This document shows positions 1 to 64,000 of a stretch of DNA of 64,000 bases, in pieces (positions within the stretch are counted from its first letter, which is position 1; each line of letters opens with the position of its first letter). The stretch lies in the NCBI GenBank assembly GCA_000231825.2, contig JH720336.1, forward strand, positions 252,235 to 316,234, read 5' to 3'. Position numbers and translations under genes: made by a program. The notes beneath the pieces are model-generated. The model saw only the letters and a program-made list of their open reading frames with translations. It ran no database searches and was not told the DNA's origin. This DNA is from Tetrahymena elliotti 4EA. Its lineage: Eukaryota > Ciliophora > Oligohymenophorea > Hymenostomatida > Tetrahymenidae.

Positions 1-2438
1 CTTAATTTTAATCAGCACTTGGACTTTTTTCTCCATTTTCTTTTTCTTATTTTTTTCTTTCTAATTCTTCTTTTTGTTAAACCTCATCCAAAATTTCAAC
101 AGCTTCATAAACTATGTCTTTTGTATTTGGCACCCTGATATCTAATACATCTGCTACATCTCTTTTCATACTTTTTGCTTCTAACTGTATGAATTATAAA
201 TCTTCATCTGTGATGGGTGGCTTTTTCCCTGTGCTAAGACATAAATGATGTCTAAATTTATCTTTGATGATTTTCAAAAAATTTTTAACAAGGAGCTGTT
301 TGTCTTTCCTTTAAATTAAATATAGAATGCTTGTAAATATAATTAGTTTAAGAATATTACTTCTTAACAAAGTTAATGTAATATGATAACTCTGTTGTTG
401 AAGAAGGGGTTGTAGCCAACTATTTCCTCTTAAAATCTTCATCCTTAAGCTACTCAAATAATCCATCTAGCATTTTCATAGTAATAAATTAATGCAAGTT
501 AACAGTTTAACGACGTTTCTTTTGAATTAATTGCACTGTTTTTTTCATAAATTAATTAATATTTTCATTAAGATAAATTTTAATAATTTTTACCTTAATG
601 CAACATTTTTTTTGATAAAGCAACTATTGTATTGAGTACATGATTTTACTTTTAGTTATGAACAAAATAAATAAGCACCTTAGCAGCCATTTTCTTTTTT
701 ATTTTTTTGATTTGCTTAGCTTTGATATTCATAGCTCTATCATTATTTTTGAAAGTAAAATTAAATATCCTTTTCATAAAAAGAATTAATTATTTACAAT
801 AAAACATCAGACATCAGCCTCTATTTATCATTCATATAGGGTTTTATTTCAAGCTTTTTCCCTTTAAAAGTTCTAACTAATTCTTCAAAAGCTCTGACTC
901 TTCTTCCTTTAAAAATTCCAGTCAGCTTGGTAACCTAAACAAAGTAATATATATTAAGTTTAATTTCAAATATTAAATGTATTACATATATTTTTTCTTG
1001 CAATTTATCACAAAGGAGAACCAACCTTATAAAAGGTATCCAATTAAATGCTAAGGTGTTCACTTCTTATTAGAATTTTTTCCTTGCCACCTTTTATTTT
1101 AAAACATGAATTAAGATAAGTAATAATCATAATAATAAGATAATTAATTAGTTTCACCTTTTCAAGATTAACTCTGTGATTGATCACCTTGGTGAAATAT
1201 TTTTAATATTTTTCTTAGTAACTTAATAATTATTATGAGATACTTCTACGAATAACTTCTTCACATCTTTACTTATGAATGATATGATCAAATTCTTTTT
1301 TCTTTTATAATAAATGATAATTGGCAGCTAGTTCTTTGTTTCTCTCAATAATTTGCTGGTCTTACATTTTCAGTTTCTAAAATTTTTTTTGCTTTATTTC
1401 CACTTTTTTATTGAAATAATTAATTTTATTTCATTTAAATAAGTATTTACTAACTTCTAAATAAAGAGCTTTCTTTTCTTACTCACTAAGTTCTATTTTC
1501 AGTTTTTCTTTTAGGGGTAAAATTTAACTATTAGCATTCTTATTTTAATTTGGCTTATATGGTTATCTAAATTTTTCAAGCTTCTAATCTATTTTAGAAT
1601 GTTATATTGATATGAGTTTACATTAGTTTATTTTAAAAATTAAAGGAAAAATATCATTTAAAAGTAAAATATCTTACTTGTAAACCACACTTTTAATTCT
1701 ATTTTAGCTTATTCTTTTGATGTTAAACAGATATATGCCCATTGAGAAAACTATTTTGGCTTTAAAAATTTATAGAGATGCTCTTTTCTTTGAGGGAATT
1801 CTTCTGATTGCTTTTCTTTGTCAGGAAATGGTTCAAAGAATGAAAAATGAAAATCATATGTCCCCTCTGTAGCTGTAACTTTAACTTTTAGTGGGAATGT
1901 TTTTCCTACAGTGCTTATCTTTGCATAAACTGGCTTTTTTTCAACATTAAAGTAGGTCTTGAGGTCATCTTGCAACACTATTATTATTTAAGATGTTAAA
2001 AATATTGTATAAAATATCCTCAAAAATAAAATTTTGTAATGAAGATATTTTCATTTGAACAAATTCCATACTGTAGTGCTAGGGTAAATTTTTGTTGTCT
2101 TTATCGTTCTTGCTTAATAGAAAATTAGCCAAATCAAAATCAGTTTCAAGCTCAGGTTGCATTATTTTTTTTTGCTCATGAAGATTTACATATTCCATTT
2201 TTTAAGCTATATCTAGCCCAGTTTCCTCAGAAATTATTGAACTATCCAAAAAATATTTTGCCCTTCTCATTTTAGAGACATTATTTGTTGACATGGACCC
2301 ATTAAGGATAGAAGTATTCATACTGTATTGTAATTTAGTAGTATCTACATTGTTTAAATTTCTATTTGATAAGAAATCTGTACTATTATTATTATTTAGC
2401 AATTTAGGCAGCTTAAGCTCAGACCTATTGCTATTCAT
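1..2438 (-). CDS. Nine-exon coiled-coil protein of unknown function, 3' end outside the window
   Basis: I do not recognise this protein. Translation from ATG at 2436-2438 with TAA/TAG as Gln gives about 650 residues before the left window edge. Exons are 2438-2072, 1977-1678, 1588-1451, 1402-1158, 1090-986, 934-798, 769-594, 535-361 and 308-1. Every junction is GT..AG and every phase agrees, which is the main support. Residues 1-120 are N/S-rich. Residues about 123-220 look beta-rich (VYAKISTVGKTFPLKVKV), followed by a charged helical, coiled-coil-like region (QQIIERNKELAANYHLLQKK). The rest is basic and helical, ending in a K/E/Q-rich tail. One intron (770-797) is only 28 nt. It could be a cytoskeletal or ciliary structural protein, but that is a guess from composition. 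Confidence 0.75.
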
Positions 2439-3276
2439 CTCCTTTTTAAATTCACTATACTGCTTATTTTACATTACTGTATATGAACTCTAAAAAATTG
2501 TTATTTAGAAGTATCTAGTATGTTGTTTTATAATTATTATTAATAACTCCTAGATTTTGAATAATAAAATAACTGCGAAATATTAACAATTATCAAATTA
2601 ATTATAGTGTAGAGTCTATTCTTTCGATATTCAAAAGATTGTGTATTCTCAAATATAAAATATTACATATCTGCAAACAAACAATCAGATTCTTTAAGAA
2701 AATTTAATCTGATTACATCCAACACAAAGATTGCTTTAAAAATTCTTATAAGCATATGTCATAAGTTTTAATTTTTTACAAATACGCTTAATTGGTTTGA
2801 AACTAATTAGTGAATAAAAGAAATAATAACACATTATTTAACACTTTTCAGCTCTATTATAAAAATGAGAATGATAGAACTGAACTATGTTTAAGATCGA
2901 ATATAAATATTTTTCAATAATTTAAGTGCCTTATTAAAATAAGTACTAAGGGTATATTTCAAAATAAATTATGATTGTTGAAGAAAAGTATAAGTCAACA
3001 AAATTTTCAATATTGATTTATTTATTGTTGAATGAAATAAATATTTTTTGAGATTATTCTTTGAATAAAATTGTAAATAGAAATTGAGAATTTTTTGAAT
3101 AAAAACAATATGTGCTCTATTTTCAGCAAGCAATTAGTTAATTAAAAAATTTATGAATATTCTATTACTATACAAAAAGCTACTTGGATAATAAATAAAA
3201 ATCATTTGCTTTTATTGTTCTATATTTAATGAATTTCTCATTAATTAAGTGCTTACAACTAAAAGCAATCAACCAA
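2439..3276. other. AT-rich intergenic stretch
   Basis: This lies between two minus-strand genes. It should hold the 3' flank of the Q-rich TM gene's downstream side and the 5' flank of the coiled-coil gene. I see no coding pattern, repeat or RNA structure in it. Confidence 0.6.
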
Positions 3277-4548
3277 TCATTTAGGGGGTAAAACTACTGG
3301 AGCATTGTTTCCAGGCATATTTCTAACTGGAGGTTACTTTTTATTCATTAAACTGGGTGGTTGTCTTCCTCCAAAAGGAGTTGGTCTTTGGGGTGGAGGT
3401 CTACTAAATGCAGATTAAGCTGCAAAAGGATCATTAATGTGAGGATGTTACTCTTATAGTTCATTAACATTATCAGCTTAAGGAACAGATGAAATAGGTG
3501 GTTATTCATTTTAATTAGAAATAACTTATTAGTTTGCAAAAGGTGGGTTTTAAGAATTAAAATCTTATTTTTACTATTATTCTTATTGAATCAATTTTTC
3601 TCTTTCCTCTTATTATTGTTGCTATATCAATAAATTCTATTGAATTTACTTCTATTAATTTAATTACTATTGTTACAATTACAATGCTTGCTTTTCTTAT
3701 TGCTATTATTGTTATTACTATTAAATAGCTTATTCAGCAACTAAATGAAGTTTGTTTTCACTTGATTCTTCTAAAAATGATGTAGAACTCTATCTGCTAT
3801 TGCTTTGGCCTGTTTTTTATTAGGAAGAATCAAGTTGGGAACTGTGGGGTTGACCACTAACTACCTTCTTTACAGGTTTATTAGTTCTTACAGCCTATAT
3901 ATCTTGGGCTACTTCACGTTAAGATTCTACTATAGATTTTTGTAGATCCTACTAAATTTCAACTATCTTCATTAAATTTAATTTTAATAAATCTATGTTT
4001 TACTAGTTCTTGATTATTCTCTACTCAATTTGAGGGTCTAATTATACTTATACATTTTATGCTGCAGCTTGCTAAGGTTAAAACTAGTTATTTAATCCAG
4101 CTGTTTGCTAGACTGGAATTTCTCCAGACTAATGCTTTAAAGCTTGCTATTTCAGAAAGCTAACTGCTTCTCTCAATGATCTAATTTATTTCTAAAGCTA
4201 TTTGGAATCCTTAGGTATATCTTAGTTAGCCACAAATTTAACCTTCTTGTTGCTTTTAAAAAGGTGGTTGAAATTACCTAAGATATTGAAAACACAGAGC
4301 AAAATTAGGAGAGTAAAGAACATATAATTCAAAGCAGTATGAGATTTGATATATTAATATGCTGGCACAATGAAATCTAAGACAATATCTTCAGTTAATC
4401 CCATAATAGAATCAATGAAATCACTATAATAAGTGAGAAGAGTAACCTTTCTATGAGGGCTTGTGTTGATTGCACATTATGACCCTTAAATAAATAAAGC
4501 TATCAATAAAAATAAACCAAATTTTTAAAATTTGATCAGACCTTTCAT
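3277..4548 (-). CDS. Signal-peptide / single-TM protein with long glutamine-rich tail
   Basis: This is a single exon of 423 residues, ATG at 4546-4548 and TGA at 3277-3279. Residues 4-25 form a hydrophobic segment (FGLFLLIALFIQGSQCA) that looks like a cleaved signal peptide. A second hydrophobic stretch at about 74-92 (YMFFTLLILLCVFNILG) is a likely TM helix. After it comes a K/Q-rich coiled-coil region, then about 60 residues dominated by Gln, and a proline-rich end (RPPPQRPTPFGG). Of the Gln codons most are TAA/TAG. This suggests a secretory or ER membrane protein with a short lumenal part and a long cytosolic tail. I know no family for it. Confidence 0.82.
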
Positions 4549-7500
4549 TTTCTTAAATAATCAATCTTTAATTAAATCTTTCTCAAAAGAAATTTATTTT
4601 TTATTTTAAACGTGGAAATTCTTATTTCTTTCTTGATCAAATATATATATCCTTTTGAATGAATGTTTTAAATATAATAAATTTTTATCAAACCAATTCT
4701 AAAAGATAATCAAACAAACCACCCATCAAATTAACTCTTTTTAAGATAATGATATGGCTAAAACAACAAAATATTTTATTTCATATTTTTAAAAGTATTG
4801 AGATAAAAAACTCTTTCAAAGATATTCTAATTGAAATTTCCTTTTTTTAAATTAGAATTAATTAATCATTATCAATATTACTTAAATAATAGAAAATAGG
4901 ATCATTTATTTATCTTTAAACACAAAACTTTGATAATTAATATGTTGTTAAAATACTTTTCATGATTTTGAATTTTTTTTAAGTTGAATAATAAAAGTTC
5001 AAGTAAAAATACTACTTATCATATTTTTATCTTAATTAATCAAATTGTGCATATTTATTTTTAATAAATAAAAAGAATTGTAAAATATCTTCAAAAGATG
5101 CCTAACTACTCTGATACATTTATAAAGTTGAATAATCTTACCAAAATGAATAGCATGCTCTTGTAAAATTAGAATCTGTCAAATAAAGAAAAATGATAAA
5201 AACATTTGTTTATCTCAAGATTAATATTTACATTTTAACCATATTAATAGCTTCATTTTCATATTATCTATTTTATTTGTATTTGAATTTCAATTTTTAA
5301 ACTACTTTTATTAAATTATTTCAAATCTATTTAAATTTGAACATTTTTTACTAAATTTTAAAAGATTGAGTAGAATAGATTAAAAACTGTAATATTATTG
5401 ATTTTTTTTGTTTAGCTTTAAAATTTAATCTTTCTTTTCGATAAGTAAAAACAATTTTTTGCTTTGAATTATTTTTTAAATACATAATCATAATCATGAA
5501 AACATTTATTTTCTAAATTTTTTTTAAATCATCAAATTAATTTGTTTACAAATAAATCTAATTCAAGTATATATTGATAAATAGAGTTTTTTCTTCAAAG
5601 TTCTTAAAAATATTAAAATGTGTTTGCCAATATTTTATTTTTATAAGTATTAACAATACATCCAATTCTAATTTTACAAGAATACATTTTTTTTGTTTTT
5701 AGAATTAAATAAGTGTTTGTTTCTATATTTGATTCAATAATTATTAGAGAGAAAACAAATAATTAGTTAAAGAATTATATATTTGATAATCTTAAATTCA
5801 TTTTTGAAAATCAAAGTCGGATTCTCATCAATTGAATTTGGCAATTTGGTAATTATTCTTGACATAATCAGTATTTTGATTTCTGATTGAAATTAATTAC
5901 TTAAAAATGTATTATTCAATTAGTTTATTTCTGAAAAAATTCATATAATTAGATAAAATTATATTAAATAATAATTTTATTTGTAATTAAAATAATTCTT
6001 AGTGAAATTCCATATTTAAAATCATAATATTTAAGATTCTGTATTAATAATCACCCAAACTTTTTGAGAATGTTAATGTTTTTTGATTTTTATTTCATAA
6101 ACAAAATTTTTTAGATTTTTCCAAAAATTAAGATTTCCTAAATATAGATTTGAGTTGTATTTGAGGTAAAATTTTCCAATCTTACTTGGTTATTTTAATT
6201 AACAAAAGGTGTTATAGAGTAATTTTTATTTTTTGAAATAGTTATTCAATTTAATATTTATGAGAAGAATGGATCTAATAAAATTGATATTTTTAAAAGC
6301 TATTTATTGAAATAGTAAGATAAGTAATCAAACTAAATAGTTTGGAAAAGTATTTAAATAAATGCACGCACAAGTTAACAGCGGGACTTAATTGATTAAG
6401 ATATAGGTTAAGCAAAATTAGTTTAATTAGATTGTTCAAATTTAGGTATTTATCAAATTATTTGGTTATATTTAAGAAATATTAAAAATGGAGGGAGCAC
6501 TCTCTTTTAAATTAGATGAAGAAATTATAGAATATTAGATAAGTAGTCTTAAGAATCGATAGTGTTTCAGCTTATTTATTTAATAGAGTAAACTTTTATA
6601 ATTAATATGTTTGATCGTAATAAATTTGACGAATGAATTAATCAAAAAGCGGGTGATTAATAGAGAGTTAAGATTTTTTCAAATTCAGTAAGAAATTATT
6701 GAAATAAGGGAATAAGTGCGAATCAATCAATAAAAATTAGACTTTAATTAGGCAATCTAAGCCTGATTACTTTCATAGGATATTTTTAATCTACATTCAT
6801 TTTTTTTCAAAAGAAAAAGATATGGTTTATTGATTACTACTTACATTTATCATCTAAATTTTTCATTTTGGTATAATTTTTTTGTTCAAAATGGAAGAAT
6901 TAAAAATAGTTTGGATTCTTCATTCTTAAGCCATACAATTAATCTGTAAAAGCAAAGCAAAATTACAATTTTTTTTAATTTTTACTTGAGTTTTTAATAT
7001 TGATTATGCAATTTTTAAAAACTATCGTGGTTTTTTTAGTAACTTTAATTTCCTCCACAAAAAAGTTATTGATGCAATCAAAAATAGATAGAAGAAAATT
7101 AAAAAAGATAGATTGCCTGACAAATAGAAAGAAAGGAAAGAAAGAATTAAAAGCAAAAATAGTTAAAGTTATTCGCAAATATTAATTTTAAAAGAAAAGA
7201 ATGATTAATTAACTAGTTCATTCTATTTTTTGATTATTGAAATCGGGCATAAGAATTGATTGATTAATTAATTAGACAAATAAGTGAGTGAGATAGATAG
7301 AAGAATTTAATAAATTAATTAATTTATTGATTGATTAATTTTTAGATAGATAGATTTTGGTTGATATTATTAGAAATTAATATATTAATATATTAATACA
7401 TTTATAATTAATAAATAACTTATACAAACAATTTTGAGTTTTTGCTTTAGATCACAAACCACTATCATTTAATAGTTTTCTTAGTCACTAACTTAAGTCT

Positions 7501-7605
7501 ACACAACAAAATTCCAAAAATAACACTGCTCAATTATAAAATTTCAGGTTATAAGTCTTCATTTTGATTAAAGCTAAAAGCATTCAAGCCTCCATTTAGA
7601 GTAGC
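4549..7605. other. Long AT-rich intergenic region, about 3 kb
   Basis: This lies between divergent genes (minus ends its 5' side at 4548, plus starts at 7606), so it should contain both promoters. Short ORFs inside it, for example around 6975-7185 on both strands, have lysine/phenylalanine composition typical of chance AT-rich reading frames. I see nothing convincing in it. Confidence 0.55.
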
Positions 7606-10560
7606 ATGGAAGAAGAAAATTATCAACAACAGGGTGCGATTAAGATGGAATTTTTACACAAACCAACCGATTCCTATTTCATTCAACAAAATTTTGCTAT
7701 TCCAAATACATATAGTGATGGTAATATAAGCAGCGCAGATACTATTATAAACAATCCAGCAATTAATTATAATTCCTTGCTGTAAAGTAAAAATGGTTGT
7801 GGTTATTAGGGGTAATTAAATCAAAGAAGTTAAGGCTTAGAGAACAACTCTACCAAGCCATAGTATAGTCTTTAAGACGACTTGATGCAATATTTATGTA
7901 TGCAATTTTCTGATCAACCAATTATTTTCTAAAATTATTAATCATGAATTTTACTTAAATAAAAAGGCATTGAAGGATAAAAAAAGTAAGGAAATGGCTC
8001 TCAAACGCTTGATGCACAATATTTAAATTTGATGAAATAAGAAATAAAAAAAAGAGGCAATAATTTAAAAAACACTCATCAACAAAGTTTTGATCAATTA
8101 GAATCATAAGGAGTGTCACCAATGCAATTTGCAGTGGAATAACAGCATCAACAGCAAATAAATGCAGCTATGTTAGTTGATTAGTCTAAAATAAATTACT
8201 ATAAAAAGATGTAGGAGTTAACGCAATGTAAGGAGCAACAAATTACAAAGTTGTAAACTGATTTTTTAAAAAATTAAAGTGCTTGGGATGAAGAGTGTAA
8301 AAATAGAGATGATAAACCTTCTTTGAATGACTATCATCTTATTCATCAGTAATAATAGAAAAGTCTTTAAAAGTAATAAAATCTTCTTTGCAATTCACTT
8401 AATATTTTCAATTCAGCATTAGAAGACATTAAGTATAATAATGAGTAAAATATACCATTTTATTAAAGTAATCAAAACTTTTATGTGAACCCCCTTGCTT
8501 CCCAAAAAGAAGAAGAAACACAACCTGTCTTCTCTTCAGCTACTTAAAATCAAACTTATGCTGAAAAAAGTATTTCTGACACAAATATATCAAATGCAAG
8601 CTGTGCTCCTAAACTTAATGGATGTGAACAAAACAATAATGCTTATTAATATTAACAAAATTAAGTAAATTATGAGTAAAACTTTACAAATGATGATGTA
8701 AATTTTATGGAAGAAGAAAATGCTTAGAAAGAATAATATCAATTCAAAGAATAAATTAATTAAACAGAAATTGAAAAATCAGAATTTCAAAAGAGCACCC
8801 AAAAAATTACAAAATAAAAGTAAAAAAGAAAGTAGAAAGATGGCGATTTAGATGAGGATTCCGAGATGATAGATGAATCAGGTATTTAAAATAAAAATAA
8901 TGATGAAAATCATAATGAGCAAGGCAACGATGATAATAAGGCAGAAAATGAGTCAAATGGGAATGAAGATAACCAATTGGGAACTTTGTCATTTGAAGAA
9001 TTTGCATTTTCGGAGAATGCTTTTAAATTAGATGAGTAAAAAGAAGAAAATAGATTATAAATTAAATATAAAATTCATCCCACACTCAAACCTGTGGAGG
9101 CATTTCTCATCAATGGAGAAATCATAGTCAGCTTTGATTTATTTTATTAAAAAAAAAACCAAGAGCATGATAAAGTTTCTATTTGGAATATGTTTCGTCC
9201 TATTAATACAATTACAGTGAAAAGAACTCTTGTTGAAGTAAGTATGCATAAAAGTCAGAACACTCTAACAAATTTCTAGCCATTGATACAACGCTTGATA
9301 GATATGCATGATTAGTAAGCATATGCTTCTGCTTAAATGCTTTAACAACATTATGTCAGTTTATAAAGAGAATAAGTGATTAAATAATAAGTTTTTGATG
9401 TTTATGGATCTCATATATCTTAATTGTAATGGTAATTTGAAGAAAATTTTCATAAATCTAAATAAATTGCTTATGAAATGATGGATCAGTTACCAGAAGA
9501 TGCATTTTTCTTGTATAGTATAAGAAGGACAGACCCAATAAGCTTGGATAGTATCTTTTGCGCTTTGGGTTACTCTAAAGGATTAATAAGATTGATTGCT
9601 GGAAACGAATCTAACTATTAATAATTTTGTTTCAGATCAGGACTTGCTGAAATCTTTAATGCTTAGAGCAGACTTTAAATATTGCTTATGAATTTGCTTC
9701 TTAACAATAAAGTACACATTTCAATAACTACTTTGGATGACATAACTATTCCAATAGAGATGAGAGTTCATTACTAGAAACTTATGCAAACAGAAATTCT
9801 TCCTGGAGTTTATAAAGAAGATTATATGAAAATTTATTAGATTCTTGTTGATTAGAAGTATTTAGATGAAGTGTATCAAATCAGAGGATTCTCTGCAACA
9901 GGCAGCGGAACAGTAGGGAATGAAGCTAGAATAATACAGCCTGACTACTCATACTAAATGCAGTCTCATCGCTTCATTGAAAAGTTTTATTCTGAATCAT
10001 TAAAAGAAAAAAAAAATGCAATAAAAAAGGCTTCAGAAATAGATTAAAGAAATTTTACAGCAGAATTTTAAAGAATTTTTGGAAAATAAAATGAAGGATA
10101 AAATTTCCTGCATAATGTTTTTAACACGACAATAAAATAAAATTAAAATTCAACAAATTCATTCATGAATAATGATCTAAGTTCTCCATCTCTATCTTAA
10201 TCATAATAATCTATCCAATAAAATATTGACTCCCCATAAAGACAATAATAATTCAGTAATGCTTTAGATTAAAACTAGGAGATTAGATAAAAACAGGAGA
10301 GTATTTAAAGTTGCAGCCTAGCTAATTCAATAATATCATCAAAATCCTCTTCTCATGTATCTTAATCTTCTAAGAATTCAAATAGTAATTGTAGCAACAA
10401 CTAAAAAAGCAGAGATTCTAAGCAGTAAAGGAATCAAACCAAAAATGAAGAATCAAGAAGTAGAAATTCTTCTTCAAATACTCTAAGCTAATAAAATAAT
10501 GTAGCCCAAGCACAAAAACAAGAGGTAGCTTAGCCTTAGCCTAATTAAATTCATTCTTGA
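7606..10560 (+). CDS. Large Q/N-rich protein with PAS-like C-terminal half, possible regulator
   Basis: Two exons, 7606-7897 and 7967-10560, encode 961 residues. The 69-nt intron removes an in-frame TGA at 7945-7947; the join TTA T|GC ATT keeps the frame. Residues 1-400 are Q/N/S-rich with a basic patch (ITKQKQKRKQKDGD) followed by an acidic stretch (EDSEMIDESG). Residues about 460-760 are non-repetitive: WNMFRPINTITVKRTLVEV, FFLYSIRRTDPISLDS, GYSKGLIRLI, ITTLDDITIPIEM. The tail is S/Q-rich. The GYSK..L.LI and ITT.D...IPI segments, in that order and spacing, resemble the core of the eight-gene array at 39.7-55.7 kb. A nuclear regulator is possible from the basic patch plus low-complexity flanks. 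I cannot name a family. Confidence 0.8.
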
Positions 10561-12892
10561 ATGAAAATTAGTGCACATTGAATATTAAAATCAAATATAA
10601 ATTAAGAAAATAACAAAGGTAATCAAAGAATGAATTACATCATAATATATATTTACTTTATAAATAAAGAAGTGTTAAACAAAAATCAAAAATAGTTTGT
10701 CTAAAAGCAAGCAAGTGTTAAACAAAAAATAATACTGTAATTAGAAAGCTTTGGGACAAAAATAAATTGAGTGGTATGAACTATAAATTTATATTAAGCC
10801 TTCATTTTTTAGAAGACAACGACAATTCATACGCAATATATTTAAATCAAACTGTAAATTAAATAAAATTAATTAGAAATCTTAAAAAATTATAAGGTAA
10901 AGTTTTCACTTGTGCCTTAACCTAATCTTATTTTTAATAAGTAATTTATACACCTAATACAATAAATTTATCAATTTTATAAATTCCAATCGTAATATTT
11001 TATCAATCAATCAATCAATCTCTATTAATTCAAAAAAATCCAAATCAATCTTTGGTTTTGTTTTTCACAACATCTCATGAAAAATAGACTCACAACAAAT
11101 AAACATTTATCATCAAAATACTCTTGAGAAAATGAAAGAATTATCAATTATTTATGCTTAAATTATTATTCAACATGAAATTTATACTTTATACTAGTAT
11201 ATATTAAATAAATTAGTACTTCTCCTACAAAAATATCATTTTATTACATCAAAAAATACCTTTCTCTTTTTCTATCTATATTTACACTCAAGTATCATTC
11301 TATGTTATTATACTTCTCTCTTCTTTACAGATCTTTTCTATTTGTAATAGATCGTGGAGTTAAATTCTTTTTCAATCAACATTGGTAATAATATTTCATA
11401 TAAAAAATATCAGTTTACTCTTTTTATTTTTTCACATCAGAAGAAATGGAAAATAGATCTTTTGCTAGAAAGCAATTCCTCAAAATAAATTTTAAAGAAT
11501 GAATCTATTTCTGTAAAGTATGGAAATATAAAAATGTTAAGTTCTATTGTTAAAATTGGCTAAAGTAACAGAATTAAAATTGAATAATTTTAGATTCTAT
11601 CTTTAGGTCTTACTAATATTAGTTTGGATCATAAATTTACCTTTTTTAATATATCATCACATATTTTTAAAGCTGAGATTTTCTGATTAATTTTAAATAT
11701 TCTGAGTTAATTTTTAATTACGCAGATTCGTTTGTATCTTTTATATCGAACATTTAACAAAAATATTTAAAAAGTCAGAATTGCTTAATTGGATATTTTA
11801 GTTAGTTAAATACTTTAAAAGTACTAGCTTTAAACTCTATATTTTATCAGAATCAAAGCCCATAAAAATTAAATTTTTCCAAAACTAATTTTAACTTAAA
11901 AAAAACATATCTAATTTTTATCTCTTGAAATAAGGATAAAATTAGTCATATTTCATTCAATCTGCATTTTGAAAATTGATAATATGCTTTTTATTTTCAA
12001 TTTTACATATAAATTATCTAAGTATTTTGTATTTAACTAATAACTAAATTTTAATGCTATAATTCGAATTTGTTGATATTATTTAATTTGTATAGGTTAT
12101 TAAAAAGAGATATTCATTTATATTTTAATAAACCAGATACTTTAAAAACACTAATTTCACTCCTTATTTATTAAGTATCAGTATTTACTAAATGTGTTAA
12201 TACCAACTTAATTTTTGATAAATTGGAGATAATTAGGAATGAAATACCTTATAAATACCACACAAAAATAATTTTAATAAAAATTAAATTAAATATAATA
12301 AAAAACCAAAAAATTCTAAAATAAAACATGAAAAGGATTTACCATCATACTCCTATCTTACTAATAATAGAATATATTCTAATTTTAATAGGTTTAAAAT
12401 TTTTGAATAACATATATTAAAATGAAACAATATTTTATTTTTAGTATTAAAATATTTATTATTTCTTTGTGAATTAAATACAATATCTCTTTTATTTTTA
12501 TTTATTATAAAAGGTTCTTTTATTTAAACTAATTCCATTAAATAAAAATGAACATTGAAAGAGTTTAGAAACTAAAATTAATAGACATTTCTTATTTTAA
12601 TAAAATTTAAATGATTTTACAAGAATAATAATATTTAAATATTCTGATTTTATGTGAAATAAATTAACATTGAAAAAAATATTTCAATTAATATGTTATT
12701 ATATAAATTTAAAATTTTAAAGAGTTTCTATTTTAAAAAAAACTGCTTATTTAATGATAAAATACTTTTTTTTAAAGGCTTCGATAATGATAATTCAGTA
12801 AATATGCTTTATAATGAATGTTGAGTAAATAAATATATTTATTCTAATAAAGATATCTATTATATATTAAATTTCAATGCTAATTTGAATGT
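10561..12892. other. AT-rich intergenic region between convergent genes
   Basis: The plus gene ends at 10560 and the minus gene ends at 12893, so this is mostly 3' flanks. It contains a short (atca)n microsatellite. I found no coding frame with normal codon or amino-acid composition. Confidence 0.55.
11002..11020. repeat. (ATCA)n microsatellite
   Basis: About four to five tandem copies of atca lie in non-coding DNA. Similar tetranucleotide runs occur elsewhere in the window, always outside exons. Confidence 0.8.
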
Positions 12893-13677
12893 TCACTTTG
12901 CATTTTCTAAGCACATTTTTTTATGTAATTCAGATTTAAGTTCATGTAAATCTAACATTTCTTTGGATCCAAATTTACGTTTGCAAGGAGTACAAGCAAA
13001 TATTTTAGATCTTTCTTCAATAATTAATTCTCTCACTTTTCTGAGTTCTTATCTGCAATTTAAAAGTTCTAAATCACTTTCTAATTTATTTTTTGATTCT
13101 TCTTCATGCTTTTTGAGTCTTTGTAACTTGTCACCAAAATATTAATGCCCTGGCTTATGCAATCTTGAATGATTTGTATTGTTTTCATCTTATATATAAC
13201 TACTTGATGTAAAACCTCTATTACTTTTAGTTCCTCTGAAATTATATTCCCTTTTTTATTACCCAGAAACACCTTGAGGCACATGTTGTATGACAGTATC
13301 ATCTTAATCATCGTCATCATCAATATTTCCGAATACTAAAAGGATTTTTTTAAAAATTAGTTTAAATCTTTAAATTAAAGCTTAAAGTTATATCAAACCT
13401 GATTAGACTTTTTAATTTTATGATTGCTAGGATTAAGAACTATGACTATTTGATGAGGTAGGTGCAGATGAAGTGCTACTAGAATTCAATGTACCGCTTC
13501 TTGCTTTAATTGCTTTTAAGGCATCATCCAATCCCTTTATAATAGAATCATAATTATATTTAGATGGTTTGATTTCCACAGCGATCAATATATGTATTAT
13601 CTTTAAATAGAAATGAATTATTTATTATGTGTTCAAAACTCTACTTTTTGACTCCTTGAAGTTAAATTATGAGACAT
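12893..13677 (-). CDS. Small C2H2 zinc-finger protein resembling the C-terminus of RBM5/RBM10
   Basis: Three exons (13677-13645, 13600-13399, 13335-12893; introns of 44 and 63 nt) encode 225 residues. The ORF runs from ATG at 13675-13677 to TGA at 12893-12895. Near the C-terminus is one finger, CTPCKRKFGSKEMLDLHELK followed by SELH (C-x2-C-x12-H-x6-H). This spacing and the CR..F..K..L..H...S.LH pattern match the finger near the end of the RBM5/RBM10 splicing factors. An acidic run (DDDDQDD) and a K/E-rich helix precede it. RRM and OCRE domains of those proteins are absent from this gene. An RNA-processing role is inferred from the finger only. The short first exon is the least certain part. 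Confidence 0.75.
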
Positions 13678-15087
13678 TTTTCCTTTAAGTTGCTATCCTA
13701 AATATTTCTAGTTATCTAAATATTTCTACCTTCTTCAATAATATTTCAAATAAAAAAAAATCAATTAAAAACTAAAAAATACATTTCTAATTAAAAATCA
13801 AATCTAATAATTAATTATAAATGATAAATAGCTCTTTCTTGAGACGCATCGTATATTATTAATTATAAATAACAATCTTATTCATTAAAGAAATCAATAT
13901 TCAGTCTTTATGACTAGAATTTGTAGAGTTTAAACTTATATTTATAATTGCAAATTATTTTAATTCTAAATAATATTTTAGAATTTACTCAATTTTATAT
14001 GAAAAAACCATTTAAAATTTAGATATTTATGTAAAAGAAATTCATGATTATTTAATCTAAAAAATATTAATATTTAAAATATGAAATTTTTACCAAAGCA
14101 AATATCAAAATAGAATGAATTAAACTTCCTTACATAAAATAATGCCCCACTTTTGCTAAATAAATAAAATATTTATCAGCCAATACTAGAGTGATTATTA
14201 TTCACTGAAATATTTAGTCTTCAGAATTCATTTGGTTTTTTTTCGTAATGTATTTTTAGATATAATTTTAATCATTGAGATTTTAATAAAAGATCAAGTA
14301 AATAAATATATGATCTACCTTTGTAAAAATTCAAGTTATTTTAGAAAAAATTATGAATGCTACATCACCTATCAATTCCATAAGTACAATAAAAATATTA
14401 CTGAGCTAAATAGTGAACAAAAAAAATACTTGAATTAAAATAAATAAATTTGTTAATTTATAATGATGGATTATTTTAATTGATAAAGAAAGAAACTAAT
14501 TTATGATTTGGGTTGAGATTAATCTGTTTTATTTTATAAAAAACCAGACAAGTTTTAATCATAAATTTATTTTTCAAATTATTTTTTGCTTTTTTCTCAA
14601 AGTTTTATCTGTGATGAGATTTTTATAAAAATATTTATTTAGAATCAACCAATAAATACCTTTTTTATATGTGAAAATATAAAAAAAGTGTTATCTCCTT
14701 TCAAAAATAAATCAATAGTGATCAAAGAAGAAAATGTATCTCTAATCTTTATAAAATTAATGAAGAAAATTATAAAAGTAGTTAAGCAAATTGAACATCA
14801 GATTGCAAAAAATATTTATTTATTTTCAAAAGAAATTGAATGCAATTATTAATCAAATGCAAATGAAAGATATGAATCACTTGGGCAGCCTTTGAATAAA
14901 AAGCGTCTTTTTAATTTTTTGTTAGAATATTCATATAAAGGAATGAAAATTAATATAAGTTTAGTTGATAAATAAATTATAATTCTCTTTATGCAATTAT
15001 AAATATTTTAATAAAAAAAGAAAAGATATTAAAAAAAAAAGGAAACCAAGAGAAAATAAAGTACATTCTATTAAGGTTTGAAGAGAC
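13678..15087. other. AT-rich intergenic region between divergent genes
   Basis: This is the upstream region of both the zinc-finger gene (minus) and the kinase gene (plus). Short ORFs such as 14232-14438 are surrounded by pure AT sequence, show no splice-consistent extension and are not called. Confidence 0.5.
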
Positions 15088-17482
15088 ATGATTAGCTTTG
15101 AAGGTCAATACATCATATCTGAGTAAAAGTTAGGAGAAGGAGGTTTTGGAACTGTCTATTAAGGAATAGATCTTGTAAACTAGAAATTCATAGCTTGTAA
15201 AGCTGTTTCTATTGCAAAGCTTGCATAAATTCCTAAGCTTATTGAATTGTTTGCCCAAGAAATTTCTTTATAGGAAAAGCTTAAGTCACCTTTCACAGTC
15301 CAGCTCTACAAAGTTTACAAATGTGAAAATCATTTCTATTTGATTCTTGAGTTTTGTGAAGGAGGAGATCTTTAGCAATATGTCAAAAAAAATGGTCCTT
15401 TACCAGAACAAAAGACTATTGGATTTCTTATGCAAATATTAGCTGGCTTTAGAGCTCTTCACTAAAACTCTATTATACATAGAGAGTAATTTTTTAAATA
15501 ATAATATCTAGTTTAGTCAATCATTGTTACTAACTATTAAATAGTTTGAAGCCTGCAAATATCTTGATGAGTGGAAATATTTTAAAAATTGCTGATTTTG
15601 GAGCAGCCAGAACTGTTGAGATAGAAAATTAAGCACTCACTAAGATAGGAACTCCTCTCTTCTTGGCCCCTGAAATCCAAGAAGGAAAGGAATATGGATT
15701 TGAAGTAGATATCTTCAGGTAAATTAAATTAATATTTATTTACTTGATTTGTTAAAAGTAAAAAAAATAAAAGATATTTTTGAATAATCATTTGCTTAAG
15801 TAATCTTAAAAAATAATAATACATTTTGTTGTTACTTTTAACTCTAAATTTAAAATATTTTGTTTTAATTTAATTTCTTTTACCCATCCCTCAAAAATCT
15901 AAGAAAATATCCTCTTGTTTTAAATAAAAAAACTATCTTTTTTGATTTAATTATAGTTTATTTATATCATATTAGGAAGGTTTATAAATCTATGTTAGTA
16001 TCTATAATTATAAAGCATCGAAAAATAAATAAAAAGATAGATTTACATACATACATACAAGTGACCCTCAAATTTAGCCAAAGAAAAAAAATAAATTTTC
16101 ACTCAAATTCAAACTATTTAAGATCTTAAAAAAGATTTCAAATTATTTTTACTGATTTTAACATAGTAGATGACTGGGATTACTATCTAAAATTAATAAC
16201 TGATAAAAAAGATAGATAAATTTATCAATAATTTATTTAATAAGACAAAAATATTCAAAAAAATCATTTAAAATTTCAATTAGAAGTCTTCTAAAATAAA
16301 ATAAATTGAATTAATTTATTTTTTATAAAAATATAGTTTAGGAGTTTTAGTTTATTTCATGCTTTATAATAACTATCCTTTTGATGGAACTGGTATTTAA
16401 CTATATAATAATATGAAGAGTGAAAAAATTAATTTTGACAAAAATGGAGTTGTTATTTCAAATTAAATGAAGGATTTAATTACAAGACTTCTCAAGTTTA
16501 ATAGAGATTAAAGAATAACTTGGGCCTAGATTTATTAGCATCCTATTATTTGTAAAAATTTAAAGAATGATAATATTTCTGCTGAAATCATTTTAGCTCC
16601 TCAAGCTTCAGACATTAAAATGTATCAAGATCCTAAGTTCTCTAATAAGAAAGGTTCATTGGATAAAAAACCTTCTGGTGGTGATTTTATACCACAAAAT
16701 CAAAAACCTTAGCCTGTAGACCCAAAAATCGAAGCTTAGAGACGTGGAGAAATCGATGAAAAAAGAAAACTTGCATTAGAAATAGTTTAAGCAATTCAAA
16801 AATATGTGCACAAGAAAAATGTAATAATCATAATAAGCTAATATTATTTATTTTTTACTAATTTATTAATTTTAAATAGATTTATGGTGTCTTATTAGTC
16901 TTAGCTGTTTCATTCAAAAAGCTAGAAAACCTAAAAATTAACTATCAAATTCCAGCTTACTTGGTCTAAAAAAAGCTCAGAGCTTTAAATTAAGAATTAC
17001 TTCAAGCAATAATTTAAAAAAAGAATATTTTTAATTTGAGCTGCTTTAATATTTTTAGCAACTCTGAATATTATAGTAAAATTTCTGATTTAATCAAAGA
17101 AGATGCTGCCTAAATTCAACAATATATTGGTCCTACTCAAAAAGCAGCTCTTGAAAGTATGTAGTAGCTAAATATTAATAATAAAAGTTTAAGAAATGAA
17201 ATCAATTCTATTGAGTTAACTCCTAGCTTTAATGAACATTTAATTGGTTCTCTTTTAAGTTATGCAAATGGTTTAGAAAAAAACATGGAAAAAACAGATG
17301 ACCCAGAAATTAAACTTGCCTTTTTCTTCCATATTGCTCTTGTATATGAATGTTGCTGTATTGATAAGCTCTTTTAGGACAAAGAATTTGATTTTGAAAA
17401 ACATAAAGTTTAATTACTAAAAACACATCCTTCCGAATTCTCTAAAGTATTACAGTAGAAGTGTGCTTAAATTTTTGAGTGA
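15088..17482 (+). CDS. Serine/threonine protein kinase, Atg1/ULK-like
   Basis: Four exons (15088-15485, 15545-15718, 16337-16820, 16880-17482) encode 552 residues with all phases consistent. The kinase domain occupies about residues 7-275. It has the glycine loop LGEGGFGTVYQG, a VAIK-type lysine in IACKAV, catalytic HRDLKPAN (the D codon is split by intron 1), DFGAARTV, the activation-segment end GTPLFLAPE, and the conserved DIFSLGVLVYFML, split by a 618-nt intron. All catalytic residues are present, so it should be active. The C-terminal about 200 residues are helical, follow a basic linker and lack a motif I can name. The organisation of kinase, linker and helical tail recalls Atg1/ULK kinases of autophagy, but assignment to that family rather than another CAMK/ULK-type ciliate kinase is tentative. 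Confidence 0.88.
15719..16336 (+). other. Long intron (618 nt) within the kinase gene
   Basis: This intron splits a serine codon (AG|T) inside the conserved DIFSLG motif. It is ten times the length of the other introns in this gene and includes a (taca)n microsatellite at 16044-16059. I see no nested gene in it. Confidence 0.8.
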
Positions 17483-18473
17483 CCATTAAGATATTAACTA
17501 AATTTTCAAAAATTTTTATGTTATTTGCTGTTATATTTTATCATTTTTGATTTCCAAATAAATGATTGATTACTCTATTTAATAACTATTTATTATTTTA
17601 TGCAAATTAATTCTAAATAAGCTAATATACCCTTAAGCCATTCAAATAATGTATAGTTAATGAGTAAAAAAATTTAATAATGAATGGATGATGAATGAAA
17701 TAAATTTATTTAATTTTTAGCAAATTGAACATTCCTGATTTTTAAGTTATCCACCAATAATTATTTCATTACGTATTTTTATAAATAGAAAAATAATTCT
17801 GACATAACTATATTTTTAATTGTAAATTTTAAAATAAAAATAAAATTCTTAATATTTTTATTGCTCTAAATTAATTTTCAATTTAAAATATTTTCTACAT
17901 TTATCAAATTTATCCACGCTTATAATATTTATCATTTAAACAATTGATATCATCTTGCCCACCTAGTCGTATAAAAATATTTTAGGGACTATTTAAATCA
18001 GAATTACTATGTTTTTTTAAAAAAATTGTTATGTTTTAAATTAATTAATAGGAGCATTAATTCAGATAACATTTGTAAAAAAATTGTCAAAAAATATTTT
18101 ACTAAAATCTAAAAAAGTTCTTTAAAAACATAATAAATAGGGTGTTGATTTAACTAAAACATTTTTTTTATTTCAAAACCAAAAAATAAGCAATATTTAA
18201 ATTAAATTAGGATTTTATTTAAGTCAGATTTTAGTAGGAATCACTTCTATTTATTTAATCTTTACAAAAAAGTTCGTAATTGATCAGGCTTTTCAAGCAT
18301 TAATCTAATTTTTAGTTTATTTTTAAGATCAAAAAAGAATTAAACATTTCTTTAAAAACCAGACATTATTTTAGAAGGTTATTAATTTATTTTATAAAGA
18401 TTCCAAAATAAACATGCTGAAAAAGATATAAAAGATCATCTATTTTTTTTCAAATTAAACCTTTAATCGTACA
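17483..18473. other. AT-rich intergenic region
   Basis: This lies between two plus-strand genes. I see no coding, repeat or RNA signal. Confidence 0.55.
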
Positions 18474-19091
18474 ATGAAAAAGAATAAATACTCAGATCTT
18501 CTCAGCTCAAGATTAACAGAAAACATGGATCTAAGAAATATTGAAGAAGGCTGGAAAGAAACGGCTTAAAATAATTTAATCACAATGTATTCTACAAATT
18601 ATAAAAATAATTCTGTTTCACTCAATAAATTTGTAGGAATAGTCAATGTAAATTATGAAAAAGCTGCTCAATACTATTTTGATAATCTAGAAAGTCAAAA
18701 AAACAACAGAGATATATGCGAATAGTTTATTAGACTTGAAACTATTGATGAAAATACTTTTATTGCTTTTTATTAATCTAAGAGTAACCAAATAGTTAGC
18801 TCAAGGTATGTTATAGGTGTTTAACACAAAAGAAAATTAAGTGAAGATGAATATCTTATCACACGTGATAGTATTGAACACCATCCTAACTCTCCCAAAA
18901 TAGAAGCTGTTAGAGCTGATTCAGTAATTTAAGCAACCTTCTTAAAAAAAATAAATGAAGATACAACTAAATTAGAAATTTATTCACTATTTGACCCTAA
19001 GATTAACCTTCCTATGACTTCTTCAAACTTGATCAACTAAAAAAAAATTGAATCAATAATTAAAGATCTAGAAACAATCAAAAAAATGTGA
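18474..19091 (+). CDS. START-like lipid-binding domain protein
   Basis: A single exon of 205 residues runs from ATG at 18474 to TGA at 19089-19091. The central and C-terminal parts have the pattern of a START fold: SSRYVIGVQHKRKLSEDEYL, then ITRDSIEHHPNSPKIEAVRA, then a beta strand KLEIYSLFDPKINLPM and a final helix. These correspond to the strands and last helix that close the lipid pocket in START proteins. No signal peptide or membrane anchor is visible, so it is probably cytosolic. The ligand cannot be predicted. The protein is about the size of the domain alone. It has no evident operon partner. Confidence 0.72.
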
Positions 19092-20878
19092 TTTAATTTA
19101 TCAATTAGCTAAAATTCTACAGTTTTTTTTGTCAATAAATTTGTAAAATTTTTATTGTATTTTCATTTTTATCAGATTAAATTACTTACTTACCTTCGTT
19201 TACTTAAAGTTGATGTTTTATGTTAAAAAAAATATTTTAAATAAAATTATAAAAATAGGAATTGATTAAAATTTTTTTAGTTTTTCTTGCTTTGAGAATG
19301 TTAGTCAATTTAGTTGATGAAAATCTCATCAAATCAATTAAGATTTTAACCTTTTTTATATTTCATAATTTTTTGGAAATAATTTATGTACTAGCATAGC
19401 TAAATAATTTTTTTTGTTCCATATTAACATTTATGAAATTACATTCTAATAACTTAATTTAACGATTATTAAATTAACAAAATTTTGATTAGCCCTTGAC
19501 ATAGAAAAATTTAAATTAAAAGGTTTGTATCTCTTTATTCATTTTTCATTATTTAAATTTTTTTTATTTTTAAATGAATAAGAGGAATTCAATTATGATT
19601 AATTAAATCTCCATAAAGAATTTGTTTTATTTATAATAAAAAAAATTTTTATAACAAAATATTTATTGTTACATACATTCTTTTAAACTCCAACCTAATT
19701 TAAAAAAATAAAAGAGATAAATTTATTCTAATTTTAAATTTTAGATAAAACTTTGTCAGTGCTTTGGAATAATCTTTGAATTAAAAAATATTTTTTTCAA
19801 ATAATCTATTAAATATTTTATTTTATCTAGAAGTATTAAGGATAGATATAAAGAATTATCTGCCCAATTTTTTCAAAAAAATTAGAATTCTGTTTTTATG
19901 TTTTAACGAAATCATAATTTTTTTTTTGTTTTTTAGAAATTAAAAGAGATTCTGAATTTTTAAAAAATAACATGAGATTAAGTAATTGAATTCCACAAAC
20001 CGATAGTTTTTTTTCTATATTGATATAGAATTTTTTCTAATATTGCTTTAATACTAAACAAAATAAAAAATATTTATAGTAGAAAATCAGCTTTTATAAC
20101 TGAAAGTATTATTAAAAAAGAGAATAAATAATTTTTTCAACAGAAGTGGTTGTATGTATGTAATGTCAATATAAATTAGAAATACTCAAATTATAAATTT
20201 AAATGATTGATTCAAGCAAAAATATTAATTTGTAAAAAATAATTGATTATTAGTTAATAGAAATTTAAGCAATACCCCGAATAATAAACTATAAAACTAA
20301 TCAATATAATAATTTGATTGTTGCCTTTATAATTATTTGCCTTTACATTCTTTCATATAATCAAAAAAAAAGTGAAAGAGAGAGATAGATAGATAGATAG
20401 ATTGATAGCTAAACAAATAAATAGTTTGTTTAATAGTTTTGTAATATTTGAAATTAAACTCGCAGTTCAAGAATTTAGAAACGAAATGAAAAAGAATTTC
20501 TAATTTGAAAAGTAATTAATTGAAATCAATTAGTTAATAAACAATCAAGTCTATTTCAATCAATTGAGTATTGATTATATATAAATTTTTAGATTTTAAA
20601 AAGCGAATCCAGTCCTATTAATCAAACGGAGTTATTCAATCAACCATAGAAGAAAGGAGGTAATTATTTATATAGATTTGATTGAATAATTAAATAAGAA
20701 TTATTGATTGCAAATAATTGAATTTTTTAACAAAAAGTAGTGATTGATAAAATTCATATAGAATAAGTAAATAAATAACTAACTATCATATTAATCTCAT
20801 AAATAAATAAAGAAAGAAGCAAGCAAGCAAGTATTAAATAATATTCATAAATAATTAAATAAACAATCATCTAATTTG
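19092..20878. other. AT-rich intergenic region upstream of the TTLL gene
   Basis: This 1.8 kb has no supported gene. It contains a (gata)n run at 20383-20408 and several short tetranucleotide tracts. The last few hundred bases should hold the TTLL promoter. Confidence 0.55.
20383..20408. repeat. (GATA)n microsatellite
   Basis: About five tandem gata units lie about 470 bp upstream of the TTLL start codon. Confidence 0.85.
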
Positions 20879-23800
20879 ATGTCTTAGAGTGATTTTAAAG
20901 AGGAGGTATTAGACTCCAAAAAGAGCAGCAAGCATGCTGCTGAAAAAAAGGAACTCGTTTTAGGTATCAATTTTGATCCTGATAAAGAAGAATATGATGG
21001 AAACTACTCTGATTCAGGAGAAGAATCAGAATCAGAATAAGCATAAACAAATTATGATGATGATATGGGTGAGGATGACTAATTAATACCAGAAGACGGT
21101 GTTTCTATGAAACAAAATAACAAGCAAAAAGGGAATAATGATAAAAAAACAAAGAAAGCTAAAAAAGCTCCTGCAAAGCAAGCATCTCAAGCTAAAAGAA
21201 AGCCACAAACTCTCACAATGAATGTTGCTGGTTTGTTATTTTTTTAATTTTTGATTGCTTTTTTTCCTTTAAAATTATATAGCTAGATTTTAACTAACCT
21301 ACTACATACCTACCTACCTACCAACCTGTTTCTTATTCAGCAAATATATTTAAAACAAACACCAAATATAAAAAATAAGCTCAGAAATAGAAACACTAAT
21401 TAAATGAGAAGCCATTTTTCTCATTATAAATGGGATGAATTTTGATAAAAAGACATTATTTAAAGTATTTAAAAAATAAAGTAGGAAATAATAAGCTCAA
21501 ATAGGAAAGCATATCAAACCGCAGTTGCAGATTTAAAAAATTTTTTATTTCGCTATGAAAAATAAATTCCTTCATAAATAGAAGAAAGCAAAGAGCTATT
21601 GAATAAAAAATGAGTAGAAGGTGTAGTGTATAAGAAAGTTGAAACAATTATTGTTATTTTAATTGTAATTATTAACAAAATTAGATACATAATATCCTGT
21701 TGTTAAATTTGTGGGCAAAAAGATTTTCAAATGGAAACTTTGCTATGATTAAGAAAACATTGATTGTGATATTACTTGGACTGATAACGCTGTCAATCCT
21801 GAATAATTAGGAAAAATGCAACCCCATTAAAAAATTAATCACTTCCCTGGTATGTTTGTGCTAGCTAGAAAAAATTACTTGGCTAGAAACTTAAAAAAGA
21901 TGAAGAAATAGTTTCCTGACCAATATAAATTCTTCCCCTAAACTTGGCTCTTGCCTGCTGAGTACAATGAATTGCGTACAGAATTCGATAAAATTTCAAA
22001 AGGAAAATGCAAAACCTTCATCGTTAAACCAGTAAATGAATAAAATAAACTAAATTACTCTTGAATAAAATAAACTAAATTACTCTTGAATAAAATAAAC
22101 TAAATTACTCTTGAATAAAATAAACTAAATTACTCTATCATCTACAAAATAATATGTTTAATTATTTTTAATTCATTCATTTGCCGTAACGTCAAAACAG
22201 AATTACAATTTTAATTAAAACTAAGTATAATATGAAAGCTGATAATATTTAGACCCACTTCTTTCAACACTTTCAAATGAATAAATGAATGAATTTAATT
22301 TCGACATCTTCAATTTAAAGTTGAAAGAAATCTTTTAAAATGATTAAAAAAGCAATCATCATCAAAAGAAAATAATTCAATCAGTTTTAAGATACATTAT
22401 AAATTGTTTTTAAATAGTTTAAATGGGATATTTTAATAATTTATATTTTAATTAAAGGAAGCCAGTTGTTAGGGAAGAGGTATATTTTTAACTAGAAACT
22501 TGGATGACTTAAACAGCACAGATCACTATGTTGTACAAAGGTAAATTTTCAGACTTTCTTATTTTTAAATGCTAATGTTATTGTTTGTATTTAGGTATTT
22601 ACATAAACCTTTTCTGATTGATGGATTAAAATTTGACTTTAGAATTTATGTCTTACTTGCTGCCTGTGATCCTATGAGAATCTATATTTTTAAGGAAGGT
22701 CTAGCTCGTCTAGCTACAGAAGAATACGAAACACCTCATCGTGATAATTTAGATAATCTTTGCATGCATTTAACAAATTATGCAATCAACAAAGATAATC
22801 CTAATTTTGAATTTAATGAAGATGAAAATTAAATGGATGTAGGTCATAAAAGGTCTATGACTTCGGTTATGGAGGTACATTACTTTTCAATTGTTTTAAT
22901 AATTTTTATATAAAAAATCTTAATTGAATTATTTCTTTTTATTTTATTTAAAGCTTTTGAGATCTTAAGGTCACGACATTTAGAAATTATGGGATTAAAT
23001 CAAGGATATTATTATAAAAACTATTATTAGTGCTTAACCTACTTTAAGCCATCATTATAAATCTTGCTAGCCAGATAATTACATGAATAACATGTGTTTT
23101 GAAATATTGGGTTTTGATGTTTTCTTGGATTCCAATTTGAAACCTTACTTATTAGAAATTAATCATACACCTAGCTTTACTACAGATACTCCGCTTGATA
23201 GCTTGATTAAAAAGAACTGTATTCGTGATGCACTTACCTTAATGAATGCAACTGTGAAGGCTAGAAATGAAATTATATCTATGAGAAAAGAACAGCTTTA
23301 AAAAAGAGTTTTCACTGGTAAAAAATAGAAATTAACAGCAGAAGAAAAGTAAGCTGAAATTAAAAAGTGCATGCAAAAGAGAGATGAATATGAATCAAAG
23401 AACTTAGGAAACTATGAAAAAGTTTATCCATTAGAAGTAAATTTAATTCAAAAGGCTTTTCAAATAAACTCATATAATTTATCAAAATATATTTAGCCTG
23501 ATGTTGAAGACTTTTACATTGCCTTCTAATAACACTCTTAGCAATTATATGAAAATTGGACTGGTGCAAGTAAATATCATATTTAATTATTATTTTTAAA
23601 AAAACTTTTTGTTTAGATATTAGAAGAGTTTCTAAGAAAGACAGTTCAATAGGAGGTAGCACGTCATAAGGAACTACTTTAAATAATAATGTTAAGGGAA
23701 TTAATAACTAGCCTAGAAATTCAATTACTGATAAAAATAAACCAAACATACCTGTATCGAAAGCACCACTAAAGCAAGTTCCTGCAACAAAATAAGTTAT

Positions 23801-25016
23801 TCCTAAAGCAGTGTAAAATAAGACTTAAGCTCCTCAGCCTATTTTCTCTTCAAGCTCTAAGATCAGATCAAATGAGAATGTATAAAATATTTTTTTACTT
23901 TTTACATTGAATAAATTAAATATTTGAATATTAATTTAATATTAAGATTGTGGGAGAAGATGGGTAATTTAAGCTACCTAAATAAATTAAATTATAGAGT
24001 CAGCAGACATCAAGTAACTTAAGTGCAAGTTAAAATGGTTAAACAGGTGGATACTCAGAGACATACTAAATCGGTGATACTCCTGGGAAGTTTTCAGATA
24101 ATAACAGTGGAGTTTATTAGAAACCTCCAAGCCCATTTACTTTGGGAAGTACTGGATAAAGTAATTATTAAAGAATAAATTTTCTTAAAATTTGATTGTT
24201 TATAAAATAAATTAATTAATTTAGTCAGCAGTTTAGATTCAAGGAAATAGTATTCTATTCCTAAATAAATAGGATCATCACTACAAAGCGAAGATGAAAG
24301 ATAACAGATGGTAAAAAAATATGCTCAATTTGCCATTGACGTGAATTAATAATCTAACAATACAAGCAGTTCTTTAAATCAAGCATCAATGCAAAAAAAA
24401 TAGTAATTTCTTATTAATGTTAGTCAAATTAATAATTAATAATTCTTTAATTAAAGTGAAAACGCCAGTTAACTTACACAATAATATAACAGTGATATTA
24501 ATTCTTAGTAATCTCCATACTAATATATCAGACAGTAAAGTCAATAAAGCTCTATTTAACCTTCTCAAAATTTAAATACCTCAGCAAGACCCTAATTTTA
24601 ATAGATTAATATGTAATAATACCCTGTTAAAATGCTTCCTGGGCTAGTTAGAAATGGTATGAATAATGATGATTATATAGCATTGACTCATCAAAAAAGG
24701 ATGCAAGAAATGAACAAATTCTAAAAACCATTACAGTAAATAGAAATATTTATTAATTTATATAAAAAATATTTTTATAAATTGTTTTTATAAAAATAGA
24801 ACTTCAAACAATAATGGGTTGTATTTGCAACCAAAATTATTTGATCTAAATGTTTTAACAAAAATGAGTGATGAAGAGCCAATAAGAAAAGAATAAATCG
24901 TAAGAAATAAATAAGTTGTTTATTCAAATATTTAGTCTAATAATTTTGGAAACTAATATGAAATTAATTCATAAAAGTTGATAACAAATAATAATTACTA
25001 TACAAGAAGAAAATGA
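20879..25016 (+). CDS. Tubulin polyglutamylase, TTLL6-like (tubulin tyrosine ligase-like)
   Basis: Nine exons (20879-21230, 21685-22031, 22458-22540, 22595-22874, 22954-23569, 23617-23879, 23947-24160, 24225-24735, 24800-25016) give 960 residues with every splice phase consistent. TTL-family enzymes ligate glutamate to tubulin tails using ATP. An acidic/lysine-rich N-terminus precedes a catalytic core at about residues 118-470: VGKKIFKWKLCYDQEN, DCDITWTD, the ATP-grasp segment FIVKPEASCQGRGIFLT, FDFRIYVLLAACDP, LCMHLTNYAIN and the metal/ATP site LLEINHTPSF. A basic helical region after the core resembles the microtubule-binding extension of TTLL6/TTLL13-type enzymes. The last about 350 residues are Q/N/S-rich and unrecognised. 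The site is expected to be cilia and cortical microtubules. The family call is firm; the TTLL6-like subtype is likely. Confidence 0.92.
21305..21326. repeat. (TACC)n microsatellite in TTLL intron 1
   Basis: About four tacc units lie within the 454-nt first intron of the TTLL gene. Confidence 0.75.
22038..22136. repeat. Four-copy 25-bp tandem repeat in TTLL intron 2
   Basis: The unit starts gaataaaataaactaaatt and continues actctt. Copies at 22038-22062, 22063-22087 and 22088-22112 are identical, and the fourth ends one base short. The block begins six bases after the splice donor of intron 2 (22032-22457). Confidence 0.97.
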
Positions 25017-25846
25017 AAAAATGAATTTCCAAAAAATAAAATCTAAATATTAATCATTATTTCACAAAAAAAGTGAAATTAATCTATTAATTAGTAGATT
25101 TATTTTTGATTTAAAATAAATAAAATAATTCTATAATAATTTAAATTTAATTAATGTAACATTAACATATTTTATATACTCAATTTATATATTCGTTTAA
25201 AAAGGCAATATCATAATTAATTTAGCTACCAACTTACCAATAGGTAAAGTTAAAAAAATTTAATTCATTAAAAAATCTAATTCAAAAATATTTTTTTTTA
25301 ATATTTGATTGACATTAAATATAGTATTTTCCATATTTCTTTTGAATAATTTTTTTTGCAAAAGTAATTAGAATAAGTTATTCAAATTTTTATTGATTTG
25401 GACTAAATTGTCTTCAGAAGTAAAAAGAGATAAATTATTTTTAAAAATAATTCACTGCAATTAAATAAAAATATTAGAAATAATTTCACCATAACTATTT
25501 TAGGAAATATTTTTTAAATTATGAATGAAAAGAAGAAAATATGTCATGACTTAATTCTATTCTATCAAAATATGAGTTTTTTTATTCTTGTTTTTTTAAC
25601 AAAAATTTACTTCAACTAATTCTTAATTTTTTTTTTAGTTTTATGCAGATGATTCATCATATTATTAAGAAATTTATAGATGAATATCTTTGTTTTTTTG
25701 TTTTGTTTTTTTTTTGATGGATTTAACAGCTTATTACTTATTTATAATGCATATAACTAAAAAGAAAAACCAAAAAATACTATAACAATCAAATTTTTCA
25801 ACTATTTTTTTAATTTAGAATAAAAAAGCTTTAAAATTATCATAAG
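25017..25846. other. AT-rich intergenic region
   Basis: This separates two plus-strand genes. I see nothing recognisable in it. Confidence 0.5.
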
Positions 25847-28800
25847 ATGGAATTTTTTTAGGGATTAAGCGAAAAGTACAATGAAATTTGGAAAAACATT
25901 ATTTCGCCATAAAGGCAAATCTATTTTTTAAATGACTTAGGTATAATTTTTATTCGCTTAAAATTATTTTAGACAGCTAATACTAATTAAGGCAGATATT
26001 GATTGATAATTTTAATATCAATAGGACCTAAAGTTTAAATGGTGAGAAATATTCCAGTTTTAAGATATGATGTAGATCTAAAAAATTCAAGGGGATAAAT
26101 TTTAAGATGCACATATTATGCTCCAGATTCATTTGATAAATCTAAAATGGGTTGTGTTATTTATTTGCACGGAAACGCAAGTTCCAGAATAGAAGCCTTA
26201 ACCACATTTAATTATGTACTACCTAGATCATTATTATTTTGTTTTGATTTTGCTGGAGCAGGAAAAAGCGATGGGTAATATGTAACTTTAGGCATAAATG
26301 AATCTGAAGATTTATCATTAGTAGTAGATTATATAAAAAAGAATATTGGAGTCTAGAAAATAGCACTTTGGGGGAGAAGGTATTATATTGTTAAAATATT
26401 TGAGGAGCTTACTCTTTTTATGTTATAAAGTTAGTTTTAATAACTAACCTTTTAGCTAAGAAATTTTAAATTTTGTTTTAAGAATTTTCATGCTTTATTT
26501 AATAATGCATAAAAAGTCTATTTATTTTTAATTTAAAGAAAGGTAAAAGCAATAGAATTTTTTGCGATTTCATTAAAATTATTTTAAAAAGATCAATTTG
26601 AATATTTTGTTTAAAATAAATAAAAAGTTTTATGAAATTAGGAATTAATTTAAATTTATATTAAAAAAGTATGGGAGCATCAACAGCGATAAATTATTGT
26701 GCAAACAATCCAAATTAGATATCAGTAATGGCTTTAGATTCAGGATTTATTAAATTAAGTTGTATCCTTGAGGAGATAGGAAAGCAAAGAACAAAAATTC
26801 CAAACTTTTTAGTTGATGCAGTTATTCATTTTTTAAAGAATAAAATAAAGAGTGTTTTAAATATGGATATATTTTAGTTAGATTTATAGGAATAAATAAA
26901 GAAGATAAGTAATAAGTGTGAAGGCATAATATTTTGCAGTGCCTTAAATGACTCTATTATTCATTCATATCATACTCAAAAATTATATGATGCTTATAAT
27001 GGGGATAAAAAATTAATAAAATTTGAAGGGGATCATAATACATTAAGACCTCCTTAAGTACTTTCATAGATAGTCTAATTTTTAGAATAAAGAATGTATG
27101 GATAAGATTTATCTCCTGTTTCCTACAAAGAATAAGAGGAAAGAAGTGGAAATTAAACAAAAGAACTAAGCTTTGTTAATGATGATTAGTTTGTTTAAGC
27201 TTTTTAATAGATTCCTACAGCCTTAGATAAAACAGATTAATTAGTAGAAATTTGTATTAAATAAATGGAATTTTTAGCAAATCCTTTTTAGACACAAAAT
27301 CTCACTCCAACAAACTTGGGTCAAGATAGAAACATTATGAGTTTGTCAGTCTAAAACTAACAATACACAGAGAGTCCTATTTCCAAAAAAGTAGTACCAG
27401 ATATTGACAATGGGTATTCTTATAGAGATAACAACAGCACACTTCAAAATATGAACAAATCTATGAATAGTACAAAAAGAATAAAATAAATTTGCACAAA
27501 TGCTAAAGTGCTAAACGAATTAAATATTAATTCATATTAATAAATTTCTTAAAATAATTAAAATTTTAGTAATTAAAATAATAATAATTTCAATGCAAAC
27601 TGCAATTTATACTAAAAAAGCCCACCTTCACCTACTGATGAAGCTTACCTATAAAGTTAGTTTTCAGTTATTAGTTTCAATGATGCAACAAATACTATTT
27701 AATAAGTTAGGAAATCTAATAATACTTTTACAAAAAAGCCAATAATTTCTATATAGAGGCCAGATAAATAACAAGGAATACATTTAGTTAACAAACCCAA
27801 CATTACTTAATTTACCAATAGCTAAGAGGCAGCTCTTGAAAAAAAGAAAGAAGATATATTGAAAAGAATTTTTGATGAATTAGATAACAAACCTTCAAAT
27901 TAATAAACAAAAACATAACCTCAAATTCAGCTTTTGCATCCTCAATTTTAAGCTATTTCTCAAAATAACACTAATGCTAATAATAATAATAATCATCATC
28001 ATCATCACCCATACATGTTAAAGGATTAAATTTAATTAACCACATCAAGCTATACTTAATAATATCCTCAATAATAAAAAAATGTGAACAATCTTACACA
28101 TTCAAGCAGGCCCCATATGTACAATTAAAGTAATATAAATCAATAATTTGAAACAAAATCTCCAAATATGACAAGAAGAGGAACTGTTGAAGAAGATTAC
28201 TCCAAAATACTCTTCTAAAATAGAGTTTAAGAAAAATCTACACCTAAGCATTTTACAACGTAATTTAATTAAATTATATCAAATCATATTTTTTTATTTA
28301 TAAGAATTTTTAAAAAACAAATTTTGCCTTTATAATTACTTTAAAGTCTCATTTATAACCATAAAATAAGACATAACTACATTTAATATTTTATTTCATT
28401 ATAATAAATTAATAAAAAAAAAATAAAATATCTGGTTATTTATGATAATATGAGAATTTACATTTATTTTTATTAATATTTAATTTAATTATAAAATATT
28501 AAACGATTTAAAAAATCTATTTATTAAACATAATTGTAATAATTAATTTTTTTATTAATAATAGAAATGAATAAAGTAATACTTAACAAAGTGATGACAA
28601 AATTTAAATACCAAGCTAAAATTATATTTTAAAATACCCTTAATAGCAAAACAAAATTTAAAGTATATAATTATTAAGTAACTCCATCAAACCATTTTAG
28701 ACTTAAAATAGTAATTAAAATTAATAAAAACATGAAATGAGATCCTAAAATTTGACAAGAAATGAAGTAAATTAAGAAGATTACTTTTTAAGGTAGCGTT

Positions 28801-29142
28801 AAAATAGAATCTAGGAAAATAATATATCCTAAATATTGTCAACGTAAAATATTTTTCTTTTAAAAAAATAATTTTTTTTAAAAGATATCTATCTTTAGCT
28901 TAATTTTGTTAATAAAAATAATTAGGTCTTAAAATAATTTAAGAAATTATACTCATAACTCATAAATAGATTAAAGCAATAATATGTATAAACGAGATAA
29001 TTCTTCAATAAATAAAGAGGTAACTGAAAGATACAAATTTAATACTGATTGTAGTAGTTCTCCTATTAATTATAAAGCTTAAAACTATGAATTTAATTAA
29101 TAATTCAATATTACCAGTAGTTAATAAGCTTTGAGAAAATGA
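25847..29142 (+). CDS. Alpha/beta hydrolase (serine hydrolase, ABHD17/S33-like) with long Q/N-rich tail
   Basis: Five exons (25847-25940, 26025-26379, 26670-28259, 28565-28843, 28926-29142) encode 844 residues, all phases consistent. The hydrolase domain fills about residues 20-310: oxyanion motif YLHGNASS, DFAGAGKSDG, nucleophile elbow WGRSMGAS (GxSxG; the Ser codon is split by the 290-nt intron 2), LDSGF, Asp in CSALNDSII and His in EGDHNTLRP. The triad is complete, so activity is expected. The family includes protein depalmitoylases and serine aminopeptidase-like enzymes; the substrate here is unknown. Residues 320-844 are Q/N/S-rich with a run of Asn followed by six or more His (27985-28010). 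No signal peptide is seen. The first exon was chosen because it joins in phase to give NDLGPKVQMVRN, typical of this ciliate family. The tail's exon boundaries are less certain. Confidence 0.87.
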
Positions 29143-30171
29143 TTTTTGTTTTATTTATTTATATATATATAAATTATACCAAAACTATCCCTTTAAAATT
29201 TTAAAGTGATATTCATTTAATGCTCTTTATCTTTAATTTGTTTAAGTACGAATTAAATTATTATTTAGTTTTTCAATTTTATTTTTTCAATGACTCAAAA
29301 ATATTAATTTTAAATTAAGTATTAGAATTCTAAGTATTTATTAAATTGATTATTTATTCGCTCTCTCTATTTTTAATCACTAGTAAATAAAGTACAATAA
29401 GAAACAAATATATTTTCTTGTTTGAAATAAATTTTTCTTAATAATTTACTAGTACTTCAAAATAAATAAAATAGCTTTATAGTTTCTAGTTTATTTTGTA
29501 AAAAAATATCAAGATATTGTTTTTGATTTAAAATTGAAAAATTCTTTATAATTACTTATATCATCATTTTCTGCTCAAATTAATATTCTACCACCTAAAT
29601 AAAACACATCCATCTAAGTTTTGAGCTTGTTTTTAAAGTTAACGAATGAATTAATTTGAATTATCGTTTTATTAAAGATCTATTAATTTAGAATCAGAAA
29701 CTTCTTAGCTTTTCTTTTTTAATTAAATAATCTCTCTAATTTATCACACTTATCATTTTCTTATTATTTATTTTAATTTTTTAGAAAACAAAAATTTAAA
29801 ACTGATTTCTTATTTCACACAAAAAAAATATTTTAAAAATAAATCATATGTATGATTATGATAACCTCATTTTGTATTAATATTTTATCAAAATAATTTA
29901 GAAAAAAACTTTCATAAATTTGACTATTTGAGATAAGTAACAATAAATTTAAATGATGGAGAAATACATTTTGAAAATCATATTGATGAATAGAAAAAAG
30001 TATGAATGAATAAGTTAAATAACTTACTTATACTTGGATTCATAAAGAAGATATTAAATATTTTTATTTATTAATTACTGTATTAAATATCTTTCTTTTT
30101 AATCTTCTTAATATTAAAAAAGTGAAAAAACATAAAAATAATAAAATAAGAAGAAAAAAACAAGTTTAAAT
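29143..30171. other. AT-rich intergenic region
   Basis: This lies upstream of the guanine deaminase gene. An additional 5' exon of that gene could lie here, but I could not identify one that splices in phase. Confidence 0.45.
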
Positions 30172-31562
30172 ATGATTGGGTTTAGAATAAGCATTCTTTT
30201 TTTTAAGGTAGATCCATACTTTTTATAAGTGGAAGAAGATAGTCTCAATTATTATTAAGATGCTTATTGTAGATTAGTAGACAGGGTTAGTAATTAAAAG
30301 TGGATAATACAATTAGCTAGTTGAGGAGTATCCAAGTGTTACTGTTGACGAATCATTTATAGGCCAACTTATTATGCCTGGCTTCATAGATTGTCATACT
30401 CACTATCCTCAAACTGAAATGATTTGCACTTTTTCTACTGATTTATTTACATGGTTGAACACTTATACTTTCCCAAAAGAAGAACAATTCAAAGATTTGT
30501 CATATGCTAGAAAAATCAGTTAATTCTACTTAAATGAGTTGCTCAGAAACAGTACTACAACTGCTTTAGTGATGGCTACTATACATTCTGAATCTGCTTA
30601 AGCTCTTTTCGAGGAAGCTATCAAGCCAAATATGCGTATTATAACTGGAAAAACATTAATGGATAGGAATGCTCTTGATTTCCTTTGTGATACTCCAGAA
30701 TCAGCTTATTCTGATTCACTTAGTCTTATTTAAAAATATCATAAATAAGGAAGATGTTTGTATTCTATAAGTTCTAGATTTTCTCCCACTTCTTCAAGAA
30801 AATAGCTTTAAGCTGCTGGAAAACTAAAACTAATACACTCTGATGCTTATATGCATACTCATTTAAGCGAAAGTATAGAGTAAGTGGAATTTGCTTAGTC
30901 TTTATTTCCTGAGAAAAAATCAGATATTTAAATATTTGAGCAGTCTAATTTACTAGATAAGAGATCCGTTTTTGCTCATTGTGTGATGTGTCCAGAAAGT
31001 GAATCTGATTAATTAAGTAATCATTAATGTGGAGGGAGTTGCTTTTTGCCCAACAAGTAACCTTTGCTACGGAGCAGGTATTTTTCCATACCATGAATTC
31101 ATAAAAAAAAATATTAATTTTGGTATTGGCTCTGATGTTGGAGGAACCACAGGTTTCAGTTTACTAAAGATTTTATAAGATGCATATAAAGTAGTCATGA
31201 TCAGCTAGAAAGATACAAAAAATAGAAGACCTATGACATCATTAGAAGGATTTTATAGGGCCACTCTAGATGGATGTAAAGCTCTTCATTTAGATGATAA
31301 ACTTGGTAAATTTGAGCCAGGATATGAAGCAGATTTTGTAGTTTTAGACTGGTTTACTAATGATGTTTAAAAACTGAGATATGAAACTATTTAAAAGAGA
31401 TCTGGAAAAGCCTAATAATAATTAAACGACTCTTAAACTGACTTCTAAAGTGATAAGTCTATTCTAACTCAAAAACTATTTAGAATAATGATGATGGGTG
31501 ACTAGCTCAGTATAAAAGCTACTTATATTTCTGGTAAATAATGTTATCTTAAAAAAAACTGA
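30172..31562 (+). CDS. Guanine deaminase (amidohydrolase), frame interrupted
   Basis: Guanine deaminase converts guanine to xanthine in purine salvage. The metal-binding HxH lies in IMPGFIDCHTHYPQTEM, further ligands in YMHTHLSES and FAHCVMCP, and the catalytic Asp in GIGSDVGGTTGFSLL. CPTSNLCYGAG is also typical of the family. The ORF runs from ATG at 30172 to TGA at 31560-31562 but needs two corrections. At 30286-30316 either a 31-nt GT..AG intron is removed or a +1 shift occurs. At 31013-31017 one extra base must be skipped to reach VEGVAFCPTSN. With the intron reading, segments are 38, 233 and 182 codons. The usual N-terminal strands are poorly represented, so the true start may be further upstream. 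Family identity is firm; whether the gene is functional, mis-sequenced or decaying is open. Confidence 0.82.
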
Positions 31563-32363
31563 TACTATTATTAATATTTAAAATTGGTAATAATAAGCTA
31601 AGCTTGAAAGATTAATTCAGTAAAATCAAATTAACAAATAAAAAAATACATGGATTTATATTATATTTTACTTACTAACTTAAATAATATATTATATGGA
31701 TAAAAAAAATTATGAAAAATCCATTATGTTTTCAATGTTTATAATAATAATAATATATTCAAAATTTTATTTTAAAAATACCAAATAATAGTAAAAATAA
31801 TATTATTGATAAAATGTTTTTCAAAATGAACTAAAGAATAACTTTTAAATGAAATAAATCATTAAAACAATTTATGGTTATTCTATCTTTGAAATTTATA
31901 AAATTATTTCATTTTAAATCTTTTAAAAATTAAGAAAGGATCTGAAAAATAAAAAAAGGTATTTGGCATGAATTAAATTTTGTCTGATAGAAAACAAATA
32001 AGTGGTATTTTGGTTAAATTACAAATATTAAGCAAATAAACAATACTGGTAATTAACTTATTGCAGGTTTAATGAAAATCTAAATTAGTAAATTTGCAAG
32101 TAAAAAAAGAGCAAAACAACTGTACTATTATGTGATTGTAAGAAATTTATCAAAAAATAAGGAAAAAATATTAAGAAAAAACTATTTGCTAGCTTTGTTC
32201 AAGTTTTTATTTAGTAGTACTTATTATTTACAATGCATATTTTAATATTTTGACAAGAATAAAAAGTTTTCAATACACTTAAATATCAAGTTTTTATTAT
32301 TTATAGAGTATTAATTATTAAGTAGAAAGAAATAAACATATATACATACAATTTTATTTAATT
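31563..32363. other. AT-rich intergenic region
   Basis: This lies between two plus-strand genes. I see no recognisable feature. Confidence 0.55.
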
Positions 32364-35300
32364 ATGTCTGCTGCCTAAGACGTATAATCTAAGGAATATT
32401 TAATTTCTCCTAAAGTATCATCTATACGGTAGGGGGATTCGACAAGGCGAAAAATGTTTTTACTAGAAAATAACTCATTTTAAAATTTGTAGAAGTAGGG
32501 TGATGATAATAACCCTTCTTATTACATGTATTCAGATGATCGTTATCAATAAGATCAAGATGCTATTAATTAGACAAACAATTTATTTAAAGCTACATCT
32601 TAGAGTATCATCAATAGATCTGATTTTCGATTTTAATTACATCGCCCATCTTTACTCTCTGTTGATAAGGTAAATGATTAGATACAATTATCTCCAAAGG
32701 GATTAATAAGCCCTAAAGATACTCTAAGAAGCTATAGTAACATGCTTTCATCATCTTAGTAGAATATAACTTCAGAATTTGGATTTAGAAATGGGGCAAA
32801 TATTTTTATGAAATCAAAGACATTAAACCTAATGAAACGATCTTAAACAAAAAAGGATGGATTTTTTGAATAATCTCCTAAAAAAAGGCTTCGAAAATCG
32901 AAGACTTAAAAAATAAATGACGATACAAAAACAGAGAATATGTAAAAATCAGATAGTAAAGAAGATGTTTACATAACAAATTTTACAGTTTAGCAAAAAT
33001 CAAATGATTTAGTATCAAAGAGAAATGAGGATTAAAAACCTGAAAAGGGGTTAAGCATAAAATGGAAAAAGAGAGGTATCTAAATTATTACACAAGTCTA
33101 GAAATTTTTAACAAGATTACAAAATCTTTCTTTTATAAGAAGATACGATAGTTAAACCTTACATTAATTTTAAGTCATTAATGATATTTGTGCTTTCTAT
33201 GATGAAAACAGAAAAAAGAAATTATATCGAAGAAAAGGAATTCTTTAAACTTTTTTGAGCTTTCTTAAGCAAGGATTAAACACCAATTAAATGATTTTAA
33301 AATTTACTAATCTAATCGATAAAAAATTCAAAGTATTTGAACCTGATTAGCTTTTTATTATTATCTGGATGATTATTTTGATTATTTTATTACTCCTCCT
33401 CCTCTTCTTAAATCCTATTTTTATGGCTTTTCAAGATGAGTAAATTACTTCTTTTTATCTTACATATTTTATGGATTTGATAACGCCAAACAGTTTTATT
33501 AGAAATCATCAATCAAATTTAGATTTCTTACAATCTTTAATTAAAAATACTTTGATGTTACATTAATTCAATAATTATTTAAATATTTTCTTACAATTTT
33601 TTTAAAAAAAGGGTGGCTAATAATGAACTGACTTCATCCAATATTCTATTAAATGGTATGAGTACATTACCTTTAATAATAATGTTTGCTGATGTTATTA
33701 TTAGATTCAATACTGGATATTATAAAAGAGGTTTGATAGTAGTGAAAAGACGACACATAGCAAAACATTACATTAAGCATAAGTTATGGCTAGATGTTTT
33801 TTTAATTTCATTGTTTGCCTTTTATGAGAATACCAATATAAATATTATGATGCTTGTTACTGTACTTTTGATTAAAAAAAGTACTTAAATTATCAAAGAA
33901 TTGGAGGATGCAATCACACTCGATAAAAAATAAATGGCATATTATTAATTAGTAAAGCTTAGTGTTTTAGTACTTTTTATAGGGCACTTTTGTGGATGTA
34001 TATTTTGGTCAGTTGGTTATTTTACAAAAGATCATTATAATGATTCTTGGGTGTTAAATAAATTTGAAAATAAAACTTTCTTTGAAAAATACATCAGTAG
34101 TCTTTACTGGGCCACCGTTACAATGCTTACAGTAGGATATGGAGATATCACACCTTCAAATAAAATAGAAAAATCATTTGTAATTATTATTATGATATTC
34201 TCATGTGGTATATATGCGTATTTTCTCAATTAAATTGGTTTTCTTATTGAAGAAATCACATACGAAGATAAAGAATTCAAATAAATTCACTCTCAAGTTT
34301 CTCTTTTCCTTAAAAAAAGAAACTTGGATGTTAAACTTTAAACAGAGGTAATTTAAATAAAAATCAAATATTATTTCAAAACAATAATTAAAAAAAATTA
34401 ATTTACATAAAAACATTCAATAACTGCATCAGTTAATTATTTCATTTTTCTTTATTAAGTGAATAATAAGATTTAAATATTAAACAAAATTATTTTTTTA
34501 GTGAGCTTTAATTTTTCAAGATTAAAACAATTCAAAATAAAGAAAGGACTTTCATAACAATTAGATTACAAATTAATATCACCTGATTTTAACTCATTTT
34601 TATTGAGAAAGCTTAATTTACTTTTTAAAATATCTAAAATTATAGGTAAAAAGATATTACCAGTATTTGCATTATGAAAAACATAACTATACAGTAAATG
34701 GAGAGGGGTTACTTCAACCTTTAAAGCAGTCTTTAAGATAGAAAGTTATATCTAACATTAATTCACAAATTTTGATTAAATATAAGCTATTTAAGAATTA
34801 GTTTTCTTAACCTTTTTTGGAGTAACTAGCTCTTAGAATGAAAGAATGCTCATTTAATTCTGATGATAAAGTTTGGGAATCATCAGATTTACCTGTGAAT
34901 AACAAGATATTTTTTATTATTAGAGGTTAAATAATATAATTGGTTAATAATTAGTTTTTTGTGAAAACTATTGATGAAGGTGGTTTTTTCAATGAAAAAT
35001 GTTTCATGATAGATGAAACACCTAATGTTTCTTTCGTTTCGACTTGCTTGTCATCGATTGTTTACTTAGATAAAAAGGATTTTTTAGAAGTCATTAAGAA
35101 TTTTCCTGTTGATTAAGAAAGATACTGCAAGTTAAGGGATGGTTCAAAATTTTCTAATTTCTTCAATCTTGATTCAAAGTGTGAAACTTGCAACCTCTTC
35201 ACTCACTCTTTTAATAATTGCCCTCAAGTGAATATCTTTATTAATAAACCTAAAATAATATATAGCTGGACTAAATCCAGTCCATAGGAAAGAAAATTTT

Positions 35301-37486
35301 AAGTTAGAAGGGAAATAGACTTACCAATGTAGTAGAGTGTTGCAAGTTATAATGCTTAAATCAATATTTAAAAGAAAGATATACGCTAAAAAAGATTCAA
35401 TAATGCTAGAAGTTAGCACTATACAGTATTAGAATCTGTAGTTGATTTTTTAGTTCATTAAAATCCTTTTTAATTAGATGAAGATAATCTTATAGAATAT
35501 ATGAAAACTATTTTTGAGAATAATGATATTAATAACAACAACAACAACAATAATAATAATAATAACAATGAGCCTTCCCCAGAGCAGGGAGGAATAGCTA
35601 AGCCACTAATAATACCTTTACAGTAAAATGCAGATGCAAAATTAAGATCCCTTATGCATCCTTATCAAATGTTGGGAAGTAGATTAGCTGAAGATTTAAA
35701 TCCGAATCCTAAAACTAATTTTAAATCTCTTCTCTTAAATGAAGATTATATAAAATAAAACTCAGGATAAGAAAGTCAATAAGGAAGTCTTCGTTAACTT
35801 TATTCATAGTAGTAATCAAAAACATCTACAAAAGGAAACTAACCAAGCATAAATGGTGCTCATTATTCTTCTCAGACAAACAATACTCCATAACAATCTA
35901 GCGTATCGGGAAAAAGAGTAATTTAAATGAAAACAACGAGTTAAACAGAAATTCCTTCAAATGAAAATTTAAAAGATTTACCTAATGAAATAGATATAAG
36001 GCATCATGATAAATATAGAGAGGCTACTGATGGTGGTGTTAGAAGAAGAGTCTCAACTGCAACAAGATCTTAGAACAAAATCACTCAAAGTATGACATAT
36101 AGTAACAATTCTCCTTTCCCACCAAACAATCCAATGGTTTAATCTAGTGGTGGTCAAAGTTCTTGTTCTGCCCCTGCTCCCTAAGATAGAGATGCTTCTG
36201 ATATTTCAATAGAACAAACAATAAATTATGATACTATGCTGCTCTATACAAATGATTAAGATGATTTAAATGTATCTGAAGCATTAAAAAATTTAGTAAA
36301 AAAGAAGATTAAAAAAGTTAATACAAATGGAGCTAATTAAAACAACAACAGTACTTTTACAATTTTAGAAGAAGAAACTCAAGAGAATCAAACTAATTTT
36401 TAAAAAACTTTATTTTAAAATAACACAAATATTGAAAGAGAAAGTACACTTACCCTAACAAATAACTAGAATGAAGGCTCTAGTGTTTAGGCAGACCTGT
36501 ATCCAAAGATAAAAGATGAAAATTCCCTTCCATTTTTACTTACAGGAAAACTGAATATTGACACAAGTATGAATATGAATTTTAGTAATTTTAATAATGC
36601 TAGCGGTCTTCCTAATACATCTTCTAATAACAACTTGAATACAAATACAAATACCCCTAATCCAAATCATATGAATAAAAGAAATTCTATTTCTAGTAAA
36701 TTTCATAATTACATAAGATAAAATAGTAATAGCATTCTGAACACTCCAATTTCTCCTATGAATAATACTAAATAAAGAAACGGTTTGACTAACAAGGTAT
36801 TCAACTATCCACAAATTCCTCCATAAACAGTTGCTAAAACAGAAGAAGGAAATTACATTCGTTTAAATTCTAATGTTAACTCAAGGGGTGGTAGTCAATA
36901 TGGGCATTCGCCAGCAGTAGGAGATGATTAACCAAACTCAATAAGAAATAGAAAGAAAACAGAAAGCAGTTTTAATAAACAGCACTCTTATCTTAAATAT
37001 ATCAATAGAATTAAAGAAGAAGCAACACCAAAAAATAACAACTCTAAGCCTAAGTTTGGTTCAAATAATTTTATTCCTTCTCTTTAAAATTTGCATGCTT
37101 AGTAATAAGAAGAAGAAATCATCTTTGTTTCTCCTCTCACACATGAATTTTCAGATATCCCTGACCTAGATAAATATCATATCTACTCAGATTATTTTCC
37201 AAATTACAATATTGATAAAATCATGGATATCCTCTAAACAAAGTATGAAATTTAGATTTAAAAATTTGAAAAAGAAAGAAAAAAGAAAAAGAGCGAATCA
37301 TAGTTAACAAAGCTAGAAAAATTTATATTAAAATTCAACACAAAGCGTAATAGTAGCAAAAAATCAAGGCCAACTCTCACTATGTCTCGCTCAAAAAGTA
37401 AAAAAAGAACTGTTGTACAAAGTGCAGGCGCTTCCCTTTAGAAATCTGTTTTCCATCGTTAGCACTCAATGAAATAATTGCAGTGA
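32364..37486 (+). CDS. Six-TM potassium channel with cyclic-nucleotide-binding-like domain
   Basis: Three exons (32364-33556, 33612-34347, 34664-37486) encode 1583 residues. Residues 1-230 are Q/S/K-rich and cytoplasmic. Hydrophobic segments include FIIIWMIILIILLLLLLFL, LPLIIMFADVIIRFNTGY, LVLFIGHFCGCIFWSVGYF and IIIMIFSCGIYAYFL. The pore helix and selectivity filter SSLYWATVTMLTVGYGDITP predict K+ selectivity. The linker RNLDVKLQTE is followed by a diverged CNB fold (IFFIIRGQI, TIDEGGFFNE, VYLDKKDFLEVIK). It lacks a clear phosphate-binding cassette arginine, so gating by cAMP/cGMP is doubtful. The rest, over 800 residues, is N/S/Q-rich with an asparagine run (35536-35572) and a basic C-terminus. 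It belongs to the large ciliate CNG/EAG-like channel group; ciliates use many such channels in ciliary excitability. The putative S4 has few positive charges, so voltage sensing is uncertain. Confidence 0.9.
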
Positions 37487-38387
37487 AAACTCTTGAAAAG
37501 CATCCTTAAATAAACAATTTGTCTATAAAATAGTTAATTAATTTTTTTCAAATATTATTTATATAAATACATCTTATACTAATAAACTTACTAATTACTG
37601 AATGAGTACCTTATTATTAACTTATCTACTCAAAATCAAACAAACTACATTAATATCAATAGTATTAAATTATTTAACTGATGTTAGTCCCTTCTTAATT
37701 TTCCTTTTTCTAAATACCATTTTTGTATTTTTCAAATAAAATTATATTATTTTTTTATGAATATTTTATTTTTTAAAATTATTTCCAAATTATTTTGTCT
37801 TTTTATATATATATGTATAGTACCCTAGGGTACTGCCTTTTTCAAGGCTATACACTGAAGTTTTAGATATTAAATCTTAATTAATAAATATTAAATTTCA
37901 GAAATTATTTTTTTGTTCATACTAATTCTTAAATATAGAAAAAAAAATAAAAAATATGAAATTTTTTATTAAAATTTACTATGATATTAATTAATTGCTA
38001 AAGCAATCATTTATTTCCTAGAAAATATATTTTTTACATTTATCAATTTAATTTAGTTATCAAAGGTCCTCGAAAAATGATTACTTTGTAATTTTTTTAT
38101 AAATTTTAAAGATGTTGTTTTAATGAAAAATCTATTTTTTGAATAGCTTTCTGATCAAATAAATTAAAAAAAATATTACATCTTTTCATAAACTAGTTTA
38201 AAAAATACTTTGAAATAAATAGTTGATAGAAATTATTCTTGTTTAAGATAGAAAAAAAATAAAAAGACAATTTAAAAAAATATATTTTAAAGAAAAACCT
38301 ATTTTAAATCTTATTTTTTAAATTAGCTAATATCCTTTAGTATCAATTGTTGATAAACAACGCTTCAATTTTATTATTAATAAATCA
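37487..38387. other. Intergenic region between convergent channel and pyrophosphatase genes
   Basis: Both neighbours end here, so it is 3' flank for each. It contains the compact inverted-repeat structure at 37815-37853; the rest is plain AT-rich DNA. Confidence 0.6.
37815..37853. other. Compact three-stem inverted-repeat structure, possible structured RNA or protein site
   Basis: The outer arms GTATA (37815-37819) and TATAC (37849-37853) are reverse complements. Between them lie a perfect 14-bp palindrome GTACCCTAGGGTAC (37820-37833), one T, and a hairpin GCCTT-TTTC-AAGGC (37835-37848). This leaves almost no unpaired base and is GC-rich for the region. Whether it acts as RNA or DNA cannot be told from sequence. 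Confidence 0.6.
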
Positions 38388-39308
38388 TCATTTCTTTTAT
38401 GAGCTTTTTCTTATCTCTTTTAAATCTTAATAGTATTTTAAGGCATTGCTAATGATTTCATATGCTTATTCTTTTCCTTAAAACTCTTCTAAAACCACTT
38501 CAACACCAATTCTACGTTTGTAATCTTCAAAGAAATGCTCAATTTCTTATATTGTATGTCTTGAAACATCATTTATATCATTTCTTTTTGATATAATAAT
38601 TCAAAGTAAATATAGCAATAAAACAGTTTATTCAAAAATATATGATATAATCAAAGATAAAGTTTCTATCTAATTAATTACACTTCTTAAAACTTGGGAT
38701 CATTCATAGCTACTGCAATAATCTTATCATCTTCTTCATTTCCATCAATCATTTGAATAACGCCTGTTTATAAATGTTATTGCATAGATGTTTAGTTATA
38801 ATATAGAAGTAAAAATTAGATTACCAATAACTCTAGCATCTATCAAAGTAAGAGGAGGTACCTTTTCGCTACATAAAACAAGAATATCAAGAGGATCTCT
38901 ATCACCAGCCATAGTAGAAGGGATAAATCCATAATGAGATGGATAGTGAACTGCATTATATAAAACTCTGTCAAGTTTGAGAAGACCAGATTCCTCCTCA
39001 ACTTCAAATTTAGCTCTGGATCCTTTAGGGATTTCAATCAAAGCTTGAACATATTAAGGATTATTTTATCCAGAAGAGATATGATAAAGAGGATTATTCC
39101 AAAAGTGATCATTAGGCATGAAATCAATCATTTCTAAGGTATCCTTCTTTTCGCTGTATTTAGATTTTGACTAATTTGAAGAGCCTCCACACTGTCCAAC
39201 AGATTCATCCTCAGGAGGTTTTGTGCACTTTCCCTCATCTTGTCTAGAGAGTACAATCAAATTTACTAAAATAAATGTTATAAATAGTATCAGTCTAAGT
39301 TTCCTCAT
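38388..39308 (-). CDS. Inorganic pyrophosphatase, family I, with N-terminal signal peptide
   Basis: Three exons (39308-38825, 38763-38682, 38583-38388; introns of 61 and 98 nt) are phase-consistent. This soluble PPase hydrolyses diphosphate to two phosphates with Mg2+. Diagnostic segments are IEIPKGSRAKFEVEEESG, YPSHYGFIPSTMAGDRDPLD (containing the D-x-D-P-x-D metal signature) and QEIEHFFEDYKRR. The protein starts MRKLRLILFITFILVNLIVL, a clear hydrophobic signal sequence, followed by a Cys-containing acidic linker of about 70 residues before the catalytic domain. Cytosolic PPases lack this. It therefore probably enters the secretory pathway, perhaps acting in a vacuole, acidocalcisome-like store or outside the cell. 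It ends KSSQKK before TGA at 38388-38390. Confidence 0.93.
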
Positions 39309-39679
39309 TTTTAAAAAATATGAGATTCTTTTCTGTTTGTAGTAAGAATTTAGTTTTTTAATTTTTTATTAAACACAATCAATAATATTCTATGGGTAAC
39401 AGATAACAGATTTAAATTAAATTTTTAATGTATCTTTATAAAAAAAGGTTAAATAACATCTACTTTTCTTTTTTCTATTCAGAAAATAAGCAAAAAAATA
39501 TGTAATTATAAAATAGAGTTTATTTTTGATCCTTTTTAATTATTTTTTTCTAAATATTATATACAAATGTTATGCTTAGTTAAATAAATATTATATAATA
39601 TATACTGAATTGAACAATTTAACTACCATATTGCAATTTTCATATTTTTATTCAAAATTATTTTTATTTTTTTTAATTT
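39309..39679. other. Short AT-rich spacer between pyrophosphatase and array member 1
   Basis: This is about 370 bp on the 5' side of the pyrophosphatase gene and the 3' side of the first array gene. No feature is visible. Confidence 0.55.
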
Positions 39680-40897
39680 TCAAGAATTTGATGAATCATC
39701 TATAAATCTATGACTACATCTTTTTTTATTATTTATGTTTTCAATTTATTCAAAAGTTTTTAATTTTTTTAGATTTTAGGAATAGAATTAATCAATAAAT
39801 GATTTGGAGCTAATTGAATATTCAATGTCTTCAAACAGATATGATAATTCTCTCCTTATTATATCTTCAATTTTCATATCACCTTTTTATCTAGAAATTC
39901 GCTGCCTATAAGATATAAGTTATTTAAGATCATATGGATCTACTTCGATTTCCACAATTTTATATCCAACATCATTATATACTAATTCACTGTTCTAGAA
40001 AGAACACAAGCTTGAAAAATTTTGCTTCTCTATAATTTTAATTGGGAATCCATCAAATGTGTTAATATGTAAAATGTTGGGACTTTATTATTATCCCTTT
40101 AAAGTTTCTCCTAATTAATTTATAGCATTAAGAGCATGTAAAGTGAGATCTTATTAATTTTTAATTAAATCAATTTTTTTTTATCTATTAAATATTTAGC
40201 TTACAGTATTATAGTCAGCTCCTAACAAATCTAAATAATTCTTCGAGTAACCAGAACAAACAATCTCAGAGTTTTTTGTTTAATAATTAATTCTAAAGAC
40301 TGAAAACCAAAACATTTTAGACTTGCTGTTTTAACTGAAATCAGCTAGGATTTTTTTAAAATCAGTTAAAAAACTATTCAATTATTCATCTTTTTAACTA
40401 ATTAAAAGTTTATTAACACCTTTCTTTTCAATTTCGTTTTGTATTTTATCCTTAATGAAAATTACCTTTTGAAGCATTTTTAATGCATAACTTTAAGGAA
40501 TGTTGGTATATTTACTTAGAATTTATTCTAAATCATAGATAGAATTTTATTCAATACTCATATCTTTTTAGTATTCTATCGAAACTATCCCAAGATTTTT
40601 ATCTTCGACTACTTTCTGGGTATTTTGCTAAGAATATCCAAAACAAAAGTAATTTAAAGACTGAAAATGTCTAAAAATTCCATCAGTAGTTATCTATAAA
40701 CCATTCAGGATGTTAATCGCATTATCATTCTTCAAATATTTTTCAATTGCACATTCATAAACTTTGCTTTAAAATTTTTATTTTCTCAAAAGTTATTTTT
40801 TATATTTTTTAAACCTCTTTTTAGATAAATCTTTTGCCTCAGGATTAATTTTAGAAGGAATCATCTAATTTGCTTAATAATCTTACATAATTTTCAT
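39680..40897 (-). CDS. Array member 1: PAS-like paralogue, lysine-rich N-terminus
   Basis: Single exon, 405 residues, ATG 40895-40897, TGA 39680-39682. I do not recognise the family. Residues 22-43 are strongly basic (DLSKKRFKKYKKQLLRKQKF), reminiscent of a nuclear localisation or DNA-contact region but without a leucine zipper. Core motifs follow in the order shared by all eight members: TTDGIFRHF near residue 70, FGYSQQ, SGYSKNYLDLLG at about 216, RQKKIDLI, NTFDGFPIKI at about 280, and RRELSYLFEDIEYS at about 348. It is the promoter-distal end of the array and lies 466 bp from member 2. Confidence 0.88.
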
Positions 40898-41363
40898 CTT
40901 CCAATTTTTTTAATATTAATTAAATTATCAAATGTCTTTATCTAGTTTATGAGATTCATCGAAAAATAAAGTAACAATTAAATAAACGATGTAAAATCTA
41001 ATCAAATATCCATTCACCATAAGTTAGCCAGTAAATTAGCGGATGTAAAAATAAATATGGATTATAAAAAATAGATTAAATTTAAACGAAAAAGTGCTTT
41101 GACTTTTCTTTCATTCTCTTTTTCTATTTTTTATAAACTTTTAATTAATTTATGTTATTATTAATAAACATTTTTACCACAAAATAATTAACTATTCAGT
41201 TTAAAAATAAATTAAAAAATGATGAATATATAGAAATTGCAAATAAAAAATCATGAAAGATATCAAGTTTCTATAACAAATAATTTGATAAAAAGTCAAC
41301 TATTTATACCCTTATATTTTGCATTGATGCATTGTGCAATTTAAATTCATTCGCAAACTAAAT
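40898..41363. other. Array spacer 1-2
   Basis: This is 466 bp of AT-rich DNA between two same-strand paralogues. It should contain the promoter of member 1. No distinct motif is seen. Confidence 0.5.
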
Positions 41364-42590
41364 TCAATGAGTAATATCTTTAACTTATGCCTTTTTATAT
41401 GAATGTGATTTATATTCTTTTTCTATTTTCTTAATTTTTTATATGTTTTCTTAATAATATTTTTCTATAAAATTCTAAGACTGGATTGAATATTCAACAT
41501 CTTCAAACTGATAAGATAGTTCCCTTCTAATAAAATCATCTATGTTTAGAAATTTATTATTTTAAAAAATTCTCTATCTGTAGTCTATTAGCTATTTAAG
41601 GCTGTCAATATCTACATCTATTTCAGTTAAACTAAACCCAAAATCTGGAAATTTACCAAAGTGTTCACTTTCTGTAAAGCAAGTATGAGCCTTAGTTTGT
41701 GTAATTTTAATAGGAAAACCATCAAAAGTAACTATAACTGTTTCGATAGAGTTATTATTGCATTCTATTTTATCTATTAATTCTAATCCAAGAAGAGATT
41801 GCAAATAAAAATCAAACTTATTCTATATAAGATCTATTTTCTTCCCTCTTAAAAATATATTTGTAAATGTTTCTGCATCTATTCCTAATAAATTTAAATA
41901 AGGCTTTGAAAAACCAGAATGGATTATCTCTGAGTTTTATATTAGGTAATTAACCCTTGTTAAAATATACCAATACATTTTATTTGGATTTTCCTATTTA
42001 TACTTGTATAAGATCTAAGCAAAATATTACAAAAAAAGAAGTAAATCTTCTTCTTTTTTCATCAATACCTAATCATTAACTTCTGCTCCAACTAGCATTT
42101 AATTAACATAAGAAATAAACTAATGTGTTTACTATAAAACTTTTTAAGCATACTCATGAGGGATATTAGGTATTTTTTATATCATATTCATGGCATCTTC
42201 GAAAGGTGCTTTGTTTACTTTACAGTTTCTCTAATAAACTATGTTAATAATATCCAATTCCTTATCATCTACAATTTTAAGAATCTGCTACTGATTATAT
42301 CCAAAAGAAAGATAATCTGTAGAATAATTATATCTCATAATCCCATCTGGAGTAATTTATAATCCTATGAACAAATCAATAGTATTCTGGTTATTGCTTA
42401 GCAGATTACTAAAAAGATCTATGTTAGCCTTGTACCTTTAAGCTTGTTTTATTTGACTTTTGTAAATAAGCTTTTTCTTCTACTGATCATTAGATTAACT
42501 TGATTCTTAGGATAAAGGTATTTCGCTAGTAATCTCACTAATTTAATTAAAACCTTATGTGAAATATATTGAATCTAAAGAGTCACACAT
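41364..42590 (-). CDS. Array member 2: PAS-like paralogue, intermediate N-terminus
   Basis: Single exon, 408 residues, ATG 42588-42590, TGA 41364-41366. It begins MCDSLDSIYFTQGF, with Ser/Glu-rich residues before a short basic stretch (QQKKKLIYKSQIKQ). It thus combines features of the acidic and basic classes. Core motifs are TPDGIMRYN, SFGYNQQ, SGFSKPYLNLLGID (GFS instead of GYS), LRGKKIDLI, TFDGFPIKI at about residue 288, TEIDVDIDSLKQLIDYRQR and FIRRELSYQFEDVEYSIQSQ. The C-terminus is lysine-rich. No internal TGA or splice site is needed. Confidence 0.88.
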
Positions 42591-43555
42591 CTTTTTAATA
42601 CTTTACTCAATAAATTAATTATTATGTTATTATTATTTATTATTTATAACAAAAATCTCTTCAATAAATAGAAAAATAATTCTAATTTTGTTTGATTGTA
42701 AAGATTTTTATAACTAAGTAAATTTTGATTAATTCTAGTGAATCTTCATATTTAACTTTAAGTCTATTAATAGAGAACTTATATCCATAGAAATTTTTGT
42801 GAATAAATTCTTTAAATTTTGTGGAAATTTCTATCTTTAATTTTCACTTATTTCCCCAAAAAAAATAACTCAATCTTTTTGAGTTTTAAATTTTCAAATA
42901 TTTTAAATTTGCAAATTTTTCTATTACAAAAATATGATTTTTACAGACATTATTTAATAGCATACATAATTTTTATTAATTATTTTTCATGTAAGCATTT
43001 TCTCTTTCTTAATCTTCTTCAAGAATTTATTATTGTTTTTGACAAAATTGTTGAATCAAATTAAGTATTAAATTTATTTTTGTTTATTAAAATCTTAAGT
43101 TTTATTTACAATAATTCAAATTTATTTATATAATATTAATTTTAAAATTTGAAATAAAAAAATATATTTCTAAAATAATTCTTTTATTTATGAAAAAACT
43201 TATGAAATATCTCTTTTATTAAAATCTTTAAATTTTAAATTTACCTAAAAACTACTATACATTTTCGAAAGTGATTATAAGATGGCTTAAAAAATAGAGT
43301 TAAAAAAAGGAAATTTATTTGAAAACAATCTTTCTGTTTTATTTTTAGTTTATTTCAAAAATGAAAGTATTTTTTCCAAAATATTTCTATGTAATTTAAA
43401 CTTTCAATATGACTAGCTTCTTGAATTAAATGGAGTATTGATTTAATTGAATTAATAAAATCTTTCAAGATTTTAACCCTTAAAAAATATATAAAAATAT
43501 AAAATATTTTGGATAAATTTAATAAAAAATCTCAAGCTTTTTTTCTTTATTTAGA
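42591..43555. other. Array spacer 2-3
   Basis: This is 965 bp of AT-rich DNA, probably 5' of member 2 and 3' of member 3. No coding frame of the array family survives in it. Confidence 0.5.
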
Positions 43556-44755
43556 TCAATTTTAAATTATTTTATAAGAGCATTCTTTTTAATTTATCAA
43601 TTATTATTTTATTATCTCAAGATCTTAAACATTTTATGAGTAAAATTTATCTATAAATTATTAGGATTAAATGGAGTATTCCACATCCTCAAAAAGATAA
43701 GAGCTTTCTCTTCTGATAAAATCATCAAATTTTGAAGTATATGATTAAGATAATCTTTTTCTATATTCAATAAGATTTTAGAAACTTTGAAAATCAACCT
43801 CAATCTCAATAAGAATTAAGCTAAACTCATGCTTTTAATACATCATTGGTTTTACTTGATTACACAAATTGGCCTTTTTTTAGTATATTTTTAAAGGAAA
43901 TCCATCAAAAGTAGTGATAAGTGACTCATAATTTTCATAAATTAAAACTGAATCTTTTCCTGTTATATTTGATAAACCTTTTAATGCTTACTTAGTAATA
44001 TCTTCTTATTGCTTAACTAAATCTATTTTTTTGTTTCTCAAATATATTTATCTAATTGAATTTACATCTAATCCTAGTAAATCGAGATAAGCCTTTGAAT
44101 ATCCTATTTAAGATGTTTCATACATTTTATATTCTAAGTTGATTCGAGATATTGAATAAAAATACAAAGAATTTGGATTAGTTATTTGATATTGAGTTAA
44201 AAATAAAGCACATTTTTATTAAAAATCAGTAAATTTTTCGTTTAATTCTACATATTAGTTTGCAATTAATAGGTTATCATCATATTGAAATCTTTAATTT
44301 ACCAAATAAGAATATTCATTTAATAAATCCATTATTTCTAAGCGATAAACGCCTTAAATATTATTAATACTACTCATAATTCTATCTAAAGAATCAACTT
44401 AAATTGAGTTTTATTTTCTATAGTAAATATTTACAGCATTTAATTTGGAATTTTCTTCTATTAGTTCAGCCTCTTACAGTAGATAATTAAAGCTTATCTA
44501 TCCGATTGATGGTATGAATCTTAATACACCATCACTACAAACATAAGTAATATTATCCAATTTCTAAATTCTACATAGCTAAATAAAATAACTATCTAAT
44601 GGTACAGTTAGTAAATCTTTCTTCTTTTAATACTTTCTTTTAGGCTTTCTTATGTCTTTCTTTTTGTTTTTTAAGTTATGATTTATTGCTTTTACAGTTC
44701 TAGATATTTTACCCTATTTTTCTTCAATTTACTAAGTTTCAAGGAGTTCTTACAT
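43556..44755 (-). CDS. Array member 3: PAS-like paralogue, lysine-rich N-terminus
   Basis: Single exon, 399 residues, the shortest member, ATG 44753-44755, TGA 43556-43558. Residues about 29-52 are highly basic (NHNLKNKKKDIRKPKRKYQK). The N-terminal motif is CSDGVLRFIPS, but the usual FGY is replaced by SFNYL. The rest is canonical: IGYSKAYLDLLGLD, LRNKKIDLV, TTFDGFPLKI at about residue 282, IEIEVDFQSFQNLIEYRKR and FIRRESSYLFEDVEYSIQSQ, where Leu of RRELSY is Ser. It groups with member 1 by its basic start. Confidence 0.88.
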
Positions 44756-45440
44756 TTTATTTATCAAAATCAATTAAACTATCTAAAATTACTATTTTTC
44801 GAATTTTGGGTTAATTAATCTATAAAATTAATGCCACAATTTATTTAGGAATTATTAACTATGAGTTGAATACTAAAGATTAGATTCTATTTTTATATCA
44901 TATATTATGAATCAAATGAGCAAAAAACATTAAAGGAAATTGAAAAAAGTAAAAAAAATTTTTAATATGTCTGAGGAATCAAATCTACCACATTTAGTTT
45001 TTTAAAGTTTACTAAAAGACTATTTTTTTTAATTATCAATTATCATCATTCATATATTATTTCATACAGGCTATGGCTATTAGTCTGTTTAAAAGTTTAT
45101 CAATGGTATGTAAATATTACAAATTATTAGTTTATGATTAAATATTTTATCTTAATAAAGATAATTATAATTTACTATCACTGCTTGACATGAAAATAAA
45201 AATAATTTTAAGGGTGTAAAGGCTTATATATAAGAAAAACACTAAATAGTAACTTAAAATAATAGAAGACAAAATAAAATATAATATAATGATAATATTT
45301 TTAATATAAGTATTATTGGGTTGAATTTAAGTGAAAATAAGAAAGCATTTTGGTGATCAATCAATTAATTGATCATATTTTAATTTAGTAAAACAATTTT
45401 ATCAAACATAATTAATTAAATTTGAAGAAGTATAATGGCT
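44756..45440. other. Array spacer 3-4
   Basis: This is 685 bp of AT-rich DNA between members 3 and 4. No distinct feature is visible. Confidence 0.5.
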
Positions 45441-46751
45441 TCAAACTAACTATTCTTTTTTTTCATCATTATCTATGTATTTATATTTACATACAAGATG
45501 AGAAAATTCCTTCATTTCCTAAAGTTTTTTTAACCGTTTAACATTCTCAGTATAGAATTTATCAACAAAGGACTAAGAATGAACTGAATATTCAACATCC
45601 TCAAATTTATAAGAAAGTTCTTTTCTTAAAAAATCATCTATATTTAAATTTTTACTTTTTTGATAGATTCTTTTTCTGTATTCAATTAGATTTTCAAGGC
45701 TTTTTAAGTCTACATCGATTTCAGTGGTTGATATAAAAAATTCACTATCTAATCCTTAAGTTTGCTAATGTTTATACAATTCACAATGCAATATTTTTTA
45801 TTGATAAATTTTAATTGGGAATCCATCAAATGTTACAATATCTGACTCATAATATTCCGATTAATCACCGCATCTACAATTACTCATTTACTAGACACCT
45901 ATCATTGATTAATATGTTACATCTTGAATACTTTATAATAGATCTATTTTTTAATTTCTTAAAGCTAAATGAGTTAAATTATCATAAGTCAAACCTAATA
46001 AATTCAAATATTCTTGAGAATATCCCACTTCAACTGTTTCCATTTCCTTAGACTATAAATTTACTTTACCAATAGAATAGGAATATAACTTATTTGTCTA
46101 TTATTCTGAATATTGCTTCAAAAATTTTTGACTAAATCGTCTAAATTATTAAAATTCATATTCTCTTTAGATAAAAATTTATTCATTAGTAATATGTATA
46201 AGATTATTTAATGTCTCTCCCATACTGTAAAAATTTATGAATAACTAATGAGCAGCTTCATATTAGATAGATGGAATCTTTTTAATAAGTTACAAAGCTT
46301 AATCAAATTTTAAATAATTAAAATATGCGCTCTTTTAAAATGATACTTATACTACTCCGATATCTTTTAATTCTTTTACGATTTCCACTTTTTGATCCTA
46401 AAATCCAAAGCTCAACCAATTTTAACAAGGTAGGAATCTGAGAGCTCCATCATTTGTGAGTATAAATTCAGAAGAGAAATTAATTTTTGAATCTTAAACA
46501 ATTTACTAAGTAGTTATCCCTACAGTTTATAATTATTCTTAATTTCTTTTAACTTTTTCTTCATTTTTATCTGAAACAACAAGTTCTAATTATTGATTAA
46601 TAGCAGTAGTACTATTGGTATATTAATTTATCTAATTATCTTTAAATAAAGTAAATGAAGGAGATGAAGTATCAAATGTTCTAAAGTCTTAATCTTCATC
46701 CACCATGAAGTCATTTTGATAATATGACTCCTCTTATAATTCAGAGCTCAT
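45441..46751 (-). CDS. Array member 4: PAS-like paralogue, acidic N-terminus, longest copy
   Basis: Single exon, 436 residues, ATG 46749-46751, TGA 45441-45443. The first 60 residues are acidic and aromatic (MSSELQEESYYQNDFMVDED), followed by a Q/T-rich linker. Core motifs are TNDGALRFLP, LSFGFQDQKVEIV, VGYSQEYLNLLGL, LRNQKIDLL, TFDGFPIKI at about residue 307, TEIDVDLKSLENLIEYRKR and FLRKELSYKFEDVEYSVHSQ. It is the first member of the acidic class when reading from low coordinates. Acidic/aromatic leaders like this occur in activation domains, but that is only an analogy. Confidence 0.88.
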
Positions 46752-48339
46752 TTAATAGAATGATTGTTTTTTATCGAAATTAAATTAAATTAAGAAAAGA
46801 GTTTATTTAATTTTACAAACTTTCTATTCTAAATTTTTAGTCATTAAGCTGTTGAGCTGTCTTCTATTTCATTTATTGAATTGTTTAATGATTATTTGTA
46901 AGATAATTTTACTCCGAATATTCTAGAAGATAATTCTAACTATTTTATCAAAATTTGTTCTAAAGAAACTTTGGAGAAATTAACGTTTAAATTGAAAAAA
47001 AAATATTTGTTTGGTAAATTTTAATTTAAAAAAATTATCATTTTCTCTTGCCACTTTTAATCAAAAGTTTACTTTTAAAAAGAAAAAAAATTTTTTTCTT
47101 TGTGATATTTTGAAACAAGATTTAAAATTTAATAAATTGGAAAAAGTTATTTGATCAGGAATTTATTCTAAATAGTTTAAGATTTTACTTTTATTTTTAT
47201 TAAAAAAGGAATTTTAGAACAATTCCTTTAAGTACCATTAGCTGTATCAAATGTAACATTACTATTATTTTAGAAACCAACTATTTATTTTCTTCTATTT
47301 AAAATATGCAAAAACCTTTAATTTGAAATTAAAAATTTGTTTAATTACACTTTATGTAAACATAGTAATATCCCATCTTTAAAGACAAATTAGCAGTGGC
47401 TCTTATTGAATTATATGTTTATTTATAATACATACTCCTTTATCTTAGCTGCCCCCTTATGATTTTTATATAAATAAAGGAGATCACAGATATAATATAC
47501 ATTTTGGGCAAATTAGGATGCATTCTTTGATTTTTATTTTATTCAAAATTGATGAATATTTGTGATGAATTTTTTGTAACAGGTGAAAATAAAATTTTTT
47601 TATTTTTTAAAGAATTGAAGAGAAGCTAAATGTGAGAACTATATATAAATCTTTTTATTTATTTTGATCTCTTTTTAAACAATTTTATTCATTGAAATAT
47701 TATTTTATGAAGGTTAATATGAAAAAATTTTAAAGAGGAAATTTTCATTTTTTAAAAAAAGAAATAATCTTAAAAAGTAGTCAGAAAAATTTTCAAATTA
47801 CATAAAGTATGTTTTTAAAATTTATTTATTATTCGTAAGAATTTTTGATCAAATTTTATTTCTTTTTGAGTTAACTTCCATGCTTTTAATCAATAAGCAA
47901 TAAGTCAAGATGTACATCATTTTATTAATCAGCTTTTTAACATTTTTATTATTTTTATGGCAATTTTGAAAACAAGAAAGAAGAAATAATAATTTTTCAA
48001 ATAGAAAGTAGTGAGTAAAATGCTACAGAATATTAAAAAAACTTTTTAAAATATTATTTATTTGAATTATCTTTCTTATATGTGCTTTTCAACAAGAGCT
48101 TTTATATGCATAATTGTATTTATCAGCTTTTTAACCTCTTTATTCATTGCATTTTATGATTTTATGGAATCAATTAGGAAAAAAACACAAAAGTATAAAT
48201 CATCTTTTTTTAAAATAGAAAGAAAGTAGTGAGAAAAATAAACAATTTATATAAAGTAAATTTTTAAAATATGCTAAAAGTAGTTATTATTTTGAATAAA
48301 ATTTATTTTTTTTTGTTAGGTTATTTTATTTGTTTTTTG
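46752..48339. other. Array spacer 4-5, longest, with decayed repeat copies
   Basis: This is 1588 bp, about twice the usual spacer. Its right part carries degenerate direct repeats of the 3' end of member 5 (see repeat entry). The left part shows no array coding sequence that I could align. Confidence 0.55.
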
Positions 48340-48390
48340 TCAATTAGCAATAAGTTTATATGTGCATTATTGTATTTATTTTTTTAAGAG
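47770..48390. repeat. Degenerate tandem duplications of the member 5 3' end
   Basis: Three related blocks lie at 47899-47942, 48090-48136 and 48341-48390. They share caataagt-like starts, atgtacat/atgtgcat cores and, in the first two, atcagctttttaac. A second landmark, gaaagtagtgag plus aaaat-like bases, recurs at about 48004 and 48218, with a weaker form near 47776. The third block overlaps the C-terminal codons of member 5. The period is about 200-250 bp. Confidence 0.6.
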
Positions 48391-49587
48391 TTGTTCTACA
48401 TTTTCTTTGTAGTATTTTTCTAAGAATAATTAGGAGTGGATAGAATATTCAACATCTTCAAATAGGTAAGAAAGCTCCTTTCTTATAAAATCTTCATAAG
48501 AGAGATTAAAATTTTGCATCAATCTTTATCTATAATTGATAAGCTATTATAAACTTTATAAATCAACATCAACTTCTGTAATAACAAAATAGTAATCATG
48601 TTCTCCTCCAACTATTTAGCTATTAATTAGCATTGAAGCATAATTTCTTCTTTTCATTAGAATTTTTAATGGAAATCCATCAAAAGTTACAATTTCACAT
48701 GATAGAAATTATTGGTTATTTCCTAATTCTTTCATGGATGTCAAACATGCATTTGTAATATCGCTCTTTTAGGGTATTAAATCTATTTATTTTCCTCTTA
48801 GAATAATTTATGAGAGTAATTCTGGATTAATACCTAATAATTCTAAATAAGATTTTGAATATCCATAGCTAGAAATGTCAATGTCTCTATATTTCTCACT
48901 TATCCTCAAGATTTAGTAAGTGAACATAATATTACTATTTTACTTATTAAATTAATCTAAAAAACTCAAGCAAATTTATTTAAATCTTTAAAATTCATCA
49001 TCTTTAAAAGCCAAAGTAGAGTTTGAGGTTTCCTATTAAGAAAAAAGTTTCTACATTCCCTACATAATATTTCCAAACCAAGTTAATGTTTATTGAGCTA
49101 ACTATTGCTAACAATTTGGAAAATTTTATAAATATTTAAGAGCCTACTCATATGAACTCAAATTTTGTACATTTCTCGTAAAAGAGTTAATATTTACTAA
49201 TCCAGAACTAGAAGAGTAATCCTCTACTTCAGATTTTTCATACTGATTAAAACCAAAATAAACAGGTTAAATAGAAGGAAAATATCTAATAACTCCATCG
49301 CTTGTAAGGTATATACCTGTTGAGAGGTCCAATTGAAATTTCTGCTGAAAAAAATATGGCCGCATAATATAATTAAAAGAAATATCTCCCTCATCAACTG
49401 TTTAACTACTGATTTTGCTTTCTTATTCGCTATAATTTTAGTTTTCAGAGTTAGAAAGATTGATTTTGTGATTATTAGAAATGTTTTAGAACCTAAACAA
49501 ATCTTCATTATCAGCTACATTAGATGATATAAGAAAACTAAAATCATTTATGTTTCCTTTCATGTTTTCAAAGTAACTATCTTCCAT
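48340..49587 (-). CDS. Array member 5: PAS-like paralogue, acidic N-terminus
   Basis: Single exon, 415 residues, ATG 49585-49587, TGA 48340-48342. The leader is acidic and N/S-rich (MEDSYFENMKGNINDFSF). Core motifs are LTSDGVIRYFPSIQ, VYFGFNQYE, YGYSKSYLELLGIN, LRGKQIDLI, VTFDGFPLKI at about residue 301, TEVDVDLQSLQQLINYRQR and FIRKELSYLFEDVEYSIHSQ. The last codons belong to the sequence that is repeated in decayed form in the adjoining spacer, indicating local duplication. Confidence 0.88.
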
Positions 49588-50347
49588 ACTTTTTTAACAC
49601 AAAAAATCACTTAATTTTTGTATTAGTTTGTTTGATTTTTATTTCAACTAGATTATTTTTCAAGTCGTAGCGGCTTTGTATGTGTTTAAATGCCAAAAAA
49701 TACTTCTCATCATAATTTATAAGAATTTACAAGTTTTTTTGTTAAAGTTAAAGGCAATTAAATTTTAATCCTTCATTTTTGTTTTTAAAAACCACAAAAT
49801 TTATTCCTTTTATGAATTATTAAACAATTTTGTTTTAAAATCTTAATCATTTTAAAGGCAAAAAATAATAAATTACTTAAACAAATAATATTTTTTGAAA
49901 TATTACAATACTTATATTTCTCTCTGCTTCCACAATTAAAAATTTCTAGATGAGAATAAAATGTAGAGAAAGATGATAATATTTTGATTTCAATTTGGTG
50001 CAATGTCTATGAAATAAAGGTATCCATTTTTTTCTAACTTGAAAAATTAAATCTTAAAAAATATCAAAAAAAGTTTGCTCTTCATCAAAAATAATAAAAT
50101 AAATTTGATGACTCAATCAATAAAAAAAAGAGAAAGATTATCAAAAAATTAAGTTAAAAAATCAATATAAATGAGTTAGATTTTAACTGCAAAAATTATA
50201 AATAGAGTTGATAAGATTTTTAGTTGATATCAATTGATCATTTTCTTATTTAAAAGATAAAGAAATGATTGGTTGGTTGGCTATACAGCGATTGATATTT
50301 TTGAGATATTAAATTTATTGGTTTAATAAAATTTGTTTAATTTTTTC
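49588..50347. other. Array spacer 5-6
   Basis: This is 760 bp of AT-rich DNA. Short frames in it (for example 49785-50003) look like chance ORFs. No feature is supported. Confidence 0.5.
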
Positions 50348-51589
50348 TCATTAATTGATCATTTTATAATAATATTTATATTTATTTTTGATTTTTTGGT
50401 TTTTAAGATCTTTTAATTATTCAATGTTTTAAACATAGTATTTTTCTAAGAAAATTTATGTTTGCACTGAATATTCAACATCTTCATAAAGTAGAGATAA
50501 TTCTTTTTTCAAGTAATCTTCATAGTTTTGCTACTTATGCATGAGTCTTTATCTATAATGAATAAGTTATTACAATTCATACAAATCGATATCTATTTCT
50601 ACTATGATAAAGCCATATAAACATTACATGTTTGGTATTGCATCTCCATCAAATCCATGACTAATACTCTTTTTTGTAAATTTAAGTTTGATAGGAAATC
50701 CATCAAAAGTATTAATCTGCTACTCATAATATTCTTCAATTAAACCTTTGGTCATATTACATACTCCTTATAATCCTAAAAAAGAAATATCTGCTTTTTC
50801 TCTTATCAAATCTAGTCTCTTATTTCTCATGAGTATCTAACTCAAGGCACTGCTTTCTATTCCTAATAATTATAGATATGACTTAGAATATCCTGTACGA
50901 GCTATTTCTGGATCCCCCTCACATAAATTTAAGCGTAAAATTGTGTAATAAAACATTTAATTAGGATTATTTTAGCAAAAGTACTGAAGATAATTAAAGC
51001 AATGCTATAAATACAACTAATATTCTACTTCTTTAGCATCTTTCATTTCTTCTGTCACTACAGTTTAGAGGTAACTTTTAATGTCATACATAATTTATTC
51101 AGTTTAAGTTAAGATTTAATAAACTTTCTAAAAATCTATATTTGGTACATACTTTAAGAAGTTTAATGCATCTTAAAACTTGTTTTTTTTATATATTTTA
51201 TCATTAGAATATGATATGTCAAGAACACCTAATTTATGTAATTCCGCTACCTATAATACTCTTTACTACCAATATCCAAAGCTAATTTAATCTAAATTAT
51301 AATTAAACCTTATAGCTCCATCACTAGTGATTGTAAAGCCATTAAATAAACTGAATGTTTGATTATATTCATTCAAATATGGATTAATATAAATACAATT
51401 CCAATTTGGTTATTTGATTTTTGATACTAAATCTCTAGAATCATTTTAATTGGAAGTATCTTAGCTAAATTATTTTTAATTTTATGGTGTTTCAAACAAC
51501 TCTTATTTTGTTTCTTCAGTTTAAAAACTATCAAAGGCTTCTGGATTATATTGAAAATCTGCAAACTCAAAATTTAATTCTGATTCCAT
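50348..51589 (-). CDS. Array member 6: PAS-like paralogue, acidic N-terminus
   Basis: Single exon, 413 residues, ATG 51587-51589, TGA 50348-50350. The leader is acidic and aromatic (MESELNFEFADFQYNPEAF). Core motifs are ITSDGAIRFNYN, SFGYWQQ, TGYSKSYLQLLGIE, MRNKRLDLI, NTFDGFPIKL at about residue 294, VEIDIDLYELQQLIHYRQR and YLKKELSLLYEDVEYSVQTQ. The C-terminal block is the most diverged of the set (KKELSLLYED). The tail after it is lysine- and tyrosine-rich. Confidence 0.88.
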
Positions 51590-52368
51590 TAAAACAAACA
51601 ATACAAAATAGATTAATTAGTAAGCAATTCTAAGCTTTTTGTTCAGTTTATTTCAAAAATTTATTATATGCCAAATAATATCAAAAATTAAGAAGGCTTT
51701 ATATTGAATGAAATAGTTTTTATCAGGCTCAAAATATGTAAATTGTAAGAAAAAGTATTCTGATAAAATGCAATAAAAATTATCTATTTTATTCATTTCA
51801 ATTAGCTTATTCATTTATTGTTAAGATTTTTATTAAATTAAAAATACTTCAAAATAGATCAACCTTTAAATCACTCTCTCAATCAATCAATTTTATTAAA
51901 TTAACAAACAAAGCCAATTTTTAAATGAAACTATTTACTTAAATAATTATTGTTTATTATTTTATAAAAAATTTATATTTATTAAATCTCAAAAATAGTG
52001 AAATACTTCTCACATTTTTTAAACCATAATAATTGGTGTTTTTGATTGTTTTCAATTTTAAAAATTTAATTAAGATTTACCTTGTTTACAATTTAGTTGT
52101 TTTTGCTAATTCACCTAAATCAAAATATGTTTGTATTTATTTTTAATAAAGAGAATTTGAAATAACCTAATAAAAAAAAACTATTATAATATATAATATA
52201 TTTTTCTTATGAATGAGAGTTACAAATGACTTATCATGAAAATTTAAATTATAAAATAGAGTTACATAGATATATTTTTTTAAAAGTTTTTTAGAGTTAA
52301 TTTTTAATATTTTTTAAAGTAATTAATTAATTATAGTTTTATTATTTTATTAATTTATTTCTACTAAT
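51590..52368. other. Array spacer 6-7
   Basis: This is 779 bp of AT-rich DNA. No motif is seen beyond general composition. Confidence 0.5.
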
Positions 52369-53655
52369 TCAAGATTAAATATATCTATATCCACATACTT
52401 TAGAAAAATCTTACTTTTTTAACTATTCAATCTCTTTCAGGTTGCCTATATTTTGAGAGTAGAATTTTTCAAATAAATAATATGAATCAACAGTGTATTC
52501 CACATCTTCAAATAGATAAGAAAGCTCTCTTCTCAAGAAGTTTTCAATATTGATTTAATTTGACTTTTAGCTGATATTTTATCTATATTGAATTAATTAT
52601 TGTAAATCTTTAAGATCAACATCTATTTCGGTTATTATAAACTGATATTCGCTTTCATCTCCTATAAATTTAGGGATTCCAAATAAGTTTGTGTAATTTT
52701 TCTTGAACAATTTAATTTTAATAGGGTATCCATCAAAAGTTGTAATTTCTTATTCATAATATTCTTATTTATTTGACTGATACATAACTGATAAAGCTTG
52801 TAGACTTATATTGGTGATATCTGATTTATTTTTTGCTAGATCTATTTACTTTCTTCTAAGTAAGAGTTAACTGAGTGAACTATAATCAATTCCTAAAAAT
52901 TCCAAATAAGTCTTTGAGTATCCTGTGTGATAATACTCCATATCCTACAATTTCACATTGAGTCTGCTGATCTGGTAATGAAACATTTTAATTGGATTTA
53001 ATTTACTGTATTCTTCTATAAACGAGAAAAATAATTTAGTATAACTTTCAAATTCCTGATTTTTAAAATTTTATCTGGAGTCATTATTTTCTGCTAAAAG
53101 CTACTAACCTATGAATTATCTTATTTATTTTATTGATGTTTCTGTTTTTTAGAAGCATTTACTTGCAAATTCAAAGGGAAAATTTTATAAAGAACTCATA
53201 AAGTTGATAGCTTATTATGTGGAGTGCTTTCTCAATTAATTATTCCTCTATTATTATATATTTATAATATTTAGTTTAGGAATATCTTCTATTTGTATGG
53301 CATTTTATTATTATTATAATCCAAAGCAAAATTAATTTGTGTTATCTAAATATCTAACAACTCCATCATTTGTAATATATAACCCTGTATATATATTAAT
53401 CTAGAGATCCAAAAAATTCATAATATCTTAAACATTATAAGCAGGCTATACTTTTTAGTTTTTTTAATATGAATACTAACTATTTTAATGTTATGATTCA
53501 TCTTCATCATTTATTGATTATTGAAAAAAACTACTTTTTTCATCCCTCTGGTGTTAACTTTCGGAAACAGAATTTAAAGAATTAGATTAGTAAGGAAAAT
53601 GTTAACTCATTAAATGTAAAGTATTATCAGAATTCATTTGAATTTCTTCGCTCAT
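52369..53655 (-). CDS. Array member 7: PAS-like paralogue, Q/S-rich N-terminus
   Basis: Single exon, 428 residues, ATG 53653-53655, TGA 52369-52371. The first about 80 residues are Ser/Gln/Asp-rich and weakly acidic (MSEEIQMNSDNTLHLMSQHF). Core motifs are ITNDGVVRYLDN, FCFGLQQQQ, TGYSKTYLEFLGID, LRRKQIDLA, TTFDGYPIKI at about residue 306 (Tyr for the usual Phe), TEIDVDLKDLQQLIQYRQN and FLRRELSYLFEDVEYTVDSY. No intron or internal TGA. Confidence 0.88.
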
Positions 53656-54497
53656 TATTTCTACTTTAACCAAGCTCTATCAATATTAGTCACTTATTTT
53701 TTTGCTTTTAGCAAATAATTTGATAAAAATAATGATTTAATTTGATTCAATTCTATTTATTAATTAATTAGAAACCACAAAAATAAGACTAGCACAAACT
53801 TCTAATGTTTAATGTTAAGAATAATAAAAGAAAAAAAAGATGTATTTGTAATTATAAAAACATTAATTATTTCATCTATTTGTAAATAATATTATTCATC
53901 TCACATCTCATGAGTGTTTTTTTATTTAAACAAAATCTATATTTCAGATGATCTAAATAAGTTTAAAATAAACTTGGAAATTATTATAAATATGAGAATT
54001 GAGTAATTTATTCTAAGATTTTTGTTTTTATTATAATTAGAGGGGAAAAAGAAAATGAAAAAAAAATGTTTTCATTAAGAAATTATTTTTGCCAAATTAA
54101 TAATAATAGACCACTTACTTTAGAAATACAGTTTAGAATTCAAGGTTGCTATAGGGTACTTAATTTACAGAAATAGTTTATCTTTGATACTTTTATTTAA
54201 TGATATTTTTTTTTTCATAAAAATTTCTTTTTTTTCTCTAAATTAAGTAAGGTCAGCTAAGCGAGCTGATCATATCAAATCTTAAAAAAGTGTATTTTTT
54301 ATTTTGCATCAAAACAAAAGTTAATTTCACATTTTTCTTAATTAATAGCCTTATTGCATAAAATGGAAAATAAAAATGATTTTTTTATTTCTAAAATAAA
54401 AGCATAAATTAGTTATGTTTAAATTTGAAAAAATTTTTTCTACTTTGACTGAAACATGAAAAAATAAATTATCAATTTTTTAAGAAGAATAAAATTG
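53656..54497. other. Array spacer 7-8, with a GC-rich hairpin
   Basis: This is 842 bp of AT-rich DNA. It holds the inverted repeat at 54251-54271; otherwise nothing is recognised. Confidence 0.5.
54251..54271. other. Short GC-rich hairpin
   Basis: GGTCAGCT (54251-54258) can pair with AGCTGATC (54264-54271) around the loop aagcg, giving seven Watson-Crick pairs and one G.U pair. It stands out in AT-rich spacer DNA, 250 bp beyond the stop codon of array member 8. It could be a 3'-end signal or chance. Confidence 0.45.
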
Positions 54498-55709
54498 TCA
54501 ATTTTTGAGTGCAATTTTCTTTTTTTGCTATTAGAGTTGTTGAATATTTTGGTTATAATATTTTTCTATGAATCTTTGAGAACAAACAGAATACTCAACA
54601 TCTTCAAAACGATATGAAAGCTCTCTTTTAATAAATTCATCTAAATTTTGCTTTTAATTTTAAGAATTTTGTGAAATTCTTAGCCTATATTCTATTAATT
54701 ATTGTAAGTTGTAGATATCGATATCTATTTCAGTGAAAGTTAAAATGTATTCACAGGTTAAATTTTTTACTTGATAATTAGACTTGAATAAATCATTTAA
54801 ATTTCTTTTTTTTTAGATTATCTTTAATGTAAAACCATCAAATGTTGTGATACTGGATTAATATATTTCTTCATTAAGTGATTTCTCAATTACTTCCAGA
54901 GCATATAAAGACTAGTTAGTGATATCTTCTTTTTTACTCATTAAATCTACTTGCTTGTTTCTGAAAAAAATTTGTTTTAGAGAGTCATTATCTAAGCCTA
55001 ACAACTCTAAGTAAGCTTTTGAGTACCCCATTTATACTTATTCTAAATCTTTCAACTAAAAATTTAATCGGCCAATAGAATACCAAAACATCTAATTAGG
55101 ATTGTTTTAATTATACAATTCTAAGTAACTATTGCAAAAATTAATAAATTTTATAAATTCTTAATCTTTTTGAATTTATAAATATTTTGTGTTTACATCA
55201 ACTAATTAGCTAGATAAAAACTATTACATCATTTCATTTTTATTGAGCATCTCATATACTTTTTAATAATTGCAGTTATATACTTTTTACATAAAGTCTA
55301 GACCATCATTTATATCATTTTTATAAAGATTTTAGTCTCTTATCATCTAAATATTAATAACTCCTAAGTTTTTATTTTCTTCTACAAGTTAAACTATTTA
55401 CTGCTAGTATCCAAAGCTTACAGGATCTAATGAAGCTGATAATCTTAATACTCCATCACTTGTAATAGTTAAACCTGTCATGAAATTTAGGGTACTTTAT
55501 TATGCGAAAAATGAGGGATTGATTTAAACAATTTAAGTTAAATTTGATTCATTTTTATTTTTTTAGCTAAGCAAAGTATTTTATTGAGAAGGCTGTCTTT
55601 AATTATATTCATCCTCAGTTATGATTCTATCTTATAAGTGTAATTCAGTTATTTATTATTCTGATTGCTTGCTATCTTCTATTGAATATTCAAAAGGTGT
55701 GAATTCCAT
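54498..55709 (-). CDS. Array member 8: PAS-like paralogue, acidic N-terminus, outermost copy
   Basis: Single exon, 403 residues, ATG 55707-55709, TGA 54498-54500. The leader is acidic (MEFTPFEYSIEDSKQSEQQ). Core motifs are ITSDGVLRLSAS, SFGYQQQ, MGYSKAYLELLGLD, FRNKQVDLM, TTFDGFTLKI at about residue 289 (Thr for Pro), TEIDIDIYNLQQLIEYRLR and FIKRELSYRFEDVEYSVCSQ. It marks the 5' end of the array in transcription order and is divergent to the MGSCAGK gene 1.4 kb away. Confidence 0.88.
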
Positions 55710-57092
55710 AATTATATCAAATAAAAATATTGGCTTACAATAATATTAAATTTAAATAATCAATCTAAAATAAATGTTACAATCAGTGGTAATTGAAAAA
55801 AAATAATAATGAGTTTTTGATATCAAACAAATTTCACAAGTTATAATGAACTAGACAAATGAATAAACAAGCAAATAAAAAGAAGGTAAATAAATAAAAA
55901 ACAAGCAGACTGGGTTTAGTGTAAGGAATCAGATTTTTCAATCGAGTGATAAGGAAATATAATTAGTTGATTTAAGCATAATAATAAATTGAAAATAATG
56001 AATTATAATATATGTTGAATGTAATGTAACATTGACATTCTCTACAATAAAATTCTATAAAACAAATATTTGAGTTAATGATAAGGTGATATTTAACCAA
56101 AATATCTTGTATTATTTCTGAGGAATAAAATTTCTCTTAAACTGCTTGTCAAGAATAATTGCTGTTTTGTCTGAAAAGACCAGTATTTTTTTGTTTTATA
56201 AAATAATTGTATTGTAATTAACCAAAGCAATGGTAAATGCTAAAAATAAATAATTTTAAATATTTAAAAGTAATTAAATTAGTATGAATACAAAATCATA
56301 TACTTAATTTGAATCTCTATTTTTTTTATATTAATTGCAATCTATTTCTAACTTTTATTACAATTATAAACTTCTTTCTATCTAATTATAGTATAAAGTA
56401 GATAGATGTGCAGATCAGAGTAATAAAATTAGTACTTCTTCTATTCCACTTTATTATTTTACAAAGATATTTTTTTAAGTGTATGTAAGTAGTGGGTTTT
56501 TCTCTTGGCGAATTTAAAAAATTCTACAATAAAATGAAGATTTACTGCCATAAATTAACGTTTATGTAAATATGCAGCTATAACAACATCTCTTAGATAA
56601 AATTTAATTGCCAGTAACTGCAGCTAGTGAAGGAAAAATAAATTTTCCTTAATTTTGGTAAAAAATTAGTGCATAAAATTATTGTTGCAATAAATACTTG
56701 ATTGAAAAATTAATGCATGAAAAATTAAATTATTTAACGTTAATATTTGGTCTTTGATAAAATATTGCAAAACTGTTCTTTGAAAAATATATGCATAACT
56801 TGCTTGCTTTTGTAATGTGCTGTATTGTGTTATTTACTTTATGATACATTTTGCAAATTTAGGAAAAGAAACAAATATATTCAAAAGAACTAAACACACA
56901 TTCATTCATTCATATATTCAATGAATAAATCAATCTATGAATTGATAAATGTATCACAACAAATTAAAGATTGTTATAAACTAATAATTAAATATAATTA
57001 TTAACTTTGATCAAAAAAGAAAAATTATTAAATTTCATTCAATCATTCAATTTAAATCACAAAACAACTAATTAATTATTTATTATATTTCA
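55710..57092. other. Divergent intergenic region
   Basis: This is 1.4 kb between array member 8 (minus) and the next plus-strand gene, so it should hold two promoters. It contains short (attc)n-type tracts near 56890. No gene is seen. Confidence 0.55.
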
Positions 57093-58565
57093 ATGGGATC
57101 TTGCGCTGGTAAATCATAAAGGCTAAGAAATGTTTAAGGACTTGCAAAAAAGGAGAATGGATAATTTTCTCAAAAAGGATAGAGCAGTAATAAATCAATA
57201 TCTGCAAACCATGAAAATATTACAAAAAATGAAGAATAAAAAATCAATCAAAATGTTGGAGATCAGCTAAATAATTAAGTACAAGCTAGTAATAAAGAGA
57301 TAGTCAATTAATAAAACGAATCTTAAGTGTAAGAAGATAAAACAATTGATGTTACATAAAAATAAGATCCACTCTAAGGAGATGGTTAAAAAATGTTAAA
57401 TCACATAGAGAATTAGGAAGATGAGGAGGAAAAAACTGAAGCTGTTAAGGCTAAAAATACAATTCATAACTTGGATTAGCAGTCAACATATTTTACAACT
57501 CACCTCAATGAATTGACATCCAAAAAGGATTGCTAATCTTCCGAAACTTCCACAAATATGCGTCCTAAAAAGCCCACAAAAGTTAATACATATGATGTAG
57601 GAATAGTGGTGTAAATATTTGAACCAACATAAAATTCAATGGATGATGTATTCTCTATAAATGAAGTAGATGAAGAGGTCGAAGAAGATAGTTAAGAAGT
57701 AAACAATTTATTAATTAAAAAACTTAGTAAATTTTCTTATCAACGAAAAATCTTTGAAAATTAAATGATTAAATAGACTAAATCAATTCTAGTTTTCTTC
57801 TAATTTGTTTAATTTATAAGAAAGCTCATTTATTTTTTACTAATTATCGATTCCCGCTTTTAAAACTCTATTCATGATTGATTTATAGATAGATAGATAA
57901 ATTAGTAAATAGATAAATAGAGCATTCATTTTTTTCACTGGGGTTCTTAGGTTACCTAAAAATGCATACATAATCTAAAGAAATTTTAACAAAATTATTC
58001 TATCTTTTTTAAATAGTCAAAGTAAGACACACATACATACATACATATTATATAATTTTGGGAGAAGTTCTATCTATTTCTTTAGCTTAGCTTTTTTTTA
58101 AAGATATTAACCATTCAATTCATACTTTTTTCTAGTAGAGAGAAAATTAAGAATCACTTTTCACAATTTAAGTATATCACATTTTCAAAAAGAATTAAAT
58201 GATGACTGATTTATTTATTAGCAACAATGATTAGAATGGAATTTTTTTAATTTCAGAATTTTGAGGTGATTACGTATTGGAAATTGTAGACCATAGACAA
58301 AAAAGAATAAAAAATTATATTTTAAATTATTATTACTCCAGTGAAATCCCAATCAATAAACTAATTTTACACTAATTAAAAAATATAAATTTGTTGAATT
58401 TATTATTTAAATAAATTTTGTAAAAATAGAATCTAACTGATGAAAATGAAGAGAATATAGCTCAAAAGAATCAACATTTTTAAAACCTAAAAGACGATAA
58501 AAACTAATTGTAAATTATTTAATTTCTCTATTACATTTTTATTTGTTAGAAAAAACCATTCCTGA
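57093..58565 (+). CDS. Small hydrophilic protein with N-myristoylation/palmitoylation start
   Basis: Modelled as three exons (57093-57698, 58430-58509, 58550-58565), 233 residues, phases consistent. The start MGSCAGKSQRL fits an N-myristoylation site (Gly2, Ser/Ala/Lys following) with Cys4 as a possible palmitoylation site, so membrane attachment is likely. The rest is hydrophilic, rich in Q, N, K and E, with an acidic stretch (NEVDEEVEEDSQE) at the end of exon 1. No domain is recognised. The first intron is 731 nt. Read-through from exon 1 would give a different, hydrophobic end stopping further into the intron, so the downstream exons are less certain than exon 1. Confidence 0.7.
57887..57899. 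repeat. Short (AGAT)n run in intron
   Basis: Three agat units lie in the first intron of the MGSCAGK gene. A (catacata)-type run follows at 58029-58047 in the same intron. Confidence 0.6.
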
Positions 58566-60259
58566 ATAAAAATAAATTGCTTAATTAATTAAAATTCAAT
58601 CCAGCAATAATTTTCTATAGAGGAAGAAATACTTACTATTTCAAATGTTTTCTTCAAAATACTTAAACCTTTTTCTTTTTCAATTACAAATAGCATAATA
58701 TTCAATACAATTTAGTAAAGAAATCCTAATGATGTATTGTCATCTCTATCGAATTCCAAATTAAGTCATTCTGATATATAAGAAGAACATCTTGAATGAG
58801 TTCTATAAATAGATCATGTATTTAATATAGACATATTAAGAAAATGTCCCTAATCTAAAAATTACATTCTCCTCTTTGATAATTATAAATTTTTGGATAG
58901 TCTATAAGCAGCTTAACTAATCATTTAGCAAGCATTTTTTGTTAATCAACTATCAAGTTTGATAATTAAATTTATGTTAATAATTTAATTCTTGTCTATT
59001 CAATCAACATAATGAAATAGACGAGTGAAAGGGAGAAATAAAATTCCTCAATTTAAATAAAATATTAATAAAACAGTACACATTTATTTATAAAAAACTA
59101 ACTCACTATCAATCTCACTCACTTGGCAGGCAGGTTTTTGGAAACAAATGCCTCTTAGCAGTTTAATCTATTTAATTATTCACTCACACTCAAATCTTAT
59201 AGAAATATTAAATCTCTCTTGAATATAATACTTTATATCTTGATTATAATAAAAAAATTATAAAATCTAAACATTATATCTAATGAAAAACAAAAATTAA
59301 TTAATTAATTAATTAAAACTAAAATAATTTATTATCCTTTGTAAATAACCAATACAGATATTTATGTTTTTTGTTTGAATTCACTTATTAATCACTCAAT
59401 CAATTTTCAACAATCACTAATTTTCTTTTTAAGTATTGTTTCAATTATTTTAAAAAAAATAAATTTAAAATATGGAAATGCCAACTCAATTTAAAAACTA
59501 TCTAGCTTTGATTTATTGTTGAGAAATAAAAAAGTTAAATCAGGCCTATCATTGTATACGTCCAGAATACGGTCACGATTTTGGCTTTTATCATCATTAA
59601 ACTTTGTTTTGTGAAATGAATATACAAATACATAATTATTATTTCAAAAATATATGATTTTAAATTTATTTAAGTAACCAAGTGTTTCCTTTGCTTTTTT
59701 AATGGGTTCCTTATTAATTTATAAAATCATACCCATGTTAATTAATTAGCTGCTCATAAATTTGAGATCTCTTTTTTAAATTAATTTCAAGCTGTTAAAA
59801 ATCATGAAAAATACATTTTTTTAAATGGTATTTACTTTACAATTTTTAAATTAAATATTATTGCACATTTATTTTGTATAAAGCGTATCCTTAATAGATT
59901 TAATTGCCATTTCATAAGTTTATTAAATCTCTTCCTTTGCACTCTTAATTAAATAACTAAAGAAAAAAATACGAATATCTAAAAATAATACAAAAAACTA
60001 AGAATCTTTTAAAAAAAATTATTTAACCAAAATTTGCTGATGTATTCTAAGTTTTGAAATATTGAAAAAAGATAGTCAATGATTCTATAAAAAGTGGTTT
60101 ATTATTAAATTGCTGCATTTAAACATTGAAAATAAAAAAAATATGTACAAATAAAATTTGTTTGATTTTTTCAATTATTTAATTTATCAGATTATCAAAC
60201 ATAAGCATTAATTTAATAAACAAAGTAATAAATAAGAAAATTTTCTAAAGCCAATAAAA
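58566..60259. other. AT-rich intergenic region with a possible gene remnant
   Basis: This lies between two plus-strand genes. Around 58640-58990 there are overlapping plus-strand frames with moderately protein-like composition, one interrupted by a TGA at about 58798. A run of aatt units lies at 59296-59315. Nothing is firm enough to call a gene. Confidence 0.4.
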
Positions 60260-61047
60260 ATGGTAAAATAAAGCGATTACATTTGAATTATAAAAAAAGC
60301 TATAAATTTATACATGCAGATAGTTAATAAAATATCTTATAAATTAAATAGATTAGATTTATTCTCTTGCAAAACAGATAAGGAAAAACTAGACTTGCCA
60401 AATGGTATGTCGACTATGATGAATAAGAAAAGTAAAAATTATAAGGAGAAATTAACCGTATTATTGTTTATCGTGATAGAAAGCACACTAATTTCTTAGA
60501 AGTAATTAACTATTTTACATTTAAGCTTAGATATCTATTTAATCCTAAAGAGCATCTACATAAAATAACTAATTAATTCTATTTTAAGGAAAATATTTTA
60601 GCATTTAGATTATTTATTCAATAATTTAAAGAATTTAAAATGAAACCCAAGGCAAGCCAAAAATGTTTTTAATTTTATTTTTAAAAATAGTTCAGAAACT
60701 ATAAAATTATTTATAAGAGATATGCTGGTCTATTCTTTTCCATTTGCGTTGATACAACAGATAACGAACTCACATATCTTGAAATGATTCATTTATTTGT
60801 AGAAGTCTTAGATTCTTATTTCAGCAACGTTCGTGAACTCGATATTGTATACAATTTCCACAAGGTAACAACTAATCAATCAATTATCAAGATAAAATAA
60901 AATATTATTTTAAATTATAACATAAACTTTTTAAAAATTATTTAGGCTTTTGGTATTTTAGATGAAATGATTATTGGAGGAGAAATTATGGAAACAAGTA
61001 AAAGTTAAATTTTGGCTGCATTGAGACAAGTTGAGCTTTTAGAATGA
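60260..61047 (+). CDS. AP-2 clathrin adaptor complex, sigma subunit
   Basis: Four exons, 60260-60262 (ATG alone), 60352-60501, 60691-60864 and 60946-61047, give 142 residues, the size of AP2S1 in other eukaryotes. The small sigma chain holds together the AP-2 core that links cargo and clathrin in endocytosis at the plasma membrane. The sequence runs [20 protein letters not shown], then [58 protein letters not shown] and [15 protein letters not shown], matching the longin-like sigma fold throughout. The IRFILLQNR start favours sigma-2 over sigma-1 or sigma-3. The one-codon first exon is inferred because it supplies the only in-phase ATG next to a donor site. Confidence 0.95.
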
Positions 61048-62067
61048 AAATAGAAAAATATAATTTTAAATTAAAAATTCATGCAATAAACTGTTTTTTA
61101 TGAATGTAATATATTGTGTAATTATCTTTCTTAAAGAAATCGTAACAATTCTACTTTCTTTCAAAAATTGTATTAATTATTTGTTTTATTTCATCAAATT
61201 ATATAGCTGAATAATTATTTCATTCCGATTTAATCTTTACTATAACTATTATGAATGTTTTCATAGTAGCTTAGTTGTTAGTATTTGGATTTAATTACAC
61301 TTATATATTGTAATTTTTCTATTTTGTAGAGAATAATTTTAAAGTGGTGTAGATCTTCATATTGTTCAGTGTACTATTAGTAGCATCATCTCTTTATATT
61401 ATAAAAAATGCAATTATTTTTTAATGCAGAAAAATAAATTGGTTTAAAAAGCTCATTAAAAACAGGATTTATAAATATATTCAAATATGGTTTAAAAAGA
61501 AATTTATTTATTTATACGAAAAGTATCTTTGATTTTAGATTTAACTAAGATAAATAAAAGAGGATAAACATAAACATTGAATAATTAAGTAGATAAAAGG
61601 CAAAAATAAATTAAAATATGAATTATACTTTGTTCTATTTCCTTCGTAAACCTCAATTTTTCTAAATTTTCTAAAATAATTCATTTAAAATATTCTAATT
61701 TTCTAAAATTTTTAACACAAAAAAAAATTTATTTGAGTTTCTTTTCTTTATAATTCATTAATGAAATAGGGATCTTTTTTAGCTAAAGAAGATATATAAA
61801 GAGGCTTTAATAGGATTAATTTATTCTATCAGATAATTTTTGCAAGTATTTAATCACCATTAATAAATAAATAATAAAAAATAGTTATTCGTGAAAGGAA
61901 TGATCAATATCGAATGATTAAGATATATTTATTATTGGAGCTAACTAATATATTGTTTGTTTTGTTGTTTCTTTTATAAATTTGATTAATTTTTCAATCA
62001 TTTTGCAAAAAGAAAAATTTAATTGTTAGGATATTTCATTCACATTTAATATTACAATTTTGTTGAA
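61048..62067. other. AT-rich intergenic region
   Basis: This is 1 kb between the AP-2 sigma and WD40 genes, both on the plus strand. No feature is seen. Confidence 0.55.
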
Positions 62068-64000
62068 ATGGAGGATATAATAACTCAAAAACAGATTAAT
62101 GTTGGATTCTCTCATAGGTTTATATTTAGATCCATGAATTCATACACAAAGCTAATGCATAAGCCTGAAAACAAGTAATTAAAACAATCAATTTTTTTAT
62201 CTGCATTATATAACGATAAAATATCATTAAATTAACAATGGCAATAAATTTGAAGTAACCTAATCTTCTTTATAATTTATATAGCCAATTAATGCTATAT
62301 GATGGAAAAATTGTATATGATTACAACTATAGAAGGGAATAAGAAACAGCGAAGCTCAATTTTTATTAGTTTACAAATTAGAAATCTATTGTTAATGCAA
62401 CATTTGTAAACAAATATAAAGTAATACAATATAAAGATCTAAATAAAGGAATTAAGTCGATAAATTGAGGGAAAAATATTTTCTATTTTTTTAAATAGGT
62501 ATATATGGTCCTATGCGAAGATTGGAGATTATACGTTTTTAGAAGGAACTTTGATTTATTAAATAAATTTCCATTTGATTCAAAATACTCTGTTGGAATG
62601 CAATATTTAGAAGAAAGTGACCAAATACTACTAATAGGAGTTGACTGTATAAAAACAATAATTTTAATATTTCATTAGAATTAAACTTTATTCAAGTTAA
62701 ATTATTTGAATCCTATCTTACAAAATTTTGTTTATAAAATAAAGCTATCGAGCTAGTCAAATTAGCAATCACTACAAACATTCATCAGTCGAAGTTTTTA
62801 TCAAACATAAAATTTGAAATCGAAATGATAAGCAGTGTAATTAATTTAGTTAGTTACTAATTTAATTAAAATATCAACAAAATTTTATCATTCATTAGTA
62901 ATCAATTACTCAAATTTTAGACTGGAATAAGGGTTACTTCTTGACAGGGAAGGGTGAAATAGATGATGATTAATATTTATTTATATGGAGTCTTAAAGAC
63001 CTTGCTATTTACTCTATGAAAAAGTTAGAAATTATTTATAAAATGCAAAACCTTGGAAAAAGAGAGAAAAGTATATCTGAAATATTATTTGTTAGAGAAT
63101 ACAGATATGTAGTAAGTGGATATAATGATGGTACAATCAAAGTGTGGACTCTTTCTAACAATAAAAAAATCATACACACCTTTGATGGGCACACAAGGCA
63201 AATAGATAGTTTTGCTCTCCACACAGACAAAAGAATGTTTTGGTAGGGTTATTATTAAAGATAAGCATTGATTTGATTTTATTTATTTATAATAGGAGTG
63301 CATCTGAAGATATGACAATTAGACTTTGGAACCTAGATGTAATTACAAAAATATTGGTTAAAAATCTATGTATGATTAACTCAATTTTTTATATTTATTA
63401 GACCTTTACAAATTTGTACACTTTCCATTTATAGGGTTCCTTTCATAAGATATTTCTGATAAACCATTAAAAATTTATAGCAGAATAAGAAGGAGAAATA
63501 TGTATTGGTAATATTTCAAGTGAAAATGAGTTGATTTGTAAGCACTATGGAAATATAGCTACATTTGATAAATCATATAGAAATTATAATGTTGGAAAAA
63601 TTTAAGGAAATCTTCATTACCTAACCTTCACTTTAGATAATAATAGTGGGATGTCTATTTATGTACCATATTTTAAAGCAAATGAAAATTTATAAGATTT
63701 ATCAAAGATACCAATCAGTGTTTTTTATCCTCCACCAAAATCTAATAATATAATTGAAATCATCTCCTGTCCTTTTGAAGAAAACATCTTTTATATGCTT
63801 GTTGAAGGAGGAGATATCTGTAGGTATAGATTGGAAAAGGACACGGGAATAGTCGAAGACACCTACTCATCAGAATAAATAATGGATGCAGATTCCCATC
63901 CTTTAAATCAAAAAGCAACTACAATCAAATTTCTAAAAGTAATTCAAATTAGTTTAATTGAATTAAATTTTATAAATTTATTTTGATTAGGCTTTTCCTC
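62068..64000 (+). CDS. WD40-repeat protein, 3' end outside the window
   Basis: Exons are 62068-62174, 62285-62420, 62499-62646, 62921-63242 and 63296 onward, with the last one broken at least by an intron after 63940 that ends at about 63990. Phases agree. WD40-type blades include YVVSGYNDGTIKVWTLSNNK followed by IIHTFDGHTRQIDSF, then SASEDMTIRLWNLDV. The first about 180 residues contain weaker beta repeats (KVYMVLCEDWRLYVFRRN). A 45-nt GT..AG segment at about 63358-63402 may be a further intron. It is a multiple of three without TGA, so both readings stay open. WD40 propellers act as protein-interaction scaffolds; the specific complex is unknown. It starts MEDIITQKQINVGFSHRF and continues past the right edge. 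Confidence 0.82.

Follow-up and report, generated by a model that had tools for sequence, protein, structure and literature searches.

We describe an array of eight minus-strand genes in Tetrahymena elliotti belonging to a family of about 65 loci, whose members carry no recognised domain and whose core region, as judged from the predicted structure of one copy, very probably adopts a PAS fold. The window, by which we mean the whole 64-kb stretch of DNA analysed, is AT-rich and reads as ciliate macronuclear DNA. All eight open reading frames (o1 to o8; Table 1) were reproduced under NCBI translation table 6 with the positions and lengths listed in an earlier note on this DNA, and each of them uses TGA as its stop. 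Reading TAA and TAG as glutamine gave 86 open reading frames of at least 150 aa that begin with ATG in the window; the standard code gave none in the 64 kb. At the TGA rate of the intergenic DNA, a frame of 400 codons would be free of TGA with a probability of about 4e-4, and BLAST searches with each array gene against the proteins of other species gave top scores of 226-608 bits. The seven intergenic gaps measure 466-1588 bases and have a GC content of 16-20%, compared with 22-25% in the coding parts. A six-frame profile scan of the window recovered the eight genes and showed no ninth copy or remnant below an E value of 0.09. No motif of 7-9 bases with at least three G/C in at least five of the eight copies was found in the 300-base upstream stretches. 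The ordered motifs of the family align in all eight copies, partly as variants (FNY for FGY in o3, TFDGFT in o8), and the eight-copy alignment contains 35 invariant columns.

Table 1. Array genes, predicted PAS cores and conserved C-terminal parts, in window positions. P numbers denote database proteins; L028 is a member from the same genome.
Feature	Position	Strand	Remarks
o1	39680..40897	-	405 aa; clade with P0013, P0015, P0040; partners ABPG74_008177, ABPG72_018667, TTHERM_00327160
o2	41364..42590	-	408 aa, orthologue-supported start (first ATG at 42788 would give 474 aa; a T. thermophila relative supports the 408-aa start); clade with P0001, P0002, P0004, 72-77% identity; partners ABPG73_012807, ABPG72_018668, TTHERM_00327170
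o3	43556..44755	-	399 aa; groups with L028, P0020, P0026
o4	45441..46751	-	436 aa (upstream ATG at 46844 would give 467 aa); without orthologue among 41 database matches
o5	48340..49587	-	415 aa; copy used for the structure model; clade with P0007, P0008, P0012, 61-63%; partners ABPG74_008172, ABPG72_018671, TTHERM_00327220
o6	50348..51589	-	413 aa; clade with P0003, 67%; partner ABPG72_018672
o7	52369..53655	-	428 aa; clade with P0006, P0009, P0018; partners ABPG74_008170, ABPG72_018673, T. thermophila gene P0009
o8	54498..55709	-	403 aa; clade with P0005, 66%; partner ABPG74_008169
o1 predicted PAS core	39929..40330	-	transferred from o5 model by alignment
o2 predicted PAS core	41601..41993	-	transferred from o5 model by alignment
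o3 predicted PAS core	43784..44182	-	transferred from o5 model by alignment
o4 predicted PAS core	45699..46103	-	transferred from o5 model by alignment
o5 predicted PAS core	48553..48942	-	residues 216-345, own model
o6 predicted PAS core	50576..50971	-	transferred from o5 model by alignment
o7 predicted PAS core	52606..53001	-	transferred from o5 model by alignment
o8 predicted PAS core	54708..55106	-	transferred from o5 model by alignment
o1 conserved post-PAS helix and tail	39749..39928	-	alignment, conservation
o2 conserved post-PAS helix and tail	41421..41600	-	alignment, conservation
o3 conserved post-PAS helix and tail	43607..43783	-	alignment, conservation
o4 conserved post-PAS helix and tail	45519..45698	-	alignment, conservation
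o5 conserved post-PAS helix and tail	48376..48552	-	alignment, conservation
o6 conserved post-PAS helix and tail	50402..50575	-	alignment, conservation
o7 conserved post-PAS helix and tail	52426..52605	-	alignment, conservation
o8 conserved post-PAS helix and tail	54522..54707	-	alignment, conservation

The fold assignment comes from an AlphaFold model of o5 built on a 46-sequence alignment (mean pLDDT 71.9, pTM 0.69), from which the other copies were assigned by alignment. The model places a beta region at residues 72-137, helices at 146-216 (including two linker helices upstream of the PAS part, 24 and 28 residues long), elements in PAS order at 222-341 and further helices thereafter; pLDDT is below 50 in the first 70 residues and at 375-389, in the tail. 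Residues 222-341 are predicted to form a five-stranded sheet in the order b-b-a-a-a-b-b-b, with the helices between core strands 2 and 3. The segment GYSK.YL.LLG, for which the family had been called PAS-like, coincides with the start of the PAS helices, which supports that label: GYS ends the second core strand, YL.LLG is part of the first helix, TFDGFP covers the hairpin made by the two strands that follow, EIDVD ends the last strand and LI.YR.R falls within the post-PAS helix. A Foldseek search with this model returned 747 PDB rows, and the 50 listed are filled by PAS- or LOV-bearing proteins, with no other fold among them; the 50 listed VIA entries are likewise PAS- or LOV-bearing, except one engineered HaloTag whose title leaves the domain unstated. 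No Foldseek match reached E <= 0.001, and Z was below 8, a range in which common arrangements score too; none of these scores decides the matter by itself. A viral fold library gave nothing at E <= 0.001, its weak rows including two PAS domain and two histidine kinase entries. When modelled alone from eight sequences, the N-terminal beta region had a mean pLDDT of 50.

By sequence, the family proved as unrecognised as the earlier note had held, with no credible name from Pfam, NCBIfam or PDB sequences and no confident match to a described family. Nothing in Pfam rose above cut-off in the eight window copies or in 18 far relatives, and no PAS family passed its curated cut-off in these or in the 46 aligned members, for which the best 25 of 29 weak families were inspected; the best of these (E 0.0042) was an unrelated family. 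NCBIfam gave no match in the eight window copies. Below cut-off, Pfam placed a nuclear-receptor ligand domain in one member from the same genome (L039, E 0.0051) and HU-type DNA binding in another (L051, E 0.021). The PDB sequences gave no credible match: the 46-sequence profile produced a single hit, to a human erythrocyte membrane protein of 55 kDa (E 0.008, profile positions 111-207; E 0.17 earlier), which covered the N-terminal region and linker, was gone with a wider profile and was taken as chance.

Among described proteins, the PAS domains of KCNH channels (ERG, EAG, ELK) and the LOV photoreceptors share the predicted fold and element order and supply the best structural rows, at 4-16% identity in the rows listed. 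The array family differs from both in adding the N-terminal beta region, the linker helices and a conserved tail, and from the channels in having no predicted transmembrane pore. In LOV photoreceptors the PAS core carries a conserved cysteine for the flavin adduct; this column is missing from the array family. Indeed, no cysteine or histidine column is conserved in more than half of the 46 members within the PAS core, making a LOV-type light sensor unlikely; across residues 200-404, the only such column is 206, in the linker. PAS-B domains of the bHLH-PAS proteins AHR, HIF and ARNT are also among the Foldseek rows for o5, but the array family has no bHLH in Pfam scans and one recognised PAS in the o5 model, whose N-terminal beta region has no assigned fold. 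Unlike PAS histidine kinases, its proteins show no Pfam kinase, and the part of each window copy beyond the PAS core spans 69-85 residues. Family members are predicted to be soluble. The highest 19-residue hydropathy in the eight window copies is 1.26 on a simple scale rather than a trained predictor, and P0026, with a segment of 1.66, is the sole such case among the 46 aligned members.

Rather than standing alone as a system, the array is one of several within a larger family. Searches of the same genome with a single window protein and additional family members as queries gave 66 distinct places after merging. One of these (C17) is probably a second exon belonging to another place, leaving about 65 loci as a lower bound, that is, at least this many among the matches listed. 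A family-profile match was obtained in 37 of the 38 first places and in all 19 further regions, which contain 22 members, and six additional places are supported by pairwise matches alone. Ten loci lie on contig C50, eight on C44 (the window array) and three on C3; C1 carries three members in close proximity, C7, C38, C43 and C84 carry two each, and at a place on C74 (L035) the family match is confined to the C-terminal quarter. According to passages of PMC6564038, tandem duplication is frequent in Tetrahymena, and the tandem expansions in ten Tetrahymena genomes chiefly concern leucine-rich-repeat genes, which resemble the array family in their tandem growth within the genus; by contrast, the array family has no leucine-rich repeat in Pfam scans, and six of its eight window copies have orthologues in other species. 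The term 'PAS' is absent from the main text of that paper, six locus tags of family members in T. thermophila found no mention in the literature searched, and reports linking Tetrahymena or ciliates with PAS contained nothing on the family as judged by title and abstract opening. The fold belongs to a known kind; within the reach of these searches, the family, along with its size and tail, is undescribed.

The array copies separated long ago and are not recent duplicates of one another, with pairwise identities of 28-41% and pS of 0.59-0.70. An eight-copy alignment queried against 5.8 billion proteins matched 41 database proteins, every one belonging to T. thermophila, T. malaccensis or T. utriculariae; 40 are annotated as hypothetical and one as a glycoside hydrolase, without a precomputed Pfam domain. 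In a tree of 74 sequences (33 pieces from the same genome and these 41 proteins), six of the eight window copies pair with genes of other species with support of 0.999-1.0, at identities of 46-77% (37% for the short gene model P0040). Gene numbers in each of the other species follow the order of the window, so the array is older than these species. The partners of o3 in its clade (support 0.99) all lie outside any orthologous array as far as seen, and the orthologue gap of o3 and o4 is judged on the 41 matches, an incomplete list that does not imply absence in other species. Protein searches yielded no relatives outside Tetrahymena, within the limits of a shared-word search in which a far-member query missed the known relatives P0001-P0041. 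Pattern scans likewise confirmed no relative in prokaryote genomes (313 stretches) or viral contigs (38 stretches). Some T. thermophila members sit on scaffolds of 22-31 kb, which might belong to non-maintained chromosomes as treated in passages of PMC5182062.

Conservation is distributed unevenly along the protein. For window paralogues, identity averages 14% over the disordered front, 33% over the beta region and 19% over the linker helices; it rises to 38-42% for the PAS pieces, 52% for the post-PAS helix and 56% for the tail. Across 12 orthologue pairs, the corresponding values, taken in the same order, are 33%, 71%, 57%, 65-77%, 76% and 83%. These values indicate that the beta region and linker are stable within lines and divergent between them, and that the tail, centred on E.SYLFEDVEYS....F.EKYY..N, is largely common; per-column tests agree with this pattern. 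The earlier note had supposed that selection both keeps and diversifies the copies. The keeping of family members is borne out by the orthologues and by recent duplicates outside the window, and no sign of diversifying was found. Since pS among the window copies is near saturation, their dN/dS is unusable. The eight most similar pairs among 36 members from the same genome, all outside the window and three of them sharing members, gave dN/dS of 0.19-0.41, which is constraint and not diversifying selection; some more distant pairs outside the window reach a pS of 0.58.

Soluble proteins combining a variable front with a common tail would fit a PAS signalling module. Our preferred reading, offered tentatively, is that the copies are soluble PAS-fold proteins that respond to differing cues through the variable front half and pocket and engage a common partner through the tail. 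A cue would enter at the PAS pocket or the variable front half, with different copies possibly serving different cues, as the conservation pattern suggests; the post-PAS helix would transmit the change, and the tail, by the same pattern, may dock on one effector common to all copies. Tail conservation could equally be explained by dimerisation or stability, and linker divergence could reflect loose helix packing instead of input diversity. A bolder form, which we think unlikely, makes the family a cytosolic receptor repertoire in which some 65 PAS proteins invisible to Pfam each have their own metabolite or food-bacterium cue, one tail and one effector, the single-cell equivalent of a family of chemoreceptor genes.

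PAS domains often dimerise, and the copies might form a network without ligand, acting as adaptors that pair selectively among themselves or with a further PAS protein, with the tail in the dimer interface. We consider this rather unlikely, even with the long linker helices before the PAS part of the o5 model and a PAS core lacking a widely conserved cysteine or histidine column in its favour; the poor order of the tail in the single-chain model is compatible with either reading. It is quite doubtful that the copies share a single housekeeping job and differ by drift under unguided tandem birth and death. The frequency of tandem duplication reported in passages of PMC6564038 and the match on C74 that is limited to the C-terminal quarter speak for it, but the copies hold separate identity across species and recent duplicates are under constraint.

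A role in transcription or signalling had also been proposed, and its transcriptional part could take the form of PAS-type regulators whose variable Q/N/S-rich front activates or represses, with gene sets tuned in starvation or mating; for the family this is improbable. The front part of the window copies is 33% Q+N+S, but Q-rich stretches are common in ciliate proteins. A strongly basic stretch (at least seven K/R in 12) occurs in the front part of 11 of the 46 members, including o1 and o3, and is missing from six of the eight window copies; a narrower basic pattern in the first 129 residues was found in 13 of the 46, with o1 as the sole window match and o3 missed. No DNA-binding domain rose above the Pfam cut-off in any of the eight window copies or 18 far relatives, and none fell below E 0.004 in the 46 members. 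A transcription role is possible for members with the basic stretch and not supported for the family in general. Very unlikely, finally, is that the core is another alpha/beta sandwich resembling PAS in prediction: the structural scores are moderate and the erythrocyte protein appeared in the profile search, but the element order is canonical, PAS or LOV proteins make up the structural rows listed, and that sequence match falls outside the PAS part.

In summary, a ciliate family of this size that is also represented in the model species T. thermophila has gone without a name or Pfam domain despite a likely sensor fold. If the reading of a shared tail with variable inputs is true, these ciliates would possess a large intracellular sensing repertoire with a single output, and through that one output a long series of 'hypothetical proteins' could be tested together.

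A search of the T. elliotti genome revealed a second array of the same family as o1-o8, the eight tandem genes in the window, on contig C50 (about 283977-330359). This array is larger than that of the window and comprises at least 10 family places across 46 kb in mixed orientation. By contrast with the array copies, a far member (L034, with the database proteins P0042-P0044) displayed higher conservation, with 83-86% identity among three species. No close paralogue of L034 was found in its own genome, where the next place is only 29% identical.

In T. thermophila, several family members (P0019, P0022, P0025, P0028, P0030, P0033, P0036 and P0038) reside on very small contigs of 21.9, 26.6, 27.2 and 30.6 kb, which could represent assembly ends or short-lived, non-maintained chromosomes. 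Another T. thermophila protein, P0009 of the o7 clade, is named "glycoside hydrolase family 1 protein" in the database. This name is likely a misannotation, because P0009 has no precomputed Pfam domain and clusters with the family in the tree.

Other ORFs were also identified in the window. The ORF with the pyrophosphatase match shares the strand of o1 and lies downstream of it. Two long ORFs, one on either side of the ion-channel ORF, may belong to that ORF's gene as additional exons.

Other ORFs in the window
ORF	Position	Strand	Pfam match	E value
START domain	18009-19088	plus	yes	8.3e-11
Amidohydrolase	30260-31093	plus	yes	4.2e-20
Long ORF	32364-33623		none	
Ion channel	33658-34674	plus	PF00520	2.7e-15
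Long ORF	34838-37483		none	
Inorganic pyrophosphatase	38748-39629	minus	PF00719	7.6e-27

Finally, a six-frame search of the T. elliotti genome with two Pfam PAS models yielded few matches (PF00989 at one place and PF13426 at three), and this hidden family may therefore outnumber the annotated PAS families in the genome.
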